From the NCBI RefSeq assembly GCF_000730165.1, contig NZ_CP022111.1, forward strand, positions 1,302,001 through 1,366,000: 64,000 nucleotides of DNA, read 5' to 3'. Each line of letters begins with the position of its first letter. The first letter of the stretch is position 1. Shown here piece by piece: positions 1-64,000 of this stretch. The DNA comes from Nitrospirillum viridazoti CBAmc (GTDB lineage: Bacteria; Pseudomonadota; Alphaproteobacteria; Azospirillales; Azospirillaceae). The translations under genes were made by a program, and so were the position numbers. Under the pieces are notes generated by a model, which was given only the letters and a program-made list of their open reading frames with translations, did not search any database and had not been told where the DNA came from.

Positions 1-1
1 C

Positions 2-127
2 CGCAACCATCTGGCCAACCCGCATTGGCCCTATGCCGCCGCCCTGAAGCTGGGCGTGGAGCGCCCGGCCTGGGTGCTGCCCGCCCCCTACGCCCACTGG
101 CTGCAACGCTACGCCGTCGAAGCTTAA
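2..127 (+). CDS. Old yellow enzyme (NADH:flavin oxidoreductase) family, C-terminal end only
   Basis: Only the last 41 codons and the TAA stop are in the window; the gene begins upstream. The tail reads RNHLANPHWPYAAALKLGV and then WVLPAPYAHWLQRY, which is the typical C-terminus of YqjM/NamA-type old yellow enzymes (LANPHWPYHAA...LGV..P.WVLP.PYAHWL). These FMN enzymes reduce activated C=C bonds with NAD(P)H. The stop lies 12 bases before the next start, so the two genes are probably co-transcribed. The family call is good, but the substrate cannot be judged from this fragment. Confidence 0.8.
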   Translation, partial: RNHLANPHWPYAAALKLGVERPAWVLPAPYAHWLQRYAVEA

Positions 128-139
128 GGAGAATTCTTA

Positions 140-439
140 ATGACTATTGCATTGATCGCCACCGTGACGCCTAAGCCCGAGGCCGTGGACAAGGTCGAAG
201 CGCTGATGCGCGAACTGACCGGCCATTCGCGGACCGAGCTGGGCGCCCGCCGCTACGACCTGTTCCGTGGCACCGACGCCACGGTCCGCTTCCACGTGTT
301 CGAGATCTATGCCGACGAGGCGGCCGTCGAGGCCCACCGCACCAGCCCGCACTACACGGCCTTCCGCGCGGCGGTGGGCGACCTGCTGGCAGAGGCGCCG
401 GTGGTGGTCTCCGCCACCCCGGTTGACACGGCGGAATAA
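140..439 (+). CDS. Putative quinol monooxygenase, ABM (antibiotic biosynthesis monooxygenase) domain, YgiN-like
   Basis: This 99-residue protein is the length of a single ABM-fold unit. It begins MTIALIATVTPKPEAVDKVEALMREL and has the family pattern RYDLFR near residue 38, then FHVFEIYADEAAVEAHRTSPHY with the conserved E-x-Y, AVEAH and SPHY elements. Such proteins are small cytoplasmic dimers acting on quinols or as cofactor-free monooxygenases. An AAGGAG ribosome site precedes the ATG. It follows an old-yellow-enzyme gene by 12 bases, suggesting a small redox operon for quinones or reactive carbonyls; that role is inferred. Confidence 0.8.
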   Translation: MTIALIATVTPKPEAVDKVEALMRELTGHSRTELGARRYDLFRGTDATVRFHVFEIYADEAAVEAHRTSPHYTAFRAAVGDLLAEAPVVVSATPVDTAE

Positions 440-563
440 GCACCAGGGGATCGCGGCGGCCGGATCTTGGCCGTCGCGATCCCCACCATGCGCCAATAGG
501 GGAACTTTCCGGTAAGATGGCGCCGTCATCGGCGCCACGGCGTCATTCTATGGAAAGCACCCC

Positions 564-941
564 ATGGGCATCACCCTGCGGCACCTGGACGGCCGCTATG
601 CCATCGTCCAGTTCCCACCCGACACCCCTGTCCCCAGCTGGTGGGAGGGCGACGGCTTCACCGCCCTGGCCCGGGATGATGAGGAACTATCGCTGATCTG
701 CCGGGAAGAGCGGGTGCCGCAAGACGTGAAGGCCGACCGCGACTGGGTGTGCCTGAAGTTCATCGGCCCCTTCGCCTTCGACCAGGCGGGCATCCTGCTG
801 TCCGTCATCCGCCCGTTGTCGGAGGATGGCATCGGCGTCTTCGTCACCTCCACCTTCAACACCGACCATCTCATGATCAAGGCGGAGAACCGGGACCGCA
901 CCCTGTCCCTGCTGAGAGCGGCGGGGCATAGCGTATCATAA
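564..941 (+). CDS. ACT-domain protein (ACT_7/CASTOR-like)
   Basis: A 125-residue soluble protein. The second half contains KFIGPFAFDQAGILLSVIRP followed by SEDGIGVFVTSTFNTDHLMI, the pattern of an ACT-type ligand-binding domain (a beta strand, a helix after GIL..V..PL, then G..VF..STF.TD..L). The N-terminal half (YAIVQFPP, SWW, LSLICREERVP) matches the companion domain in small bacterial ACT_7 proteins. These are thought to bind amino acids or similar ligands; no catalytic domain is attached. It stands alone upstream of the toxin-antitoxin pair, and its stop overlaps the first of two palindromes there. Confidence 0.7.
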   Translation: MGITLRHLDGRYAIVQFPPDTPVPSWWEGDGFTALARDDEELSLICREERVPQDVKADRDWVCLKFIGPFAFDQAGILLSVIRPLSEDGIGVFVTSTFNTDHLMIKAENRDRTLSLLRAAGHSVS

Positions 942-983
942 CATGACACAGTTCCACTTGTTATGTGTATCGTTTCATGATAC
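933..983. promoter_or_regulatory. Two related palindromes in front of higBA, candidate HigA operators
   Basis: The first site (933-949) reads GTATCAT-N3-ATGACAC and the second (967-983) reads GTATC-N7-GATAC. Both start with GTATC and are centred 34 bp apart, about three helical turns. HigA-type antitoxins commonly repress their own operon by binding palindromes immediately upstream of the toxin gene, so this is the expected place. The local sequence is also AT-rich compared with the flanks, as expected for a promoter. Assignment to HigA is inferred. Confidence 0.4.
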
Positions 984-1013
984 GTGAATAATCTCAATGA
1001 ATGACTGGTTGCG

Positions 1014-1295
1014 ATGATTAAAAGCACCAAGGGCAAGATCAGTGAGGCGGTGCTCACGGGCACGTTGACGAAAGGTTTTCCTGCGGACTTGGTGCGCGCG
1101 GCGCAGCGGAAATTGGCGATCCTTCACGCGGCGACCACCGTGGACGATCTGCGCGTTCCGCCCGGCAATCGCTTGGAAAAGCTGTCGGGAGACCGTGAAG
1201 GCCAGCATTCCATCCGCATCAACGATCAATGGCGCGTGTGTTTCCGCTGGGACGGCCAAGATGCCCATGATGTTGAAATCGTCGATTATCATTGA
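1014..1295 (+). CDS. higB: Type II toxin, RelE/HigB family
   Basis: This 93-residue basic protein resembles HigB ribosome-dependent mRNA endonucleases. It contains KGFPADLVRAAQRKLAILHA, then VPPGNRLEKLSGDREGQHSIRINDQWRVCFRW, where the L..L.GDR.G..SIRINDQWR.CF.W stretch is the family hallmark, and ends with VEIVDYH. The toxin gene precedes the antitoxin gene, as is typical for hig loci and opposite to most other families. The ATG follows an AT-rich promoter-like stretch with two palindromes. Twelve bases separate its stop from higA. Confidence 0.9.
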   Translation: MIKSTKGKISEAVLTGTLTKGFPADLVRAAQRKLAILHAATTVDDLRVPPGNRLEKLSGDREGQHSIRINDQWRVCFRWDGQDAHDVEIVDYH

Positions 1296-1307
1296 ACGGA
1301 GGCACCT

Positions 1308-1616
1308 GTGACCATCGATGCCCTGATCGCCATGCGCCCCGTCCATCCCGGCGAAGTCCTACGGGAGGAGTTCATGGAGCCCCTGGGCCTGACAGCGGGC
1401 AAGATCGCCAAGGCCTGCGGCGTGCCCCGCACACGGATCGAACGGGTGGCGAGCGAACAGACGGAAATGACGGCCGATACCGCCCTGCGCCTGGCCAAGG
1501 CGCTGGGCACCACGGCGCAGTTCTGGCTGAACCTGCAGACCACGCACAACCTGGCCCGCGCCCATCAGAGCGTAGACCTGTCGGCCGTGCAGGTGTTGCA
1601 CCACGCTGCGGAATAA
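1308..1616 (+). CDS. higA: HigA-family antitoxin with HTH (XRE) domain
   Basis: This 102-residue protein starts at a GTG preceded by CGGAGGCACCT, a good ribosome site. Residues 10-70 form a helix-turn-helix: PVHPGEVLREEFMEPLGLT, then KIAKACGVPRTRIERV. The characteristic HigA segment LRLAKALGTTAQFWLNLQ follows. It should neutralise HigB and repress the operon, probably through the palindromes upstream of higB. The C-terminus after residue 85 is short and variable. Identification is firm from motif and pairing. Confidence 0.9.
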   Translation: MTIDALIAMRPVHPGEVLREEFMEPLGLTAGKIAKACGVPRTRIERVASEQTEMTADTALRLAKALGTTAQFWLNLQTTHNLARAHQSVDLSAVQVLHHAAE

Positions 1617-1621
1617 AAATT

Positions 1622-1651
1622 TGGCCGGACGCCCTTGCGAGCGCCCGGCCA
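1622..1651 (-). terminator. Rho-independent terminator of the acd-etfB-etfA operon
   Basis: Read on the minus strand, an 11-bp stem (TGGCCGGGCGC pairing with GCGTCCGGCCA, one G-U pair) with an 8-base loop is followed immediately by AATTTTTATT. It lies 27 bases after the etfA stop. On the plus strand no T-run follows the stem, so it probably acts mainly on the etf transcript, although it sits between convergent genes. Confidence 0.75.
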
Positions 1652-1678
1652 GTTCACGGTGTTATTCCTTGAAAAGGC

Positions 1679-2629
1679 TCAGACCTCGGCGGTCAGTTCC
1701 GGCACGGCCTTGAACAGGTCGGCGACCAGGCCGTAGTCGGCGATCTGGAAGATCGGCGCCTCTTCGTCCTTGTTGATGGCGACGATGACCTTGCTGTCCT
1801 TCATGCCGGCCAGGTGCTGGATGGCGCCCGAGATGCCGACAGCGATGTACAGCTCCGGCGCCACGATCTTGCCTGTCTGCCCGACCTGGTAGTCGTTGGG
1901 CACGAAGCCGGCGTCCACCGCCGCGCGGGATGCGCCCACGGCCGCCCCCAGCTTGTCGGCCAGGGCCTCCAGCAGGGGGAAGTTGTCGCCCGACTGCATG
2001 CCCCGGCCGCCCGAGACGATCACCCGGGCCGACGTCAGCTCCGGCCGCTCGGACTTCGATACCTCCTGGCTCACGAACTTGGACAGGCCGGCATCAGCAG
2101 CGCCAGCGGCGGCCTCGACGGCTGCGCTGCCGCCCGTGGCGGCCACCGCCTCGAACGCCGTGCCGCGCACCGTCGCCACCTTCACCGGGTCCGACGACTG
2201 CACGGTGGCGATGGCGTTGCCGGCGTAGATGGGCCGGGTGAAGGTGTCGGGGCTTTCCACGCCGGTGATGTCGCTGATCTGCGCCACGTCCAGCAGGGCC
2301 GCGACGCGCGGCGCCACGTTCTTGCCGAAGGTGGTGCTGGGGGCCAGCACGTGGCTGTAGCCGCCGCTCTTGACCAGGCCCACCACCAGCGGGGCCACGT
2401 TCTCCGCCAGGCCGTGCGCCAGCTCGGCGGCGTCCGCCGTCAGCACCTTGGCGACACCGGCGACCTTGGCCGTTGCCTCGGCCACGGCACCCACGCCCTG
2501 CCCCCCGTCACTGTATCCAAGCACCAGCACATGCACATCGCCGCCCAGTTTGGATGCGGCACCCAGGGTGGTCAGCGTCGGGACCTTCACACCCTCCACC
2601 GAGGGCTCAGCGATAACAAGAGTCGTCAT
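1679..2629 (-). CDS. etfA: Electron transfer flavoprotein, alpha subunit
   Basis: A 316-residue protein with the alpha-subunit layout: an N-terminal domain starting [20 protein letters not shown] and a C-terminal FAD domain. The FAD domain carries the signature [20 protein letters not shown], then [25 protein letters not shown] and [20 protein letters not shown], and ends with [10 protein letters not shown] and YGLVADLF. With EtfB it takes electrons from acyl-CoA dehydrogenases and passes them to ETF:quinone oxidoreductase. The start lies 2 bases from the etfB stop, indicating tight translational coupling. The length is normal. Confidence 0.97.
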
Positions 2630-2631
2630 GG

Positions 2632-3381
2632 TCAGATCACCCGCGCTTCGGTCTTCAGCTTGGCCACCAGCTCCTGGACGGAGCCCACCTTCACACCCCC
2701 GGCCCGCTTCGGCGGCTCCGCCACCTTCAGCGTCTTCAGGCGCGGCGTCAGGTCTACGCCCAAGCTGGCGGCGTCCACCGTCTCCAAGGGCTTCTTCTTG
2801 GCCTTCATGATGTTGGGCAGCGAGGCGTAGCGCGGCTCGTTCAGGCGCAGGTCGGTGGTCACCACCGCCGGCAGCTTCAGCTCCACCGTCTCCAGCCCGC
2901 CGTCGATCTCGCGAGTGACAGCAATGGTACCTTCAGCCGGCACCACCTTGCTGGCGAAGGTGCCCTGGGCCCAGCCCAGCAGGGCCGCCAGCATCTGGCC
3001 GGTCTGGTTGGCGTCGTCGTCGATGGCCTGCTTGCCCAGGATCACCAGGCCGGGCTGTTCCTTTTCCGCCAGCGCCTTCAGCGCCTTGGCCACGCCCAGC
3101 GACTGCGTCTCCACATCCGTCTGCACCAGGATGGCGCGATCGGCGCCCATGGCCAAAGCCGTGCGCAGCGTCTCTTGCGCCTGCGTCGGGCCCACGCTCA
3201 CCACCACGATCTCGGTGGCCTTGCCCGCCTCTTTCAGGCGCACAGCCTCCTCAACCGCGATCTCGTCGAACGGGTTCATCGACATCTTGACGTTGGCCGT
3301 CTCCACACCCATGCCGTCCGCCTTCACGCGAACCTTCACGTTGTAGTCAACGACCCGCTTGACCGCGACCAGCACTTTCAT
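2632..3381 (-). CDS. etfB: Electron transfer flavoprotein, beta subunit
   Basis: A 249-residue protein beginning [20 protein letters not shown], with the conserved [17 protein letters not shown] near residue 35, then [21 protein letters not shown] and the adenine-nucleotide/partner-binding end [20 protein letters not shown]. That last element includes the recognition-loop leucine used to dock acyl-CoA dehydrogenases. It forms the heterodimer with EtfA. Its start is 12 bases after the acyl-CoA dehydrogenase stop. Family, length and context agree. Confidence 0.97.
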
Positions 3382-3393
3382 CGCTCAAGTCCC

Positions 3394-4521
3394 TCAGAGG
3401 TTGCGGGAAATCACCAGCTTCTGGATGTCGCTGGTGCCCTCGTAAATCTGGCAGACGCGCACATCGCGATAGATGCGTTCCACCGGGAAATCATCGACAT
3501 AGCCATAGCCGCCGAAGGTCTGGATGGCGTCGGAGCAGACACGCTCCGCCATTTCCGAGGCGAACAGCTTGGCCATGGAGGCCTCCTTCAGGCAGGGCTG
3601 GCCCGCCTGGCGCAGGCTGGCGGCATGCAGCATCAGCTGGCGCGCCGCCTCGATGCGGGTGGCCATGTCCGCCAGGCGGAAGGCCACGGCCTGATGCTCG
3701 ATGATGGCCACACCCATGCTGGTGCGCTCGCGCGCATAGTCACGGGCAGCATTGAACGCCGCCTGGGCCATGCCCACGGACTGGGCGGCGATGCCGATGC
3801 GCCCGCCCTCCAGATTGGCGAGCGCGATGCGATAGCCCTGGCCGGGCTCACCCAGCATAGCCTCATGCGGCACCCGGACGTTATCGAACACGATCTGTGC
3901 GGTGTCGCTGCAGCGCTGGCCCAGCTTGTGCTCCAGCCGCGCGACGGTATAGCCGGGGGTATCGGTGGGCACCAGGAAGGCGGAGATGCCCTTCTTGCCG
4001 GCGGCCGGATCGGTGACGGCGAAGACCAGGGCCACGCCGGCGTTTTGGCCGTTGGTGATGAACTGCTTGGCGCCGTTGATGACCCAATGGTCGCCATCCC
4101 GCACGGCGCGGGTCTTGAGCGCGGACGCGTCGGAGCCCGCCTGCGGTTCCGTCAGGCAGAAGGCGCCCAGCATCTGGCCCGACGCCATGGCGCGCAGGTA
4201 GCGTTCCTTCTGCGCCGGGGTGCCGAATTTCAGGATGGGCGCGCAGCCGACGGAGTTGTGCACGCTCATGATGGTGGAGATGGCGCCATCGCCGGCCGCG
4301 ATCTCCTCGATCGCCAGGACGTAGGACAGGATGTCAGTACCGGCCCCGCCCCATTCCTCAGGCACCAGCATGCCCATCAGGCCCAGCTCACCCATGGCCT
4401 TGAGCTCATCGGCCGGGAAGGCGCTGGTGCGGTCGCGTTCCGCCGCCCCGGGCGCCAGCCGTTCACGGGCGAAGGCGCGCGCCATGTCGCGCACCATGGC
4501 CTGTTCCTCGGTGATCAGCAT
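3394..4521 (-). CDS. Acyl-CoA dehydrogenase
   Basis: A 375-residue FAD enzyme for alpha,beta-dehydrogenation of acyl-CoA. The start at 4521 ([20 protein letters not shown]) is chosen over an upstream in-frame codon because it has a GAGGAGG site about 9 bases away and matches the family N-terminus. Family motifs are [20 protein letters not shown], then [10 protein letters not shown], the C-terminal QTFGGYGY, and [18 protein letters not shown], which holds the catalytic glutamate of EGTSDIQ. It leads the operon with etfB-etfA. It resembles short- or branched-chain dehydrogenases; chain-length specificity cannot be read by eye. Confidence 0.95.
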
Positions 4522-4616
4522 GGGGTGCGTTTCCTCCTCGCTTTTGGCCGGTGCTTTTGGGCCGGCTTGCCAGTTGCGGCCACAGTAGACATGATCGATC
4601 CAATCTGAAATGACCA

Positions 4617-4633
4617 ACCGGATCAAATCCGGT
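4617..4633. promoter_or_regulatory. Perfect inverted repeat between divergent acd and araC-type genes
   Basis: ACCGGAT-CAA-ATCCGGT is a perfect palindrome with 7-bp arms in the divergent intergenic region. It overlaps the earlier possible GTG start of the regulator at 4632, which argues for using the downstream GTG at 4668. It is a natural candidate operator for the AraC-type protein, controlling its own gene and the acyl-CoA dehydrogenase operon. AraC proteins more often bind direct repeats, so another factor remains possible. Confidence 0.45.
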
Positions 4634-4667
4634 GATCGTTTTTGTCAATCTGTCGGGATGTCGTCGC

Positions 4668-5690
4668 GTGGATAGGATCCTCCAGGACAAGAACAGCGTC
4701 GCGCCCTATTTCGTGGAGGCGGCGCTGGCCTGCGCCACCGCGCGGGGCCTGGACGCCGCCCCCCTGCGGCGCAAGGCCGGGCTGGAGGACGTGCCCGCCG
4801 GCGCCCGCGTACCGGTGACGACCTACGGCACGCTGCTGCGCCTGCTGGCCCAGGTGACGGATGACGAGTTCTTCGGCCTGGACACGCGGCGCATGAAGAT
4901 CGGCACCTTCTCCGTCATCTGCCTGCTGGCCCTGGGCGGCCGCGACCTGGGCCGGGCCTTGGACTTGGCCTGCCGTGGCTATAACAGCGTGTTCGACGGT
5001 ATGCGGGTGGGCGTCCGCCGCCAGGGCCGCCTGGCCTGCCTGGAAATCCGCGCCACGCCGCCCGGGCCGCCACCGGCACTGTTCGCGCAGGAAACGTTGA
5101 TGACCTACCTGCACGGTCTGGCCTGCTGGCTGGTGCGCCGGCGCATCCCCATAGCCGCCGCCGACGTCGCCCACCCCGCCCCGCCGCATGCGGAGGAGTA
5201 CAGGGTGCTCTACAGCTCCACCCTGCGCTTCGGCCAGGATGCCGCCCGCCTGTGGTTCGACGCCGCCCTGCTGGCCCTGCCGGTGGCGCAGGACGCGCGC
5301 ACGGCCGTCACCTTCCTGAACCGCGCACCGGAGAATTTCCTGGTACGCTACCGCAACCCGGACAGCTACGCCCGGCGCGTGGCCCAGATGCTGAGCCGCC
5401 AGCCGCCCGCCGCGTGGCCCGACTTCGACGCCGTGGCCCGCAGCTTGCGCTGTTCCCCCGCCACCCTGCGCCGCAGCCTGCGGCAGGAGGGGCGACCCTT
5501 CCAGGCCATCAAGGACGATTTGCGCCGCCGCGCGGCCGAGGCATCGCTGGCGGCGGGGACGGAACCCATCCCGGAGCTGGCGGCGCGGCTGGGCTTCGCC
5601 GAGACCAGCGCCTTCCACCGCGCCTTCCGCAAATGGACGGGCCAGGCCCCGGGCGCCTTCCGCGCGGCCAGCGGTGAACGCCTCAAATAA
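4668..5690 (+). CDS. AraC-family transcriptional regulator, divergent from acyl-CoA dehydrogenase operon
   Basis: About 340 residues. The N-terminal two-thirds matches the arabinose-binding-like domain of the OruR/ArgR group of AraC regulators (GLDAAPLRRKAGL near residue 20, then FFGLDTRRMKIGTFSVICLL). The C-terminal 90 residues form a double HTH: SLRCSPATLRRSLRQEGRPF, then AARLGFAETSAFHRAFRKWT and PGAFR. An earlier GTG start at 4632 is possible but overlaps a palindrome. It probably senses a fatty- or amino-acid-derived ligand and controls the divergent acd-etfBA genes. Its 3' end overlaps the convergent GGDEF-EAL gene by 8 bp. Confidence 0.85.
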   Translation: MDRILQDKNSVAPYFVEAALACATARGLDAAPLRRKAGLEDVPAGARVPVTTYGTLLRLLAQVTDDEFFGLDTRRMKIGTFSVICLLALGGRDLGRALDLACRGYNSVFDGMRVGVRRQGRLACLEIRATPPGPPPALFAQETLMTYLHGLACWLVRRRIPIAAADVAHPAPPHAEEYRVLYSSTLRFGQDAARLWFDAALLALPVAQDARTAVTFLNRAPENFLVRYRNPDSYARRVAQMLSRQPPAAWPDFDAVARSLRCSPATLRRSLRQEGRPFQAIKDDLRRRAAEASLAAGTEPIPELAARLGFAETSAFHRAFRKWTGQAPGAFRAASGERLK

Positions 5691-8226
5691 GCTTCGGGGC
5701 CGCCAGCAGCGCCTCGATCTCCAGGGCCGGCACCGGGCGGCTGATGAGGAAGCCCTGCATCTCGTCACAGCGCAGCAGGCGCAACAGCTTGGCCTGGTCC
5801 GCCGTCTCCACCCCCTCCGCCACCACCTTCAGGCCCAGGCTGTGGGCCAGCTGGATGATGGTGGACACGATGGTGGTGTCTTCCGATGTGGCGTCGATGC
5901 TGGAAACGAAGGCCCGGTCGATCTTCAGCGCCGTCAGCGGCAGGCGGGCGATATAGGCCAGCGAGGAATAGCCCGTGCCGAAATCGTCGATATAGACCTG
6001 CACGCCCATCTCGCGCAGGGCCGCGATCTTGGGGATGCAGGCCTGGATGTCACGCATCAGCACGCTTTCCGTGATCTCCAGATCCAGGCAGGCGCGCGCC
6101 GCCTCGTCCCGGTCCAGGCGGGCCCTCATCCCGTCCACGAAGTCATCGCGCGCCAGCTGCAGGGCGGAAACGTTGACGGCGATGCGCGGCGGCTTCAGCC
6201 CCTGGGCCCGCCAGCATTGGAAGTCCGTCACCGCCTGGCTCATGACCCAGTCGCCCATGTCGTGGATCAGGCCCAGCTCCTCCACCAGGGGGATGAACTC
6301 GGCCGGGCCCACGACGCCGCTCCCAGGCTCGTTCCAGCGGATCAGCGCCTCAAGGCCGGTGACGCGGCCGTCGCGCAGGTCGATCTTGGGTTGGTAGTGC
6401 AGCACATATTGCCGGTTTTCCAGCGCGGTGCGCAGCTGGGTTTCGCGCCGCAGGGCCTGGGCCAGGCGCTTGTTCATGCCCGTGGCGTAGAACAGCAGGC
6501 GCTCACGCGTGTCCTTGGCCTTCTTGAGCGCAATCTCCGCATGGGCAAACAGCGTTTCCCCATCCTCGGCATCGTCCGGAAACAAGGCCGCGCCCACGCG
6601 GGCGGACAGGCGCAGCTGCTCGCCGCCCGCCTGGATCACGGTGTCGAAGCAGGGAAGGATCCTCTCCCGCACCAGATGCGCGACGTCGCCCGCGCCCTTC
6701 ACCTCCGGCACCAGCATGCCGAAGCAGTCGGCGCCGACGCGGCCCACTGTGTCGGTGAGGGGGGCCGCGACGGACAGGCGGCGGGCCACCTCGCGCAGCA
6801 CCTCATCCCCGATGTCCAGGCCCAGGCTGTCGTTGATGCTGCGGAACCGCTCGACATCGACCAGGACCAAGGCCATCAGCCGCCGCTTGGCCCGCGCCCG
6901 CGCCACGTGCTGCGCCAGGCGGTCAGCGAACAGGCTGCGGTTCGCCAGGCCGGTCAGCCCGTCGTACAGCGCCAGGTAATCCAGGCGCAGGGCCTTGTGC
7001 AGGTGGTCCAGCGCGAAGGAGATGTTGCCCGCCATCTCGCGCAGCAGGGCCACCTCCTGCGCGTCGAAGCGGTCGGTCTCCATGGCCGACAGGACCATGA
7101 CGCCCACGGAGGCCCGATCCACCACCAGGGGCAGCACCAGGGTGGTCATCCCCTCGATACACTCCACCGCCGCCATCGGCACCTGATCCTGCAAGGCGGA
7201 GGCAACGATGGTGTCCAGAGGGTGGACCGTCCTTCCCGGCGCCAAATCCACCTGCATCGGCGGCAGCGCCGCCAAGCTCACGCCGTCGGCCGCCACGGGA
7301 ACCACCCGCCCCTCCTCGACCAGGCCGATCCACGCCTGGTGAAACTGGCCCTGGCCGGTGGCGATGCGGCAGGCGTCGGCGAACAGCTGGTGCTGGTCGT
7401 GCACGCGCACGATCAAGCCGTTGATGCCGCTGAGCACCGCCTGGGCGCGGGTCAGGCGGGCGATACGCTCCTCCAGCCGCAGGCGGTCGGTGACGTCACG
7501 GGCGATGCCCACCAGGCCGGTACCTTGGCCCTGTTCATCCACCACCGGCGCCACGGTGGCCGACACCCAGCGCTCCCCCAGCCGGCCCACTAAGTCCACC
7601 ACCGGCTTGCCGGTCTGCAGCACCATGCGCTCTTGCGCCTCGACGGCCTCGGCCCGAACCGGGTCCAGGAAATCGCCCACCCGCTTGCCCAGGCAGGTCA
7701 CGGGGCTTTCCACGCCCAGCTCACGGGCGGCGGCCCGGTTGACGCGCTGAAAGCGGTGGAGCCGGTCCTTGAAGAAGATGGCGTCCGGCATGCTGTCCAT
7801 CAGGTGATGCAGCAGCCGCTGCTCCTCCAGCAGGGCGCGGTGCAGCTCGCAATGCTCCACCGCCTTGTCCACCACCCGCCGCAGTTCCCTCGGATCCCAG
7901 GGCTTGGTGATGTAGCCGAAGATCTGGCCCTTGTTCACCGCCGCCACCACGGCGTCCAGGTCGGAATATCCGGTGAACAGGATGCGCGGCGCGTCCGACA
8001 GGCGGCTGGCGATGCCCAGGAATTCATGGCCGCTCAGGCCCGGCATGCGCTGGTCGGAAATGATGGCCGACAGGTCGGACTCATGTTCCAGCAGCTTCAG
8101 CGCCGCCTTGGGCGAGGTCTGCAGCAGGACGCGAAAGTCATCCTCGAGCAGATCTTCCATGGCCGCCAGCACCTGGGGCTCATCATCGACCACTAGGATG
8201 GTTTTCGCGTCCTTGCTCTGGGCCAT
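5683..8226 (-). CDS. Response regulator REC-PAS-GAF-GGDEF-EAL, probable c-di-GMP phosphodiesterase; last gene of chemosensory operon
   Basis: 847 residues. REC spans about 8-125 with phospho-acceptor D58 (IISDQRMPG) and conserved K108 (YITKPWD). PAS (about 140-255) and GAF (about 265-410) domains follow. The GGDEF domain (about 420-585) has its signature changed to GADCF (codons at 6722-6736) and lacks an obvious inhibitory RxxD site, so diguanylate cyclase activity is unlikely. The EAL domain (about 595-845) keeps EALIRW, AVNVSALQL, LEITES, DDFGTGYSSL, LKIDRAFV and VVAEGVET, the metal- and substrate-binding set, so hydrolysis of c-di-GMP is expected. It starts 2 bases after cheB, placing it as the output regulator of the system. 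Confidence 0.92.
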   Translation of the reverse strand: MAQSKDAKTILVVDDEPQVLAAMEDLLEDDFRVLLQTSPKAALKLLEHESDLSAIISDQRMPGLSGHEFLGIASRLSDAPRILFTGYSDLDAVVAAVNKGQIFGYITKPWDPRELRRVVDKAVEHCELHRALLEEQRLLHHLMDSMPDAIFFKDRLHRFQRVNRAAARELGVESPVTCLGKRVGDFLDPVRAEAVEAQERMVLQTGKPVVDLVGRLGERWVSATVAPVVDEQGQGTGLVGIARDVTDRLRLEERIARLTRAQAVLSGINGLIVRVHDQHQLFADACRIATGQGQFHQAWIGLVEEGRVVPVAADGVSLAALPPMQVDLAPGRTVHPLDTIVASALQDQVPMAAVECIEGMTTLVLPLVVDRASVGVMVLSAMETDRFDAQEVALLREMAGNISFALDHLHKALRLDYLALYDGLTGLANRSLFADRLAQHVARARAKRRLMALVLVDVERFRSINDSLGLDIGDEVLREVARRLSVAAPLTDTVGRVGADCFGMLVPEVKGAGDVAHLVRERILPCFDTVIQAGGEQLRLSARVGAALFPDDAEDGETLFAHAEIALKKAKDTRERLLFYATGMNKRLAQALRRETQLRTALENRQYVLHYQPKIDLRDGRVTGLEALIRWNEPGSGVVGPAEFIPLVEELGLIHDMGDWVMSQAVTDFQCWRAQGLKPPRIAVNVSALQLARDDFVDGMRARLDRDEAARACLDLEITESVLMRDIQACIPKIAALREMGVQVYIDDFGTGYSSLAYIARLPLTALKIDRAFVSSIDATSEDTTIVSTIIQLAHSLGLKVVAEGVETADQAKLLRLLRCDEMQGFLISRPVPALEIEALLAAPKLI

Positions 8227-8228
8227 GG

Positions 8229-9287
8229 CTACTTTTCCTCCGCCTTCCGCGCCAGCGTGAGCAGCCGGGCGGCGATGTCACCCGGCTTCAGCACGGCGGT
8301 GGCGCCGCCCAGGGCGATGGCTGCCCCGGGCATGCCATGGACGATGCTGCTTTCCTTGTCCTGCGCGAAGGTGACCGCGCCCGCGTCGCGCATCTCACGC
8401 AGTTCCATGGCGCCGTCCACGCCCATGCCGGACAGCAGCACGCCCACGGCGCGCGCCCCGTGCACCCGCGTGACCGAGCGGAAAAAGTGCGACACCGCCG
8501 GCCGGGCGCTATTCTCCGGCGCGCCATGATCCAGCTTGATGGTCCCGTCGGCCCCCAAGCCCATATGGGCGTTGTCGGGTGCCAGGTAGAAATGCCCAGG
8601 GCGGGGCACGTCGCCCGCCTTGGCCACCTGCACCGGCAGGGCGGACCCGCTGGCCAGCCAGTCGGCGAAACCGCCCACGAACCCGGGGGAGATGTGCTGC
8701 ACCGCCAGCAGCGGGATGGGAAAATCCGCCGGCAGGCCGGCCAGGATGGCCTGCAGGGCCACGGGGCCCCCGGTGGACGCGCCAATGGCGACGACAGCCG
8801 GGCGCGTGCCGCCTTGCAGGGTGGCTTCCGGCATGGGGCGGGCCACGGGTTCGCGGGGCAGCTTGGACGGGTTGGCCCAGCGCCGCACCACCTTGACCTC
8901 GGCCATCAGGCGCACCGTCTGCGCCAGCTCCGCCGCCTCTATGGCCTGGCGGGGATGGCCCACGCCCACCGGGCGGTGGACGAAGGCCACGGCGCCGGCG
9001 TCCAGGGCGCGGAAGGTCGCCGCCACATGGTCGCTCATGGTGCTGCTGACCACCACGATGGGGCAGGGCGTCTCTTCCATGATGCGGCGGGTGGCGGCCA
9101 GGCCGCCCAGGCGCGGCATGTGGATGTCCATCGTCACCACGTCGGGGCGATGGCGGGCCACCGCCTCCACCGCCTGCACACCGTCGACAGCGATGGCCAC
9201 CACCTCGATGTCGGGTTCTCCCGACAGGATGGAAACCAGATATTCACGCAGCGTGGGTGAGTCTTCAGCGACAACGACCCGGATCAT
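8229..9287 (-). CDS. cheB: CheB, receptor-glutamate methylesterase with receiver domain
   Basis: 352 residues, standard CheB length. The receiver (1-120) has acidic residues near the N-terminus and phospho-site D54 (VTMDIHMPR). The methylesterase domain (about 163-350) has the catalytic triad S171 (AIGASTGGP), H198 (VQHISPGF) and D290 (GMGVDGA). It demethylates the chemoreceptor and would counter CheR. It corresponds to WspF in Wsp systems, where loss locks signalling on. The start follows the cheA stop by 12 bases. Confidence 0.96.
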   Translation of the reverse strand: MIRVVVAEDSPTLREYLVSILSGEPDIEVVAIAVDGVQAVEAVARHRPDVVTMDIHMPRLGGLAATRRIMEETPCPIVVVSSTMSDHVAATFRALDAGAVAFVHRPVGVGHPRQAIEAAELAQTVRLMAEVKVVRRWANPSKLPREPVARPMPEATLQGGTRPAVVAIGASTGGPVALQAILAGLPADFPIPLLAVQHISPGFVGGFADWLASGSALPVQVAKAGDVPRPGHFYLAPDNAHMGLGADGTIKLDHGAPENSARPAVSHFFRSVTRVHGARAVGVLLSGMGVDGAMELREMRDAGAVTFAQDKESSIVHGMPGAAIALGGATAVLKPGDIAARLLTLARKAEEK

Positions 9288-9299
9288 TAGAGGCTTTCC

Positions 9300-11555
9300 T
9301 TAGACCAAATGACTGACGATTTGCAGCAGGTTGCCCTGGTCGAAGCTGTCCTTGACCAGGTAGGCGTTGGCACCGGCATCAATTCCCCGTTCCTTGTCCT
9401 CGCGTGAGCCCAGCGAGGTGATCAGCACCACGGGCAGCTCGGCCAGCTTGGGGGTGCCGCGCACCTTGGTGGTCAACTCGAAGCCGCCCATGCGCGGCAT
9501 TTCCACATCCGACACCAGAAGATCGAACTCCTCCCCGCCGGTCAGGGCGCCCCAGGCATCCACCCCGTCCACCGCGGTGCGCACCTGGTAGCCCGCCGCC
9601 TCCAGCAGGTTCTTGAACAGCGTACGTGCAGTGATGCTGTCTTCTGCAATCAATATGGACTTTTTTCGCGAGACGGCCACCATCGGTCGTGCGGTCGCGG
9701 GCGCCTGGGCCGCCCCCGCCAGCAGATCGGGGATGTTCAGGATCAGCGCCACCTCGCCCGTGGCCAGCACGCTGGCGCCGGTGACGTAGGGCGCCCGGGC
9801 CAGCTGCGGGCCCAGGCTTTTCATCAGCACTTCCTGCTCATCGCGCACGCGGTCGACGATGAAGGCGGTGGCCTGGCCGCCCCGGCTCAGCACCGCCACG
9901 GTATAGTGGCTGGGCGGCGCCTGGTTGCCGCGGGTGGGCGCCAGGCCCAGCACGTCGGCCAGCCGCACCAGGCCCAGGGTGCGGCCGTCCAGCACCACGG
10001 TCTCCCGGTTCTCCACCGTGGCGATGGCGCCCAGGGCCACGCGTGCCACCCGTTCCACCCCGCCGGTGGGCAGGATGAAGCAGGCGCCCTCCACCTCCAC
10101 CAACACCCCGCGGAAGCTGGCCAGCGTCACCGGCAGGCGGATACGGAAGACGGTGCCCAGGCCCACGGTGGATTCCACCGCCAGGCCGCCACCGAGCCTT
10201 TCCACCTTCTCCTGCACGATGGGCAGGCCCAGGCCCCGGCCGGACACGTCGGTCAGCAGGCCGCTGGTCGACAGGCCGGACCGGAAGGCCAGCGCGCGGG
10301 CCTCATCGTCATCCAGGGCCGCCGCGGCCTCCGCCGACATCAGGCCCTGTTCCGCCGCCGCGTGGCGCAGGCGCGTCACGTCGAAGCCGCCGCCGTCGTC
10401 GGCGATGGCGATTTCCGCCCGGCCCGCCTCCGTCTGGGCGACGGTGATGGCCAGCGTCCCACGCGGGGCCTTGCCCTTGGCCTCGCGCGCCTCCGGCGGC
10501 TCGATGCCGTGGGCGATGGCGTTGCGCACCAGATGCAGCAGCGCGTCCTTCATCTCTTCCTGGATGCGGCGGTCGATCTCCAGGTCCCCGCCCCGGATGA
10601 TCAGCTCCACCTCCTTCCCCTCGGCGCGGGCAAGGTCGCGCACCAGGGGGGCCATGGGGTCCAGCAGGGCGGACACCGGCACCATCAGCACCTGCTTGGC
10701 TTCATCCAGCAGGCTGTCCAGCATCTTGCCCAGGATGCGCAGATCCTGGCGGCCGGCATTGGCCAGCTGGGCGATGCGGCCGGACAGCCAGCGCAGGGTG
10801 TCGCCCTGCTGCTTCAGCAGGCGGGCGGCGGGGCTGTCCTCCGCCTCCTCCAGCCGGCGGCGGGCGCGCTCGTGCGAGCGCACGCGCTCCGCCACCTCCG
10901 ATGCCAGCCCGCCCAGGTCGGCCACCTGCCGGCCGGCCGCCAGGCGGGCGGACACCAGCTCCTCGGCATGGCGCAGCAGCGTGTCGACCTTGGAGGTGGC
11001 GATACGCAGGGTGGGCCGGCTGCCGACGCGCGGCGCGTCCGCGGGGGTATCGGCCGAGGGGGTATTGGCCGGCGACCCCTCTTCCGCCGGGGGCGGGGCC
11101 GGCGGCTCCGTCCGGGCGGCAGGCTCGGGCGGCACGGCGGCCCTGGCCACCGGCTCCCGCCCCTCGGCATAGGCTTCCAAGGCCGAGACCAGGGCGTCCT
11201 GGTCGGGGCCGGCCACCACGCTGCCGTCCAGCAGGCCGCGCACCCGGGCGTAGCCTTGGTGCAGCAGGTCCATGCCGCCGGGGGTCAACGCCAGCCTGCC
11301 CCCCTTCAAGGCGGCGAAGACGCTTTCCATGGCATGGCACACGGCCACCACCGCGCCCAGGTTCACCGCGCGGGCGGCGCCCTTCAGGGTGTGCACCTCG
11401 CGGAAGGTGGTCTCCACCAGCTCCTGCGCGCGCTCACGCGGGGGCGACTGCTCCAAGGCCAACAGCCCGGCGGCGATGGCGGAGAGGTGCTCCTCCGCCT
11501 CCACCTCGAACATGGCCAGCAGCCTTTTCAGGAGCTGATCGTCCGACTGGCTCAT
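9300..11555 (-). CDS. cheA: Hybrid CheA histidine kinase with C-terminal receiver (WspE/CheA3-like)
   Basis: 751 residues. The Hpt domain holds the phosphorylated histidine H55 in EVHTLKGAARAV. A Pro/Ala-rich linker (about 125-185) follows. The dimerisation and ATPase domains have the N-box HLVRNAIAHGIE, G1 ADDGGGFD and G2 GRGLGLPIV. A CheW-like P5 domain spans about 480-610. The final 120 residues are a receiver (LIAEDSITARTL, LLVSDVEMPRMGG, LITSLGS, YLVKDSF). No CheY-binding P2 domain is obvious. The fused receiver is typical of Wsp and of R. centenum CheA3, and can act as phosphate sink or relay. It starts 10 bases after the receptor gene. Confidence 0.95.
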   Translation of the reverse strand: MSQSDDQLLKRLLAMFEVEAEEHLSAIAAGLLALEQSPPRERAQELVETTFREVHTLKGAARAVNLGAVVAVCHAMESVFAALKGGRLALTPGGMDLLHQGYARVRGLLDGSVVAGPDQDALVSALEAYAEGREPVARAAVPPEPAARTEPPAPPPAEEGSPANTPSADTPADAPRVGSRPTLRIATSKVDTLLRHAEELVSARLAAGRQVADLGGLASEVAERVRSHERARRRLEEAEDSPAARLLKQQGDTLRWLSGRIAQLANAGRQDLRILGKMLDSLLDEAKQVLMVPVSALLDPMAPLVRDLARAEGKEVELIIRGGDLEIDRRIQEEMKDALLHLVRNAIAHGIEPPEAREAKGKAPRGTLAITVAQTEAGRAEIAIADDGGGFDVTRLRHAAAEQGLMSAEAAAALDDDEARALAFRSGLSTSGLLTDVSGRGLGLPIVQEKVERLGGGLAVESTVGLGTVFRIRLPVTLASFRGVLVEVEGACFILPTGGVERVARVALGAIATVENRETVVLDGRTLGLVRLADVLGLAPTRGNQAPPSHYTVAVLSRGGQATAFIVDRVRDEQEVLMKSLGPQLARAPYVTGASVLATGEVALILNIPDLLAGAAQAPATARPMVAVSRKKSILIAEDSITARTLFKNLLEAAGYQVRTAVDGVDAWGALTGGEEFDLLVSDVEMPRMGGFELTTKVRGTPKLAELPVVLITSLGSREDKERGIDAGANAYLVKDSFDQGNLLQIVSHLV

Positions 11556-11565
11556 GGGCCGGTCC

Positions 11566-13182
11566 TCAGGCCTGGTACTGGCCGGTGACGGTCTTCAGCT
11601 TGTGCCCCAGTTCGTTCAGGTTCTGGGCGGCGGTCTCGGCCTGTTTGGTGGCGTTCATGTTCTGCATGCTGGCCTGCTTGATGTTCTCCATGGCCAGCGC
11701 CACCTGGTCGATGCCCACCTGCTGCTGCTGGTTGGACGCGGCGATCTGGGTGGCGGCCTGGGTCGCCACGGCGATGCTCTGGGCCAGGCGATCGATGGCC
11801 TCGCCCGCCGCCACCGACTGCTTCACGCCGACGTCCACCGCCTTGCTGCCCTGTTCGGCGGCCAGCACGGCCGTGGCCGTCGCCTTCTGGATGTCGCCCA
11901 GGATGGAGCGCACCTGGGTGGTGGCCTGCTTGGACTGTTCGGCCAGGCTGCGCACCTCCTGCGCCACCACGACGAAGCCCTTGCCCTGCTCGCCAGCCCG
12001 CGCCGCCTCGATGGCGGCGTTGACGGCCAGCAGGTTGGACTGCTCGGCCAGGTCGTTCACCGTGGCCACGATCTCGCCGATGGCCTGACTCTGCTCGCTC
12101 AGCTGCATGACCGCCTCGGCGATGGCCATGATCTGCTCGCGCACCCTGGTGATGCCCTCGATGGACTGTTCCACCGCCTGCTTGCCGTTCTGGGAGACCT
12201 GGGCGGTGTTCTGCGCCGTCTGCGAGACGTACAGCGCCTTCTCGCTGGACACCTGGGAGGTCTTCTTCACCTCCTCCATCGTGGCGCTGGTCTGGGCCAA
12301 GGCGGTCGCCGTCTCGGCGGCGCTGGCCGCCACCTGGGCGGTGATGGTGACGATCTGGCTGGACGCCGTGCCCAGCACATTGGTGCCGTCGCGCAGGTCG
12401 CGCATCAGCTGGCGCAGGGTGCCGGCCATCGCATGGAAGGTGCGGCCCAGGCTGCCCACCTCGTCCGCCCGGTCACTGACCTCGATGGCGCCCGCCACCG
12501 TCAGGTCGCCAGCGCCGATGCGCTCCGCCGTGGTGGTGATGGTGCGCAGGGGGGTCGCGATGTTGCGGCCCAGGAACAGGCCGGCCACCACGACGAAGAC
12601 AGCCGCCACCAGGGTGCCGACGCCGATGACCAGCACGGTGCTTTCAGCGCTGGCCGCCGCCGCCGCCTCCCGCGCGCGCAGCAGCTCGCCCTCGCCCGCC
12701 TGCATGGTGGCGACGATGCGGCGGATGTCGTCCATCGACTGCTTGCCCCGGTCGCTCAGCACCACGGCCTTCGCCGGCTCAAATCCCTGCAGGCGGCGCA
12801 GGTCGATGGTTTCCTTCAGTTCCGCCGCCTTGTCCTTGATGGGGACGCGCAGGCGTTCCAGGTTCTGCTGCTGCACCGGGTTGTCCAAGGTCAGGGTCGC
12901 CACCGTCTGCAGCGCCTGCTCCATGGTGTTCTGGCCCTGCCGGTAGGGTTCCAGGTACCGGTCCTCACCCGTGATGAGATAGCCGCGCTGGCCCGTCTCC
13001 ATATCCTGCAGCGCGGTCAGCAGGCTCAGCAGCCGCGCCTGGACCTCATAGGAATGGGAGCGCAGCGTGGTGGTTTCCGTCAGCTGGCGGATGTTGCCGT
13101 ACGACGTGGCAGCCACCACGAGAAGAATGAACAGGACGCTGCACAAGCAGATCCAGATTTTCATTCCGACAGAGTACTTCAT
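11566..13182 (-). CDS. Methyl-accepting chemotaxis protein with CHASE3 sensor domain
   Basis: 538 residues from the ATG at 13182, chosen because the hydrophobic segment (about 8-28) starts just after it and a CGGGAG site precedes it. A periplasmic CHASE3-type helical domain follows ([20 protein letters not shown] is its signature). Then come a second membrane helix (about 190-212), HAMP, and the cytoplasmic signalling hairpin whose tip reads [38 protein letters not shown]. No C-terminal CheR-tethering pentapeptide is present. WspA uses a different periplasmic four-helix sensor. The gene sits between cheW and cheA and lacks its own obvious promoter. Confidence 0.94.
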
Positions 13183-13252
13183 GACCGGCGCTCCCGAGGG
13201 GCTGTGCGTGAACGGTGGACTGTTTCGAGGAGGGAGGGACGATGGCAGCGGC

Positions 13253-13903
13253 TTAGCCCGACCGGGCGACGGACCTGCCTTCGACGGTGAGATCCGGATC
13301 GGCCAGCAGGCGCTGGGCATCCAGCAGGGCGAGATGGGGCGGCACGACGCCGACGAGGTAATGGCGCTGGCGCCCGGTGACGACGCTGGGCGGCGCCTGC
13401 ACCTTGGCGCGGGGCATGCGGGAGACGCCGACGATGGATGTCACCAGCAGGCCCAGGGCGCCCCCGCTTTGGCCGGGCGCCTGCGCCTGGCCCAGGACAA
13501 CCACGCGGCGCAGCTCAGAGGATGGAACCGCGCCCAGATCCAGCAGACGGCCCAGGTGGACCAGCGGCAGCACCTGGCCGCGCACGGTGGTCAGGCCGGC
13601 GATGAAGGACGGCGCCTTGGGCACGGTCGTCAGCCTGTTGAGGGCCAGCACCTCCGTCACCGCCGCCGTCTCGAAGCCATAACGCTCCTGCCCCACCGTG
13701 AATTCCATGTATTCCAGGATGTCGCCGTCATCCTCCAGTACGGGGGGCTTGGCCAGTTCCAGCCCGCGCCGGTGCAGGATGCGGCGCGTCGTCTCCTCAT
13801 CCGGGACCCAGCCGCGCTCCAGCGCCGCCGCCCAGCCGGCCAGGCGGCGGTGGATGTCTTCCCAGTCGATGCCCCGCCCTTCGGCGGCCCGGTCCATGGC
13901 CAT
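13253..13903 (-). CDS. cheW: CheW-like coupling protein with N-terminal extension (WspD position)
   Basis: 216 residues, longer than a minimal CheW. The first 60 residues ([39 protein letters not shown]) form a helical extension seen in WspD-type CheW proteins. The CheW fold follows: [21 protein letters not shown], then [20 protein letters not shown] and [12 protein letters not shown]. It should link receptor to CheA. The start is 3 bases from the cheR stop. There are two CheW genes flanking cheR, exactly as wspB and wspD flank wspC. Confidence 0.92.
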
Positions 13904-13906
13904 GCC

Positions 13907-15400
13907 TTAGAACTCCCCCCCCATGGCCTGGCCCAGCGCCGCATGGGCGTGGGCGGCCACGTCCATCAGCCGACCCACCGTCATGCCTTCCAGATCCGGC
14001 AGGATTTCCTCCGGCCGGTGCCCCTCCAGCAGGCCCATGATGTTGCGGTAGTGCTTGCGCGCGTCCCGCATGCGGCCCTCGTTGCGGGCTAGGTTGGCCA
14101 TGGCCAGGTGCGTGGCGATGGATTGCGGCGCCAGGAACAGCGCGCGCTGCAGCGAGGCGGCAGCGGCCGCAGCATCGCCCCGTTCCTGCTGGATCATGGC
14201 CAGCAGATGGTGCGCCTCAGCGCTGACCCGGTTGTGGTCCAGCACTCCCTGGCACCAGTGCGCCGCCTCCGCCAGTCGGCCCTGGTTGGCGTAGCTGCGC
14301 GCCAGCAGCAGCATGGCGGCGTCATCCGCCGGCGCGAAGGCCAGCCGCGCCTCCAGCTGTTCCACCGCCTCGCCATAGCGCCCCTGGTCATAGAGGGAGC
14401 GGCAATGGTCGAGGCTGGGCACAGGGGGCTTGACGGCGACAGTGGGCGGGGCCGCCACCGGCAAGGGCGCCGGTTCGGGCACCGGGGCCAGCGGCAGTAT
14501 GGAGAAATGCTGGGTGACGGGCGCAGGGGGGGCGGCATGCGCCGGCAGCGGCAGCTTGCGGTAGACGGTGGCGCCCTCGAAGGGCACGAAGGTAAGGGGG
14601 GCGAACATGGGCGGGGCGCCGTCGACGGAACTGGGCAGCAGCCAGCCGTTATCCACCAGCGACCGCGCCAACCGCCGCACCACCCGGTTCGCCTGCGCGC
14701 CGTTGAAGTACATCAGCACGTTTCGGCACAGGATGACGTCCATGGCGTTGGTGTTGCTTTCCAGCGCCGGATAGGGGTCGTCCACCAGGTTGTGGTAGGA
14801 GAAGGTGACCATGCGGGCGATGTCGGGGCTGATGCGGTAGCGCCCGCCCGGCAGTGACGTGAAATAGCGGGCCCGCAGGGCCGGATCCACGCCGCGGAAG
14901 GACCATTCGCCGTAGACCCCCTCGGCCGCCCGCCGCAGGAAGCGGGGGTTCACGTCGGTGGCCAGCAGAGTGACGGTCCAGTCCGCCCGGTCGGGCAGCA
15001 GCGTGTCCAGCAGCATGGCCAGGCTGTACGCCTCCTCCCCCGTGCAGCAGGCCGCACTCCAGATGCGCAGGGACAGCAATCCCTTCGCCCGCCGCTCGGC
15101 GATCAGGTCGGGTAGGATCTTGCGGCCTAGGGCCTCGAAACTTTTGGGTTCGCGGAAGAAATAGGTTTCCCCTACGGTCAGCTGGCCGGCCAGGGCCTCC
15201 AGCTGCGCCCGGTCGGGGCCGCCCGCCGTCAACCAGTGCTGTACGGCCGCCAGGGTGCTGGGATAGCCCAATTCCACCGCCGCCCGCTCCAGGCCGCGTT
15301 CCATGTCGGTCCAACGATCGGCCGGGAAGTAAAGCCCGATGCTGGCGCTTAGCCGGTCCGACATGGCGGCAAGCAGGTTGTCCGGCAGGGTACGGTTCAT
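13907..15400 (-). CDS. cheR: CheR-type receptor methyltransferase with C-terminal TPR repeats (WspC-like)
   Basis: 497 residues. The N-terminal half is CheR: GETYFFREPKSFEAL, the SAM-binding WSAACCTGEEAYSLAMLLD, TLLATDVNPRFLRRA, and DVILCRNVLMYF. A Pro/Ala linker (about 280-325) leads to TPR units from about 330 (YDQGRYGEAVEQLEARLAF, LLARSYANQGRLAEAAHW, RALFLAPQSIATHLAMANLA). CheR with TPRs is the hallmark of WspC/FrzF-like methyltransferases. It methylates receptor glutamates. Its start overlaps the upstream cheW stop as ATGA. Confidence 0.95.
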   Translation of the reverse strand: MNRTLPDNLLAAMSDRLSASIGLYFPADRWTDMERGLERAAVELGYPSTLAAVQHWLTAGGPDRAQLEALAGQLTVGETYFFREPKSFEALGRKILPDLIAERRAKGLLSLRIWSAACCTGEEAYSLAMLLDTLLPDRADWTVTLLATDVNPRFLRRAAEGVYGEWSFRGVDPALRARYFTSLPGGRYRISPDIARMVTFSYHNLVDDPYPALESNTNAMDVILCRNVLMYFNGAQANRVVRRLARSLVDNGWLLPSSVDGAPPMFAPLTFVPFEGATVYRKLPLPAHAAPPAPVTQHFSILPLAPVPEPAPLPVAAPPTVAVKPPVPSLDHCRSLYDQGRYGEAVEQLEARLAFAPADDAAMLLLARSYANQGRLAEAAHWCQGVLDHNRVSAEAHHLLAMIQQERGDAAAAAASLQRALFLAPQSIATHLAMANLARNEGRMRDARKHYRNIMGLLEGHRPEEILPDLEGMTVGRLMDVAAHAHAALGQAMGGEF

Positions 15401-15921
15401 CCGCCGCCCCCTTCGGACCCACCCTTGACCGCCAGCGCCCGGTCCAGCTGCTCCTCCTCCGCCGCCGACAGGAAACGGTCCAGATCGTGGATCAGCAACA
15501 GGCCATCCGACAGCCGCACCACGCCGACAATGGCGTCATCCGCCCCGGGGACCACGCCCTGGGCCGACACCCAGTCGACGGGCGCGCCCGCCACCGTGCC
15601 CACCACGCTGTCGACCAGCAGGACGACGGTGCGGCGCAGCCCGCGCGCCACGATCATGTGGTCGCTCAGCGACAGGGGGCGGCTGTCCAGGCCGAAGCGG
15701 CGGCGCACGTCCATGACCGGCACCACCTGGCCCTGCAGGTTGATGACCCCGCGCACCAGGCCCGGCGCGCCCGGCAGGGGCGTCACCGCCACGGCCCGCA
15801 CCGCCCGCTCCACCATGGCCAGCGGCAGGCCATAGGCCTGGCCGTCGAGGTCGAAGCGCAGAAGGAAGGCGCTGGCGCCTTCCGCCGTGGCGGAGCCCGA
15901 GGTCAAGCCCCGCTCAATCAT
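15397..15921 (-). CDS. cheW: CheW coupling protein (WspB position)
   Basis: 174 residues from the ATG at 15921, which overlaps the 3' end of the upstream kinase gene by 8 bases; a GTG at 15939 is the alternative. CheW pattern: FLLRFDLDGQAYGLPLAMVE, VTPLPGAPGLVRGVINLQGQ, VVPVMDVRRRFGL, and a C-terminal SDGLLLIHDLDRFLS. It has no extension, unlike the second cheW. The expected role is to bridge the CHASE3 receptor to the hybrid CheA. Confidence 0.94.
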   Translation of the reverse strand: MIERGLTSGSATAEGASAFLLRFDLDGQAYGLPLAMVERAVRAVAVTPLPGAPGLVRGVINLQGQVVPVMDVRRRFGLDSRPLSLSDHMIVARGLRRTVVLLVDSVVGTVAGAPVDWVSAQGVVPGADDAIVGVVRLSDGLLLIHDLDRFLSAAEEEQLDRALAVKGGSEGGGG

Positions 15922-17986
15922 GGGCGTCCCCTTCCCCACCCGGCAACCCCACCGTGGCGGCGGTCAGCAGCAGCTTTTCCAGATCGACGGGCTTGCTCAG
16001 GAAGATCTCCAGGCCCACGGCGCGGCAGCGTTCCCGCTCCTCCGCCGTGACCCCGGCGGTCAGCACCACCAGGGGCGGCAGCGGCCGGTCGGGCGTACGC
16101 TGCAGGGCGCGAATCCGGGTCGTGGCCTCCAGCCCGCCCATGACCGGCATATGCATGTCCATGAACACCAGGTCGTAGGTGCCCGTGTCCACCGCCTGCA
16201 CGGCGGCGGCGCCGTTGTCCACGATATCCACCTCATGCCCCACGCCGCGCAGGATGGTGGACACCAGGATCTGGGTGGACCGGTCATCTTCCACCAGCAG
16301 GATGCGGCGGCCACCCCTGGCGCGGCCCGACGGCGCTTGGGGCCCGGCTCCGGTGAGCGGAGGCAGCGCCGCCGCCTCTTCCGCCGACACGGCCAGCGGT
16401 AGTTCAAACCAGAAGCGGCTGCCCTGACCCGGCACGCTCTCCACCCCGATGCGCCCGTCCATGTGCTCCACCAGGCGGCGGCAGATGGCCAGGCCCAGGC
16501 CCGTGCCGCCGAAACGGCGGGCCGTGGTCTCATCCACCTGGCTGAATTCCTCGAACAGGCCGGACAGCCGCTCCGGCGGGATGCCGATGCCGGTGTCGGC
16601 CACGCACACCCGCAAGCGCGACGGCGCCCCCCCCAGGCCAGCCGGCGGCGGCAGCACCTCCGCCGTCAGGCTGACGCTCCCGGCCGGGGTGAACTTCACG
16701 GCGTTGGTCAGCAGGTTCAGCACCACCTGGCGCAGCCGGGTGGGATCGCCCATGATCTTGGCGGGCAGGGCGCTGGTCACGGCGGAGTTGAACGCCAGGC
16801 CCTTGCCGCTGGCCGAGGGGCGCACCAGGGCGATGCAGTCGTCCACCAGGGTGCGGAAATCCAGGGGCAGGTTTTCCAGGGTCAGGCGCCCGGCCTCGAT
16901 CTTGGACAGGTCCAGAATGTCGTCCAGCAGGCCCAGCAGGGTGCGCCCCGCCTCCGCCTGCAAGGTCAGCAGGCGATGCCATTCGCCCGGGCTGACGCCA
17001 CCGCGCAGCAGCAATTCGGAAAAGCCGATGACCCCGGTCAGCGGCGTGCGCAGCTCATGCGCCACAGTGGCGAGATAGCGCGACTTGGCCTCGTTGGCCA
17101 TGTCGGCGGCCTTGCGCGCGGCCAGCAGGTCGCGGGCCGTGGCCGCCAGATCCTCCGTCCGCTCCGCCACGCGGCGTTCCAGCGTGGCGTGCGCCTCGCT
17201 CAAGGCCTGTTCCGCCTCCTTGGCGGCGGTGATGTCGCGGGCGATGGTGACGAGGCCCTCGGTCGCCCCCTCGCCGTCCTTGAAGGTGGAACGCACGACC
17301 GAGTACCAGCGACGGCGCGATGGCGCCTCCGCCGACGCCGGGGCGTCCTGCTGGATGTCGGTGACCGTGATGCCGGCCTCCAGGGCCGCCTGGTCCGCCG
17401 CCTCGCGCCGCGCCGCTCCCTCGGCCCCGATCTCCTGGTCCGTGCGGCCGATCAGGTCGTCGGGGTTGTCCACGCCCAGGGCCTTGGCATGGGCCACGTT
17501 GCTGCGCAGGTAGCGCAGGTTCTTGTCCTTGAAGGCGATGGGATCCGGCACGCTGTTCATCAGGTGCGACAGCAGCAGCCGCTCCTCCGCCAGGGCGCGG
17601 CGCACGGCGCAATGTTCCGCCGCCTCGCGAATCAGGCGGCCCAGCCGGTCGGGCGTCCATGGCTTGGGCAGATAGCCGAAAATCTGGCCGGCGTTGACGG
17701 CGGCGCCCAGGGCGTCGATGTCGGTGTAGCCGGTGATCAGCACACGGGTGGCATCCGACAGCTCGCGCGCCCAGCGCAGGAATTCATGGCCGGCCATGCC
17801 CGGCATGCGCTGGTCGGAAATGATGACCAGGGGGGCGATGTCGTCGCCCTCCAGCATGGCCCGGGCCTTCAGCGGCGACGTGCTGGTCAGGACATAGAAC
17901 TCGTCCTCCAGCGCGTCGGTGACCGCCATCAGCACCTCCGGCTCGTCGTCGACCACCATGACGGTGGGCAGCTCCTGGGCGATCAT
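15914..17986 (-). CDS. Hybrid histidine kinase REC-PAS-HisKA-HATPase-REC
   Basis: 690 residues. The N-terminal receiver (about 8-125) has MVVDDEPEVL, IISDQRMPGMAGHEFL and YLPKPW. PAS (about 140-265) is followed by a coiled coil (about 265-310), then HisKA with the phosphorylated histidine in TVAHELRTPLTGVIGF. The ATPase domain has LLTNAVKFTPAG, ADTGIGIPPERL and FGGTGLGLAICR. The C-terminal receiver has LLVEDDRSTQIL and LVFMDMHMPVMGG. No membrane segment is seen, so it is cytosolic. The first two domains closely resemble those of the GGDEF-EAL protein at the operon end. Its ATG overlaps the upstream kinase stop as TAATG. Confidence 0.94.
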   Translation of the reverse strand: MIAQELPTVMVVDDEPEVLMAVTDALEDEFYVLTSTSPLKARAMLEGDDIAPLVIISDQRMPGMAGHEFLRWARELSDATRVLITGYTDIDALGAAVNAGQIFGYLPKPWTPDRLGRLIREAAEHCAVRRALAEERLLLSHLMNSVPDPIAFKDKNLRYLRSNVAHAKALGVDNPDDLIGRTDQEIGAEGAARREAADQAALEAGITVTDIQQDAPASAEAPSRRRWYSVVRSTFKDGEGATEGLVTIARDITAAKEAEQALSEAHATLERRVAERTEDLAATARDLLAARKAADMANEAKSRYLATVAHELRTPLTGVIGFSELLLRGGVSPGEWHRLLTLQAEAGRTLLGLLDDILDLSKIEAGRLTLENLPLDFRTLVDDCIALVRPSASGKGLAFNSAVTSALPAKIMGDPTRLRQVVLNLLTNAVKFTPAGSVSLTAEVLPPPAGLGGAPSRLRVCVADTGIGIPPERLSGLFEEFSQVDETTARRFGGTGLGLAICRRLVEHMDGRIGVESVPGQGSRFWFELPLAVSAEEAAALPPLTGAGPQAPSGRARGGRRILLVEDDRSTQILVSTILRGVGHEVDIVDNGAAAVQAVDTGTYDLVFMDMHMPVMGGLEATTRIRALQRTPDRPLPPLVVLTAGVTAEERERCRAVGLEIFLSKPVDLEKLLLTAATVGLPGGEGDAHD

Positions 17987-19740
17987 TATGCTTCCCCCGG
18001 CATCGCATGCGCCGTTTGCGCAGGATCTGGCAGGGTCGGCGCGTCGGCGGACGCCCCGTCCATGGGGATCTCGATCACCACCTCTGTACCCCGCCCCTCA
18101 TCACTATGGAATTCCAACCGCCCCCGGTGGCGCTGGATGATGCTATAGGAAATGGAAAGGCCAAGGCCAGTCCCTGACCCCACCGGCTTGGTGGTGAAGA
18201 ACGGCTCACAGATGCGGTCGCGGATGGCAGCGGGGATGCCGTGGCCGGTATCCCGCACCGACAGGCGGAACATGGCCCCGTTCCGGCCCGTCGCCAGCGT
18301 GATGGTGCCCGTCCCCTCGATGGCGTCGATGGCGTTGCCCACCACGTTCATCAGCACCTGGTTCAGCGGCCCCGGCTGGCAGGTGATGCGCTTGGGTCCC
18401 TCATACCGCCGCTCAACCGTGATTCGGTCCGACAGCTTGTGCTGCAGCAGGGTCAGCACCGATTCCAGGCTGTCCTCGATCTCCACCTCCTTCACCTCCG
18501 CCTCGTCCAGGCGGGAGAAGGTGCGCAACTTCACCACCAGGTTTTCCACCCGGTCGATGCCCAGGCGCATGGCGTCCAGCCGCTGGCGCATCTTGTCCAG
18601 ATCGCGGGCGCCCTTGTCGGACAGGTGGCCCTGCACCTCCGGCGTGATGGTCTCCAGGCAGCGCAGCACGGTGCCCAGATGGTTGCCGACGAAGGCCAGC
18701 GGATTGTTCAGCTCATGCGCGATGCCGGCCACCAGCGCGCCCAGCGAGGCCATCTTGGCCGCCTGCACCAGCTGCGCCTGGGTGCCCTGCAGCTCCTGGT
18801 AGGCCTCCGCCAGCTCGGCGTGCGACCGCTCCAGCGCTTCCGTCATGGCGGCGCGTTCCTGGGCGATGCGCCGTTCGTCGCGCGTGCGCTCCAGTTCCAG
18901 TTCCTTGTCCCGGAATTCGCCGCTGATGCGCAGGTTCTCCTCATGCAGGAACTTGCGGCGCAGCAGGGCGCGGATGCGGGCCTTCAGGATTTCGCTCTCG
19001 CCGGCCTTGCCCACGAAGTCGTCGGCCCCCGCCTCCAGGCCGCGCATCATGTCCTCCTTGTTGTCGCGGGAGGTCAGGATGATGATCTGGAACAGGCGGT
19101 CATGCTGGCGGCGCATCCGGTCCAGGTGCTGGCACAGCTCCGTGCCGCTCATTTCCGGCATGACCAGATCGACCACGACGCAGTCGAACTTCTCCTCCGC
19201 CATGCGGGCCAGCGCCTCGCGCCCGCTGGAAACGCCGATCACCTCGTGCCCGTCCTCCTGCAACTGGGCGGTGATGAAGAACAGGTAGGTGGGGCTGTCG
19301 TCCACCACCAGCAGGCGGCTCTGGCGGATGTCCACCGGCGCCTGGGCCGCCGCCGCCGTGGTCTTGCGCAGCAGGGCGCCCACCCGGCTCAGCAGGATGT
19401 CGGTGTCGACCGACTTGGGCACATAGGCGTCGGCGCCGCTGTCGTAGCCCTGGCGCTCCCGGTCGGCGGCGTGGCTGTCGGTCAGCATCAGGACCGACAG
19501 GCCGCGCGTGCGCATGTCCATGCGCACCCGGCGCACGAACTCGTCTCCGTTCATGCGCGGCAGATGGTAGTCGACGATGGCCAGGTCGGGCATTTCCCGG
19601 CCCAATTGCTCAAGCGCGCTTTCGGCGTCGCCACAAACGGTGACGGACCATCCCCGGCGCTCCAGCATCATCTGCAATTGCAGGGCCTGCGTCGGCGAAT
19701 CCTCGACCAGCAGGACGCGGTGGGTGGACCCGCTCGTCAT
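17986..19740 (-). CDS. Soluble histidine kinase with two N-terminal receivers (CheS3-like)
   Basis: 584 residues from the ATG at 19740, whose next residues read straight into the first receiver; upstream in-frame codons add no domain. REC1 (about 8-122) has LLVEDSPTQALQ, LAIVDYHLPRMNG and YVPKSVD. REC2 (about 145-262) has LLVVDDSPTYLF, CVVVDLVMPEMSG and FVGKAGE. A coiled coil (about 265-340) leads to the kinase: GIAHELNNPLAFVGNHLG, NVVGNAIDAIEG, VRDTGHGIP and GTGLGLSISYSIIQRH. REC-REC-kinase is the recalled architecture of R. centenum CheS3, which exchanges phosphate with CheA3. It is the first gene of the nine-gene operon. Confidence 0.92.
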   Translation of the reverse strand: MTSGSTHRVLLVEDSPTQALQLQMMLERRGWSVTVCGDAESALEQLGREMPDLAIVDYHLPRMNGDEFVRRVRMDMRTRGLSVLMLTDSHAADRERQGYDSGADAYVPKSVDTDILLSRVGALLRKTTAAAAQAPVDIRQSRLLVVDDSPTYLFFITAQLQEDGHEVIGVSSGREALARMAEEKFDCVVVDLVMPEMSGTELCQHLDRMRRQHDRLFQIIILTSRDNKEDMMRGLEAGADDFVGKAGESEILKARIRALLRRKFLHEENLRISGEFRDKELELERTRDERRIAQERAAMTEALERSHAELAEAYQELQGTQAQLVQAAKMASLGALVAGIAHELNNPLAFVGNHLGTVLRCLETITPEVQGHLSDKGARDLDKMRQRLDAMRLGIDRVENLVVKLRTFSRLDEAEVKEVEIEDSLESVLTLLQHKLSDRITVERRYEGPKRITCQPGPLNQVLMNVVGNAIDAIEGTGTITLATGRNGAMFRLSVRDTGHGIPAAIRDRICEPFFTTKPVGSGTGLGLSISYSIIQRHRGRLEFHSDEGRGTEVVIEIPMDGASADAPTLPDPAQTAHAMPGEA

Positions 19741-20209
19741 AGGCCGGCCCAGCCCGCCGCCATCCGCGCGGCGCACCCTCGCTGATCCGTCATTTCCGTC
19801 TCCAGGCCGGAACCCACCACGCACTGCCTTTTCCGGGACGTCATCCATCCCATATTGGTTAATGGGGAAAGTGCCGGTTTCTCAAACCGTTTTCCACCAT
19901 TCCCTGATGAAGGGGAAACCGTGGCGCGTGGCCGCCCCCCTGTCGACTGATGCGTCATGGGTACCCCGTGCGGGAGAGCAGGGGGCCGGGCGTGCGGGCA
20001 CCCCTGAGATCACCGGAAATCATAAGCGGGGGCGTCCGTCCGTGCGCGGGCTCATCCGCATAGATTCAACCGGGGAACGCGGCACATCCCCGTGGATTGC
20101 CCTCTGGCCCCCAGCGCCAGCCCGCCCTCTCATAATTGCGCGATGGGCATCCCATATGGGACGGTGGACCTGAAACCGGCATGCCCAGACCAAGGACTAG
20201 AGCGCACCC
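19741..20209. promoter_or_regulatory. 469-bp divergent intergenic region, promoters of chemosensory operon and oligopeptidase gene
   Basis: No convincing gene lies here. Two symmetric elements stand out. CGGTTT-CTC-AAACCG (19875-19889) sits about 135 bp upstream of the first kinase start, and TCCCATATGGGA (20150-20161) is a perfect 12-bp palindrome about 50 bp upstream of the oligopeptidase start. An imperfect partner, TCCCATATTGG, occurs near 19848. Either could be an operator. No strong -35/-10 pair is obvious for either direction. Confidence 0.35.
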
Positions 20210-22273
20210 ATGAGCACCACGCCCACCGATACCGACATCGCCACTGGCGCCGGCACCGCTGAGAATCCCCTGCTGGCCACCACCGGCCTGCCCGCCTTCG
20301 ACGCGGTGAAGCCGGAGCATGTGGCCCCGGCGCTGGAGGCCGCCATCGCCCGGCACGACGCCGTGGTCCAGGCCGTCATCAAGGGAGGCGACCGCGGTTT
20401 CGACGCCGTCTGCCGCGCCATGGAACAGGCGGAGGCTGACCTGTCCGACCTGTGGGCCACCGTCAGCCACCTGCACAGCGTCGCCGACACGCCCGAGCTG
20501 CGGGCCGCCCATGCCGCAGCCCTGGAGCGGCTGATCGGCTATTCCTCCTCCGTCGCGCAGAATCCGGACCTCTACGCCGCCTATGCGGCCGTGGACCCGT
20601 CGGCCCTGGGCCCGACGGAACGGCGCCTGGTGGACCTCAGCCTGCGCAACTTCAAGCTGGGCGGCGTCGCCCTGCCGCCGGCCGAACGGGAGCGCTTCGC
20701 CGCCCTGCAGGTGGAGCTGGGCCGGCTGCAGACCGCCTACAGCAGCGCGGTGCTGGATGCGACCGAGGCCTGGGTGGAGCACATCACCGACGAGGCCCTG
20801 CTGGCAGGATTGCCCGAGGCCGACAAGGCCATGCTGGCCAGCCTGGCGGCGGCGCGCAATCTCGACGGCTGGGCCGTCACCCTGCACCAGCCCTCGGTGC
20901 GCGCCATCCTGACCTATGCCGACAACCGCGACCTGCGCGCCCGCGTTTACCGCGCCTATGGCACCCGCGCCTCCGATCAGGGCCTGAAGCCGGAAACCCT
21001 GGACAACGGCGACCGCATGGGCGCCATCCTGGCCCTGCGGCGCGAGGCGGCGGCGCTCCTGGGCTTCAATGACCCTGTGGACCTGTCGCTGGCCACCAAG
21101 ATGGCGCGGTCGGGTGCCGAGGTCGTGGACTTCCTGCGCGACCTGGCCCGCCGCGCCCGCCAGCCGGCGCTGGCCGACAAGGCGCAGCTGGAGGCTTTCG
21201 CCCGCGACACGCTGGGCATTGACGCGCTGGAGCCCTGGGACAACGGCTATGTGGCGGAGAAGCTGCGCCAGGCGCTGCACAGCATCGACGACCAGAAGAT
21301 CAAGGCCTACTTCCCCCTGCCCCGCGTGCTGGACGGCCTGCTGGCTCTGCTGCGCGACGTCTTCGGCATCACCCTGACGCAGGAGGAAGGCACCCGCGTC
21401 TGGCACAAGGACGTGCGCTACTACACCCTGTCGCGCGACGGCGTGCCCTTCGCCGGACTGTACATGGACCTGTTCGCCCGCACCGGCAAGAAGGGCGGCG
21501 CCTGGATGGCGGTGTGCCGCGCCCGCCTGAAGCGCCAAGACGGGACCCAACTGCCCGTCGCCTACCTCAACTGCAACTTCGCCCCGCCGGCGGGGGGCAA
21601 GCCCAGCCTGCTGAGCCATGGCGACGTGCTGACCCTGCTGCACGAGATGGGGCACTGCCTGCACCATGTGCTGAGCGAGGTCGACTATCCCTCCATCAGC
21701 GGCGTCACCGGATTCGAATGGGACGCGGTGGAGCTGCCCAGCCAGCTGCTGGAGAACTTCGCCTGGGACCGGCAGGTGCTGCGCTCCATGTCCGGCCATG
21801 TCGACACTGGCGAGCCCCTGCCCGACGCGCTGTTCGACGCCATGCTGGGCGCCCAGCGCTTCCAGGCGGCGCTGGCGCTGCTGCGCCAGGTGGAGTTCGC
21901 CCTGTTCGACCTGCAGATGCACCTGGACGCCGGCGTCACCGACGCCGCCGGCATCCAGGCCCTGCTGGAGCGGGTGCGGGCGGAGGTGGCGGTGCTGACC
22001 CCGCCGGAATGGCACCGCTTCGCCCACGCCTTCACCCACATCTTCGCCGGTGGGTACGCCGCCGGCTACTACAGCTATTTGTGGGCGGAGCGGCTGTCGC
22101 TGGACGGCTTCGGCAAGTTCCTGGAAGGCGACAGGGCGGCGGCCGGCGAGGCCTTCCGCGCCCAGGTGCTGGCCGTGGGCTCAAGCCGCCCCGCACTGGA
22201 CAGCTACATCGCCTTCCGGGGGCGCGAGCCGGAAAACGATGCGCTGCTCAAGCGGTATGGGCTGGCGGCTTAA
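20210..22273 (+). CDS. prlC: Oligopeptidase A, M3-family zinc metallopeptidase
   Basis: 687 residues, normal for the family. The zinc site is HEMGH at residues 478-482 (LLHEMGHCLHHVLS), and the third ligand glutamate follows in GFEWDAVELPSQLLENFAW about 28 residues later. The N-terminus LPAFDAVKPEHVAPALEAAI and the C-terminal FAGGYAAGYYSYLWAE also match oligopeptidase A. It degrades short cytosolic peptides, including cleaved signal peptides. It stands alone, divergent from the chemosensory operon. A strong hairpin follows about 100 bases after its stop. Confidence 0.95.
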   Translation: MSTTPTDTDIATGAGTAENPLLATTGLPAFDAVKPEHVAPALEAAIARHDAVVQAVIKGGDRGFDAVCRAMEQAEADLSDLWATVSHLHSVADTPELRAAHAAALERLIGYSSSVAQNPDLYAAYAAVDPSALGPTERRLVDLSLRNFKLGGVALPPAERERFAALQVELGRLQTAYSSAVLDATEAWVEHITDEALLAGLPEADKAMLASLAAARNLDGWAVTLHQPSVRAILTYADNRDLRARVYRAYGTRASDQGLKPETLDNGDRMGAILALRREAAALLGFNDPVDLSLATKMARSGAEVVDFLRDLARRARQPALADKAQLEAFARDTLGIDALEPWDNGYVAEKLRQALHSIDDQKIKAYFPLPRVLDGLLALLRDVFGITLTQEEGTRVWHKDVRYYTLSRDGVPFAGLYMDLFARTGKKGGAWMAVCRARLKRQDGTQLPVAYLNCNFAPPAGGKPSLLSHGDVLTLLHEMGHCLHHVLSEVDYPSISGVTGFEWDAVELPSQLLENFAWDRQVLRSMSGHVDTGEPLPDALFDAMLGAQRFQAALALLRQVEFALFDLQMHLDAGVTDAAGIQALLERVRAEVAVLTPPEWHRFAHAFTHIFAGGYAAGYYSYLWAERLSLDGFGKFLEGDRAAAGEAFRAQVLAVGSSRPALDSYIAFRGREPENDALLKRYGLAA

Positions 22274-22377
22274 GCGGTGCCCTCAGACGGCGGGCGTGGC
22301 CATCCGGCCGCTTGCCTTCCTCACTTTCCAGTCCGCTACGCTCCCCGGAAAGCTCCGGCGCCCGCAGTCGCGGGCTA

Positions 22378-22409
22378 CCAACGGCGCAGGATTAATCCCG
22401 CGCCGTTGG
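22378..22409 (+). terminator. Hairpin between convergent oligopeptidase and permease genes
   Basis: CCAACGGCGC at 22378-22387 pairs perfectly with GCGCCGTTGG at 22400-22409, extended by GG/CC around an ATTAAT loop. On the plus strand CTTTCTT follows, a weak T-run, so it best fits a terminator of the oligopeptidase transcript. On the minus strand no T-run follows. Confidence 0.6.
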
Positions 22410-22426
22410 CTTTCTTGGAGCCAAGG

Positions 22427-23752
22427 TCAGAACAGGTGGCTGGCGGCCAGCACCAGGATCAGGCCGGTGACGGAGACGATGGTTTCCATCACCGACCAGG
22501 TTTTGAGCGTGTCCGCCGTGCTGAGACCCAGATAGTTCTTCACCAGCCAGAAGCCCGGGTCGTTGACATGGGAGAAGAACAGCGAGCCGGCGCCCACGGC
22601 CAGCACTAGCCATTCCGGCGCCACCCCGGATGTGGCCGCGACCGAGGTCAAGGCCCCGGAAGCAGTGATGGTGGCGACGGTGGCGGAGCCCGTGGCCAGG
22701 CGGATCATCACGGCGATGCCCCAGGCCAGCAGGATGGGCGACACCGCCCCCTGCTCGGCGAAGCGTGCCAGCGTGTCGGCCAGCCCGGCCTCCACCAGCA
22801 CCTGCTTGAAGGCGCCGCCGCCGGCGATGCTGAGCAGGATGCTGGCTGCTGGCGCCATGGCCTCATGCCACAGCGCGTCCCAATCGACCGGCTTACCCCC
22901 ACCCCATGTTCCGGGACTGAAGAAGGCGGCCAGGGCCACCAGGTTGGCCAGCAGCAAGGCCACCGGAGGGGCACCCAGCAGGGACAGCACGGGCCCGTGG
23001 CTCAGCGCCGGCACCGCCTTGGCGGCGATCAGCACCACCGGCAGCAGGATGACGGCCAGCGCCGTCCAGGGTGAAGGCAGCGGCCTGTCCGGCACCTCGG
23101 CCTGGGCGCCATCCCCGCCGGCGACATAGGGCGTGATCAAGCCGGCGAACACCGGCCCGGCCAGCACGGCGATGGGCAGGCCCAGCAGCACGCCCAGCAC
23201 CAGGGTCGGCCCCACGCCGGCGCCCAGCTGGTCCACCGCGATGATGGGCCCGGGGTGCGGCGGCACCAGGGCGTGCAGCACCGAGAGCCCGGCCAGCGCC
23301 GGCAGCATCAGCAGCAGGCGCTGCCGTCCGTCCCGGTCGCCGGTGATCGGCAGGGCCGCAATGATGGGCAGCAGCAGGACGACGCCGGTTTCGAAGAACA
23401 GCGGCAAGCCCAGGACTAGGGAGGCCAGCAGGCAGCCCCACGGCCGCCAGCGCGGCCCCACCGCCCCCACCGTGGCATTGGCCAGGGCGGCGGCGGCGCC
23501 GGAGACCTTGAGCATGGCGCCTAAGGTCAGGCCCAGGGCCACCACCAGGCCCGCCCCGCCCATGATGTCGCCGAAGCCCTTCTGAAGGGCGGCCAAGGCC
23601 CGATCCGCAGCCATGCCCCGCGCCACCGCCAGGGCCAACGCCGCGCACAGCAGCGCCAGGAAGGGATGCAGCTTCAGCCGGATGATCAGGACCACGGCCA
23701 GGGCGATGCAGCCGCCCGCCGCCAGGACCAGCCAAAGATCGCCGCCTACCAC
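22427..23752 (-). CDS. Gluconate:H+ symporter, GntP family
   Basis: About 441 residues from the GTG at 23752; an upstream in-frame start at 23815 would add a basic stretch unlike the family. The protein is almost entirely hydrophobic, with 12-14 predicted membrane segments. It shows GntP features such as LQKGFGDIMGGAGLVVALG, FFETGVVLLLPIIAALP, LVPPHPGPIIAVDQLGA and SVATIT-like ATGSATVATITASG. It ends FFSHVNDPGFWLVKNYLGLS, the strongly conserved C-terminal motif of gluconate/idonate permeases. It imports gluconate or a related sugar acid. No kinase or dehydratase gene is adjacent. Confidence 0.92.
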   Translation of the reverse strand: MVGGDLWLVLAAGGCIALAVVLIIRLKLHPFLALLCAALALAVARGMAADRALAALQKGFGDIMGGAGLVVALGLTLGAMLKVSGAAAALANATVGAVGPRWRPWGCLLASLVLGLPLFFETGVVLLLPIIAALPITGDRDGRQRLLLMLPALAGLSVLHALVPPHPGPIIAVDQLGAGVGPTLVLGVLLGLPIAVLAGPVFAGLITPYVAGGDGAQAEVPDRPLPSPWTALAVILLPVVLIAAKAVPALSHGPVLSLLGAPPVALLLANLVALAAFFSPGTWGGGKPVDWDALWHEAMAPAASILLSIAGGGAFKQVLVEAGLADTLARFAEQGAVSPILLAWGIAVMIRLATGSATVATITASGALTSVAATSGVAPEWLVLAVGAGSLFFSHVNDPGFWLVKNYLGLSTADTLKTWSVMETIVSVTGLILVLAASHLF

Positions 23753-23887
23753 GCGGCCGCCCCGGCATGACACACCCTTGGCTGGTAACCGGTATCGCCC
23801 AACGCCATCGCCCATCCTTCCAGGCCGTTCACTCCCGGACCGGAGCTTCCCTGGCGGGAGCGCTTTTGTCTACCGGTTCCCTTACGC

Positions 23888-24859
23888 TTACAACGGCGCC
23901 AGCAGCCAGTGCAGGCTGAACAGGCCGTCCGGGTCCACCCACACCTGCGTGGGCTCGAACCCCGCGGCGCGGGCCATGTTCTGGAAGGTGGCGGGCGCCA
24001 GCTTGTAGGAGTCCTCGATGTGGATGCGTTCGCCGGCGCGGAAGTGGAAGAAGCGGCCGGCCACGGCGGCGCGCTGCTCGCGCTGGCTGATGAGGAAGAT
24101 CTCGATCTTCGACTGGTCCTCGTTGAAGTAGGCGTAGTGGCGGAAGCCGGACAGATCGAAGGTGCCGCCCAGCTCGCGGTTGATGCGGGCCAGCAGATTG
24201 AGGGAGAAGGCGGCGGTGACGCCCGCGCTGTCGTTGTAGGCGGCTTCCAGCACCGCGATGTCCTTGGGGATGTCGACGCCCACCAGCATCGCCCCACCCG
24301 GCAGCATGTTGGCGCACCGGGCCAGGAAGGCCGTGGCCGCCACCGGCGTCAGGTTGCCGATGGTCGACCCGGGGAAGAAGCCGACGCGGCGCCGGCCCAC
24401 GGTGGGCAGCGACAGGGTCTGCTGGGTATAGTCGCCGCAGACGGCCATCACCTCGATCTGCGGCATGTCCAGGGCCAGGGCCGCCGCCTCGCGGATCAGC
24501 TGGTCGCGGGAGATGTCAATGGACACGTAGGAGGCGGGGCGGTCCAGCGCGTTCAGCAGCAGGCGGCTCTTGCGGCCGTCGCCGGTGCCGAACTCCACCA
24601 CCTGCGCCTCCGGCCCCGCCAGCGCGGCGATCTCCGGCCCCAGGCGCTGCAGCATGGCCAGTTCGGTACGCGTGGGATAATACTCCGGCAGTTCGCAGAT
24701 GCGCTCGAACAGGGCGGCTCCCGCGGCGTCGTACAGATATTTGCAGGGAATGCGGCGGATGGGGTGGGACAGTCCCGCCAGCACATCATCGCGGAAGCTG
24801 GCCGTGGCCGGCTCGAAATCCATGAAGCTCACACGATCGATCACGTCCGTCACGGTCAT
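23888..24859 (-). CDS. egtD: L-histidine N-alpha-methyltransferase (ergothioneine biosynthesis)
   Basis: 323 residues from the ATG at 24859, matching the EgtD length of about 320. Motifs are RRIPCKYLYDAAGAALFERI, LPEYYPTRTE, VEFGTGDGRKSRLLLNAL (SAM-binding), FPGSTIGNLTP, and INRELGGTFDLSGFRHYAYF. It transfers three methyl groups to histidine to make hercynine. The ATG overlaps the egtB stop by 4 bases (ATGA), so the two are translationally coupled. The terminal VRVDPDGLFS-like segment (WVDPDGLFSLHWLL) is also family-typical. Identification is firm. Confidence 0.96.
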   Translation of the reverse strand: MTVTDVIDRVSFMDFEPATASFRDDVLAGLSHPIRRIPCKYLYDAAGAALFERICELPEYYPTRTELAMLQRLGPEIAALAGPEAQVVEFGTGDGRKSRLLLNALDRPASYVSIDISRDQLIREAAALALDMPQIEVMAVCGDYTQQTLSLPTVGRRRVGFFPGSTIGNLTPVAATAFLARCANMLPGGAMLVGVDIPKDIAVLEAAYNDSAGVTAAFSLNLLARINRELGGTFDLSGFRHYAYFNEDQSKIEIFLISQREQRAAVAGRFFHFRAGERIHIEDSYKLAPATFQNMARAAGFEPTQVWVDPDGLFSLHWLLAPL

Positions 24860-26196
24860 GGCGTCGTCCTCGCAAGTCGAATGCCGGAGAATTGCCAGCG
24901 CGCGGCCGGCGGGAAGAAATTGCGGTAGGTCTTGCGCACATGGCCGGCCGGGGTGGCGCGCGACCCGCCGCGCAGCACCATCTGGCCGCTCATGAACTTG
25001 CCGTTGTATTCGCCGATGGCACCATCGGGCGGGCGGTAACCGGGGTAGCCGGTATAGGCGCTGGCCGTCCATTCCCAGACGTCACCGTAGAAGCCGGTCG
25101 CAGTATGGGCATGGAAGCTGCCGTCGTCCCCGGGCCGCTGGCCCGCCTCGCCCGCCGCGATCTCCCACTCCGCCTCCGTCGGCAGGCGGGCGCCGGGCCA
25201 GCGCGCCTCGGCCCACTTGGCGTAGGCGTCCGCCTCATACTGGCTGACATGGCAGACGGGTTCATTGGGATCGATGGCGCGAACGCCGGACAGGGTCTTC
25301 ACCTGCCACTCGCCCTCATCCCCCCGCTGCCAGTACAGAGGCGCCTGCCAGCCCTGGGCCTGCACGGTAGCCCAGCCATCGGACAACCACAGATCCGGAC
25401 GGCGATAGCCGCCATCGGCCATGAAGTCCAGATACTCGGCATTGGTGACCACACGATCCGCGATCTCGAACGCCTCCAGCCAAACCTTATGGCGGGGGCC
25501 TTCGTTGTCGAAGATGAAGTCCTCCTGCCCCGTCGCGCCGATGGCGTAGAGGCCGGCGGGCACGCCGCGCCAGACCACCTCCCCCGCCGACAGCGCCGGC
25601 GTCGCCGGTGGCGGGAAGACGCCCGCCGGAAAAGGGTGCAGCAGCAGCGCGTGCTTGATGTCGGTGATGATCAATTCCTGGTGCTGCTGCTCATGCTGCA
25701 GGCCCAACTCCAGCAGGGCGGCGGCCCGGGCATCGACGCCCCCCGCCAGCCAGGCGTCCATGGCGCGGTCGACATGGGCGCGGTAATCCAGCACCTGCGC
25801 CACCGTGGGACGGGACAACAGCCCACGCGCAGGGCGCGGCCAGCGCTCGCCCACGCCTTCGTAGTAGGAGTTGAAGAGGTAGCGGAAACTAGGATCGAAG
25901 GGCTGATAGCCCGGCACCAGGGCCGTCAGCAGGAAGGTTTCGAAAAACCAGGTGGTATGGGCCAGATGCCATTTGGTCGGGCTTGCGTCCGGCATGGACT
26001 GCAGCGTCTGGTCCTCGGCGGTCAGGCCCTGGGTTCGGGCCAGCGTCTCCTGGCGGACGGCGCGATAGCGCGCCTGGGCATCGGCCGGCCGGTGACGCCC
26101 CGGCAGCGACAAAGGGGGCTGCACCGGCGATGCGGCGTCAGCCGGTACCGGATGGGGGGGTACCGGATGGGCGGGTACCGGAACGGCGAAAGGCAC
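24856..26196 (-). CDS. egtB: Iron(II)-dependent hercynine/ergothioneine sulfoxide synthase
   Basis: About 446 residues from the GTG at 26196, which has AGGGGG about 9 bases upstream; a TTG at 26337 would give 493. After a Pro-rich N-terminus the DinB-like domain carries the iron ligands in WHLAHTTWFFETF and GLQHEQQHQELI. The FGE-sulfatase domain follows (IGATGQEDFIFDNEGP, VTNAEYLDFMADGGYRRPDLW, RLPTEAEWEIAAG, GDVWEWTASAYTGYPGYR, LRGGSRATPAGHVRKTYRNF). EgtB joins a thiol to hercynine using O2. As usual in proteobacteria only egtB-egtD are clustered. Confidence 0.95.
   Translation of the reverse strand: MPFAVPVPAHPVPPHPVPADAASPVQPPLSLPGRHRPADAQARYRAVRQETLARTQGLTAEDQTLQSMPDASPTKWHLAHTTWFFETFLLTALVPGYQPFDPSFRYLFNSYYEGVGERWPRPARGLLSRPTVAQVLDYRAHVDRAMDAWLAGGVDARAAALLELGLQHEQQHQELIITDIKHALLLHPFPAGVFPPPATPALSAGEVVWRGVPAGLYAIGATGQEDFIFDNEGPRHKVWLEAFEIADRVVTNAEYLDFMADGGYRRPDLWLSDGWATVQAQGWQAPLYWQRGDEGEWQVKTLSGVRAIDPNEPVCHVSQYEADAYAKWAEARWPGARLPTEAEWEIAAGEAGQRPGDDGSFHAHTATGFYGDVWEWTASAYTGYPGYRPPDGAIGEYNGKFMSGQMVLRGGSRATPAGHVRKTYRNFFPPAARWQFSGIRLARTTP
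26144..26183. repeat. 15-bp tandem repeat in the N-terminal coding region of egtB
   Basis: GGTACCGGATGGG-type units begin at 26144, 26159 and 26174 with a 15-bp period; the third is incomplete. On the coding strand they encode PVPAH, PVPPH and PVPA, a Pro/His-rich linker before the conserved domain. The 15-bp period keeps frame, so unit number could vary between strains without disrupting EgtB. Confidence 0.7.
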
Positions 26197-26388
26197 AGGC
26201 AATGTCCCCCTGGTAGAAAGGCCCCGATTGGAAAGGTCGGCAATCAGCCCCGCGCCGTCGCCGTAGCGGATGACTGAACCATGCCGGCCATGCCCCCGTA
26301 TTGCACGGACTACGCGTAATCGTGTCGAAACGCGCAACGCCCCTTAAGGTTAGGACTCACCCGGGGGATTGCAAGGAAGGCAAGCATG

Positions 26389-26420
26389 GGGAACGGCCCC
26401 GGAAAACCAGGGCCGTTCCC
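26389..26420 (-). terminator. Perfect 11-bp hairpin after the DUF883-like gene
   Basis: GGGAACGGCCC at 26389-26399 pairs perfectly with GGGCCGTTCCC at 26410-26420 around a 10-base loop. It lies 13 bases past the stop of the minus-strand small membrane gene and upstream of egtB. No clear T-run follows, so termination efficiency is uncertain; it may instead insulate egtB from read-through. Confidence 0.5.
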
Positions 26421-26433
26421 GAAACGCCTGGGG

Positions 26434-26691
26434 TCAGCGGCTGCACAGCCGGGCGAGGATGAAGCCCGCGGCACCAGCCAGCGCGATGGCGGTCAGGGGT
26501 CGCGCCGCCACGCGGGTACTCACTTCCTGCACCGCGACATCGCCCTTGGCCTTGGCCAAGTCGGCCGCAGCGTAGGCGCCTTCGCGCAGGGCGTCATAGG
26601 CGGTGCGGCCAGCCCGGCTCGCGGCGGCGGCGGTATCCGCCGCGATGTCCGAGGCCTTACCGGTCACGTCGTCGATGCTCATGCTAGCCAT
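26434..26691 (-). CDS. Small C-tail-anchored membrane protein, DUF883/ElaB/YqjD-like
   Basis: 85 residues. The first 60 are Ala-rich and helical (SDIAADTAAAASRAGRTAYD, AYAAADLAKAKGDVAVQE), followed by the conserved RVAARPLTAIALAGAAGFIL hydrophobic tail and a basic end (ARLCSR). This layout of amphipathic helix then single C-terminal membrane anchor matches ElaB/YqjD/YgaM, inner-membrane ribosome-associated stress proteins. A GGAG site precedes the ATG, and an EcfG-like box lies about 46-71 bp upstream. Function is inferred from this resemblance only. Confidence 0.7.
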   Translation of the reverse strand: MASMSIDDVTGKASDIAADTAAAASRAGRTAYDALREGAYAAADLAKAKGDVAVQEVSTRVAARPLTAIALAGAAGFILARLCSR

Positions 26692-26736
26692 GGAACTTAT
26701 CTCCTTATCGTCTCCGGGATTGAAGTGATGGTGTTA

Positions 26737-26762
26737 AACCCGCGCCAGCGGTGATTTGTTCC
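26737..26762 (-). promoter_or_regulatory. EcfG-like (general stress sigma factor) promoter of the DUF883-like gene
   Basis: On the minus strand GGAAC (26758-26762), a 17-base spacer, then GGTT (26737-26740). The alphaproteobacterial EcfG consensus is GGAAC-N16/17-CGTT. The -10 box ends about 45 bases before the ATG at 26691. The same GGAACAAAT heptamer-plus pattern precedes the DUF3309 gene nearby. Confidence 0.5.
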
Positions 26763-26803
26763 CACCGTTCCGCCCGAGGCGGGGTACCTCTACCTGGATG
26801 GCC

Positions 26804-27079
26804 CTACCCCACCTTCCCGGGGCCGGACGGACGCTCAAGCCCGCCCAGGGCCGACAGCGCGTCGCAAACCGCCTTCATCTGTTCGGCGGTTTGCCCGGGG
26901 GTGGCGCCGGTCATGCTTTCCTCCGACGCGACCATCAGCAACTGCAGGTCATGTTCCCAATGCTGCAGCAACTGAATCTTCTGGTCGCGGGTGTACTGGT
27001 CGGACACGACGATGTCGTGCGGTCGCTCGAAATGGCTGGAAACGTCGCCCAAAAGGCGACCCAGGTCCTGGCTCGTCAT
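26804..27079 (-). CDS. Small conserved hypothetical protein, cytosolic
   Basis: 91 residues, no signal or membrane segment. It begins MTSQDLGRLLGDVSSHFERP, then DIVVSDQYTRDQKIQLLQHW and EHDLQLLMVASEESM. The arrangement of a short helical N-terminus and W-E-x-D near residue 47 is familiar from uncharacterised proteins of Rhizobiales/Rhodospirillales that sit beside stress genes. A GGAGGACAAG ribosome site precedes the ATG. It follows the DUF3309 gene by 47 bases on the same strand and probably shares its promoter. Function unknown. Confidence 0.7.
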   Translation of the reverse strand: MTSQDLGRLLGDVSSHFERPHDIVVSDQYTRDQKIQLLQHWEHDLQLLMVASEESMTGATPGQTAEQMKAVCDALSALGGLERPSGPGKVG

Positions 27080-27126
27080 CTTGTCCTCCGGCGTTTGGCG
27101 TGGGACAGGGGTGCGAAGGTCGGGCG

Positions 27127-27282
27127 TCAGGCTCTGCCTGTCAGCACCAGGACCAGCACGACGATCAGCACCAGGCCCAGCAGTCCGCTAGGGCCGTACC
27201 CCCAGCCGCTGCTGTAGGGCCAACTGGGCAGGGCGCCGATCAACAACAGGATCAAAATAACCAACAAGACGGTTCCGATCAT
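27127..27282 (-). CDS. DUF3309 family mini membrane protein
   Basis: 51 residues from the ATG at 27282, which has a strong AGGAGG site 8 bases upstream; a longer reading frame upstream is not supported. The sequence is two hydrophobic helices (GTVLLVILILLLIGALPSW and GLLGLVLIVVLVLVLTGRA) joined by PYSSGWGYGPSG. This two-helix layout with a W-G-Y-G-P-S-G turn is the DUF3309 pattern, widespread in alpha- and gammaproteobacteria and linked to stress regulons. An EcfG-like promoter lies about 50 bp upstream. Confidence 0.85.
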   Translation of the reverse strand: MIGTVLLVILILLLIGALPSWPYSSGWGYGPSGLLGLVLIVVLVLVLTGRA

Positions 27283-27652
27283 GAGGGGCCTCCTGAACAG
27301 GGTTCGGTTGTCAAATCGCTGACGAACCCAACCACGCCGGCAGTCATTTGTTCCGACGTAGGCCATCCGGACCGGTCCCGAACCAATCTATGACTTTGGT
27401 CACGGCAGCGAAGCTTTGGCCGAAGCGCGTTCCTGCGAAAGAGGGTCGGACCATTGGCGGGGAACAAAGGCGGCGGGGCCTGATTTAGACTGCACAAACG
27501 ACGGCCCAGCCCAGAGGGCAGGCCCAGCGCCCCGATTCCCTCCACCCCATGCCCGTTCCGTCACAGGACAGACGACCGTGGGACGGACGGGTCCCGGGGG
27601 TGACGCCGGGACACGAACGCCCTGGGCGTCGATGAGATGAAGGGACATCGTC
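27283..27652. other. 370-bp intergenic region between divergent stress genes
   Basis: No gene is supported here. The left part holds the EcfG-like promoter of the DUF3309 gene. In the right part GGGGAACAAAGG at 27459-27470 supplies a GGAAC box for the plus-strand gene at 27653, but only GATT is found at the correct distance, so it is a weak match. Short open frames in this stretch lack ribosome sites and family resemblance. Confidence 0.5.
27330..27354 (-). promoter_or_regulatory. EcfG-like promoter of the DUF3309 gene
   Basis: On the minus strand GGAAC (27350-27354), 16 bases, then GGTT (27330-27333), fitting GGAAC-N16-CGTT apart from one base. It ends about 48 bases before the DUF3309 start. 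The bases following GGAAC (AAAT) are the same as in the box of the DUF883-like gene. Confidence 0.5.
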
Positions 27653-28069
27653 ATGCAGCTGTTGTTCTGCGTCGGCCTGGGCGTCGTCTTGGGCCTGGTC
27701 TGCGGCAGGATCGTCAACGGCCGACCGGGATTTTTCACGGTGGAGGCCCTGCTGGGCGCCATCGGCTCCGTCATGGGCGCCTTCTTCTTCGGCGGCCTGG
27801 GCGTGCCCGCCAGCGCCCCGGTATTCCTGCACACGATGCTGTTCGCCACCTTTGGCGCCGTGGCCGCCATGTTCACCCTCTATGCCATTCTCATGGCCGT
27901 TTATTGGGGCAGCACCTTGTTGCGTGAGTATGAGGACCAGGCGGCGGGCGACACTGAGCCGCCCCCGGCGAAGGCCCTGCCCGTCGAAACACCCCTGGCT
28001 GCGACACCCCTGGCCGTGACACCCCTGACGGTCGGTGCCCGGCAGATGGAAACCACCATCGGCCTTTAA
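27653..28069 (+). CDS. Small integral membrane protein, GlsB/YeaQ/YmgE-like core with polar tail
   Basis: 138 residues. Residues 1-90 contain three hydrophobic helices: LLFCVGLGVVLGLVCGRIV, TVEALLGAIGSVMGAFFFGG, and FATFGAVAAMFTLYAILMAV. The G-x-x-x-G rich pattern and LLGAIGSVMG turn resemble GlsB/YeaQ/YmgE transglycosylase-associated proteins, which are stress-induced. The C-terminal 45 residues are a Pro/Thr-rich cytosolic tail with a TPLA repeat. It is co-directional with the DUF3008 gene 52 bases downstream. The similarity is moderate, and no enzymatic role should be assumed. Confidence 0.65.
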   Translation: MQLLFCVGLGVVLGLVCGRIVNGRPGFFTVEALLGAIGSVMGAFFFGGLGVPASAPVFLHTMLFATFGAVAAMFTLYAILMAVYWGSTLLREYEDQAAGDTEPPPAKALPVETPLAATPLAVTPLTVGARQMETTIGL

Positions 28070-28121
28070 CCCATCTCTTTAACCCACCTGGCGAATGCCA
28101 ATCAGCATATGGAGGACATCC

Positions 28122-28307
28122 ATGCCCGCCAAATCCCAGTCCCAGCAGAAGGCCGCCGGCGCGGCGCTGGCCGCCAAGCGCGGCGACATCAAGAAAAGCG
28201 AGTTGAAGGGCGCCTCCCGCTCCATGGAGAAATCCATGAGTGAGAAGGAGCTGCACGACATGGCGTCGACCAAGCGCAAGGGCAAGGCCGAACACGTCCA
28301 TCACTGA
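28122..28307 (+). CDS. DUF3008 family small basic protein
   Basis: 61 residues from the ATG at 28122, preceded by GGAGGA at a 6-base spacing. It starts MPAKSQSQQKAAGAALAAKR, then KGASRSMEKSMSEKELHDMA and ends STKRKGKAEHVHH. This is the full DUF3008 pattern (MPAKS..Q...A..AL..K.G......L.G.S..M..SMS..EL...A.T...GKP.H), a highly charged and probably disordered protein. DUF3008 genes often belong to alphaproteobacterial general stress groups, which fits the neighbours. Molecular function unknown. Confidence 0.85.
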   Translation: MPAKSQSQQKAAGAALAAKRGDIKKSELKGASRSMEKSMSEKELHDMASTKRKGKAEHVHH

Positions 28308-28402
28308 GCGTCGGTCACGACGCGCCGACAAGAATTGGCCAACCACGAATTGGTAGTCCCGCGAATGAGGGGGGCGGGCGGCGACGCCCAGCCCCCCTCC
28401 TC

Positions 28403-28468
28403 ATATCTGTGCGCCGTCCCCGCCATATTGGCTTTATATCTGTGCGCCGTCCCCGCCATATTGGCTTT
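28403..28468. repeat. Perfect 33-bp tandem duplication upstream of the copper operon
   Basis: Two identical, directly adjacent 33-bp units occupy 28403-28435 and 28436-28468. Each begins ATATCTGTGCGCC and ends CCATATTGGCTTT. The pair ends 41 bases before the start of the CopL-like gene, so it lies in its promoter region. No coding function is seen. The lack of any difference between the copies suggests a recent duplication or active maintenance. Confidence 0.95.
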
Positions 28469-28474
28469 GCCCCC

Positions 28475-28502
28475 TTGCTGGCGCCGGCCAGGGCGCTATA
28501 GT
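28475..28502 (+). promoter_or_regulatory. Candidate sigma70-type promoter for the copper operon, possibly leaderless
   Basis: TTGCTG (28475-28480), a 16-base spacer, then TATAGT (28497-28502). The ATG of the CopL-like gene is at 28510, so transcription would begin at or within one or two bases of the start codon. No ribosome site is present before that ATG, which is consistent with a leaderless message. Confidence 0.35.
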
Positions 28503-28509
28503 CGGCGCC

Positions 28510-28887
28510 ATGATCCGGCTGCCCCCGCTTCCCCTGCTGGCGTTGCTCACCCTCGTGATCCTGGTCACGGGCTGGTCGGCGCCCGCGCGGGCGCATGATT
28601 GCGGGCAGGCCGTCGCGGTGGCCGCATCCTCCGCCCTTGCCGCCGCCCCCGCCGACCATACTGTCGCGACCGCCGCCCACGACTGCCATGAGGCGGCTGA
28701 CTGCTGCTGCGCCGGCGGAATGGCGGGCTGTGCCACGGGGTGCGCCGGCCTGCTGGTGCCGTCCGTCCTGCCGGGCGCGGAGCGGACCGCCGCGCCGCTG
28801 ATGCTGCTGGCCGCCGGCGACAGCCGGGGCGCCGGCCTGGCCCTGGCGCCCGCCTTGGGGCCGCCCAGACCCAGCCGCATCGCCTGA
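28510..28887 (+). CDS. Exported Cys/His-rich small protein, CopL-like
   Basis: 125 residues. A signal peptide (MIRLPPLPLLALLTLVILVT, cleavage near SAPARA-HD) is followed by a metal-ligand-rich segment: HDCGQ, then DHTVATAAHDCHEAADCCCA and CATGCAG. The end LGPPRPSRIA has the PPRP tail seen in CopL-type proteins. CopL is a small metal-binding protein encoded in front of copA/copB copper-resistance genes in Xanthomonas and relatives and needed for their copper response. Here it heads a lipoprotein-TolC-multicopper oxidase operon. The role is inferred from composition and place. Confidence 0.6.
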   Translation: MIRLPPLPLLALLTLVILVTGWSAPARAHDCGQAVAVAASSALAAAPADHTVATAAHDCHEAADCCCAGGMAGCATGCAGLLVPSVLPGAERTAAPLMLLAAGDSRGAGLALAPALGPPRPSRIA

Positions 28888-28960
28888 GGCCCGGGCGCCC
28901 TTGGCGGGGCCCCCGCGCGTTCCACCGCGACCGGTTTGCCCTTTCTCCCGAGTTTTTCCC

Positions 28961-29203
28961 ATGCCCCCATTTCTTGCGCGTGTCGCCCTGCTGGCGACCG
29001 TGGCGGGCTGCGCCCCCGTGGCGCCACCCGCCTTTTCGCCGGGACCTGGCGCCGCCGACGCCGGCGCCCCCGTGACACCCTGGATTCGCCCCGCCCCGCC
29101 CGCCGAGGCGGCGCCCGCCCCGGATGCGGTCCCACCGGATATGGCCCCCATGCCGGCCATGCCCGGCATGGACCATGGTTCCCACCATGGGAGCACGCCA
29201 TGA
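28961..29203 (+). CDS. Small Met/His-rich lipoprotein of the copper operon
   Basis: 80 residues. The N-terminus MPPFLARVALLATVAGCAPV is a lipoprotein signal with the lipidated Cys at about residue 17. The body is Pro/Ala-rich and ends PDMAPMPAMPGMDHGSHHGS, a cluster of Met and His typical of Cu(I)/Cu(II)-binding periplasmic proteins. Its TGA overlaps the ATG of the TolC-family gene (ATGA at 29200). It may hand copper to the exporter or the oxidase. I know no named family for it. Confidence 0.6.
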   Translation: MPPFLARVALLATVAGCAPVAPPAFSPGPGAADAGAPVTPWIRPAPPAEAAPAPDAVPPDMAPMPAMPGMDHGSHHGSTP

Positions 29204-30603
29204 CCGTATCGAAATGGTTGACGCCGCTGATGATGGCCGGCGCACTGACCGGCTGCGCCACCGTCCCGCCCGAGGCCGGCTTCCCCGATGTGCAGAAGCA
29301 GCTGGAGGCCCGCGTGCCCCAGCGCGTCGCCTGGAACCGCGATGCCGCCGACGACGCCCAGGCCGGCCAGGCGGTGGCCGCACTGCTGGCCCGGCCGCTG
29401 ACCGCCGACGGCGCGGTGCAGGTGGCACTGCTGAATAACCCCGGGCTGCAGGCAACCTATGAGGACCTGGGCGTGGCCCAGGCCGATCTGGTGCAGGCCG
29501 GCCTGTTGCGCAACCCCATCTTGTCGCTGGCCACCGAGTTTCCCACCAAGGGGGCGGAGCCGCCGAAGCTGGAATTCAGCGTCGTCGCCAATTTCCTGGA
29601 CCTGCTGTGGCTGCCCGCCCGGCGGAAGGTGGCGGCGGACCGGTTCGAGCAGGTGAAGCTGACCGTCAGCGCCGAGGTGGTGGAGCTGGCCGCCGAGACC
29701 CGGGCCGCCTATCTGCGCCATCGCGCGGCGCTGGAGGAGGCGCAGACCCTGGCCCAGGCGCTGGACGCGGCGCAGGCGGCCTATGACCTGATGGTCCGCC
29801 TGAACCAGGCCGGCAACGTCAGCGAGCGTCGCCTGGCCACCGAACAGGCCGCCCTGGAGGAAACCCGGGTGGACAGCATGGAGGCCGCCGCCGAGGTCAC
29901 CGCCACGCGCGAGACGCTGACCCGCCTGATGGGCCTGTGGGGCCCGCAAGCGCAGTGGAGCGTGGCCGGCGACCTGCCGCCCCTGCCCCCTGAGGAGCCG
30001 GGGCTGGCCAGCGTGGAAAGCGCCGTCATCGCCGGCAACCTGAAGCTGGACGCCGCCCGTCGCACCACCGCGGCCAAGGCCTCGGCCCTGGGCTTGGCCG
30101 ATGCCAGCCGCCTTTGGACCGACGGTGAGCTGGGCGTGGCAGGGGAGCGAGAGACCGACCGGTCCCTGGTCATCGGCCCGTCCCTGACCCTCGCCCTCCC
30201 CCTGTTCGACCAGGGCCAGCCGGCCGTGGCCAAGGCGGAGGCCGAGTATCGGCAGGAGGCACGACGTACCCTGCAACTGGCCGTGGACCTGCGCTCGGAA
30301 GCGCGCGAAGCGCGCGACCGCCTGGTCCGCGCCCGCGATCTGGCGGACCATTACCTGCACACGGTGCTGCCCCTGCAGGACCGCCTGGTCCGCCTGGGCA
30401 TGGCCGAATACAACTATATGCTGACCAGCCCGTTCGAGGTCATGGCCGCGCGACAGGCCCGCCTGACGGCCTATCGCCGCTACATCACCGCCGTCCGCGA
30501 CTATTGGCTGGCCGACAGCGACCTGATCCGCCTGGCGGGCGGACGCCAGACCATTTCCCAGCCCACCCCCAACGAAGCGCCCCAGCCGGGAGGCCCGTCA
30601 TGA
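29200..30603 (+). CDS. TolC-family outer-membrane protein of the copper operon
   Basis: 467 residues from the ATG at 29200. A lipoprotein signal is present (LMMAGALTGCATVPPEAGFP). Two outer-membrane-efflux repeats follow: AVQVALLNNPGLQATYEDLG, QADLVQAGLLRNPILSLA, ETRAAYLRHRAALEEAQTLA and later SLTLALPLFDQGQPAVAKAE, ARDRLVRARDLADHYLHTVL. The S-L-A...P-L-F-D-Q-G stretch is the TolC core. It forms a channel through the outer membrane, but no RND or ABC partner is in this operon. Start and stop both overlap the neighbours by 4 bases, so the three genes are translated together. Confidence 0.88.
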   Translation: MTVSKWLTPLMMAGALTGCATVPPEAGFPDVQKQLEARVPQRVAWNRDAADDAQAGQAVAALLARPLTADGAVQVALLNNPGLQATYEDLGVAQADLVQAGLLRNPILSLATEFPTKGAEPPKLEFSVVANFLDLLWLPARRKVAADRFEQVKLTVSAEVVELAAETRAAYLRHRAALEEAQTLAQALDAAQAAYDLMVRLNQAGNVSERRLATEQAALEETRVDSMEAAAEVTATRETLTRLMGLWGPQAQWSVAGDLPPLPPEEPGLASVESAVIAGNLKLDAARRTTAAKASALGLADASRLWTDGELGVAGERETDRSLVIGPSLTLALPLFDQGQPAVAKAEAEYRQEARRTLQLAVDLRSEAREARDRLVRARDLADHYLHTVLPLQDRLVRLGMAEYNYMLTSPFEVMAARQARLTAYRRYITAVRDYWLADSDLIRLAGGRQTISQPTPNEAPQPGGPS

Positions 30604-31970
30604 CCACCTATCTACCCTGGGGCCGTCGCCAGTTGCTGAAGTCCGCCGCCCTGCTGGGCGGGGCCGGCGCCCTGCTGCGGGGCACGCCGGCCGCCGCGCA
30701 GGACCACGCGCACCATACGGCCCCGGCCATGCCGGCGACCAATCCCCCCGCTAAGCCTCGCGCCATGTCCATGGACCGCAAGACGGTGGCGGCGTCGATC
30801 ACCCCGCCGCGGCCGCCCAGGCTGGTACCCGGTACGGAGCGGCCGGCCACCATCACGCTGAACGGCGGCACCCTGCCCTTCGTCCTGAAGGACGGGGTCA
30901 AGGAATTCCACCTGACGGCGCATGAGTTCGAGCAGGAGTTCGCGCCCGGCTTCAAGGTCAAGGTCTGGGGCTACAACGGCAGCAGCCCCGGCCCCACCAT
31001 CGAGGCGGTGGAGGGCGACCGGGTGCGCATCCTGGTCACCAACAAGCTGCCGGAGCCCACCAGCATCCATTGGCACGGCGTGCTGTTGCCCTCGGGCATG
31101 GACGGCGTCAGCGGCCTGTCCGCCCCGCCCATCCCGCCGGGGGAGACCTGGGCCTATGAGTTCACGCTGCGCCAGCACGGGACCCAGATGTACCACCCGC
31201 ATTTCGACGAGATGGTGCAGATGGCGGTGGGCATGATGGGCATGTTCATCATCCATCCCAGGGACGCCGCCGTGGGCCAGGTGGACCGCGACTACACCAT
31301 GATGCTGCATGCCTGGGCCATCCACCCCGGCACCTCGCGCCCCGATCCGGCCGTGATGCTGGAACACGACACCTGGACTATCAACGGCCGGGTCTTCCCC
31401 GCCGTGGAGCACCTGGTGGTGAAGACGGGACAGCGGGTACGCCTGCGCATCGGCAACGTGTCCATGCACGAGCATCCCATGCACATCCATGGCCACCACA
31501 TGTGGGTGACGGGTACGGACGGCGGCATGATCCCGGAAGGCGCCCGCTGGCCGGAAACCACCATCCAGGTGCCGGTGGGCAGCACCCGCACGGTGGAGTT
31601 CGTGGCCGACAACCCGGGCGACTGGGCCTTCCACTGCCACAAGACCCACCACGCCATGAACACCATGGGCCACGACATCCCCAACTTCCTGGGCGTCAGC
31701 CAGGGGGAGGTGGCCCAGCGCCTGGGCGCGCAGCTGCCGGGCTACATGCCCATGGGTGAAGGCGGCATGGGCGACATGGGCCATATGGCCGGCATGATGC
31801 CCGGCCCGGCCAACACCCCACCCATGATGACCGGCACCGGGCCCTATGGCGGCCTGGACATGGGCGGCATGGTGACGGTGATCAAGGTGCGCGACGAGCT
31901 GGCCGCCGACTACCGCGACCCCGGTTGGTACAAGGCGCCCAAGGGCACCATGGCCTGGAAGGTGGGGTGA
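30600..31970 (+). CDS. Multicopper oxidase with Tat signal (CopA/CueO-type copper detoxification)
   Basis: 456 residues. It opens MTTYLPWGRRQLLKSAALLG, a twin-arginine signal, then an H/M-bearing stretch (QDHAHHTAPAMPATN). Copper ligands are visible: SIHWHGV and MYHPHFDE in the first cupredoxin part, and HEHPMHIHGHHMW plus FHCHKTHHAMNTM in the last, giving the type 1/2/3 sites. A Met-rich segment (GMGDMGHMAGMMPGP) near residue 385 resembles Cu(I)-binding inserts. It would oxidise Cu(I) in the periplasm. The ATG overlaps the tolC-type stop. Confidence 0.93.
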   Translation: MTTYLPWGRRQLLKSAALLGGAGALLRGTPAAAQDHAHHTAPAMPATNPPAKPRAMSMDRKTVAASITPPRPPRLVPGTERPATITLNGGTLPFVLKDGVKEFHLTAHEFEQEFAPGFKVKVWGYNGSSPGPTIEAVEGDRVRILVTNKLPEPTSIHWHGVLLPSGMDGVSGLSAPPIPPGETWAYEFTLRQHGTQMYHPHFDEMVQMAVGMMGMFIIHPRDAAVGQVDRDYTMMLHAWAIHPGTSRPDPAVMLEHDTWTINGRVFPAVEHLVVKTGQRVRLRIGNVSMHEHPMHIHGHHMWVTGTDGGMIPEGARWPETTIQVPVGSTRTVEFVADNPGDWAFHCHKTHHAMNTMGHDIPNFLGVSQGEVAQRLGAQLPGYMPMGEGGMGDMGHMAGMMPGPANTPPMMTGTGPYGGLDMGGMVTVIKVRDELAADYRDPGWYKAPKGTMAWKVG

Positions 31971-31980
31971 GCTAAACGCG

Positions 31981-32028
31981 CGGGACGGGACCGGAGCCAG
32001 ACGCCATAGTCGGCACGGTTCCGTCCCG
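31981..32028 (+). terminator. Long hairpin between multicopper oxidase and DHA2 exporter
   Basis: CGGGACGGGACCG (31981-31993) pairs with CGGTTCCGTCCCG (32016-32028), a 13-bp stem with one G-U pair and a 22-base loop. It begins 10 bases after the oxidase stop and ends 16 bases before the next ATG. The following TTCCCG is a poor T-run, so it may be a weak terminator, attenuator or stability element. Confidence 0.45.
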
Positions 32029-32044
32029 TTCCCGCCTGGTCTCC

Positions 32045-33460
32045 ATGTCTGACACCGCCGTTTCCGCCCGTCACAGCCGCGCCGTGACCTACTTGGTCGC
32101 GGGCGCCTTTTTCATGGAGCTGCTGGACGGCACGGTGATCGCCACCGCCATGCCCCAGATGGCACGGTCCTTCGGCGTGGCGCCGGTGGACATGAACATC
32201 GGCATGACGGCCTATCTGCTGGCGCTGGCCGTGTTCATCCCCATCAGCGGCTGGGTGGCCGACCGGCTGGGGCCGCGCACGGTGTTCGGCGGCGCCATCG
32301 GCCTGTTCACGCTGTCGTCCCTGCTGTGCGGCCTCAGCCCCAGCCTCTGGACCTTCACCGCCGCGCGCGTGCTGCAGGGACTGGGTGGGGCGGCCATGGT
32401 ACCGGTGGGGCGTCTGATCATCCTGCGCATCACGGAGAAGAAGGATCTGATGCGGGCCATCGGCACCACCGTGTGGCCCGGCTTGGTGGCGCCGGTGCTG
32501 GGCCCGCCGCTGGGTGGCTTCATCGTCACCTATGCCGATTGGCCCTGGATCTTCTTCCTGAATCTGCCCCTGGGCCTGGCGGCGCTGGCCATGACCATCG
32601 CCTGGGTGCCCCATGAGCGCCCGACCGACTCTCGGCCCCTGGATGTGAAAGGCTTCCTGCTGTCGGGCGCGGCCCTGGTGGCCCTGGTCTTCGGACTGGA
32701 CACCCTGGGCCAGGGCGCGCGGGCGCCTGTGCAGGCCGTCGGCGGCATCGCCCTGGGCCTGGTGCTGTCGGTCCTGACCATCCGCCATTGCCGCCGCCAT
32801 CCGGCGCCGCTGTTCAAGCTGGACGCCTTGCGCCTGCCGACCTACGCCATCACCGTCTGGGGCGGTTCGGTGCAGCGGGTAGCCATCGGCACCGTGCCCT
32901 TCCTGACCCCGCTGCTGTTCCAGACCGTGCTGGGCCTGGACGCCTTTCAGTCCGGCACCCTGGTGCTGTGCATCTTCGCCGGCAACCTGTCGATGAAGAT
33001 GGTGACCAACCAGGTGCTGCGCCGCTTCGGCTTCCGCCGGGTGCTGCTGGTCAACGGCGTGCTGATGTCCCTGTCGCTGGCGGCCTGCGGCCTGTTCACG
33101 CCGGACACGCCCAAGGCGGTGGTGGGGCTGGTGCTGTTCCTGGGCGGCCTGTTCCGCTCCATGCAGTTCACCGGCCTCGGCACCATCCAGTTCGCCGACG
33201 TGCCCAAGGAGGAGGTCTCGGCCGCCAACACCCTGGCCGCCATGCTGGGGCAACTGACCTCCGGCCTGGGCGTGGTGGCGGGGGCGCTGGCCTTGAACCT
33301 GGGCGCCTTCCTGCGCGGCCATCCCCAGGGGCAGTCGGATCTGACCGATTTCCGCAACGCCTTCTTCGTCATGGGGGCCGCCGTGCTGCTCAGCCTCTAC
33401 GACGCCTGGAAACTGGCGCCCGATGCCGCCCAGAACGTCAGCGGGCACCAGCGCGCCTGA
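32045..33460 (+). CDS. MFS exporter, DHA2 (EmrB/QacA) family
   Basis: 471 residues with about 14 hydrophobic helices. The first helix holds FFMELLDGTVIATAMPQMAR, the D1 motif of DHA2 pumps. Then GWVADRLGPRTVFGGAIGLF (motif A) and FTAARVLQGLGGAAMVPVGR (motif B), with LGPPLGGFIVTYADWPWIFF (motif C). It exports drugs or metabolites by proton antiport. No ribosome site is obvious before the ATG and a hairpin sits just upstream. It follows the copper operon by 74 bases; a link with copper is not implied by the family. Confidence 0.92.
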   Translation: MSDTAVSARHSRAVTYLVAGAFFMELLDGTVIATAMPQMARSFGVAPVDMNIGMTAYLLALAVFIPISGWVADRLGPRTVFGGAIGLFTLSSLLCGLSPSLWTFTAARVLQGLGGAAMVPVGRLIILRITEKKDLMRAIGTTVWPGLVAPVLGPPLGGFIVTYADWPWIFFLNLPLGLAALAMTIAWVPHERPTDSRPLDVKGFLLSGAALVALVFGLDTLGQGARAPVQAVGGIALGLVLSVLTIRHCRRHPAPLFKLDALRLPTYAITVWGGSVQRVAIGTVPFLTPLLFQTVLGLDAFQSGTLVLCIFAGNLSMKMVTNQVLRRFGFRRVLLVNGVLMSLSLAACGLFTPDTPKAVVGLVLFLGGLFRSMQFTGLGTIQFADVPKEEVSAANTLAAMLGQLTSGLGVVAGALALNLGAFLRGHPQGQSDLTDFRNAFFVMGAAVLLSLYDAWKLAPDAAQNVSGHQRA

Positions 33461-33491
33461 CGCGAAACCGGATGCGCCGCGACGTCGCCCG

Positions 33492-34598
33492 TCAGCCCCG
33501 CGCGGCGGGACCCCCGGCGGGAGCCCCAGCGGGAGCCCCAGCGGGAGCCCCAGCGGGAGCCCGGGTGCTGGCGCGGATGATCAGCCCGCCTTCCACCACC
33601 GCCCGCACCGGCTCGGCCTGGGGGTGGGATATCTGATCCAGGGTGGCGCCGACCACCATGGACACCATGTGGTCGATGGGCTGGGAATATGTCGTCAGGT
33701 CGAAACTGGACCAGGCGGCGGCCCCGACATTGTCGAAGCCGACGATGGACAGGTCACGGCCGGGGACCAGGCCGAACTCGAACCGCGCCACCTCCAGCCC
33801 GGCCATGGCCATGTGGTCGTTGGCGTAGAAGATGGCGTCCGGCGCCTGGCCGCTGGCCAGCAGGGCGCGGGTGGCGATCTTGGCGCCCATGTGGTCGTAA
33901 TGCCCCACGGCACGGGCGACGCCGAATCCCTGGGGTTCCAGCACGGCGCGGTACGCCGCCTCACGATCCCGGCTGGTGGAGGAGCTTTCCAGCCCGGCGA
34001 CATAACCGAAGCGGCGGTGTCCCATGGCCAGCAGGTAGTTGGCGATGGCCCGGCCGCCGCCCTCGTTATCGCCGGTGACGCTGGACACGGTGGGGCTGTC
34101 GGTCTTGCGGTTCAGCAACAGCACGGGGATGCCGGCCGCCCTGCACTCCTCCGCGAGGTGTGAGGACAGCATGACGGAGGCCAGGATGACCGCGTCGACG
34201 CGGTAGCTCAGCATGTCCGCCACCACCGGGTCGCCGCTACCGGGTGGGCTGGTGAACAGCAGCAGGCGGTAGCCTTCCGCCTGGAAGGCGTGGGACAGGG
34301 CCTGCAGCAACTGTGGATAGAACTGGTTTTCGAGATAGCCCACCACCACGCCGATGGTCCTGGACTGCCGGGTAATGAGGGAACGGGCGATGAGGTTGGG
34401 GCGGTAGCCCAGCTCCGCCGCCGCCTTCAGGACGCGGTCGCGGGTGGCGGGGGCGATGCTGGCGCCCTCGGTGAAGGCACGGGACACGGCGGATTGCGAC
34501 ACGCCGGCGTGCGTCGCCACGTCATAGGCCGTGGGCAACAGCGCCACGCCCCCAAATCCCCGCACCGGCCGCTTCGCCACGCTGCCCCCACGCCTCAT
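33492..34598 (-). CDS. LacI-family transcriptional repressor with repetitive C-terminus
   Basis: 368 residues. The HTH is TAYDVATHAGVSQSAVSRAF, with the hinge RVLKAAAELGYRPNLIARSL. The sugar-binding domain shows IGVVVGYLENQFYPQLLQAL, FGYVAGLESSSTSRDREAAY, AIFYANDHMAMAGLEVA and LSIVGFDNVGAAAWSSFDLT. The last 22 residues are APAG repeats encoded by a 12-bp tandem repeat and lie outside the fold. It is the last gene of the minus-strand catabolic cluster, 35 bases after the DenD-like gene, and is its likely regulator. Confidence 0.92.
   Translation of the reverse strand: MRRGGSVAKRPVRGFGGVALLPTAYDVATHAGVSQSAVSRAFTEGASIAPATRDRVLKAAAELGYRPNLIARSLITRQSRTIGVVVGYLENQFYPQLLQALSHAFQAEGYRLLLFTSPPGSGDPVVADMLSYRVDAVILASVMLSSHLAEECRAAGIPVLLLNRKTDSPTVSSVTGDNEGGGRAIANYLLAMGHRRFGYVAGLESSSTSRDREAAYRAVLEPQGFGVARAVGHYDHMGAKIATRALLASGQAPDAIFYANDHMAMAGLEVARFEFGLVPGRDLSIVGFDNVGAAAWSSFDLTTYSQPIDHMVSMVVGATLDQISHPQAEPVRAVVEGGLIIRASTRAPAGAPAGAPAGAPAGGPAARG
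33517..33562. repeat. 12-bp tandem repeat at the 3' end of the lacI-type gene
   Basis: The unit GCGGGAGCCCCA starts at 33517, 33529 and 33541, with a partial fourth copy at 33553. It encodes APAG repeats on the minus strand. Because 12 bp is a multiple of three, copy number can change without frameshift. Confidence 0.9.
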
Positions 34599-34633
34599 CC
34601 GCCCGGTCCCGCCCCGGATTTCGCGGTCCGACT

Positions 34634-35584
34634 TTAAAGGGTCGACAGCGCGGATTCCACCAAGGCGTCCACTGTGCCGTCATGGCGGAAACCCGCCGCG
34701 TCCGCCGCTGGCGTCGACAGCGGCGGATGGGCGCCGAACGCCGCCTCCAGCCCGGCATCCGGGGCATAATCGACCAGGCCGGCATCCGTCCCCGTGCGGC
34801 GGGCGATCGCGGTGACCAGATCCCCCATGGCAAGGCGCAAAGCCGGCAGGGTAACGGCCCCGCCGACGGGCATGAGTGCGCCATCGACGGTGGCGGCGTG
34901 CAGCAGGTTGTCGACGCAGCGGTCCAGCGACATGGCCCAGATGGCGGCGGCGGGCGACACCGGGCAGGTATAGGGCCGACCGGCGGCCAGGGCGTGGAAC
35001 ACGTCGCTCATGAAGGCGGACTTCAGGCCGGTGGCCCCGCCGGGCCGCGCCAGGATGCCGGACAGGCGGATGGCCACGGGATCGACCAGGCCCCGGCGGC
35101 GGTAGTCGTCGAGCGCCAGTTCCACCATGCGCTTGTGGGTGCCATAGGTCATGGCGGGCTGAAGCGGCGTCGCGTCATCGACCAGCGCCGGCATGGGGTG
35201 GCCCAGCACGGCGATGGTGCTGGTGTAGACCACGCGCAGCGGCGGCACCCTTCCCGCGTGCGCCGCGGCCGCCGCCTCGATCAAATCCAGCGTGCCGTCC
35301 AGGTTGACCTTGCGCGACAGCGCGGGATCGCGGGCCGCCGCCCCACCCGGCAATGCCGCCAAGTGGAACAGCACGTCGGCGCCATCCGCCACCAGCCGGG
35401 CGCGCACGCCGGCATCCGACAGGTCGCCTGCCACCCGCGTCACGCGGATGTCGTCCAACTCCGGCGGGTCCAGATCGGCCAGCACCAGCCGCTCTACCAC
35501 CCGCCCGTCCAGGCCCTGGGCCAGCAGGCGACGCGCCAGGTGGCGGCCGACAAAACCACCGGCACCGGTCAGTATGATCCTCAT
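34634..35584 (-). CDS. NAD-dependent epimerase/dehydratase-type dehydrogenase, D-erythronate dehydrogenase (DenD)-like
   Basis: 316 residues, an extended SDR. The NAD site is RIILTGAGGFVGRHLARRLL, then VLADLDPP, GDLSDAGVRARL and VLFHLAALPG. The catalytic segment has YTSTIAVLG and MTYGTHKRMVE (Tyr and Lys of YxxxK). The C-terminal part, RLSGILARPG, KSAFMSDVFHALAAGRPY, AAAIWAMSLDRCVDNLLHAA, matches the DenD group, which oxidises C4 sugar acids at the 2-position. The usual partners DenK (kinase) and DenI (isomerase) are not in the window, so the true substrate may differ. Confidence 0.8.
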   Translation of the reverse strand: MRIILTGAGGFVGRHLARRLLAQGLDGRVVERLVLADLDPPELDDIRVTRVAGDLSDAGVRARLVADGADVLFHLAALPGGAAARDPALSRKVNLDGTLDLIEAAAAAHAGRVPPLRVVYTSTIAVLGHPMPALVDDATPLQPAMTYGTHKRMVELALDDYRRRGLVDPVAIRLSGILARPGGATGLKSAFMSDVFHALAAGRPYTCPVSPAAAIWAMSLDRCVDNLLHAATVDGALMPVGGAVTLPALRLAMGDLVTAIARRTGTDAGLVDYAPDAGLEAAFGAHPPLSTPAADAAGFRHDGTVDALVESALSTL

Positions 35585-35708
35585 GGGGTTCCCGCTTTTG
35601 CTTGATTGGCCATCTCAATCGGCCACGATAGGCCGTCCCCGTTCCACCGCATAAACGATAAGGCGGAGGCATGGTATCGACGGCACCGAAGGATCAGGCG
35701 CGCGTCTC

Positions 35709-36349
35709 CTAAACACTGGCCGGCACAACCCGCTGGTCGATACGGCCGAAGACGGATCGTCCATCGGCGCCAAGCACCTCGATGCTCACCGTGTCGCCAA
35801 ACTTCATGAAGGCGGTCTTGGGCGCAGGCTCCAGTCGTTGGCCAGCATGACCAGGCGCACAGCGTCGCGGGCGGCGGCCTCGTCCGCCCCCATGGGGACG
35901 TCACCGACGACAATGGCGAATTCCGCCTCGAAATCGATGCCATCCTCGTCACTGACGAAGGGTGCCTCACCCTGCGGCGGCAAGAAATCATCCGACCCGC
36001 CCTGGTACATGACGGGAATGACATCGGCCTGGGGGATGGGCGGAATGTTGAAGGCCCGGTCCAGCAGGCGGCCATGCGCCAGGTAGGAGGAACCATCCAG
36101 CCACTGATAGGCGCGCGGCAGGGGCGATTCCGCCTGGGCCTGGTCGAAGGGAAAGGTGTCGTCCATTTGCCCGGCGTTGAGGGCGTCCGACAGCGCCGCC
36201 AGCCGGGGCGCCACCGCGTCCCAGCGGTCCAGCGCCGCCTGCAGGGTGGGAACGACGCCGCCGGCATCGACGGCACGGGCCAGATCGCGCGACACCACCA
36301 CCAAGCGGCCGTCGCGGCTATCCGCCGATTTGTACGTCGCGAGCTTCAT
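35709..36349 (-). pseudogene. Fumarylacetoacetate hydrolase family gene with internal deletion and frameshift
   Basis: The first ~176 residues match FAH-family enzymes: MKLATYKSADSRDGRLVVVS, FPFDQAQAESPLPRAYQWLD, VIPVMYQGGSDDFLPP, metal-binding IDFEAEFAIVVGDVP and LVMLANDWSLR. Directly after WSLR the normal C-terminal end of the same family appears in another frame, PKTAFMKFGDTVSIEVLG then FGRIDQRVVPASV and TAG at 35709-35711. About 115 residues that usually lie between are missing. In the reading frame as it stands the protein ends after 181 residues (TGA at 35804). The active-site core is lost, so function is unlikely. Confidence 0.88.
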
Positions 36350-36374
36350 AGCCTCTGATCTTTCAGGAGAGGGT

Positions 36375-37142
36375 TCAGTCAGCGGTCCAGCCGCCGTCGA
36401 TCATCATCGACGTGCCGGTCATGAGAGCCGAGGCGTCGGAGGCCAGGAACACCACCGCCCCCATCAGATCCTCCACCCGGCCCAAGCGGCCCAGCTTGAT
36501 CTTGGCGAGAACGCTGGCCAGGAAGTCCTTGTTCTCGAAGAAGGGCTTGGTCAGCGGCGTCTCAATGAAGGTAGGGCAAAGGGTGTTGGACCGGATGCCG
36601 TGGGGCGCCAGGTCCAGGGCCATGGCCTTGTTCAGCCCCTCCAGCCCCCATTTGGAGGCGCAGTAGAGCGTGCGGGTGGGCCCGCCCACATGCCCCATTT
36701 GCGAGGACATGTGGATCAGGGAGCCGCCCCGGCCAGCATTGACCATGCCGTCCGCCACGGCCTGGGCCACGAAGAAGGCGGCCTTCAGGTTCAGGTCCAG
36801 CACGGCGTCATAGTCATTCTCCGTCACCTGGATGAAGGGCTTGGGCCGGTTGGTGCCGGCGTTGTTCACCAGGATGTCGAAGGAAGGTTGTCCGGCCAGG
36901 GTCGCGCGGACGCCGGCGGCGTCGCCGACGTCCAGCGCCAGGGCCTCCGCCGAGCCGCCCTGCTCCCGGATGGCCGCCGCCACCGCCGCGATCTCGCCTT
37001 CGGACCGGGCGGAGACGACGACGTGGGCGCCGGCGTCGGCGAGGGCGGCGGCGCAGGCCGCGCCTATCCCCCGGCCCCCGCCCGTCACCAGGGCACGCCT
37101 GCCCTCCAGGCGGAAGGTCGGGGTACGCGGCAAGCTGGTCAT
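36375..37142 (-). CDS. SDR-family oxidoreductase of the catabolic cluster
   Basis: 255 residues from the ATG at 37142, 5 bases past the upstream hisD-like stop. Classical SDR motifs: RRALVTGGGRGIGAACAAAL (TGxxxGIG), LALDVGDAAGV, FDILVNNAGTNRPK (NNAG), IHMSSQMGHVGGPTRTLYCA (Ser then YxxxK in YCASKWG), and the C-terminal TGTSMMIDGGWTAD. It would oxidise a secondary alcohol with NAD(P)+. Together with the HisD-like and DenD-like enzymes it suggests stepwise oxidation of a polyol or sugar acid. The substrate is not identifiable. Confidence 0.9.
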   Translation of the reverse strand: MTSLPRTPTFRLEGRRALVTGGGRGIGAACAAALADAGAHVVVSARSEGEIAAVAAAIREQGGSAEALALDVGDAAGVRATLAGQPSFDILVNNAGTNRPKPFIQVTENDYDAVLDLNLKAAFFVAQAVADGMVNAGRGGSLIHMSSQMGHVGGPTRTLYCASKWGLEGLNKAMALDLAPHGIRSNTLCPTFIETPLTKPFFENKDFLASVLAKIKLGRLGRVEDLMGAVVFLASDASALMTGTSMMIDGGWTAD

Positions 37143-37147
37143 GGCGG

Positions 37148-38473
37148 TCACTCGGCGGCGGAGAGGGGTGGCACCGCGCTGGCATAGGGCACGTTGCGGC
37201 GGCCGTAGCGGCGGACACGGATATTGGCCTGTTCGCCATGGCCGGCGAAACCCTCCAGCGCGCACAGGCGGGAGCAATACTCGCCCACCAGAGCCGACGC
37301 CTCGTCCGTCAGCACCCGCTGATAGGTGCAGGTCTTGATGAACTTGCCCACCCACAGGCCGCCGGTGTAGCGGGCGGACTTCTTGGTCGGCAGGGTGTGG
37401 TTGGTGCCGATGACCTTGTCCCCGAAGGAGACGTTGGTGCGGGCGCCCAGGAACAGGGCGCCGTAGTTGGTCATGTGGGTCAGGAAGTAGTCCGGGTCGC
37501 GGGTCATGACCTGGACGTGTTCGGAGGCGATCTGGTCGGCGATGCGTACCATCTCCTCCTCACTCTCAGCCACGATGACCTCGCCATGGCGGTCCCAGGC
37601 CTGACGGGCGATGTCGGCCGTGGGCAGGACACCCAACAGGCGTTCCACCTCCGCCATGGTGTCGCGGGCCAGCTTTTCCGAGGTGGTCAGCAACACGACC
37701 GGACTATCGGGCCCATGCTCGGCCTGGCCCAGCAGGTCGGTGGCGCACAGCTCTCCATCCACGCTCTCATCGGCGATGACCAGGGTCTCGGTGGGGCCGG
37801 CGAAAAGGTCGATGCCGACGCGGCCGAACAGCTGGCGCTTGGCCTCGGCGACATAGGCGTTGCCGGGGCCGACCAGCATGTCGACCGGGGCGATGCTCTG
37901 TGTGCCCAAGGCCATGGCGCCCACCGCCTGGATGCCGCCCAGGCAGTAGATTTCATCGGCGCCGGCCAGGGCCTGGGCCGCGACAATGGCGGGCGCCGGC
38001 TTGCCATGGAAAGGCGGGGCGCAGGTCACCACCCGCTTCACCCCCGCCACCTTGGCCGTCACCACCGACATGTGCGCCGACGCCAGCAGCGGGTACTTGC
38101 CGCCGGGGACGTAGCAGCCGGCGGCGTTCACCGGCACGTTCCTGTGGCCCAGCACCACGCCCGGCAGCGTCTCCACCTCCAGGTCCCGCAAGGCGTCGCG
38201 CTGGTGCTGGGCGAAGGTGCGCACCTGGGTCTGGGCGAATTCGATGTCCTTCAGATCCTGGGCTGACAGGCTATCGATGCAGGCCTGGATTTCCGCGTCG
38301 GTCAGGCGATAGCTGTCGCGATCCCACGCGTCGAATTTCACCGACAGCTCGCGCACCGCCGCGTCGCCGCGCGCCTGGATGTCCGCCAGGATGCCTTCCA
38401 CCGCATCCCGCACCTTCCGCTCGGTCTCCGCCACCACGGCCGCGTCCGCGCCGCGCTTCAGCCACTGCGCCAT
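37148..38473 (-). CDS. Histidinol-dehydrogenase family enzyme in a catabolic setting (HpsN-like subgroup)
   Basis: 441 residues. HisD features are conserved: [67 protein letters not shown], zinc/substrate-site [11 protein letters not shown] and [20 protein letters not shown], and terminal [10 protein letters not shown] with the zinc histidine. The [17 protein letters not shown] version and absence of other his genes indicate a catabolic paralogue such as HpsN (3-sulfolactate dehydrogenase), a four-electron alcohol-to-acid oxidase. AGGAGAGGG precedes the ATG. It is the first gene of the minus-strand cluster. Confidence 0.85.
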
Positions 38474-38858
38474 CCTGGTATCCCTCTCCTTTATGACCGC
38501 CGGCCGCAGGTGCCCATGGTCGTGAATTCGAATGCAAATAAATATGCGTCCAGGCGCAACGCACTGTCAAATCAGCAGGGTTAATGGCTCATATCGGCGA
38601 CACCGCTACAGCAATGCTCTATGAATTCGGATGCATTTCAATGCCGGATGGAGGCCCCCTTCCAACGAACCGGGCAGCGGCACCGGGAAATGGTGCGGCA
38701 ACCAAACTAACCGCGCGCAAAAAGCCGACGCGACAAAATACAACCGCCTGCCATTGCCACTACAAAAAGTGTTAATGCCTCTGCCCGGGTGCGTTACCCT
38801 GCGCTCGCCCCTAGTAATGGGCCCCCTTCGGGAATGAATCGCGGACGCAGCTGACCAG
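38474..38858. promoter_or_regulatory. 385-bp divergent intergenic region with a 16-bp direct repeat
   Basis: No gene is supported. Two near-identical elements, GAATTCGAATGCAAAT (38524-38539) and GAATTCGGATGCATTT (38623-38638), lie 99 bp apart in the same orientation, the first 51 bp upstream of the hisD-like start. They match GAATTCGRATGCAWWT. The region is noticeably AT-richer than its surroundings. They are candidate operators for the LacI or TetR protein flanking the cluster. The stretch 38640-38858 shows nothing further. Confidence 0.45.
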
Positions 38859-39479
38859 ATGGCCGAAAAGACACTGAAGCCCGGCAACGACCTGATGAAA
38901 CGGGTGCAACAGGCCTTCCTCACCTACGGCTACAGCGACCTGACCATGGTGGACCTGGCGGAGGCCTGCGGCTTCACCCGCCGGGCCCTGTACCACTATT
39001 TCAGCAACAAGGAGGACGCGTTCAAAGCCACCATGCGGCATGAGAACGCGGCCCTGATCCAGGCGGGGATGGAGGCCGGCGCCCGCGTCCGCCAGGCCGG
39101 CGGCAGCGCGCTGGACATCATCACCGAGATCATGGACGTGCGTTACGGCTACACCCGTCGCGTCCTGTCCAAGTCCCCCCACATCATCGACCTGAACGCG
39201 GAGGCGTTCAAACGCGGCCGCGAGCAGATGATCGAGGCCGCAATCAATTTCCAGGCGCAGCTGGAAAAGCTGCTGCGGGAATTGGAACAGGACGGCCTGC
39301 TGCGCCTGTCGCCGGAATTCACCCACGCCATGGCGGCGCAGGCCTTGGCCGACGGCGGTCGCGCCGTGAACCAGAGCCTGCCGCCCTTCCCCGCCGAGCA
39401 CCTGACGGCCCGCTACCGCGCCATGTGCCGCGCCGTGCTGTTCGGCTGCGCGACATTGCCCGAGCCCCAGGCCGAGTAG
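38859..39479 (+). CDS. TetR/AcrR-family transcriptional regulator
   Basis: 206 residues. The N-terminal HTH reads MKRVQQAFLTYGYSDLTMVD, then LAEACGFTRRALYHYFSNKE and DAFKATM, the standard TetR pattern (ALYHYF.NKE). The remaining 150 residues form the helical ligand-binding domain, with a segment SPHIIDLNAEAFKRGREQMI. It is divergent from the hisD-like gene across 385 bp and may regulate it or itself. Nothing in the sequence identifies the ligand. Confidence 0.9.
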   Translation: MAEKTLKPGNDLMKRVQQAFLTYGYSDLTMVDLAEACGFTRRALYHYFSNKEDAFKATMRHENAALIQAGMEAGARVRQAGGSALDIITEIMDVRYGYTRRVLSKSPHIIDLNAEAFKRGREQMIEAAINFQAQLEKLLRELEQDGLLRLSPEFTHAMAAQALADGGRAVNQSLPPFPAEHLTARYRAMCRAVLFGCATLPEPQAE

Positions 39480-39489
39480 GCCGCACGCC

Positions 39490-40140
39490 TCAGAACGCGC
39501 GGCGCAGCGTCAGGTTGATGCGCCGCGCGCCCAGCAGCGGGTGCACGCCATCCTTCAGCGGCAGGACGCCGTGATGGAACAGGCGCGATGGCCCGCCCCA
39601 CACCACGACATCGCCATGGGCCAGGGCCACGCGGCGCACCGGGTCGGTGCGCTTCAGCCCGCCGAACTGGAAGGTCGCCGGTAGGCCCAGGGACAGCGAC
39701 ACGATGGGGTGGCCCTTGTCCCGCTCATCCCGGTCCTGGTGCAGGGTCAGGCGCGCGCCGGGTTCGTACTGGTTGATCAGGCAAGCGTCGGGATCGAACC
39801 CGGCGTAGCCGGCCTCCGCCGCGGCCACGCGCGCCAAGTCGCGCACGATCTCCGGCAGGGGCGGCCACGGCAGGCCGGTCAGCGGGTCTTGGGACGCGTA
39901 GCGATAGCCGGACCGGTCGGTGACCCAACCGGCGGGCCCGCAGTTGGTCATGGCCACCGACATCTCGAACCCGCCCGGCGTCATCATGCGACGGAAGGGG
40001 GCGGCGGCCGTGACCTGCGCCAGGGTCACCAGCAGATCCTCGACACGGGGCAGCGCCCAGCCGCGCAGCAGCACGGCCCCCGGGCCGATCTCCTCCCGGG
40101 CCGGCGGGGGTGGCTCCAGCCCGGCCAGCAAATCCATCAC
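39490..40140 (-). CDS. alkB: DNA oxidative demethylase AlkB
   Basis: 216 residues, normal AlkB length. Fe(II)/2-oxoglutarate dioxygenase motifs are complete: the iron ligands in LTLHQDRDE (H-x-D) and FHHGVLPL, and the 2-oxoglutarate-binding RRINLTLRR (RxNxTxR). Upstream, MTNCGPAGWVTDRSGYRYAS and PDACLINQYEPGARL match the substrate lid and core. It reverses N1-methyladenine and N3-methylcytosine lesions in DNA. The stop is 3 bases from the gene upstream of it on the same strand's downstream side (DUF72), which precedes it in transcription. Confidence 0.96.
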   Translation of the reverse strand: MMDLLAGLEPPPPAREEIGPGAVLLRGWALPRVEDLLVTLAQVTAAAPFRRMMTPGGFEMSVAMTNCGPAGWVTDRSGYRYASQDPLTGLPWPPLPEIVRDLARVAAAEAGYAGFDPDACLINQYEPGARLTLHQDRDERDKGHPIVSLSLGLPATFQFGGLKRTDPVRRVALAHGDVVVWGGPSRLFHHGVLPLKDGVHPLLGARRINLTLRRAF

Positions 40141-40143
40141 AAC

Positions 40144-40893
40144 TTATCCCAAGCGCTCGATGAGGGCCATGGCGGCGACGGGGTTGCGCACCTTGTGGCC
40201 GCTGATGACGTAGAGATAGACATCCTTGCCGCCCGATGCCCAGTCCTTGGCCTTCTTGGCCCAGGCGTCCAGGGCAGCCTCGCTGTAGCCTTTCTCCTCC
40301 CCCTCCGTCGTGCCCATGATGCGGGCGTAGGTGAAGGGGGCGGTGTCGACCTCGATCTCCGGATACTCGCTGTCGGCCGCGTGGATCACGGCGACGCCGT
40401 GCTTGCGGGCCAGCTCCGCGAACTGCGGATCGCGGAAGCTGTCATGCCGCACCTCCACCGCGTGACGCAGGGACCGCCCGCCCGCCTCGGCCGGCAGGGC
40501 CGCCAGGAAGGCGCCGAAATCGTCGGGATCGAACTTCTTGGTGGGCATGAACTGCCAGTTGATGGGCCCCAGCTTGTCCTTAAGTTCCAGCACGCCGCTG
40601 TCGATGAAGCGCTGCACCGACTCCGCCGCCTCCGCCAGCACGCGGCGGTTGGTGGTGAAGCGCGGGCCCTTGAGGGAGAAGACGAAATCGTCAGGCGTCT
40701 CGTCATGCCACTTGGCGAAGCTCTCGGGCTTCTGCGAGCCGTAATAGGTGCCGTTGATCTCGATGGAGCTGAGCTTGCGGCTGGCGTATTCCAGCTCCCG
40801 CTTCTGGGTCAGGCCATCGGGGTAGAAGGTGCCCCGCCAGGGCTCGTACGTCCAGCCGCCGATGCCCACCCGGATACGGCCCTGCTTCGCCAT
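40144..40893 (-). CDS. DUF72 family protein
   Basis: 249 residues from the ATG at 40893, which has GGGAGGAAG immediately upstream. It starts KQGRIRVGIGGWTYEPWRGT, then FYPDGLTQKRELEYASRKLS and SIEINGTYYGSQKPESFAKW, and later FVFSLKGPRFTTNRRVL, GPINWQFMP, AVEVRHDSF and KDVYLYVISGHKVRNP. This is the complete DUF72 (YecE) pattern, a TIM-barrel-like fold of unproven activity. It ends 3 bases before alkB and may be co-expressed with it. DUF72 proteins have been suggested to act in nucleic-acid metabolism, but this is not established. Confidence 0.93.
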   Translation of the reverse strand: MAKQGRIRVGIGGWTYEPWRGTFYPDGLTQKRELEYASRKLSSIEINGTYYGSQKPESFAKWHDETPDDFVFSLKGPRFTTNRRVLAEAAESVQRFIDSGVLELKDKLGPINWQFMPTKKFDPDDFGAFLAALPAEAGGRSLRHAVEVRHDSFRDPQFAELARKHGVAVIHAADSEYPEIEVDTAPFTYARIMGTTEGEEKGYSEAALDAWAKKAKDWASGGKDVYLYVISGHKVRNPVAAMALIERLG

Positions 40894-41048
40894 CGCTTCC
40901 TCCCCTCGCCAATCGCCCAGGTCGCAAGCGCGTCGCATAGCGCGCCGCGCATCGTCCGTCCCCCCGTTTCCCAACACGGAAACGGGCGGCCCCGCCATAG
41001 GTGGGGCACGCCCGGGAAACGTCAACGGTGACGGAAGGAAGAACACCT

Positions 41049-41891
41049 TCAGGCCTTCAGCCGTTCCGCGTGCCATTCCAGATGGTCGCGCATGAAGGTG
41101 GAGATGAAGAAGTAGGAATGGTCGTAGCCGTCCTGCAGCCGCAGGGTCAGGGGGATGCCGGCATCGGCGCAGGCCTGGCGCAGCAGCTCTGGCCGCAGCT
41201 GGTTTTCCAGGAAGCTGTCGGCCGTGCCCTGGTCCACCAGCAGGTCGGGCAGCCGCGCCCCATCCTGGATCAACGCCACGGTGTCGTGGTGGCGCCAGGC
41301 GGCCGGGTCGTCACCCAGGTAGCCGGGCAGCGCCTTCTGCCCCCAGGGTACCTGGGTGGGCGCCACGATGGGCGCGAAGGCGGAGACGGACTTGAAACGG
41401 CCCGGGTGGCGCAAGGCCACGGTCAGGGCACCGTGCCCGCCCATGGAATGGCCGGTGATCCCCTGGCGGTCCATATCCACGGGGAAGTTGGCGGCCACCA
41501 CCTCCGGCAATTCCTTGGTGACGTAGGACCACATGCGGAAATGCGGCGCCCACGGCGCTTGCGTGGCGTCGACATAGAAGCCCGCGCCCTGGCCCATGTC
41601 CCAGGCGGCATCATCGGCCACGCCCTCGCCCCGCGGGCTGGTGTCGGGGCAGACGACGATCAGGCCCAGCTCGGCCGCCGCCTGGCGGAACTCGCCCTTG
41701 TCGGTCACGTTGGCGTGGGTGCAGGTCAGGCCCGACAGGTACCAGACCACGGGCAGCTTGGCGCCATTCGTGGCTTGAGGCGGCAGGAAGACGCTGAACA
41801 CCATGGGCGTGCCGGTCTCGGCCGAGGCATGGCGGTAGACGCCCTGGATCCCGCCATGGCTGCGGCTGGTGGATACGGTCTCAAGGGTCAT
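41049..41891 (-). CDS. fghA: S-formylglutathione hydrolase
   Basis: 280 residues from the ATG at 41891. Esterase D fold: VFLPPQATNGAKLPVVWYLS, GLTCTHANVTDKGEFRQAAA, VCPDTSPRGEGVADDAAWDM, the nucleophile elbow GHSMGGHGALTVAL, and catalytic Asp/His in DLLVDQGTADSFLENQL and YDHSYFFISTFM. It hydrolyses S-formylglutathione to formate and glutathione, the second step after FrmA, which is encoded just upstream in the same direction. Together they detoxify formaldehyde. A hairpin lies between the two genes. Confidence 0.97.
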   Translation of the reverse strand: MTLETVSTSRSHGGIQGVYRHASAETGTPMVFSVFLPPQATNGAKLPVVWYLSGLTCTHANVTDKGEFRQAAAELGLIVVCPDTSPRGEGVADDAAWDMGQGAGFYVDATQAPWAPHFRMWSYVTKELPEVVAANFPVDMDRQGITGHSMGGHGALTVALRHPGRFKSVSAFAPIVAPTQVPWGQKALPGYLGDDPAAWRHHDTVALIQDGARLPDLLVDQGTADSFLENQLRPELLRQACADAGIPLTLRLQDGYDHSYFFISTFMRDHLEWHAERLKA

Positions 41892-41914
41892 GAGGGGGCC
41901 TCCAGACATAGGAA

Positions 41915-41941
41915 GACCGGGCGCGGCGGCCGCGCCCGGTC
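41915..41941 (-). other. 12-bp perfect hairpin between frmA and fghA
   Basis: GACCGGGCGCGG and CCGCGCCCGGTC flank a 3-base loop, a perfect stem in the frmA-fghA spacer. It starts 16 bases after the frmA stop. Only TTCCTATG follows, so it is a poor terminator. It more likely gives partial read-through or protects the 3' end of frmA mRNA so that frmA is expressed above fghA. Confidence 0.6.
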
Positions 41942-41957
41942 CTGACGGCGGATCAAA

Positions 41958-43067
41958 TCAATACACCACCACCGAGCGGATGCTTTCGCCAGCGTGCATG
42001 AGATCAAAACCCTTGTTGATCTCGTCCAGGCTCAGGGTATGGGTGATCATGGGGTCGATCTGGATCTTCCCGTTCATGTACCAGTCGACGATCTTGGGCA
42101 CGTCGGTGCGGCCCTTGGCGCCGCCGAAGGCCGACCCCTTCCACACCCGGCCGGTGACCAGCTGGAAGGGGCGGGTGGAGATCTCCTTGCCGGCCTCGGC
42201 CACGCCGATGACGACGGACACGCCCCAGCCGCGATGGCAGGCTTCCAGCGCCTGGCGCATCACCACCGTGTTGCCGGTGCAGTCGAAGGTGTAGTCGGCG
42301 CCGCCGTCGGTCAGGGCCACCAGGTGCTGGACGATGTCGCCCTCCACCTTCTTCGGGTTCACGAAATGGGTCATGCCGAAGCGGCGGCCCCATTCCTCCT
42401 TGCTGTCGTTGATGTCGACGCCGACGATCTTGTCGGCGCCCACCATCCTGGCACCCTGAATGACGTTCAGGCCGATGCCGCCCAGGCCGAAGACGACAAC
42501 GTTGGCGCCGGGTTCCACCTTCGCCGTCTTCACCACGGCGCCCACGCCGGTGGTGACACCGCAGCCGATGTAGCAGGAGGTGTTGAAGGGCGCATCGTCC
42601 CGGATCTTGGCCAGGGCGATCTCCGGCAGCACCGTGAAGTTGGAGAAGGTGGAGCAGCCCATGTAGTGGAAAATGGGCTGGCCCTTGTAGCTGAAGCGGC
42701 TGGTGCCATCGGGCATCAGGCCCTTGCCCTGGGTCGCGCGGATGGCGGTGCACAGGTTGGTCTTGCCGGACAGGCAGGATTTGCACTGGCGGCATTCCGG
42801 CGTGTACAGCGGGATGACGTGGTCGCCCGGCTTCACGCTGGTGACGCCCGGTCCCACCTCGCGCACGATGCCGGCGCCCTCATGGCCCAGGATGGACGGG
42901 AACAGGCCTTCGCTGTCCAGGCCGTCCAGCGTGTAGGCGTCGGTGTGGCAGATGCCCGTCGCCATGATCTCGACCAGGACCTCACCCGTCTTCGGGCCCT
43001 CCAGGTCCACTTCCACGATCTCCAGGGGCTTCTTCGCCTCGAACGCCACGGCGGCACGGGTCTTCAT
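41958..43067 (-). CDS. frmA: S-(hydroxymethyl)glutathione dehydrogenase / class III alcohol dehydrogenase
   Basis: 369 residues from the ATG at 43067. Catalytic zinc ligands are in [13 protein letters not shown] and [12 protein letters not shown]; the four structural zinc cysteines are in [17 protein letters not shown]. The NAD fold has [20 protein letters not shown]. Family-specific [11 protein letters not shown]-like ([17 protein letters not shown]), [18 protein letters not shown] and [16 protein letters not shown] are present. It oxidises the spontaneous glutathione-formaldehyde adduct. The gene is divergent from a LysR regulator, not accompanied by frmR. Confidence 0.97.
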
Positions 43068-43228
43068 GGGTGCGTTTCCTATCTGGTGCAGGATTGATGC
43101 CGGCGCCTTCCCCTTCAGAGTAAGGGAAACCGGCCCGTGAGCCGCCACCTTACGCCAAGGTGGGCGCTCCCGTCCGCGCGACTATAGTATCGATTTTCCT
43201 GGCAATGCCCGCCGCCACTCGGCAAATC

Positions 43229-43250
43229 ATTGTTGCTGACAGGCAATAAT
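43229..43250. promoter_or_regulatory. Near-perfect palindrome between frmA and the divergent lysR gene
   Basis: ATTGTTGC-N6-GCAATAAT is symmetric except at one position per arm (ATTRTTGC/GCAAYAAT). It ends 17 bases before the LysR start and about 160 bases upstream of frmA. LysR regulators bind such interrupted dyads (T-N11-A type) and repress their own gene. This is the best operator candidate for the neighbouring LysR protein. Confidence 0.5.
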
Positions 43251-43267
43251 CCAAGGGCGCCTTTGCG

Positions 43268-44206
43268 ATGGCACGCTGGGACGGCATCGATGAGTTCATC
43301 GCCGTGGGCGAAACGGAAAGTTTCTCACGCGCGGCCCAGCGGCTGGGCATCTCCACCTCCCACGTCAGCCGGGCGGTGGCACGGCTGGAGGATCGCTTGC
43401 AGGTGCGCCTGCTGTACCGCACCACCCGGCACGTCAGCCTGACCGACGCTGGCAGCACCTTCCTGGAGCGCTGCCGCCGCCTGGTGGATGAGCGCGAGGA
43501 CATGTACGCCGCCGTCAGCGAGCAGGATGGCGCGCCCAAGGGCCATCTGCGGCTCACCTGCTCCATCGCTTATGGGGAGCGCTACATCGTCCCCCTGGTC
43601 AACCGCTTCGCCGCCAGCCATCCACAGCTGGCGGTGACCATAGACCTCAGCAACCGCGTGGTAGATCTGGTGGGTGAAGGCTTCGACCTGGCGGTGCGCA
43701 CCGGCAGCCTGCACGACAGCCGCCTGATCGCGACCCGCCTGGCCTCGCGCACCCGCCACCTGTGCGCGGCCCCCGGTTACATCGACCGCCATGGCACGCC
43801 GCACAGCCTGGAGGATCTGGCCCGCCACCATTGCCTGGTGGGCACGACGGAGGTCTGGCAGTTCAGCGTCGACGGCAGGGAGGTGGATGTCCGTCCCCAG
43901 GGCAACTGGCGCTGCAACAGCGGCTTCGCCGTGGTCGACGCCGCCCTGCAGGGCCTGGGCATCTGCCAGTTGCCGGACTTCTATGTCGCAGCCCACCTGG
44001 CGGAGGGGCGGCTGGTGCCCCTGCTGGACCATCTGCGTCCGCCGGACGAGGGGGTGTGGGCGGTCTATCCGCACCGCCGCCACCTGTCGCCCAAAGTCAG
44101 CCTGCTGATCGAGTATCTGCGCACGCGGCTGGAGGATGCGCCGGCCGCGACATCGCCCAATGCCGGCCGCGATGGCAGCACCTCGCATCGCTATGGAAAT
44201 GCCTGA
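43268..44206 (+). CDS. LysR-family regulator divergent from frmA-fghA
   Basis: 312 residues. HTH: GIDEFIAVGETESFSRAAQR, then LGISTSHVSRAVARLEDRLQ and VRLLYRTTRHVSLTDAGSTF. The effector domain shows GHLRLTCSIAYGERYIVPLV, LSNRVVDLVGEGFDLAVRTG and a C-terminal SLLIEYLRTRLE. It belongs to the CrgA/DsdC-like subgroup of LysR proteins. A palindrome lies 17 bases ahead of its start. Control of formaldehyde detoxification by it is plausible but inferred from gene order. Confidence 0.9.
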   Translation: MARWDGIDEFIAVGETESFSRAAQRLGISTSHVSRAVARLEDRLQVRLLYRTTRHVSLTDAGSTFLERCRRLVDEREDMYAAVSEQDGAPKGHLRLTCSIAYGERYIVPLVNRFAASHPQLAVTIDLSNRVVDLVGEGFDLAVRTGSLHDSRLIATRLASRTRHLCAAPGYIDRHGTPHSLEDLARHHCLVGTTEVWQFSVDGREVDVRPQGNWRCNSGFAVVDAALQGLGICQLPDFYVAAHLAEGRLVPLLDHLRPPDEGVWAVYPHRRHLSPKVSLLIEYLRTRLEDAPAATSPNAGRDGSTSHRYGNA

Positions 44207-44285
44207 ATGCAGCCCGGCCATACGGGTCCATGCCGGGGTGCGCAGGCCACCTGGCCGTTCTAAGTCGGGCGGTCTCACGCTATGA

Positions 44286-44315
44286 AAGGGGGCCCGGGCG
44301 ACCGGGGTCCCCCTT
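44286..44315 (+). terminator. GC-rich hairpin between the two lysR genes
   Basis: AAGGGGG at 44286-44292 pairs with CCCCCTT at 44309-44315 with further partial pairing inside. It has no T-run. It supports placing the second LysR start at 44333 rather than at the ATG at 44282, since the hairpin would otherwise be within the coding sequence. Weak evidence. Confidence 0.3.
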
Positions 44316-44332
44316 CCGGTCCCGGACGCCCC

Positions 44333-45280
44333 ATGCTGATCGAGAACCTGACCGACATCACCATCTTCATCCGCGTCGTCGCCACCGGCAGCCTGTCGGC
44401 GGCGGCGCGGGAGCTGGACCTGTCGCTGGCGGTGGTGTCCAAGCGCCTGGCCCGGCTGGAAGAGCGGCTGGGCGTGCGCCTGGCCAACCGCACCACCCGC
44501 CGCTTCAGCCTGACGGATGAGGGGTTGGAATTCCATGAGCGCTGCGTGCGCATCGTCGCCGACCTGGAAGAGGCGCAGGATCTGGTGGCCAGCCGCCGCC
44601 GCGCTGCCACCGGCCTGCTGCGGGTGACGGCCACGGCCGCCTTCGCCCGCCGCCACATCGCCCCCCGCCTGCCCCGCTTCCATGCCCAGTATCCCGACGT
44701 GCGGGTGCAGGTGCTGGTGACCGACACGGTGGTGGATCTGGTGGAGGCCGGCATCGACGTCGCCATCCGCCAGGCGGCCCTGCCCGACAGCACCCTGATG
44801 GTGCGCTGGCTGGCGCCCAACTACCGCATCCCCTGCGCCGCCCCCGGCTACATCGCCCAACATGGTGAGCCGGCGACGCCGCAGGACCTGCTGCACCACC
44901 ACTGCATCGTCATGGGCGACCCGCCCATGTCCACCTGGCGCTTCGACTGCCGCGAGGCGCTGGGCGAACCGGTGGCGGTGGAAATCCGCCCCCTGATCCA
45001 GACCAACGATGGCGAGGTCGGCCACGCCGCCGCGCTGGCGGGGTCCGGCATCGTGCTGAAATCCATCTGGGACATCTGCGACGACCTGGCGACCGGCCGC
45101 CTCAAGGGCCTGCTGCCGCAATACCACTCCCCGGCGCCCGCCATCCAGGCCGTCTACCCCGCCGGCCGCCACGCCGCCGCCAAGCTGCGCGCCTTTCTTG
45201 ATTTCCTGTCGGCGGAACTGAAGGCCGATCCGTGCTGGGGGGTGGCCAACCGGCCGGCGCGCGACACCGTCACGGCTTGA
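44333..45280 (+). CDS. LysR-family regulator
   Basis: 315 residues from the ATG at 44333; an in-frame ATG at 44282 would add 17 Gly/Pro-rich residues not typical of LysR. HTH: MLIENLTDITIFIRVVATGS, LSAAARELDLSLAVVSKRLA, RLEERLGVRLANRTTRRFSL. The effector domain has RRRAATGLLRVTATAAFARR and VTDTVVDLVEAGIDVAIRQA. It resembles the first LysR in subgroup, with similar motif spacing, but is not a recent copy. Its 3' end overlaps the convergent sensor kinase gene by 11 bp. Target unknown. Confidence 0.9.
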   Translation: MLIENLTDITIFIRVVATGSLSAAARELDLSLAVVSKRLARLEERLGVRLANRTTRRFSLTDEGLEFHERCVRIVADLEEAQDLVASRRRAATGLLRVTATAAFARRHIAPRLPRFHAQYPDVRVQVLVTDTVVDLVEAGIDVAIRQAALPDSTLMVRWLAPNYRIPCAAPGYIAQHGEPATPQDLLHHHCIVMGDPPMSTWRFDCREALGEPVAVEIRPLIQTNDGEVGHAAALAGSGIVLKSIWDICDDLATGRLKGLLPQYHSPAPAIQAVYPAGRHAAAKLRAFLDFLSAELKADPCWGVANRPARDTVTA

Positions 45281-46346
45281 GCGGCAGCCTGATCTCGAAC
45301 GCCACGCCCTGGGGCGTGACCGGTTCGGCGCGCACGTCGCCGCCATGGGCACGGGCGATGGCCTGGACGACGGCTAGGCCCAGGCCGGTGCCGCCGCTGA
45401 TGCGGGCGCGGGAATCGTCGGCGCGCCAGAAGGGGTCGAAGGCGTGGGCCTCCATGCCCGGTGGCAGGCCAGGTCCTTCATCCGCCACGCGCAGCACAAC
45501 GCTTCCGCCCTCCAGCACGATCGCCACCCGCACCCGGCCGGGGGCGGCGTAGCGGCGGGCGTTTTCCAGCAGGGCCAGCAGGGCCTGGCGCACGCGGGCG
45601 CCGTCGGCCGAAACCTCCACCGGCGCCAGGTCGGTTTCGATCGCCAGGCCGGCAGCGGCGCAGGTGGGGCTCACCAGGGCCACCACGGCCGCCGCCTCCG
45701 CTGCCACGTCCACCTGCTCCCGCCGCAGTTCCAGCCGGCCGCTCTGCGCCAGGGTCAGCAGCTTCAGGTCATCGACGATGCGGGTCAGCAGATCGACCTG
45801 TCCCACCAGGCCGCGGAAGGCTTCCATATCCGGGGTGAACACGCCGTCGGCGTAGCCCTGCAGGCGGCCGCGCAGGATGGTCAGGGGCGTGCGCAGCTCA
45901 TGCGCGATGGCCACGTTCCAGGTGCGCATCTCGATGGCGGCGCGCTCCAGCTGCGCCGCCATGGCGTTGAAGTCGTGCACCAGCTGCTTGGTCTCCCGGA
46001 AGCCGCTCTCGTCCACCTGGGCGCGGGCCGTCAGGTCGCCGCCGGCGATGCGCTTGGCGGCCCCGGCCACCGCGTCCAGCGAAGCGATCAGCCGGCGGGC
46101 GAAGCGGACCGCGGCCCGCGCCGCCATGGCGACGCCCACCATGCCCAGCAGCGCCGTGACCGACCAGTCCATGACATGCTGCCAGATCCCGGGCGGATGG
46201 TGGAACAGGTCCGGCCACAGGCGGAACATGACGGTGAAGAAGATGGTGAGGCCCACGGTCATGATGACCAGGGCCAGGCCGGTGACCGCGGCCATGGACA
46301 GGACCAGCTGCCGGTTCAGGCCGGTGATGCGCCGGAAGCGCCACAT
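45270..46346 (-). CDS. Sensor histidine kinase of RND efflux operon (BaeS-like)
   Basis: 358 residues from the ATG at 46346, which lies 1 base past the regulator's stop. Two membrane helices (about 13-38 and 55-78) enclose a very short periplasmic loop (LWPDLFHHPPGIWQHV). HAMP follows, then HisKA with NVAIAHELRTPLTILRGRLQ, and the ATPase domain with LLALLENARRYAAPG, ADEGPGLPPGM and GGTGLGLAVVQAIARAHGG. A loop this small suggests sensing in or near the membrane, as for other intramembrane-type kinases. It pairs with the adjacent OmpR-type regulator. Confidence 0.93.
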   Translation of the reverse strand: MWRFRRITGLNRQLVLSMAAVTGLALVIMTVGLTIFFTVMFRLWPDLFHHPPGIWQHVMDWSVTALLGMVGVAMAARAAVRFARRLIASLDAVAGAAKRIAGGDLTARAQVDESGFRETKQLVHDFNAMAAQLERAAIEMRTWNVAIAHELRTPLTILRGRLQGYADGVFTPDMEAFRGLVGQVDLLTRIVDDLKLLTLAQSGRLELRREQVDVAAEAAAVVALVSPTCAAAGLAIETDLAPVEVSADGARVRQALLALLENARRYAAPGRVRVAIVLEGGSVVLRVADEGPGLPPGMEAHAFDPFWRADDSRARISGGTGLGLAVVQAIARAHGGDVRAEPVTPQGVAFEIRLPLKP

Positions 46347-46347
46347 C

Positions 46348-47037
46348 TTAGACGGCCGGTCCCAGGCGATAGCCCACGCCGCGCACCCCTTCCATGAAGC
46401 CGCCGGCGCCGGCGGCCTGCAGCTTGCGCCGGATGTTGCTGGCGTGGCTGTCGATGGTGCGCTCCAGCGTGTCACCCTCGGGCAGGCAGGCGTCAATCAA
46501 TTCCCCCCGGGTGAAGGCGCGGGTGGGGGCCCGCATCATGTGGGCCAGGATGCGGAATTCCGTCAGCGTCAGGTCCAGCCGGTTGCGCTTCCCCGCCGTG
46601 GTCACGACCGCCATGTGGGCGGTCAGGTCCAGTTCCAGCCCGCCCAGTCGCAGCAGGGTCTGCCCCTCGGTGGAACGGGTGCGGCGCAGGACGGCCTTGA
46701 CCCGCGCCACCACCTCCAGCGGGTTGAAGGGCTTCACGATGTAGTCGTCGGCGCCGATGCGCAGGGCCTGCAGCTTGTCCAGATCCTCGCTCAGCGCCGT
46801 CACCATGATGACGGGGGTGTCGCCGCGCCGGCGCAGCTCGGCCAGCACCTCGTACCCATCCACCCTGGGCATCTTCACGTCCAGGATGACCAGGTCGGGC
46901 GGCAGGGCGCGGTGCAGGTCCAGCGCCACCTGGCCGTTGATGGCGGTGACGGTGCGCAGGCCTTCCCGCTCCAGGTAGCCCTGCAGGATGCTGGCGATCT
47001 CCGGCTCGTCCTCGGCAATCAGCACCAGGGAACTCAT
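46348..47037 (-). CDS. OmpR/BaeR-like response regulator
   Basis: 229 residues. The receiver has LIAEDEPEIASILQGYLERE, phospho-Asp in LVILDVKMPRVDGYEVL, and VTALSEDLDKLQALRIGADD followed by YIVKPFNPLEVVARVKAVLR, a stretch very similar to BaeR. The winged-helix DNA-binding domain has LTLTEFRILAHMMRAPTRAF and ERTIDSHASNIRRKLQAAGA. It is encoded between the outer-membrane factor and the kinase, 15 bases after the former, so it is likely to activate its own efflux operon in response to envelope stress. Confidence 0.93.
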   Translation of the reverse strand: MSSLVLIAEDEPEIASILQGYLEREGLRTVTAINGQVALDLHRALPPDLVILDVKMPRVDGYEVLAELRRRGDTPVIMVTALSEDLDKLQALRIGADDYIVKPFNPLEVVARVKAVLRRTRSTEGQTLLRLGGLELDLTAHMAVVTTAGKRNRLDLTLTEFRILAHMMRAPTRAFTRGELIDACLPEGDTLERTIDSHASNIRRKLQAAGAGGFMEGVRGVGYRLGPAV

Positions 47038-47052
47038 GATCCCCGTCCCTTC

Positions 47053-48474
47053 CTATTTCACCCCGCCGCCCAGCACCTGGTACAGCGTGACCAGGTTGCC
47101 GGCGTCGGTCAGCTGCACCGACACCAGGGTCTGCTGCGCGGAATAGAGGGTGCGCTGGGCGTCCAGGGCGTTCAGATAGCTGTCCGCCCCCTGCTTGTAA
47201 CGGGCCTGCGACAAGTCGTAGCTGGTCTGGGCACTGCGCACCTTGGCCTGCTGGGCGTCCAGCTGCTCGGCGATGGTGCCGCGGCGGGCCAGGGCGTTCG
47301 CCACCTCCTTGAACGCGGTCTGGATGGTCTTCTCATATGTCGCCACCGCCGCCTGCTGCGTGGCCTTGGCATAGTCCAGGTTGGCCTGGTTGGCGCCATT
47401 GTCGAAGATGGGCACCGAGACCGAGGGCGTGAAGCTCAGCGACTGCGACTGGGCCTGGAACAGGTTGCCGAAGGCCGAACTGGCGAAGCCGGCCGCCGTC
47501 GTCAGGCTGACGGTGGGGAAGAAGGCGGCGCGGGCGGCCCCGATGTTGGCGTTGGCCGACTTCAGGCTGTGTTCCGCCGACAGCACGTCCGGCCGGTTCA
47601 GCAGCACGCCGCTGCTCATCCCCGCCGGCAGCGCCGCCAGGGTGAAGGTGCGGCCCTCAATGCCATCCGGCAGATGGGCGGGGTCCACCGGCCCGCCGGT
47701 CAGCGTCTCCAGCGCGTTCAGGTCCTGCGCCACCAGGGTGGTGTAATTGGCGACGTCCGCCCGCGCCGTCTGATAGATGGTGTCGGCCTCCGCCGCGTCC
47801 AGCCGGGTGGCGACGCCGTTGCTGAGGCGCTTGCGCGTCACGTCGGCGGAATGCTGGGCGCTTTCCATCGTCTCCTGCGCGATGCGCAGCAGGCTTTTGT
47901 CGGCGGCGTAGGTGATGTAGGCGGTGGCGACCTCGGAAATCAGGCTGATGCGCGTGGCCCGCGCCGTCTCCTCCTCCGCCAGGTAGGTCTCAAGGTCCGC
48001 CCGCGTCAGGCTGGCGACGCGGCCGAACAGGTCGGCCTCGAAGGCGCTGACACCGACGGCGGCGGACAGGGACTTGGTCTCCTGCCGGTTGGACCCGGCC
48101 CCGGTACGGCTGTAGCTGCCGCTGGCCGAGGCGTTCACCGTCGGTAGCTGCGCCGCCTCCTGCACCCGATACTTGGCCCGGGCGGCCAGCACGTTCTGCA
48201 CCGCCACCCGCAGGTCGCGGTTGTTGTCCAGCGCCTGGCCGACGACGGCGCGCAGGTCGGCGTCGACGAAGAAGTCCTGCCAGCCCGTCTCCGCCGCCGG
48301 CATGCCCGCCGCGGGCTGGCCGTAAGCCGCCCCCTGCGGCCAGGCGGACGGCACCGGGGCGGCCGGGCGCTGATAGTCCGGGTCCAGGGAAATGCAGCCG
48401 GCCAGCAGGCTGAGCGCCAGAAGGGAGGTGGCCACAAGGGCGGTCGTGGTGCGCAAGAACGGCTGCGTCATCAC
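47053..48474 (-). CDS. RND efflux outer-membrane lipoprotein, NodT/OprM family
   Basis: 473 residues. Lipoprotein signal: LVATSLLALSLLAGCISLDP. Family motifs are DPDYQRPAAPVPSAWPQG, WQDFFVDADLRAVVGQALDN, NNRDLRVAVQNVLAARAKYR, SAFEADLFGRVASLTRADLE and SLLLNRPDVLSAEHSLKSAN-like (GVLLNRPDVLSAEHSL). The C-terminus holds AQRTLYSAQQTLVSVQL. It forms the outer-membrane duct for the RND pump encoded just upstream; the starts and stops overlap by 4 bases (ATGA). Confidence 0.95.
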   Translation of the reverse strand: MMTQPFLRTTTALVATSLLALSLLAGCISLDPDYQRPAAPVPSAWPQGAAYGQPAAGMPAAETGWQDFFVDADLRAVVGQALDNNRDLRVAVQNVLAARAKYRVQEAAQLPTVNASASGSYSRTGAGSNRQETKSLSAAVGVSAFEADLFGRVASLTRADLETYLAEEETARATRISLISEVATAYITYAADKSLLRIAQETMESAQHSADVTRKRLSNGVATRLDAAEADTIYQTARADVANYTTLVAQDLNALETLTGGPVDPAHLPDGIEGRTFTLAALPAGMSSGVLLNRPDVLSAEHSLKSANANIGAARAAFFPTVSLTTAAGFASSAFGNLFQAQSQSLSFTPSVSVPIFDNGANQANLDYAKATQQAAVATYEKTIQTAFKEVANALARRGTIAEQLDAQQAKVRSAQTSYDLSQARYKQGADSYLNALDAQRTLYSAQQTLVSVQLTDAGNLVTLYQVLGGGVK

Positions 48475-51400
48475 ACGCCCTCCGAATGCTGGTCGTCGGC
48501 CGGGTCGTTCCTGGGGGCGGCGCCGTGCTTGCCGGCCAGGTCGCCGCCGAACAGCTTGCGCACCAGGACATAGAACAGGGGCACGAAGAAGATGGCCAGG
48601 ACGGTGGCCGAAATGACGCCGCCGACCACGCCGGTACCGATGTCGTTCTGGCTGCCCGCCCCCGCCCCCGTGGCCAGGGCCAGCGGCAGCACACCGGCCA
48701 CGAAGGCCAGGGAGGTCATCAGGATGGGCCGCAGGCGTAGGCGCGCGCCCTCAATGGCGGCCTGCACCGTGGGCACGCCGCGCTTCTCCGCCGCCTCCGC
48801 GAACTCCACGATCAGGATGGCGTTCTTGGCGGACAGGCCGATGGTGGTCAGCAGGCCCACCTGGAAATAGATGTCGTTGCTGAGGCCCCGCAGGGTCGCC
48901 GCGGTGACGGCGCCCAGGACGCCCAGCGGGATGACCAGCAGCACCGACACCGGGATGGACCAGCTTTCATACAGCGCGGCCAGGCAGAGGAAGACCACCA
49001 GGATGGACAGGGCGTACAGCATGGGCGCCTGGCCGCTGGACAGCCGTTCCTGGTAGGACAGGCCGGTCCACGACAGGCTGGTGCCCGGCGGCAGCTGGGC
49101 CGCCAGCTTTTCCATGGTGTTCATGGCATCGCCGGAGCTGGTCTCACCGGCGGCGGCACCCTGGATTTCCAGGGCGGCCAGGCCGTTGAAGCGCTGCAGC
49201 TGCGGCGGGCCCATTTCCCAGCGCGCCTGGGCGAAGGCGGTGAAAGGCGCCATGGTGCCGTTGGATCCGGTGACGTACCAGGCCCCCAGATCCTCGGGCG
49301 CCGAGCGGTAGGGCGCGTCGCCCTGGACATAGACGCGCTTCACGCGGCCGCGGTCGATGAAGTCGTTGACGTAGTTCGCGCCCCAGGCGCCGCTGAGCGT
49401 GCTGGTGATATCGCCGATGGACAGGCCCAGCGCGGTCGCCTTGGCGTGGTCGATGTCGATCTTCAGCTGCGGCGTATCATCCAGGCCATTGGGGCGGACG
49501 GCCTGCAAGGTCCTTTCCTGCGCCGCCAGGCCCAGCAGCTGGTTGCGGGCGCCCATCAGGCCGGCATGGCCCAGGGTGCCGTTGTCCTGCAGCCACATGT
49601 CGAAACCGTTGGACTGGCCCAGGCCCTGGATGGACGGCGGGATCAGGGAGAAGATCTGGGCGTCACGGATGCTGGACAGGCTTTTCGTCGCCCGGGCGGC
49701 GATGGCCTGGGCCCGGTGTTCGGCCCCCGGCCGATCGCTCCAGTCCTTCAGCGCCAGGAAGGCCATGCCGGCGTTCTGGCCCGAGCCCGCGAAGCTGAAG
49801 CCGGCCACGGTGAACAGGGCGCGCACCGTGCCGCTCTCATTCTCCAGGAAGTACTTCTCGATGGCACGGGACACCTGGTCGGTGCGGGCGTAGGTGGCGC
49901 CCACGGGCAGGGTGTACTGCACCATGACACTGCCCTGGTCCTCATCGGGCAGGAAGCTGGTGGGCAAGCGTACGAACAGCAGGGCCATGGCGCCGACGAT
50001 GACGCCATAGGCCAGCATGAACAGCACGGGCCGGCCGACGATACCGCCCAGGCGGCGTGCGTAACCCTCCTGCCCCCGGTCGAAATTCCGGTTGAACCAG
50101 CCGGCCAGCCCTTTGGTATGGGCATGGCCGTTGGCCTTCAGCAGCGTGGCGCAGAGGGCGGGTGACAGCACCAGGGCCACCACCACCGACAGGGCCATGG
50201 CCGACACGATGGTGATGGAGAACTGGCGGTAGATCACGCCGACGGACCCGCCGAAGAAGGCCATGGGCAGGAACACGGCCGACAGCACCATGGCGATGCC
50301 CACCAGGGCGCCGGTGATCTCGGTCATGGATTTCGCCGTGGCCTCATAGGCCGACAGCTTCTCCTCGCGCATGATGCGTTCGACGTTTTCCACCACGACG
50401 ATGGCGTCGTCCACCAGCAGGCCGATGGCCAGCACCATGGCGAACAGGGTCAGGGTATTGATGGAATAACCCGCCGCCGACAGCACGCCGAAAGTGCCCA
50501 GCAGCACCACGGGCACGGCGATGGCCGGGACCAGCACGGCGCGCCAGCTCTGCAGGAAGACGAACATCACGATGACCACCAGGATGATGGCCTCGATCAG
50601 GGTCTTGATCACCTCATGGATGGACAGCTTCACGAAGGCGGTGCTGTCGCGGGGATAGGCGATCTTGTAGCCGGCGGGGAAGTTGTGGGCCATGGCCTCC
50701 ACCTTGGCCTTGACGGCGGCGGCGGTCGTCATGGCGTTGGCTCCCGAGGCCAGCTGCAGGGCCATGCCCGAGGCCGGGTGGCCGTTCAGCCGGGTGCTGA
50801 CGCTGTAATCCTCGTTGCCCAGTTCCACCCGCGCCACGTCGCTGAGGTGCACGGTGGCGCCGTTGGTCAGCGTCTTGACGATGATCTTGCGGAACTGGTC
50901 CGGCGTCTGGAGCCGCGACATGGCGGTGACGGTGGCGTTCAACTGCTGGGTGTCCGCGGAGGGCCGCGCGCCGATCTCACCCGCCGTCACCTGGGTGTTC
51001 TGCGCCTGGATGGCGCTTTCGATGTCCGACGGCATCAGGCCGTAGCTGTGCAGCTTGTGCGGGTCCAGCCAGATGCGCATGGCGTACTGCGAGCCGAAGA
51101 CGCGGGTGGTGCCCACGCCGTTCACGCGGCTCAGCGGGTCTTGCAGGTTGCTGACCAGGAAGTCGGCCACGTCGGCGCTGCTGGCCTTGTCCGTCTCATC
51201 GTAGACGGCGACCACCATCAGGAAGTCGGTCTGCGCCTTGGCGACGGTGATGCCCTGCTGCTGCACTTGGGTGGGCAGGCGGCTGGTGGCCTGGGACACC
51301 TTGTTCTGCACCTGCACCTGGGCCACGTCGGGGTTCGTGCCCTGCTCGAACGTGACGCTGATGCTGGCGCTGCCGTTGGAGCTGCTGCTGGAGCTGAAGT

Positions 51401-51632
51401 ACAGCAGGTGGTCGATGCCGGTCAGCTGCTGTTCCAGCACCTGCACCACGCTGCTTTCCACCGCCTCGGCCGACGCGCCGGGGTAGGAGGCGCTGATGGA
51501 GACCGACGGCGGGGCGATGTCGGGATATTGCGAGATCGGCAGGGTGAAGATGGCCAGCACGCCGAACAGCATGATGACGATGGCGATGACCCAGGCGAAG
51601 ATGGGCCGGTCGATGAAGTAGCGTGCGAACAT
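48471..51632 (-). CDS. RND multidrug efflux permease, HAE-1 (AcrB/MexB) family
   Basis: 1053 residues, typical of AcrB. It starts FARYFIDRPIFAWVIAIVIM. It has SQYPDIAPPSVSISASYPGA, VQNKVSQATSRLPTQVQQQG, GLLVDDAIVVVENVERIM (with the proton-relay Asp pair in LLVDDAIVVVE), ALYESWSIPVSVLLVIPLG, and LTTIGLSAKNAILIVEFAE plus RPILMTSLAFVAGVLPLALA. It is the proton-driven inner-membrane pump of the tripartite system. The start lies 6 bases from the adaptor stop. Confidence 0.97.
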   Translation of the reverse strand: MFARYFIDRPIFAWVIAIVIMLFGVLAIFTLPISQYPDIAPPSVSISASYPGASAEAVESSVVQVLEQQLTGIDHLLYFSSSSSSNGSASISVTFEQGTNPDVAQVQVQNKVSQATSRLPTQVQQQGITVAKAQTDFLMVVAVYDETDKASSADVADFLVSNLQDPLSRVNGVGTTRVFGSQYAMRIWLDPHKLHSYGLMPSDIESAIQAQNTQVTAGEIGARPSADTQQLNATVTAMSRLQTPDQFRKIIVKTLTNGATVHLSDVARVELGNEDYSVSTRLNGHPASGMALQLASGANAMTTAAAVKAKVEAMAHNFPAGYKIAYPRDSTAFVKLSIHEVIKTLIEAIILVVIVMFVFLQSWRAVLVPAIAVPVVLLGTFGVLSAAGYSINTLTLFAMVLAIGLLVDDAIVVVENVERIMREEKLSAYEATAKSMTEITGALVGIAMVLSAVFLPMAFFGGSVGVIYRQFSITIVSAMALSVVVALVLSPALCATLLKANGHAHTKGLAGWFNRNFDRGQEGYARRLGGIVGRPVLFMLAYGVIVGAMALLFVRLPTSFLPDEDQGSVMVQYTLPVGATYARTDQVSRAIEKYFLENESGTVRALFTVAGFSFAGSGQNAGMAFLALKDWSDRPGAEHRAQAIAARATKSLSSIRDAQIFSLIPPSIQGLGQSNGFDMWLQDNGTLGHAGLMGARNQLLGLAAQERTLQAVRPNGLDDTPQLKIDIDHAKATALGLSIGDITSTLSGAWGANYVNDFIDRGRVKRVYVQGDAPYRSAPEDLGAWYVTGSNGTMAPFTAFAQARWEMGPPQLQRFNGLAALEIQGAAAGETSSGDAMNTMEKLAAQLPPGTSLSWTGLSYQERLSSGQAPMLYALSILVVFLCLAALYESWSIPVSVLLVIPLGVLGAVTAATLRGLSNDIYFQVGLLTTIGLSAKNAILIVEFAEAAEKRGVPTVQAAIEGARLRLRPILMTSLAFVAGVLPLALATGAGAGSQNDIGTGVVGGVISATVLAIFFVPLFYVLVRKLFGGDLAGKHGAAPRNDPADDQHSEGV

Positions 51633-51638
51633 GGCGGC

Positions 51639-52838
51639 TTATTTCCCGTTGCCCGATGTGGGCGCGCCGCCAGTGGGCACGCCGCTGGCGGGCGCCGCCT
51701 TGGCCGACAGGTTCACCTCCACCGGCGTCACCGTCTGACCGGCCTTGACCTTCAGCGAGCCCTCGACGATCAGCCGGTCGCCGTCCTTCAGGCCGTTGGT
51801 CACCAGCCACTTGTCGCCCACCGTGCGGTCCACCGTCAGCGGCCGCTGCTCCACCTTGTTGTCGGCCGTCACCACCAGGGCGATGGGCTCGCTCTTGGGA
51901 TTGCGCGACACGCCCTGCTGCGGCGCCAGGATGGCGTCGGACATCACGCCCTGCTCCACCATCGTGCGGACGTACATGCCGGGCAGCAGCATTTCCTGCG
52001 GGTTGGGGAACATGGCGCGCAGGGTCACGGCACCGGACTCCTGGTCCACCGACACCTCGGCGAACTTCAGCGTACCGGGCGTGGCGTAGGCGGTGCCGTC
52101 CTCCAGCTTCAGGGTTACCTGCGCGTCGGCCTTGCCCAGCCCGCCGGAGACCAGGCGCCGCTTCAGCGACGTCATCTCGATGCTGGACTGGGTGATGTCG
52201 ACGTAGATGGGGTCCAGCTGGGTGATGGTGGCCAGCGCCGTCGTCTGGTCGGCCGTCACCAAGGCACCCTCGGTGATGCTGGACCGGCCAATGCGGCCGC
52301 TGATGGGGGCGGTGATGCGGGTGTAGTCCAGGTTGACCTTGGCGGCCTTCACCGCCGCCTTGTCGGCGATGATGGTGGCCTCGCCCTGCTGGTAGGCGGC
52401 GCGGGCGTCGTCATAATCCTGCTTGCTGACACCCTCGACCTTCACCAGCTCGCCATAGCGCTCGGCCTTGGATTTCAGGCTGATCAGGTTGGCCTCGGCA
52501 TTGGCCAGGGTGCCCTGGGCCTGCTCGTAGGCGGCCTCATAGGGCGCCGGGTCGATCTGGTACAGCAGCTGACCCGCCTGGACCATGGCGCCTTCCTCGA
52601 ACAGGCGCTTCTGGATGATGCCGGCCACCTGCGGCCTCACGTCGGAGACGCGATAGGCGCTGGTGCGGCCGGCCAACTCCGCGCGCAGCGGCACCGTCTG
52701 GGTGTGCAGAACGACGTAGCCCACCTGTTGCGGCGGCGGGGCCGCCTGCTCCTGCTTCTTCTCGCACGCCGTCAGGGCCAGCAGGGCAGCGCCCGCGAGG
52801 GCCGGAAAACTCAATCGCTTCAACATCTCGGGCGTCAT
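51639..52838 (-). CDS. RND efflux periplasmic adaptor, AcrA/MexA family
   Basis: 399 residues. Lipoprotein signal ends LAGAALLALTACEKKQEQ. Adaptor motifs are ELAGRTSAYRVSDVRPQVAG, KRLFEEGAMVQAGQLLYQID, PAPYEAAYEQAQGTLANAEA, DYTRITAPISGRIGRSSITE and TALATITQLDPIYVDITQSS. A second ATG four codons in is an equally possible start. It bridges the permease to the outer-membrane factor and is first in a five-gene operon that ends with the two-component pair. Confidence 0.96.
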   Translation of the reverse strand: MTPEMLKRLSFPALAGAALLALTACEKKQEQAAPPPQQVGYVVLHTQTVPLRAELAGRTSAYRVSDVRPQVAGIIQKRLFEEGAMVQAGQLLYQIDPAPYEAAYEQAQGTLANAEANLISLKSKAERYGELVKVEGVSKQDYDDARAAYQQGEATIIADKAAVKAAKVNLDYTRITAPISGRIGRSSITEGALVTADQTTALATITQLDPIYVDITQSSIEMTSLKRRLVSGGLGKADAQVTLKLEDGTAYATPGTLKFAEVSVDQESGAVTLRAMFPNPQEMLLPGMYVRTMVEQGVMSDAILAPQQGVSRNPKSEPIALVVTADNKVEQRPLTVDRTVGDKWLVTNGLKDGDRLIVEGSLKVKAGQTVTPVEVNLSAKAAPASGVPTGGAPTSGNGK

Positions 52839-53152
52839 CCTGACGGTTACGGCGGCCTTGGGCGCTCACTACCCGCGGTTGCTACACGCTCCCCGGGAAC
52901 CGAAGCAAGATAGCAAAGTGGCCGATAATTCCGGGATGGGTTATCCGAGTTTTGTGGAGAATATGTGGAGGGTCGGTCCACGCCGCGTGGCCGAGGATCT
53001 CAACCTACGCCCCTTCGAGATCGTTTGGTCACCTAAGCCATGTGAACCGCAATTATATAAAGTTGATCTAAATATATTACTGATAATTTAAAGTTGAGTT
53101 ACGATTCCGTGGATCGTTGGAATTTCCGCCATCGCCTAAGCGGAGGGACATA
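52839..53152. other. 314-bp upstream region, left part of an AT-rich island
   Basis: The first 65 bases are GC-rich and probably hold the promoter of the efflux operon. From about 52905 composition drops sharply, with ATTATATAAAG and TAAATATATTACTG near 53055-53085. A 77-codon open frame (52858-53091) has no ribosome site or recognisable family and is not called. The AT-rich stretch near 53055-53100 could be the promoter of the membrane protein at 53153. No inverted repeats or tRNA end were recognised at the border. Confidence 0.5.
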
Positions 53153-53788
53153 ATGTCGAACCAAGAACATGTCCAAGCAGAAGCCGACCCGTCACCACAA
53201 GCGAGGAAAAATGTTAATTATGTTGGCCTCGGCGCTATAATATTCATATACATGTCCATTGCATCCTTCGCAGCAACTGGGGTTATTCTGATATATGTAA
53301 AATCACCAGCCACCACAAGCGCAAATATATTATTAGAATACTTCCCTCCAATACTTCTAAGCAGCATTGGAGTTTTCAGCGCATTCGTCGGCGTAAGTTT
53401 ACTTCATGCAGCAGGAACTGCGTCAATCACAGAACCAGGTCTAATCGTTAATAAGCTGGAATGGAACGCACTATCAGGCGCTATCATAAAAGGAAATGAA
53501 GAAGCGATAACACAATATGTTCGCCTTAGAAGCCTTGGTGGATTTTCCGGAAACTTTACCAAACTTGGCCTCACAGGTCTTCCGTTAGCCACAATTGGAC
53601 TCACGCTCTTTTTTTCCATTATGTTTTTACATAATGCAGAATACCTCGAATTAGCGAAGCTAACTCTCGGTGCCTTTATAGGTTCATTTGTTCAGAAGCA
53701 AGTCAGCAATCAACAAGGAGCGGGAAGCGTAAAACTCCAGTCGGGAGAGACAGTAAAAATAAATCCTCGCCCCACCACTCCATTATAA
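53153..53788 (+). CDS. Orphan four-helix membrane protein, low GC, probably horizontally acquired
   Basis: 211 residues from the ATG at 53153, preceded by GGAGGGACATA. I recognise no family. Hydrophobic segments lie at about 23-49 (VGLGAIIFIYMSIASFAATG), 60-88 (FPPILLSSIGVFSAFVGVSL), 140-166 (LGLTGLPLATIGLTLFFSIM) and 172-190 (LTLGAFIGSFVQKQ). A soluble loop of about 45 residues separates helices 2 and 3 and includes NKLEWNALSGAIIKGNEEAI. The N-terminus and C-terminal 25 residues are polar. Codon use (many ATA, TTA, AGA, AAT) is unlike every neighbour. Confidence 0.8.
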   Translation: MSNQEHVQAEADPSPQARKNVNYVGLGAIIFIYMSIASFAATGVILIYVKSPATTSANILLEYFPPILLSSIGVFSAFVGVSLLHAAGTASITEPGLIVNKLEWNALSGAIIKGNEEAITQYVRLRSLGGFSGNFTKLGLTGLPLATIGLTLFFSIMFLHNAEYLELAKLTLGAFIGSFVQKQVSNQQGAGSVKLQSGETVKINPRPTTPL

Positions 53789-53861
53789 TAGATTTCCGAT
53801 TGAAATATCTGGAGATCGCCAGCTGGCTATACGTGGCATGTTAGCATAAAGAATCATTAGC
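53789..53861. other. Right edge of the AT-rich island
   Basis: Seventy-three bases of AT-rich sequence between the orphan gene and the convergent MFS gene. GCCAGCTGGC at 53819-53828 is a 10-bp palindrome. No T-run terminator or recognisable attachment site was found. Confidence 0.4.
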
Positions 53862-55028
53862 TTAAGCCTCTGCTCTCCTTTGAACTATCCGCCGGTCCTG
53901 GACCCACCCCAGCAGGGCCAGCAGCAGGCCGCCGGCCGCCACGGCGGCCCCGGCATAGGCCACCGCCTCATAGCCCAGGCCGCCGTCGATCACCAGGCCG
54001 CCCAGGAAGGCGCCGCCGGCGTTGCCCAGGTTGAAGGCGCCGATGTTGAGCGAGGCCGCCAGGTTGGGGGCGTCGCTGGCCTTTTCCAGCACCCGCATCT
54101 GCAGGGGCGGCACCGTGGCGAAGGCGGCCATGCCCCAGACGAACAGGGTGGCGATGGATGCCGCGGGGTTGTGCATGGTGAGGGAGAAGCCGGCGAGAAT
54201 CAGGCCCAGCAGCGCCAGCACGCCCACCAGGGCGGGCATCAGCGCCCGATCCGCCAACTTGCCGCCCAGGACGTTGCCCAGGGTCAGGCCCAGGCCGAAG
54301 ACCAGCAGGGCGCTGGTGACACCGGTGGGGGATAATCCCGCCGCGTGTTCCAGGATGGGGGTGATGTAGGTGAAGACGACGAACACGCCACCGAAACCCA
54401 GCACCGTGGTGGCCAGGGCCACCAGCACGGCCGGCCGCTTCAGCACCGCGACCTCCCGCCCAAGGCTGCCCTGTTCCGAGGCGGCAACCGGCGGCACCAG
54501 CGCCGCCATCGCCAACGCCGCCACCAAGCCCAACCCGGCCACGGCCCAGAAGGTGGCGCGCCAGCCGAAATGCTGGCCAACCAGGGTGCCCAGGGGCACG
54601 CCCAGGATGTTGGCCAGCGTCAGGCCGGTGAACATCAGGGCGATGGCGCTGGCCCGCCGGTCCGCCGGCACCAGGCTGGCCGCGACGACGGAGCCGATGC
54701 CGAAGAAGGACCCGTGGGTGAAGCTGGCGACGATGCGCGCCACCATCAGCATGGTGTAGCCGGTGGAAACGGCCGCCAGGGCGTTGCCCACGATGAACAG
54801 GGCCATGAGGCCGACCAGCAGCGTCTTTCGCGGCAGCCGGCCCGTGGTCAGGGTCAGGATGGGGGCGCCCACCACCACGCCCAGGGCGTAGCCGGAGATG
54901 AGCAGGCCCGCCATGGGGATGGAGACGCCCAGGTCCACCGCCACGTCTGGCAGCAGACCCATGATGACGAATTCCGTGGTGCCGATGGCGAAGGCCGCGG
55001 CGGCCAGGGCGAAGAGGGGAAGCGGCAT
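53862..55028 (-). CDS. MFS transporter, DHA1 family (AraJ-like)
   Basis: 388 residues with 12 hydrophobic helices. It begins MPLPLFALAAAAFAIGTTEF, VIMGLLPDVAVDLGVSIPMA, the standard opening of AraJ/YdhP-type exporters. Further signatures are GYALGVVVGAPILTLTTGRL, VARIVASFTHGSFFGIGSVV and LGTLVGQHFGWRATFWAVAG. It exports sugars or drugs by proton antiport; the substrate is unknown. It is divergent from an SDR gene across a 200-bp spacer that carries an inverted repeat. GC content is high again, contrasting with the orphan gene next door. Confidence 0.93.
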   Translation of the reverse strand: MPLPLFALAAAAFAIGTTEFVIMGLLPDVAVDLGVSIPMAGLLISGYALGVVVGAPILTLTTGRLPRKTLLVGLMALFIVGNALAAVSTGYTMLMVARIVASFTHGSFFGIGSVVAASLVPADRRASAIALMFTGLTLANILGVPLGTLVGQHFGWRATFWAVAGLGLVAALAMAALVPPVAASEQGSLGREVAVLKRPAVLVALATTVLGFGGVFVVFTYITPILEHAAGLSPTGVTSALLVFGLGLTLGNVLGGKLADRALMPALVGVLALLGLILAGFSLTMHNPAASIATLFVWGMAAFATVPPLQMRVLEKASDAPNLAASLNIGAFNLGNAGGAFLGGLVIDGGLGYEAVAYAGAAVAAGGLLLALLGWVQDRRIVQRRAEA

Positions 55029-55150
55029 GGAAAAGCACTCCGGCCTTATGAAAGGCAGCAGGGGAAAAATCCCGTCGGCGGCCTATCTGTTTCGTGTCGT
55101 ACCCACCCTCGCCTTTCTCGCGCCCGCGAAAAACGGGACAGTCGCGGAAG

Positions 55151-55175
55151 CACTCTTCACGTTTCGGAAAGAGTG
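55151..55175. promoter_or_regulatory. Inverted repeat between divergent MFS and SDR genes
   Basis: CACTCTT (55151-55157) and AAGAGTG (55169-55175) form a perfect dyad with an 11-base spacer, total 25 bp, about 55 bp before the earlier SDR start and 120 bp before the MFS start. It is a plausible operator controlling both genes. No regulator gene is adjacent. Confidence 0.4.
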
Positions 55176-55229
55176 ATTTGGCAACGGCGCCCATTCTTGC
55201 CACCCCGGGCCGGTGCTACATCAAAGGTC

Positions 55230-55985
55230 ATGCAAACATTGGCAAAAGGACGCCTGCAAATGTTCGACCTTACGAATAAGGACGTGCTGGTCATTGGCGG
55301 TTCCTCGGGCATAGGCCTGGCCACGGCGGTCGCCGTCGCCAGGCTGGGTGCCCGGGTCGCCATCGCCTCCCGCAATGCGGAAAAGGTGGCGGCGGCGGTG
55401 GAGATCATCGGCCACCAGGCCCAGGGCCACACGCTGGACACGCTGGATGACACCGCCGTTGCCGGCTTCTTCCAGAGGGGCAAGACCTACGACCACGTGG
55501 TCGTCACCGCCTCCAGCACCAGCCGGGGCACGGTGGCGGAGATGCCGCTGGCCGACGCCTACGCCTCGCTGAATTCCAAGTTCTGGGGCGCGTACCGCGT
55601 GGCGCGCGCCGCCACGGTGGCGGACGCCATCAACCCCGGCGGCTCGCTGACCTTCGTCACCGGCTATCTCGCCATACGGCCGAAGAAAGGTGCCGCCCTG
55701 CAGGCCGCCATCAATGCGGGGTTGGAGGCGCTGGCCAAGGGCTTGGCCCTGGAACTGGCGCCGGTGCGGGTCAACGCCGTCTCCCCCGGCTTCGTCGACA
55801 CCCCGCTGTGGGGTCACGCCCCGGCGGCGGAGAAGGCCGCCCGCCTGGCCAGCATCGCCAAAGGACTGCCCGCCGGCGTCGCCGGCCGAGGCGAACACCT
55901 CGCCGTTCAAATTATCTCAGGAATGGTCAATCCCTACCTGACCGGCAGCGTTACCTATGTGGATGGCGGCGGCGCCCTGGTCTGA
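55230..55985 (+). CDS. Atypical SDR-family protein lacking the catalytic tyrosine
   Basis: 251 residues from the ATG at 55230, or 241 from the ATG at 55260. The cofactor site is intact (DVLVIGGSSGIGLATAVAVA, VAIASRN). At the place of the S-Y-K triad it reads FVTGYLAIRPKKGAALQAAI then NAGLEALAKGLALELAPVRV, so the usual YxxxK is absent (Ala/Ala in place). The end NAVSPGFVDTPLWGH and GSVTYVDGGGALV is normal. A subgroup of SDRs shares this loss, so it may not be a classical dehydrogenase. It is followed 70 bases later by a second SDR. Confidence 0.85.
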   Translation: MQTLAKGRLQMFDLTNKDVLVIGGSSGIGLATAVAVARLGARVAIASRNAEKVAAAVEIIGHQAQGHTLDTLDDTAVAGFFQRGKTYDHVVVTASSTSRGTVAEMPLADAYASLNSKFWGAYRVARAATVADAINPGGSLTFVTGYLAIRPKKGAALQAAINAGLEALAKGLALELAPVRVNAVSPGFVDTPLWGHAPAAEKAARLASIAKGLPAGVAGRGEHLAVQIISGMVNPYLTGSVTYVDGGGALV

Positions 55986-56055
55986 CCCCGCGCCCCTTTC
56001 CCCGACAATCTCCTTTCCCCGACCGCCCCCTTTCCCTGACAAAGAGAGCAGAACC

Positions 56056-56850
56056 ATGCAGATCGACCTGAAGGGCCAGACGGCCATCGTCACCGGTTCC
56101 ACCGCCGGCATCGGCTTCGCCATCGCGCTGGGCCTGGCCCAGGCCGGCGCATCCGTCATCGTGAACGGCCGCAGCCAGGCCACCGTCACCGCCGCCGTGG
56201 CCAAGCTGAACGAACTGGTGCCCGGCGCCGACGCGCGCGGTGTGGCCGCCGACGTCAGCACGGCCGAGGGCGCCGCCGCCCTGGTGGAAGCTGTGCCCCA
56301 GGCCGACATCCTGGTGAACAACGCCGGCATCTTCGAGCCCAAGGACTTCTTCGAGACGCCGGATGAGGACTGGACCCGCATGTTCGACGTCAACGTCCTG
56401 TCGGGCGTGCGCCTGTCCCGCAGCTACCTCAAGGGCATGCTGGAGCGCAACCAGGGCCGCGTCATCTTCATCTCCTCCGAATCCGGGCTGAACATCCCGG
56501 TGGAGATGATTCACTACGGCTTCAGCAAGACGGCCCAGCTGGCGGTGTCGCGCGGCCTGGCCAAGCTGACGCGCGGCAGCAAGGTCACCGTCAACGCCGT
56601 CCTGCCCGGCCCCACCCTGTCGGAAGGGGTGGAAGCCATGCTGAAGGACCAGGTGGCCAAGACCGGCAAGCCGATCGAGGAGGTCGGCACCGATTTCGTC
56701 CGCGCCTTCCGCCCGACCTCGCTGATCCAGCGCACGGCGACGGTGGAGGAGGTGGCGAACATGGTCGTCTACGCCTGCTCCCCCCAGGCGTCGGCCACCA
56801 ATGGTGCCGCCCTGCGCGTGGACGGCGGCGTGGTCGACTTCATCGCCTGA
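56056..56850 (+). CDS. SDR-family oxidoreductase
   Basis: 264 residues from the ATG at 56056, with AGAGAGCAGAACC ahead. Full classical SDR set: TAIVTGSTAGIGFAIALGLA, ADVSTAEGAAAL, ADILVNNAGIFEPKDFFETP, and the catalytic Ser-Tyr-Lys in VIFISSESGLNIPVEMIHYG then FSKTAQL. The C-terminal NGAALRVDGGVVDFIA is typical. It closely resembles bacterial SDRs often found with alpha/beta hydrolases. The next gene starts 20 bases downstream. Substrate unknown. Confidence 0.9.
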   Translation: MQIDLKGQTAIVTGSTAGIGFAIALGLAQAGASVIVNGRSQATVTAAVAKLNELVPGADARGVAADVSTAEGAAALVEAVPQADILVNNAGIFEPKDFFETPDEDWTRMFDVNVLSGVRLSRSYLKGMLERNQGRVIFISSESGLNIPVEMIHYGFSKTAQLAVSRGLAKLTRGSKVTVNAVLPGPTLSEGVEAMLKDQVAKTGKPIEEVGTDFVRAFRPTSLIQRTATVEEVANMVVYACSPQASATNGAALRVDGGVVDFIA

Positions 56851-56870
56851 TACCGGAAGGGCCATCCCTC

Positions 56871-57896
56871 ATGCGGCGCTTTATTCCCCTGATCCTGGCG
56901 GCCGCCCTGGCCGCCAGCCCCGCTGTCTCCACCACGGCGGGGGCCTCCACCGTCGCCCCGGCGGCGGCGGAGCCCATCGGCATCGCGCTGGAGGGATGGC
57001 CCTATCCTTTCCCTATCAGTTATTTCGAGTTCGTGGCCGAGGGGCAGACGCTGCGCCAAGCCTATATGGACGTGGCGCCCACCGGCAAACCGAATGGCCG
57101 CGTGGCCCTGCTGTTCCACGGCCGCAACTTCCCCGCCAGCTACTGGGACAAGGTCATCCGCGCCTTCACCGCTGACGGCTACCGCGTCATCGCCACCGAC
57201 CAGATCGGCTTCGGCAAATCGTCGAAGCCCGACGTGCCCTACAGCTTCGATTTCTTCGCCGCCAACAGCGCCGCCCTTCTGGACAGTCTGGGCATCAAGC
57301 AGGTGGATCTGGTGGGCCATTCCATCGGCGGCATGCTGGCCGCCCGTTTCACCCGGACATATCCGGAGCGGGTGCGCCGCCTGGTGCTGGAGGCGCCGGT
57401 GGGGCTGGAGGATTACCGCCTGACCGTGCCGCCGGTCAGCGACGCCTTCCTTTACGACCGTGAATACGGCCTGACGGCGGACGCCTACCGCGACTTCCTG
57501 AAGAACACCTATTCCCTGTCCGGCCCCGTGGCGGAGATCGAGCCCTTCGTCAGCTTGCGCGAACGGCTGAAGGCCAGCGGCGAGTATCCGCGCTGGGTGA
57601 AGTCCTTCATCAAGTCCTATCAGATGATCCACGACCAGCCGGTGGTGCACGAATACCCGCTGATCGCCACGCCCACCTTGTTCATCATGGGGTCGGCCGA
57701 CCACAACGCGCCGGGCAAGCCCTACACCACCAAGGAACTGGGCGCCGGCATGGGCCGCAACGCCGACAACGCCAAGGCCATCGCCGCCTCCATGCCCAAC
57801 GCCCAGGTGGTGGTGTTCGACGGCGTGGGCCATCTGGTCCACCTGGAACGGCCGGAAGATTTCAACAGGACGGCGCTGGGGTTCCTGGACCGCTGA
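56871..57896 (+). CDS. Exported alpha/beta hydrolase
   Basis: 341 residues. A signal peptide (MRRFIPLILAAALAASPAVS) predicts periplasmic location. The fold is clear: LLFHGRNFPASYWDKVIRAF (oxyanion HG), IATDQIGFGKSSKP, the nucleophile elbow VGHSIGGMLAARFTRTYPER, acid in IMGSADHNAPGK and catalytic His in GVGHLVHLERPEDF. It resembles epoxide-hydrolase/carboxyl-ester hydrolase-like enzymes. It follows two SDR genes on the same strand, so a small operon modifying an ester or lactone is possible. The substrate cannot be assigned. Confidence 0.9.
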   Translation: MRRFIPLILAAALAASPAVSTTAGASTVAPAAAEPIGIALEGWPYPFPISYFEFVAEGQTLRQAYMDVAPTGKPNGRVALLFHGRNFPASYWDKVIRAFTADGYRVIATDQIGFGKSSKPDVPYSFDFFAANSAALLDSLGIKQVDLVGHSIGGMLAARFTRTYPERVRRLVLEAPVGLEDYRLTVPPVSDAFLYDREYGLTADAYRDFLKNTYSLSGPVAEIEPFVSLRERLKASGEYPRWVKSFIKSYQMIHDQPVVHEYPLIATPTLFIMGSADHNAPGKPYTTKELGAGMGRNADNAKAIAASMPNAQVVVFDGVGHLVHLERPEDFNRTALGFLDR

Positions 57897-57900
57897 CGCC

Positions 57901-58257
57901 TCAGAGGTCGTCGTAGAGGTTGCCCTCATCCGGCGGCGGGGCGGGTTGCTTGCCCGGGCGGGCGCCGGCCTGCTTTCCCGCCGCCGCGTCCGCGCGCACG
58001 GCGGCCAGCGGGCGGTCGTCCACCATCACGTCCTCATCCGTGTCCGGGCCGGGGTCGCTCTCCGGCTTGACGCCGGCGTTGCGCAGCCATTCCCCGCACC
58101 AGTCGGTGGACAGGGTGGTGGGGAAGACGCCGGCTGGCGCCCGGTCGGTCACCACCGGCGGATAGCGCCGGCACTGTCCCTTGGGTCCCCGCTCCCGCAC
58201 ACCGCCGCCCAGCCAATGGCGGCAGGTATAGCAAATCTCGGAACGGCGGACGGCCAT
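57901..58257 (-). CDS. Small hypothetical protein with N-terminal four-cysteine (zinc-ribbon-like) motif
   Basis: 118 residues. The first 55 residues contain four cysteines: SEICYTCRHWLGGGVRER, GQCRRYPPVV and DWCGEWLRNAG. This CxxCxxW...GxCxxxPP...WCGEW pattern appears in many small uncharacterised proteobacterial proteins and suggests a metal-binding knuckle. The second half is acidic then Ala/Pro-rich and likely disordered. A TATAAG box is seen about 40 bases upstream. Convergent with the hydrolase gene (4-base gap). Function unknown. Confidence 0.7.
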   Translation of the reverse strand: MAVRRSEICYTCRHWLGGGVRERGPKGQCRRYPPVVTDRAPAGVFPTTLSTDWCGEWLRNAGVKPESDPGPDTDEDVMVDDRPLAAVRADAAAGKQAGARPGKQPAPPPDEGNLYDDL

Positions 58258-58356
58258 GGGACCAGGCTTTCAGCTGCGGATGTCGTGTGCGCCCCTTATA
58301 CCATGCCCTTGTCTGCGGTTGGGAAGGGAGGACGCATCCGCGCCCCCCACTCCTCA

Positions 58357-59448
58357 TCACGGCACAAACGGATCGACGGTCTGGATCGAGCTGTCGGCGT
58401 TGAAGTGCAGCTCGGTCACCTTGACGTTGCGCAGGTGGTTTTTGCCGCTGAGCTGGTTGTCGGCATAAAACAGCCAGGTCTTGCCGCCCCAATCGACGAT
58501 GGAGTGATGGGTGGTCCAACCCTGCACCGGCAGCAGGAAATGGCCCTGGTACTTGAAGGGGCCATAGGGGTTGTCGCCGGTGGCGTAGGCCAGGAAGTGG
58601 GTGTCGCCGGTGGAATAGGTGAAGTAGTAGGTGCCGCCGCGCTTGTACATCCACGACGCCTCGAAGAAGCGCCGCTCATGGTCGCCGCCCAGCAAGGGCT
58701 TGCCGTCCTGGCCCAGGATGACGACGTCGCGCGGCTTTTCCGCGAAGGTCTTCATGTCCGGCGACAGCTTGGCGACCTTGGCGCTGAGCGCGGGCTTGTC
58801 GTCCTGCTTCAGGTCGGTGTCGCCGACGCCGGCGTCATAATGGCCCTTGGCCCACTTCTGCAGTTGGCCGCCCCAGATGCCGCCGAAATACATGTAGCTG
58901 CTGCCGTCCGCGTCGGTGAACACGGCCGGATCAATGGAGAAGCTGCCGGGGATGGGCTTCGCCTCCGCCTTGAAGGGGCCCACGGGCTTATCGCTGGTGG
59001 CGACACCGATGTGGAAGACGCCCTTCTTATCCTTGGCGGGGAAATAGAGGTAATAGGTGCCGTTCTTGTACGCGGCATCCGGGGCCCACATGAATTCCTT
59101 GGCCCAGGGGACCTGCTCCACCGACAGCGCCACGCCGCCGATGGTCACCTTGCCGCCGATCGCGTCCATGGACAGGACGCGATAGTCGCGCATGGCGTAT
59201 TGGCTGCCCAGGTCGTCGTCGGGAATGCCGGCATCGATGTCGTGGCTGGGATAGACGTAGATTTTGCCGTCGAACACATGGGCCGAGGGGTCGGCCGTGT
59301 AAATCTCGGTCACCAGCGGCTGCGACAGGAAATGCTTGCCGTTGAGCGCCACCGGATTCTGATCGGCGGGCTTGTCCTGGGCCGTGGCGGCCCCGGCCGC
59401 CATGAGCGCGCCCACGACAGGCAGGGTGAAACCGAACAAGCGACGCAT
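58357..59448 (-). CDS. Glycoside hydrolase family 43 enzyme, exported
   Basis: 363 residues from the ATG at 59448, which begins a signal peptide (MRRLFGFTLPVVGALMAAGA, cleavage near ATAQ). The five-bladed propeller carries the GH43 residues: first acid in TADPSAHVFDGKIYVYPSHD, second in GSFSIDPAVFTDADGSSYMY, general-acid Glu in RRFFEASWMYKRGGTYYF. GWTTHHSIVDWGGKTWLFYA is the common C-terminal signature. Such enzymes cleave xylosides or arabinosides (xylan and arabinan side chains). The gene is isolated, with no transporter nearby. Divergent from cysK. Confidence 0.93.
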   Translation of the reverse strand: MRRLFGFTLPVVGALMAAGAATAQDKPADQNPVALNGKHFLSQPLVTEIYTADPSAHVFDGKIYVYPSHDIDAGIPDDDLGSQYAMRDYRVLSMDAIGGKVTIGGVALSVEQVPWAKEFMWAPDAAYKNGTYYLYFPAKDKKGVFHIGVATSDKPVGPFKAEAKPIPGSFSIDPAVFTDADGSSYMYFGGIWGGQLQKWAKGHYDAGVGDTDLKQDDKPALSAKVAKLSPDMKTFAEKPRDVVILGQDGKPLLGGDHERRFFEASWMYKRGGTYYFTYSTGDTHFLAYATGDNPYGPFKYQGHFLLPVQGWTTHHSIVDWGGKTWLFYADNQLSGKNHLRNVKVTELHFNADSSIQTVDPFVP

Positions 59449-59723
59449 GTGTCCTCCCGATATTTTTATGGCCCCTATCCTCGCGGCGGGGCGGCAAGGC
59501 CGAAAAGTTACCGCTACCATTGGCGGAACACAAGGACATCCGCGCGGGCGTGACCCGCTGGCCACAGGCCTGATTTGCCAGCATTGGCTGTGTGGTTTCC
59601 CCGTCGCTCAACGCCAATATGCGGGGGCCGCGCTTGAAGGGCGCGCGCGGGCTCACTAGTCTTTGCACATCCCATCGGGGCCGCCTTGGCGGCGCCCGCA
59701 CCTCGACACGACGGAAGACGGCC

Positions 59724-60722
59724 TTGGACATACGCGACGGTTTCATCGGAACGATCGGCCATACCCCTCTGGTCCGGCTGGAAGCAGCCTCCAAGGCGAC
59801 GGGCTGTGACATCCTGGCCAAGGCCGAGTTCCTGAACCCCGGCGGGTCGGTCAAGGACCGCGCGGCCCTGGCCATCATCCAGGACGCCATCAAGCGCGGC
59901 GCGCTGAAGCCCGGCGGCACCATCGTCGAGGGCACCGCCGGCAACACCGGCATCGGCCTGGCCCTGGTGGGCAACGCCTGGGGCTTCAAGACCGTCATCG
60001 TCATGCCCGAGACGCAGAGCCAGGAAAAGAAGGACATGCTGCGCCTGATCGGCGCCGACCTGCGCCTGGTGCCGGCCGTGCCCTACAAGGATCCCGGCAA
60101 CTACGTCCATGTCAGCCGCCGCATCGCGGAGGAATTGGCGGCGACGGAGCCCAACGGCGCCATCTGGGCCAACCAGTTCGACAATCTGGCCAACCGCGAG
60201 GGCCACCGCGCCACCACCGGCGTGGAAATCTGGGAACAGACGGGCGGCAAGGTCGACGCCTTCACCTGCGCCGTGGGCACCGGCGGCACGCTGGCCGGCG
60301 TGGCCCTGGCCCTGAAGGACCGCAACCCCAACGTCCGCATCGTGATGGCCGACCCGCTGGGCAGCGTGCTGTACAGCTGGAAGAAGACGGGGGAACTGGT
60401 GTCCTCGGGCACCTCCATCACCGAGGGCATCGGCCAGGGCCGCGTCACCGCCAACCTGCTGGACGCCCCCATCGACGACGCCGTGCAGATCCCCGATGAG
60501 GAAGCCCTGCCCATCATCTTCGACCTGGTGAAGACGCAAGGCCTGGTGGTGGGCGGATCCAGCGGCATCAATGTCGCCGCCGCCATCCGCGTGGCCCGCG
60601 ACCTCGGCCCCGGCCACACGGTGGTGACGGTGCTGTGCGACTTCGGCACCCGTTATCAGTCCAAGCTGTTCAACCCGGAATTCCTGCGGGAACGGAACCT
60701 GCCCGTTCCCGGCTGGCTTTAA
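59724..60722 (+). CDS. cysK: Cysteine synthase A (O-acetylserine sulfhydrylase)
   Basis: 332 residues from a TTG start at 59724 (LDIRDGFIGTIGHTPLVRLE). No nearby ATG or GTG preserves the family N-terminus. The PLP lysine is in NPGGSVKDRAAL, the substrate loop in VEGTAGNTGIGLALVGNA, and the phosphate cup in VGTGGTLAGVALAL. Later come TSITEGIGQGRVTANL and GSSGINVAAAIRVARDLG. It makes cysteine from O-acetylserine and sulfide. It is followed 14 bases later by a mercaptopyruvate sulfurtransferase gene, linking synthesis and breakdown of cysteine sulfur. Confidence 0.94.
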   Translation: MDIRDGFIGTIGHTPLVRLEAASKATGCDILAKAEFLNPGGSVKDRAALAIIQDAIKRGALKPGGTIVEGTAGNTGIGLALVGNAWGFKTVIVMPETQSQEKKDMLRLIGADLRLVPAVPYKDPGNYVHVSRRIAEELAATEPNGAIWANQFDNLANREGHRATTGVEIWEQTGGKVDAFTCAVGTGGTLAGVALALKDRNPNVRIVMADPLGSVLYSWKKTGELVSSGTSITEGIGQGRVTANLLDAPIDDAVQIPDEEALPIIFDLVKTQGLVVGGSSGINVAAAIRVARDLGPGHTVVTVLCDFGTRYQSKLFNPEFLRERNLPVPGWL

Positions 60723-60736
60723 GGAGGCCCCAGGCC

Positions 60737-61603
60737 ATGGCCCTCAACCCCGCAACCCAGAGCGCGCTCGTCACCACCGACTGGCTGGCCCAGCACCTGA
60801 ATGACCCGGACATCCGGGTGGTGGACGCCAGCTATCACATGCCGGCCGTGCCGCGTGAGGCCAAGGCCGAGTTCGCGGCCCAGCATATCCCCGGCGCCGT
60901 CTTCTTCGACATCGACGGCATCGCCGACAAGACCATTCCCCTGCCCCACATGCTGCCCACGGCCGAGGTGTTCGCCCAGGCCGTGGCCGACCTGGGCATC
61001 GGCCGCAACAGCACCGTCATCGTCTACGACGTCTACGACCTGTTCAGCGCGGCCCGGGTGTGGTGGACCTTCCGCGTGTTCGGTCACGACAAGGTCTATG
61101 TCCTGGACGGCGGCCTGCCCAAATGGCTGGCGGAGGGCCGGCCGGTGGAAGCCGGTCCCGCCCAGCCCAAACCGGCGGGAGAGCCGATCGCCGCCCACCT
61201 GAACCCGGCCCTGGTACGCGATGCCAATGCCATCCGCGAAAACGTGGACCGCAAGGTGGAGCAGGTGGTGGACGCCCGCTCGCAAGGCCGGTTCGAGGCG
61301 ACGGCGCCGGAGCCGCGCGCCGGCTTGCGCGGCGGCCACATCCCCGGCAGCCGCAACGTGCCCTTCAACGACCTGATCGCGGGCGGACGCCTGCGGCCGC
61401 CGGATGAGCTGGCGGCGCGCTTCCAGGACGCCGGCGTGGACGTGAACCGCCCCTTGGTCACCAGCTGCGGCAGCGGGCTGACCGCCGCCATCCTGGCCCT
61501 GGCGCTCTATGAGATCGGCCAGCCTGAGGTCGCCATCTATGACGGGTCATGGACGGAATGGGGCGGCCGGGCGGATCTGCCCGTCGCCACCGGCCCGGCC
61601 TGA
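60737..61603 (+). CDS. sseA: 3-mercaptopyruvate sulfurtransferase
   Basis: 288 residues, two rhodanese domains. The start ATG at 60737 has AAGGAGG 9 bases upstream. First-domain motifs: LVTTDWLAQHLNDPDIRVVD, HIPGAVFFDIDGIADKTIPL, VIVYDVYDLFSAARVWWTFR. The second domain has the active-site loop LVTSCGSGLTAAILALALYE; CGSG[LV]TA is the mercaptopyruvate-type loop, as opposed to CRKGVT of thiosulfate enzymes. It transfers sulfur from 3-mercaptopyruvate to cyanide or thiols. It probably shares an operon with cysK. Confidence 0.94.
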   Translation: MALNPATQSALVTTDWLAQHLNDPDIRVVDASYHMPAVPREAKAEFAAQHIPGAVFFDIDGIADKTIPLPHMLPTAEVFAQAVADLGIGRNSTVIVYDVYDLFSAARVWWTFRVFGHDKVYVLDGGLPKWLAEGRPVEAGPAQPKPAGEPIAAHLNPALVRDANAIRENVDRKVEQVVDARSQGRFEATAPEPRAGLRGGHIPGSRNVPFNDLIAGGRLRPPDELAARFQDAGVDVNRPLVTSCGSGLTAAILALALYEIGQPEVAIYDGSWTEWGGRADLPVATGPA

Positions 61604-61631
61604 GGCCCGCTCCCAGCCCGAGGCCCGCCCC

Positions 61632-62255
61632 ATGACGCTTGCGACCTGGACGCTGCCGGACGACCTGCCGGCCGGCAAGCTGCCCGTCACCGTGACCTAT
61701 CTGGAAATGGCGGAGCCGCCGGCCAGCCCGGCTCGGCCGAGGCCCAAGGGAATGGACGGGCCGGTGCATGCCCGGAACTGTCCGTCCGCCTATTACCGTT
61801 TCCTCTACGACACGGTAGGGGAGCCGTGGCTGTGGGAATACCGCCGCCGCATGGCGCCGGAGCGCCTGGCCGAAATCCTGGCCGATCCGGCGGTGGAGGT
61901 ACACGTCGTCTCCGTCCAGGGCGTGCCCGCCGGCTATATCGAACTGGATGCGGAAAAGTTATCCAGCGACGGCGCCATGGACGTGGCCTATTTCGGCCTG
62001 ATGCCCTGGGCCATCGGCCGGGGCATCGGCCCATGGCTGCTGGACTGGGGCGTGCGCCTGGCCTGGACCAAGCCGTCGGTGCGGCGGCTGACCGTCAACA
62101 CCTGCACCTTCGACCACCCGTCGGCCCTGGGCCTGTACCAGCGGGTGGGCTTCAAGGTCCTGCGGACGGAGGACAAGCTGGTGGACGACCCGCGCCTGAC
62201 CGGCCTGCTGCCCCTGTCGGCCGCCCCGCACATCCCCCTGGCACGCCGGCCTTAA
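61632..62255 (+). CDS. GNAT-family N-acetyltransferase, first of a tandem pair
   Basis: 207 residues. The acetyl-CoA site is FGLMPWAIGRGIGPWLLDWG (motif A, GRGxG) and the C-terminal motif is NTCTFDHPSALGLYQRVGFK. The N-terminal part has a distinctive YYRFLYDTVGEPWLWEYRRR. This form of GNAT protein (with EPWLWE near residue 60 and APHIPLAR at the end) is common in alphaproteobacteria and uncharacterised. It starts 28 bases after sseA. It shares nearly all motifs with the next gene, so the two arose by duplication. Confidence 0.88.
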   Translation: MTLATWTLPDDLPAGKLPVTVTYLEMAEPPASPARPRPKGMDGPVHARNCPSAYYRFLYDTVGEPWLWEYRRRMAPERLAEILADPAVEVHVVSVQGVPAGYIELDAEKLSSDGAMDVAYFGLMPWAIGRGIGPWLLDWGVRLAWTKPSVRRLTVNTCTFDHPSALGLYQRVGFKVLRTEDKLVDDPRLTGLLPLSAAPHIPLARRP

Positions 62256-62411
62256 GCCCCCGCCCCCAAGCCTGCGCCATTTGCCGCATCCCAAGGCCCG
62301 CAAGGTTGCAGGATCGTCCGACGTGCCATCCCTGAAGGGGCGCAACGGGTGCAGTTCTGCGCGCACTCCTGCACAGGAGCCGCCCCGCAACCAGGCAGGG
62401 GAACCGGGGCG

Positions 62412-63134
62412 ATGACGACCATGGTGACGACGGGCGAGGTGCCGGCCGGCAAGCTGCCGGTGCTGATCACCTTCATGGAAATGGCCAAGCGGCCAGAGGG
62501 GACGGCCCGGCCCATGCCGGAAGGGGTGCACGGTCCGGTCTTGGCCCGGCACTGCACCCTGGCCTATTATCGCTTCCTCTACGACACGATCGGCGAGCCA
62601 TGGCTGTGGGAAATCCGGCGGCGCATGGACCAGGGTGAACTGGCCCGGATGCTGGCCGACCCGCAGGTGGAGGTGCATGTGATCCATGTCGACGGCATGC
62701 CCGCCGGCTTTGTGGAACTGGATTGGCGCCTGTTGCCGGCCGATGGCACGGTCGCCATCGACTATCTGGGCCTGATGCCCTGGGCCATCGGCCGGGGCCT
62801 GGGGAGCTGGCTGTTGGACTGGGCGGTGCGCCGGGTATGGGAACGCCCGCGCGTCCGACGCTTGACCATCAACACCTGCAGCTTCGACCACCCCGCGGCC
62901 TTGCCCCTCTACCAGCGCGCCGGGTTCCGCCGTCTGCGCCAGGAACGCAAGTTCGTCGACGATCCGCGGCGCGCGGGCGTCCTGCCCCTGGGTGCCGCGC
63001 CCCACATTCCGCTGGCGCGGCCGGCCCCCCCCGCCCCGCCCCATGCCCCGGCCACACCCGACGGCGCGCCGTCGCAAGCCGGTGACCCGTCCCGCCGGCC
63101 CATGGCCTTCCGTCCCACGGCTGGCAGCCCATGA
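62412..63134 (+). CDS. GNAT-family N-acetyltransferase, second of a tandem pair, with Pro/Ala tail
   Basis: 240 residues. Core motifs repeat those of the preceding gene: YYRFLYDTIGEPWLWEIRRR, YLGLMPWAIGRGLGSWLLDW, NTCSFDHPAALPLYQRAGFR and DDPRRAGVLPLGAAPHIPLA. After that the protein adds about 40 residues rich in Pro, Ala, Gly and Arg with no counterpart in the first copy; these may be disordered. The start ATG at 62412 follows CCGGGGCG, a weak ribosome site. Its stop overlaps the FUSC gene start as ATGA. Confidence 0.88.
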   Translation: MTTMVTTGEVPAGKLPVLITFMEMAKRPEGTARPMPEGVHGPVLARHCTLAYYRFLYDTIGEPWLWEIRRRMDQGELARMLADPQVEVHVIHVDGMPAGFVELDWRLLPADGTVAIDYLGLMPWAIGRGLGSWLLDWAVRRVWERPRVRRLTINTCSFDHPAALPLYQRAGFRRLRQERKFVDDPRRAGVLPLGAAPHIPLARPAPPAPPHAPATPDGAPSQAGDPSRRPMAFRPTAGSP

Positions 63135-64000
63135 GCCTGCTGGCGGCTTTGCGTGCGCCTGAGGTGCGACTGGCCTTCCGCGTCACCGTCGCCGGCACGG
63201 CGGCGCTGGCCATGGCCCGCCTGTTCAACCTGCCCCAGGGCTACTGGGCCGTCATCACCGCCATCATGGTCATGCAGGCCAGCATCGGCGGCTCATTGAA
63301 GGCGGCGCTGGACCGGTTCGCCGGTACCCTGTCCGGGGCCGCGTGGGGTGCCCTGGTCGCCACCTTCGGCCTGCACGACACGCTATTGCACCTGTGCCTG
63401 ACCCTGGCCGTGGCGCTGGCGCCCCTGGCGTGGCTGGCCGCCCGCTATCCCGTGTGCAAGCTGGCGCCGGTCACCGCCGTCATCGTGCTGCTGACCTCCG
63501 GCGGGGGAACGCAATCGTCCTTCATGCTGGCGCTGGACCGAGTGTTCGAGATCGTCATCGGCAACGTCATCGGCCTGGCCGTGGCCCTGTTCGTATTTCC
63601 CGCCCGCGCCCATGGCGTGGTGCTGACCACCGCCGCGCGAGTGGCCGACCTGTGCGCCGACATGCTGGACGTGCTGCTGGACCCGGACTTGGCCGACGAT
63701 GTGCGCCAGGGACTGTCCAAGCGCCACGCCCAGCTGTGGGCGGCGCTGCGCCCCCTGGATACGGCAGCGGAAGAGGCGCAGCGGGAACGCCGCACCTGGC
63801 TGGGCGATCAGCGCGACCCAGCCCCCCTGGTGCGCACCCTGACACGCGTGCGCCATGACCTGGTGATGGTGGGCCGCGCCACCAGCAGCCGCGCGCCCTC
63901 GGGCGTGGCCGCTGCCCAGCGGCTGGAAGGTCCGCAGGCGGAGGTGCGCCGTCAGGGCGTCCTGTTCCTGCGCCATGCAGCCATGGCCATGCGTGCGCCT
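63131..64000 (+). CDS. FUSC-family membrane protein (aromatic acid exporter-like), 3' end outside the window
   Basis: 290 codons are present and the frame is still open at the window edge. It starts MSLLAALRAPEVRLAFRVTV. The N-terminal half has five or six hydrophobic helices: VAGTAALAMARLFNLPQGYW, AVITAIMVMQASIGGSLKAA, LDRFAGTLSGAAWGALVATF, LAVALAPLAWLAARYPVCKL. The stretch LALDRVFEIVIGNVIGLAVA then VFPARAH is the characteristic FUSC end-of-domain motif. A helical cytosolic part follows. The family includes AaeB, YccS and plant ALMT-like exporters. The ATG overlaps the upstream stop. Confidence 0.85.
   Translation, partial: MSLLAALRAPEVRLAFRVTVAGTAALAMARLFNLPQGYWAVITAIMVMQASIGGSLKAALDRFAGTLSGAAWGALVATFGLHDTLLHLCLTLAVALAPLAWLAARYPVCKLAPVTAVIVLLTSGGGTQSSFMLALDRVFEIVIGNVIGLAVALFVFPARAHGVVLTTAARVADLCADMLDVLLDPDLADDVRQGLSKRHAQLWAALRPLDTAAEEAQRERRTWLGDQRDPAPLVRTLTRVRHDLVMVGRATSSRAPSGVAAAQRLEGPQAEVRRQGVLFLRHAAMAMRAP

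Follow-up and report, generated by a model that had tools for sequence, protein, structure and literature searches.

The Wsp system, which makes c-di-GMP, is the main known case of chemosensory control over this messenger. What, then, does a nine-gene chemosensory operon with a c-di-GMP enzyme do in Nitrospirillum viridazoti CBAmc, where it lies in the 64,000-nucleotide stretch of DNA that we analysed (hereafter the window)? Together with its relatives, the operon points to a distinct lineage, one in which c-di-GMP is probably destroyed, and its sequence suggests that the operon probably switches on c-di-GMP breakdown, the opposite of Wsp.

The open reading frame (ORF) list and Pfam bear out the nine minus-strand genes of the preliminary description, with the domains that it gave and gaps of at most 70 bp (junctions range from a 26-bp overlap to a 70-bp gap). 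The extent that it assigned, 5683..19740, describes a real operon but starts at an internal ATG, as the first ORF opens at 19848. The features are listed below, with domains from Pfam and active-site motifs from inspection.

17986..19848, minus strand: HK1, hybrid kinase REC-REC-HisKA-HATPase, 620 aa (or from the ATG at 19740); acceptors D93 and D227, phospho-His H378
18934..19743, minus strand: HK1 receiver pair, used for identity comparison
18019..18858, minus strand: HK1 kinase core, used for identity comparison
15914..17986, minus strand: HK2, hybrid kinase REC-PAS-HisKA-HATPase-REC, 690 aa; acceptors D58 and D610, phospho-His H310
17207..17986, minus strand: HK2 REC-PAS, compared with the REC-PAS of the GGDEF-EAL protein
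15397..15939, minus strand: first CheW, 180 aa
13907..15400, minus strand: CheR-TPR methyltransferase, 497 aa
13253..13903, minus strand: second CheW, 216 aa
11566..13182, minus strand: CHASE3-HAMP-MCP chemoreceptor
9300..11555, minus strand: hybrid CheA, 751 aa, with Hpt (H55), HATPase, CheW domain and REC (D683)
8229..9287, minus strand: CheB methylesterase with receiver (D54), 352 aa
5683..8226, minus strand: REC-PAS-GAF-GGDEF-EAL response regulator, 847 aa, predicted c-di-GMP phosphodiesterase
6721..6735, minus strand: degenerate GGDEF active site, GADCF
5734..6438, minus strand: EAL domain, inspected catalytic motif positions intact; EAL motif at 6343-6351

With the receptor taken to start at 13185, its junction is 67 bp; the likely ATG is residue 47 of the ORF, at 13182. 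The flanking genes are unrelated: a divergent M3 peptidase (20210-22273, plus strand) and a convergent AraC regulator (4632-5690, plus strand). The phosphoacceptor Asp is retained in all seven receivers of the operon; that of CheB has Arg105 at the usual Lys position, so its control by phosphorylation may differ. Both signalling arms of the chemoreceptor are ∼140 aa long, as would be expected for class 40H, and its C terminus reads GQYQA, with no CheR-type pentapeptide tail seen. None of the nine genes is cheY, cheD or cheZ; there is no single-domain CheY3 among these and the two flanking genes, and no separate Hpt partner for the second receiver of HK2 within the operon. Two CheB subfamily models and a GGDEF domain model were the only ones to score above cut-offs among the best 25 NCBIfam matches for each protein.

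The last gene had been likened to wspR, a comparison that overlooked its degenerate motif. The enzyme has GADCF in place of GGDEF and an intact EAL site, like most of its relatives. In an alignment of relatives with 22 EAL-bearing rows, 19 lack the fourth residue of GGDEF (L068, L125 and L129 retain the Glu) and all 22 have the EAL motif residues; the Glu is present in every one of the 13 GGDEF rows lacking an aligned EAL half, including the WspR of L172-L174. REC-(PAS/GAF)-GGDEF-EAL proteins, with a degenerate GGDEF half in 12 out of 15, were found at 15 of the best 80 of at least 556 confirmed loci, which were picked by CheA patterns and are therefore not a random sample. A degenerate GGDEF combined with an intact EAL predicts c-di-GMP breakdown as the output; rather than a WspR-like cyclase, the enzyme appears to be a phosphodiesterase. 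Residual activity may persist in some degenerate GGDEF domains.

The REC-PAS of HK2 is 47% identical to that of the predicted phosphodiesterase (58% for REC alone). Searching 398 Pseudomonadota genomes with this REC-PAS (E 1e-38), we found six genomes besides that of the window, and in all six the match was the gene right after an HK1-like gene, behind cheA-cheB. The CheAs of five of these six were tested, and all fell on the che3 side. A reverse search with the HK1 kinase (E 1e-55) recovered the same six plus one weaker match (41%), and two named records (Pseudoroseomonas cervicalis plasmid pL11-C and Methylobacterium bullatum) have the same order of HK1-like and REC-PAS kinases. These searches support Che3-side kin for the HK1-HK2 module. 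Within HK1, the closest relatives of the two halves differ. The receiver pair is 54%-60% identical to Azospirillaceae REC-REC hybrid kinases and 39%-45% identical to the L127 and f26/f32 HK1-like proteins compared; the kinase core is 59%-60% identical to beta/gammaproteobacterial L127 and L065, 49%-55% to f26/f32 HK1-like proteins and 23%-26% to the Azospirillaceae REC-REC kinases. In both L127 and L065, the HK1-type kinase most similar to HK1 lies directly ahead of a REC-PAS-GAF-GGDEF-EAL gene. The earlier suggestion that no described system joins both hybrid kinases to a c-di-GMP enzyme is weakened by the L127, L065, L062 and f26/f32 operons. Its proposed match to CheS3/CheA3 survives as the Che3-side homology of the kinase module, but kinase type (HisKA, not HWE) and residues (Asp in both receivers) rule out HK1 as a plain CheS3.

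To which lineage does the core belong? A first, quick tree used P4-P5 only and is not firm on che3 placement; careful P4-P5-REC trees of chosen rows followed, the 55-row tree omitting nine divergent rows (L105, L141, L137, L139, L134, L121, L110, L090 and L096) and including five of the six f26/f32 CheAs (that of L206 was left out). On the P4-P5-REC trees, the window CheA is a member of a multi-phylum lineage apart from the che3-type and WspE clades (supports 99/96 and 99/97), with branch supports of 99/96 and 100/100 against its placement in the che3 clade. One clade of window CheA and che3 gave AU p 0.697, 0.118 and 0.0104, the last in the best-sampled test; in the first tree, the joined arrangement scored a log-likelihood 17.4 above the free tree (p 0.697). 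The separation from Che3 thus depends on sampling, and the grouping is disfavoured in the best-sampled test.

It is possible, if rather doubtful, that the operon is simply the genus version of R. centenum Che3 with an added enzyme, controlling encystment or exopolysaccharide. Its core order resembles che3-type clusters, the HK1 receiver pair is close to REC-REC kinases behind cheB in such clusters (L054, L057), one clade is not rejected in two of three AU tests, and Che1-Che3 are published names for A. amazonense clusters (PMC3169532). Across 82 family genomes (E 1e-70), moreover, window-type CheA (13 genomes) and a CheA type at 32%-39% identity (48 genomes) never occur in the same genome (Fisher p 2e-6, ignoring relatedness). 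On the other hand, the best-sampled test places the CheA in a separate lineage, CheY3 is missing, and the kinase is HisKA, not HWE. In a plasmid search with the CheA, the top match was Niveispirillum (51%), and the other 39 of the best 40 of 3979 records were at 31%-33%.

A Wsp-like arrangement, in which CheA would phosphorylate the REC of the GGDEF-EAL protein directly (compare WspE-WspR) and the hybrid kinases would be side branches, appears unlikely. The gene set is the same once the kinases are removed, and the enzyme gene lies right behind cheB, as wspR does behind wspF. In L071, L074 and L099 the gene behind cheB encodes a REC-GAF-GGDEF-EAL protein, so direct transfer from CheA is likely there. 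In the window, however, the enzyme REC is close to the HK2 REC, a type that travels with HK1 in other genomes, and the CheA lies outside the WspE clade (WspE was assigned from gene order in L172-L174). One clade of the two was rejected in two tests (AU p 0.00045 and 0.00037). The correspondence first drawn with wspB-F and wspR does not hold up (AU p 0.0004; CheA 33% and receptor 27%-31% identical), and Wsp orthology is ruled out by the CheA tree tests, gene order and motif. Nor has the receptor "moved": a receptor placed after the second CheW and before CheA is the norm among relatives, with W-R-W-MCP-A in 48 of 52 named ones (from the best 80 of at least 556 loci, leaving out 28 without a CheR match upstream), and the R. 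centenum receptor gene also sits between cheR and cheA.

By gene content, the operon is ACF-type (CheR-TPR/CheA-REC) and non-flagellar, as first proposed: its CheR-TPR gene is clustered with multidomain response regulators, the marks of ACF described in PMC3447774. A flagellar or motility pathway is highly improbable, even though a P. aeruginosa chemotaxis CheA acts with a c-di-GMP phosphodiesterase (PMC3861689), given these marks, the missing cheY, cheD and cheZ, and a window CheA that stands apart from the genome's three other CheAs and ChpA-type CheAs (SH-aLRT 91-94, unstarred branches, quick P4-P5 tree). The flagellar class was also rejected as a placement, as the window CheA fails to group with F-type CheAs (class labels assigned in this analysis).

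The operon run is common to all seven genus genomes examined, and because it is kept in all six besides the window's, it is not a chance arrangement. All nine genes occur in five of the six; the sixth (G004) has lost the c-di-GMP enzyme and kept the remaining eight, so the enzyme cannot be the sole output. Lacking the phosphodiesterase alone, G004 is a ready natural comparison. In G001, an assembly of 730 contigs, the first gene is split in two frames. Between the window and four of the six, dN/dS was 0.07-0.40.

CheA trees, kinase neighbourhoods and enzyme motifs lead us to favour, with slightly better than even confidence, two modules and an effector: a multi-phylum core, a che3-type kinase pair and a phosphodiesterase, the array controlling c-di-GMP breakdown via a kinase cascade. 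Some cue would act on the CHASE3 receptor, whose gain would be set by CheR-TPR and CheB. The core, CheW-CheR(TPR)-CheW-MCP-CheA(REC)-CheB, falls in a CheA lineage spread over many phyla, and HK1-HK2 is the type of pair that elsewhere lies behind cheB in che3-type operons. CheA may pass phosphate to its own receiver (a sink), to CheB and to one or both HK1 receivers, which would alter HK1 activity. HK1 would then add phosphate to, or remove it from, the REC-PAS receivers of HK2 and of the phosphodiesterase, which are paralogous, so that the array would control c-di-GMP breakdown. Such wiring would be Che3-like kinase-to-kinase control, with an output sign opposite to Wsp. We infer these phosphate routes, the direction of effect, the cue and the behaviour controlled, which may concern biofilm or cysts. 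More tentatively, the multi-phylum lineage apart from Wsp may often end in cyclase-dead, EAL-intact proteins, with CheA activity lowering c-di-GMP and the Che3-side kinase pair inserted in the genus before the phosphodiesterase. By sequence comparison, the operon is built from parts seen elsewhere, combined in its own way, and it shows that parts move between chemosensory lineages: the core is of one, the kinase pair is otherwise seen with another, and the HK1 receiver pair and kinase core have different closest relatives.

CheR-TPR (ACF) clusters as described by Munoz-Martinez 2012 (PMC3447774) have multidomain receivers with HK, GGDEF, EAL, PAS and GAF; ∼40% of their regulators carry a kinase, and two cases of REC with both GGDEF and EAL are reported. 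The window operon shares the CheR-TPR and multidomain receivers and differs from the clusters described there in having two kinases ahead of the core and a GGDEF-EAL enzyme behind.

R. centenum Che3, where CheA3-CheS3 biochemistry has been studied (PMC3868531), shares the cheR-MCP-cheA-cheB order, a hybrid CheA (36% identical) and a REC-REC hybrid kinase. The two CheWs named in that work had no match in our search, and no nearby c-di-GMP enzyme was matched. CheS3 (gene verified by published residues) follows cheB and is a PAS-HWE kinase with Ala instead of Asp in REC2, whereas HK1 has a HisKA kinase and an Asp in each receiver; Che3 also has a CheY3, which the window operon lacks.

The che3-type operons with an HK1-HK2 pair (pL11-C, M. 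bullatum and six other genomes) comprise, in this order, CheR, CheW, MCP, CheA, CheB, REC-REC-HK and REC-PAS-HK, both CheWs being annotated on pL11-C. Their kinases lie behind cheB, whereas those of the window precede the core; their CheAs are 33%-38% identical to the window's, and the five tested fall in the che3 clade. A C-terminal REC is present on the HK2-like protein of L205 and L209 and absent from that of L208, and the stretches examined had no GGDEF-EAL match. Closer in content is the betaproteobacterial MAG FW602_bin.24 (L127), which like the window has cheA-cheB, REC-HK, REC-REC-HK and REC-PAS-GAF-GGDEF-EAL in one run (kinase core 60%, REC-PAS 53% identical). Unlike the window, its kinases lie behind cheB, the first has neither PAS nor a second REC, and there is a second GGDEF-EAL gene. 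Genes upstream of its cheA are off the contig.

Wsp, with which we grouped the WspH variant of Burkholderia (PMC8552884), shares the CheW pair, CheR-TPR, hybrid CheA, CheB and a c-di-GMP regulator, but its CheA belongs to a different clade and its receptor comes first, followed by W-R-W-A-B-wspR. It acts through a REC-GGDEF cyclase that has no EAL and whose motif is intact, whereas the window enzyme, with GADCF and EAL, is a predicted phosphodiesterase.

We found positions 5683–19848 of the window to be occupied by nine minus-strand genes that overlap or are separated by gaps of at most 70 bp, and Pfam bore out the domains that the preliminary description had assigned to them. Two kinases, HK1 (REC-REC-HisKA-HATPase) and HK2 (REC-PAS-HisKA-HATPase-REC), precede a CheW/CheR-TPR/CheW/MCP/CheA/CheB core, and a REC-PAS-GAF-GGDEF-EAL response regulator comes last. 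The likely start codon of the receptor is the ATG at 13182. Unrelated genes border the operon on both sides, one for an M3 peptidase (divergent) and one for an AraC regulator (convergent). Other features of the window were as follows:

1679–4626: downstream of the operon, genes for an acyl-CoA dehydrogenase and the two electron transfer flavoprotein subunits
23888–26337: histidine-specific methyltransferase adjoining an FGE-sulfatase/DinB protein, a pair resembling ergothioneine egtD-egtB
52001–54000: G+C of 0.567, versus 0.64–0.73 in all other 2-kb bins

The source genome (7.38 Mb, four contigs) holds three further che clusters, located by a CheW search. The run recurs in six other genomes of the genus, with all nine genes in five, and dN/dS was 0.07–0.40 against four of the six. 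G004 lacks the operon's GGDEF-EAL gene, and a whole-genome search there (E 1e-100) returned only a 43% paralog; the gene was probably lost, because the more divergent G005 has it. A 346-aa ORF at the AraC regulator's place adjoins cheB in G004 (L047, 4825–6920). In G001, an assembly of 730 contigs, HK1 is split over two frames (L046, 15550–17344), reflecting either a real break or an assembly error.

The operon had been described as a Wsp/Che3 mixture with a receptor that had moved. Scanning named genomes with a CheA alignment, we compared the best 80 of 556 loci, drawn from many phyla. The window CheA is 47%–51% identical to several of these, 33% to WspE, and 32%–39% to the Azospirillaceae CheAs of che3 type (Rhodospirillum centenum Che3-like). 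The order CheW-CheR-CheW-MCP-CheA was found in 48 of the 52 loci with an upstream CheR match (the 28 of 80 loci without one were left aside), so a receptor between CheW and CheA is ordinary rather than displaced. In trees of the P4-P5-REC region, CheAs of the window, its genus and Niveispirillum group together (100/99) inside a multi-phylum lineage (99/96 and 99/97 in two trees). WspE stands apart (100/100), and joining window and Wsp CheAs gave AU P-values of 0.00045 and 0.00037 in two tests; on sequence, we firmly place the window CheA outside Wsp. The che3-type clade is also separate, both with 10 Azospirillaceae rows (100/100) and with five rows added from families f26 and f32 (100/100). 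Joining the window to che3 gave an AU P-value of 0.697 with P4-P5 only, where the joined tree scored higher, 0.118 with 59 rows, and 0.0104 with 55 rows including f26/f32. The window CheA is thus probably not Che3. Among the loci compared, a contig titled Klebsiella pneumoniae MAG (L074) carries a CheA that groups with Polaromonas (99/85) and is probably mis-binned, and a Geobacter MAG (L106, 1200–5375) encodes a 1391-aa CheB-CheR-PAS-HisKA-HATPase-REC fusion directly upstream of the core.

Across 82 genomes of the family (CheA threshold E 1e-70), the window-type CheA occurs in 13 (7/7 of the genus and 6/11 of genus g12, which includes Niveispirillum), the 32%–39% type alone in 48, neither in 21, and both in none (Fisher P = 2e-6, kinship ignored). 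CheAs from 10 of the 48 were placed in the tree, all in the che3 clade. That the two types never occur together suggests that they may fill one role.

With regard to the claim that no described system joins both hybrid kinases to a c-di-GMP enzyme, we found no published account of the combination among the top matches in open-licence papers, and the available parts of PMC2890560, PMC6391922, PMC9756655 and PMC5845226 do not describe the operon. The claim does not extend to genomes. A betaproteobacterial MAG (L127) has cheA-cheB, REC-HK, REC-REC-HK and two REC-PAS-GAF-GGDEF-EAL genes, and L065 and L062 have cheA-cheB, REC-HK or REC-GAF-HK, and REC-PAS-GAF-GGDEF-EAL. The GGDEF-EAL query matched within 8 kb in 21 of the 59 loci with >3.5 kb of downstream sequence, six of them also with a kinase match. 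The combination is therefore uncommon, not unique.

The HK1 receiver pair is 54%–60% identical to a 963–991-aa hybrid kinase of genera g5 and g12 (REC-REC-HisKA-HATPase-REC-Hpt by Pfam in L054 and L194). This kinase lies behind cheB in che3-type clusters of g5 (L054, L057). Of the six g12 genomes with window-type CheA, L220 has it as the first match after cheB and L221 has it next to cheB but oppositely oriented, whereas L050, L051, L222 and L223 do not have it adjacent to the operon. The HK1 kinase core is 59%–60% identical to L127 and L065 (beta/gammaproteobacterial, from the CheA-chosen set) but only 23%–26% to the 963–991-aa Azospirillaceae kinases, and we therefore read HK1 as the putative product of one domain exchange. 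A second REC-REC protein, 39% identical to the HK1 receivers, was seen in three g12 genomes (G017:C2:805130, G110:C111:6796, G108:C45:496439).

The REC-PAS front of HK2 recurs in the GGDEF-EAL protein (47% identity; 58% for REC alone). Searching 398 Pseudomonadota genomes with it (E 1e-38) gave six matches besides the window's own, all directly behind an HK1-like gene and with the pair behind cheA-cheB. The HK1 kinase as query (E 1e-55) returned the same six plus one 41% match, in what appears to be the same 398-genome sample. Pfam was applied to two HK1-like and three HK2-like proteins among the six; in L208, only a single HK1 receiver scored above the cut-off, and no C-terminal REC was present in the HK2-like protein. 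Among named records, the pair occurs on a plasmid of Pseudoroseomonas cervicalis and in Methylobacterium bullatum, whose HK1-like protein is 78% identical to that of f26. HK1 and REC-PAS proteins thus travel together, and from this we propose that HK1 acts as the REC-PAS kinase.

The GGDEF site of the enzyme reads GADCF and its I-site lacks Arg. The catalytic motif positions inspected in the EAL domain are kept (E of EAL, N of VN, ITES, DDFGTG, K, AEG, Q). Among rows from L044–L141 and L172–L174 (the last three WspE loci), the fourth GGDEF residue (Glu), whose loss is expected to abolish cyclase activity, is missing in 19 of 22 EAL-bearing rows (kept in L068, L125 and L129), and the EAL positions are kept in all 22. 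Rows without an aligned EAL half keep Glu in 13/13, including three WspR (partial row L055 left out). GADCF with an intact EAL site predicts c-di-GMP breakdown as the operon's output.

The receptor has a CHASE3 sensor and two arms of 140 aa each, one running from the end of HAMP to the tip and the other from the tip to the receptor's end, which fit class 40H by length only. The CheB receiver (8229–9287) has Arg105 at the usual Lys position, as do 6/6 genus relatives and 2/2 Niveispirillum rows; CheB rows of named loci have Arg in 23/69 and Lys in 40/69, and che3-type rows Lys in 10/10. Phospho-His sites are CheA H55, HK1 H378 and HK2 H310, and all seven receivers have their Asp.

In the available parts of the respective papers, clusters with CheR-TPR belong to the ACF type and include kinase and c-di-GMP regulators (PMC3447774); a receiver is present in ∼35% of CheA homologs (PMC10782961); Azospirillum amazonense che clusters are named Che1–Che3, no function being known there for Che2 or Che3 (PMC3169532); Burkholderia Wsp has the REC-kinase WspH in place of WspR (PMC8552884); and in the Esn system of Geobacter, a class 40H receptor and CheA are coupled to a cyclase (PMC5585712). 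R. centenum CheA3 is described in part of another (PMC3868531) as loading its own receiver, which serves as a sink, and phosphorylating CheS3 REC1, damping CheS3; CheA, CheS3 and CheY3 of our R. centenum genome have all six published residues at the published numbers (H49, D663; D54, A191, H453; D64). By analogy with CheA3-CheS3, the window CheA would phosphorylate both an HK1 receiver and, as a sink, the receiver that it carries itself, and HK1 would then act on the REC-PAS receivers.
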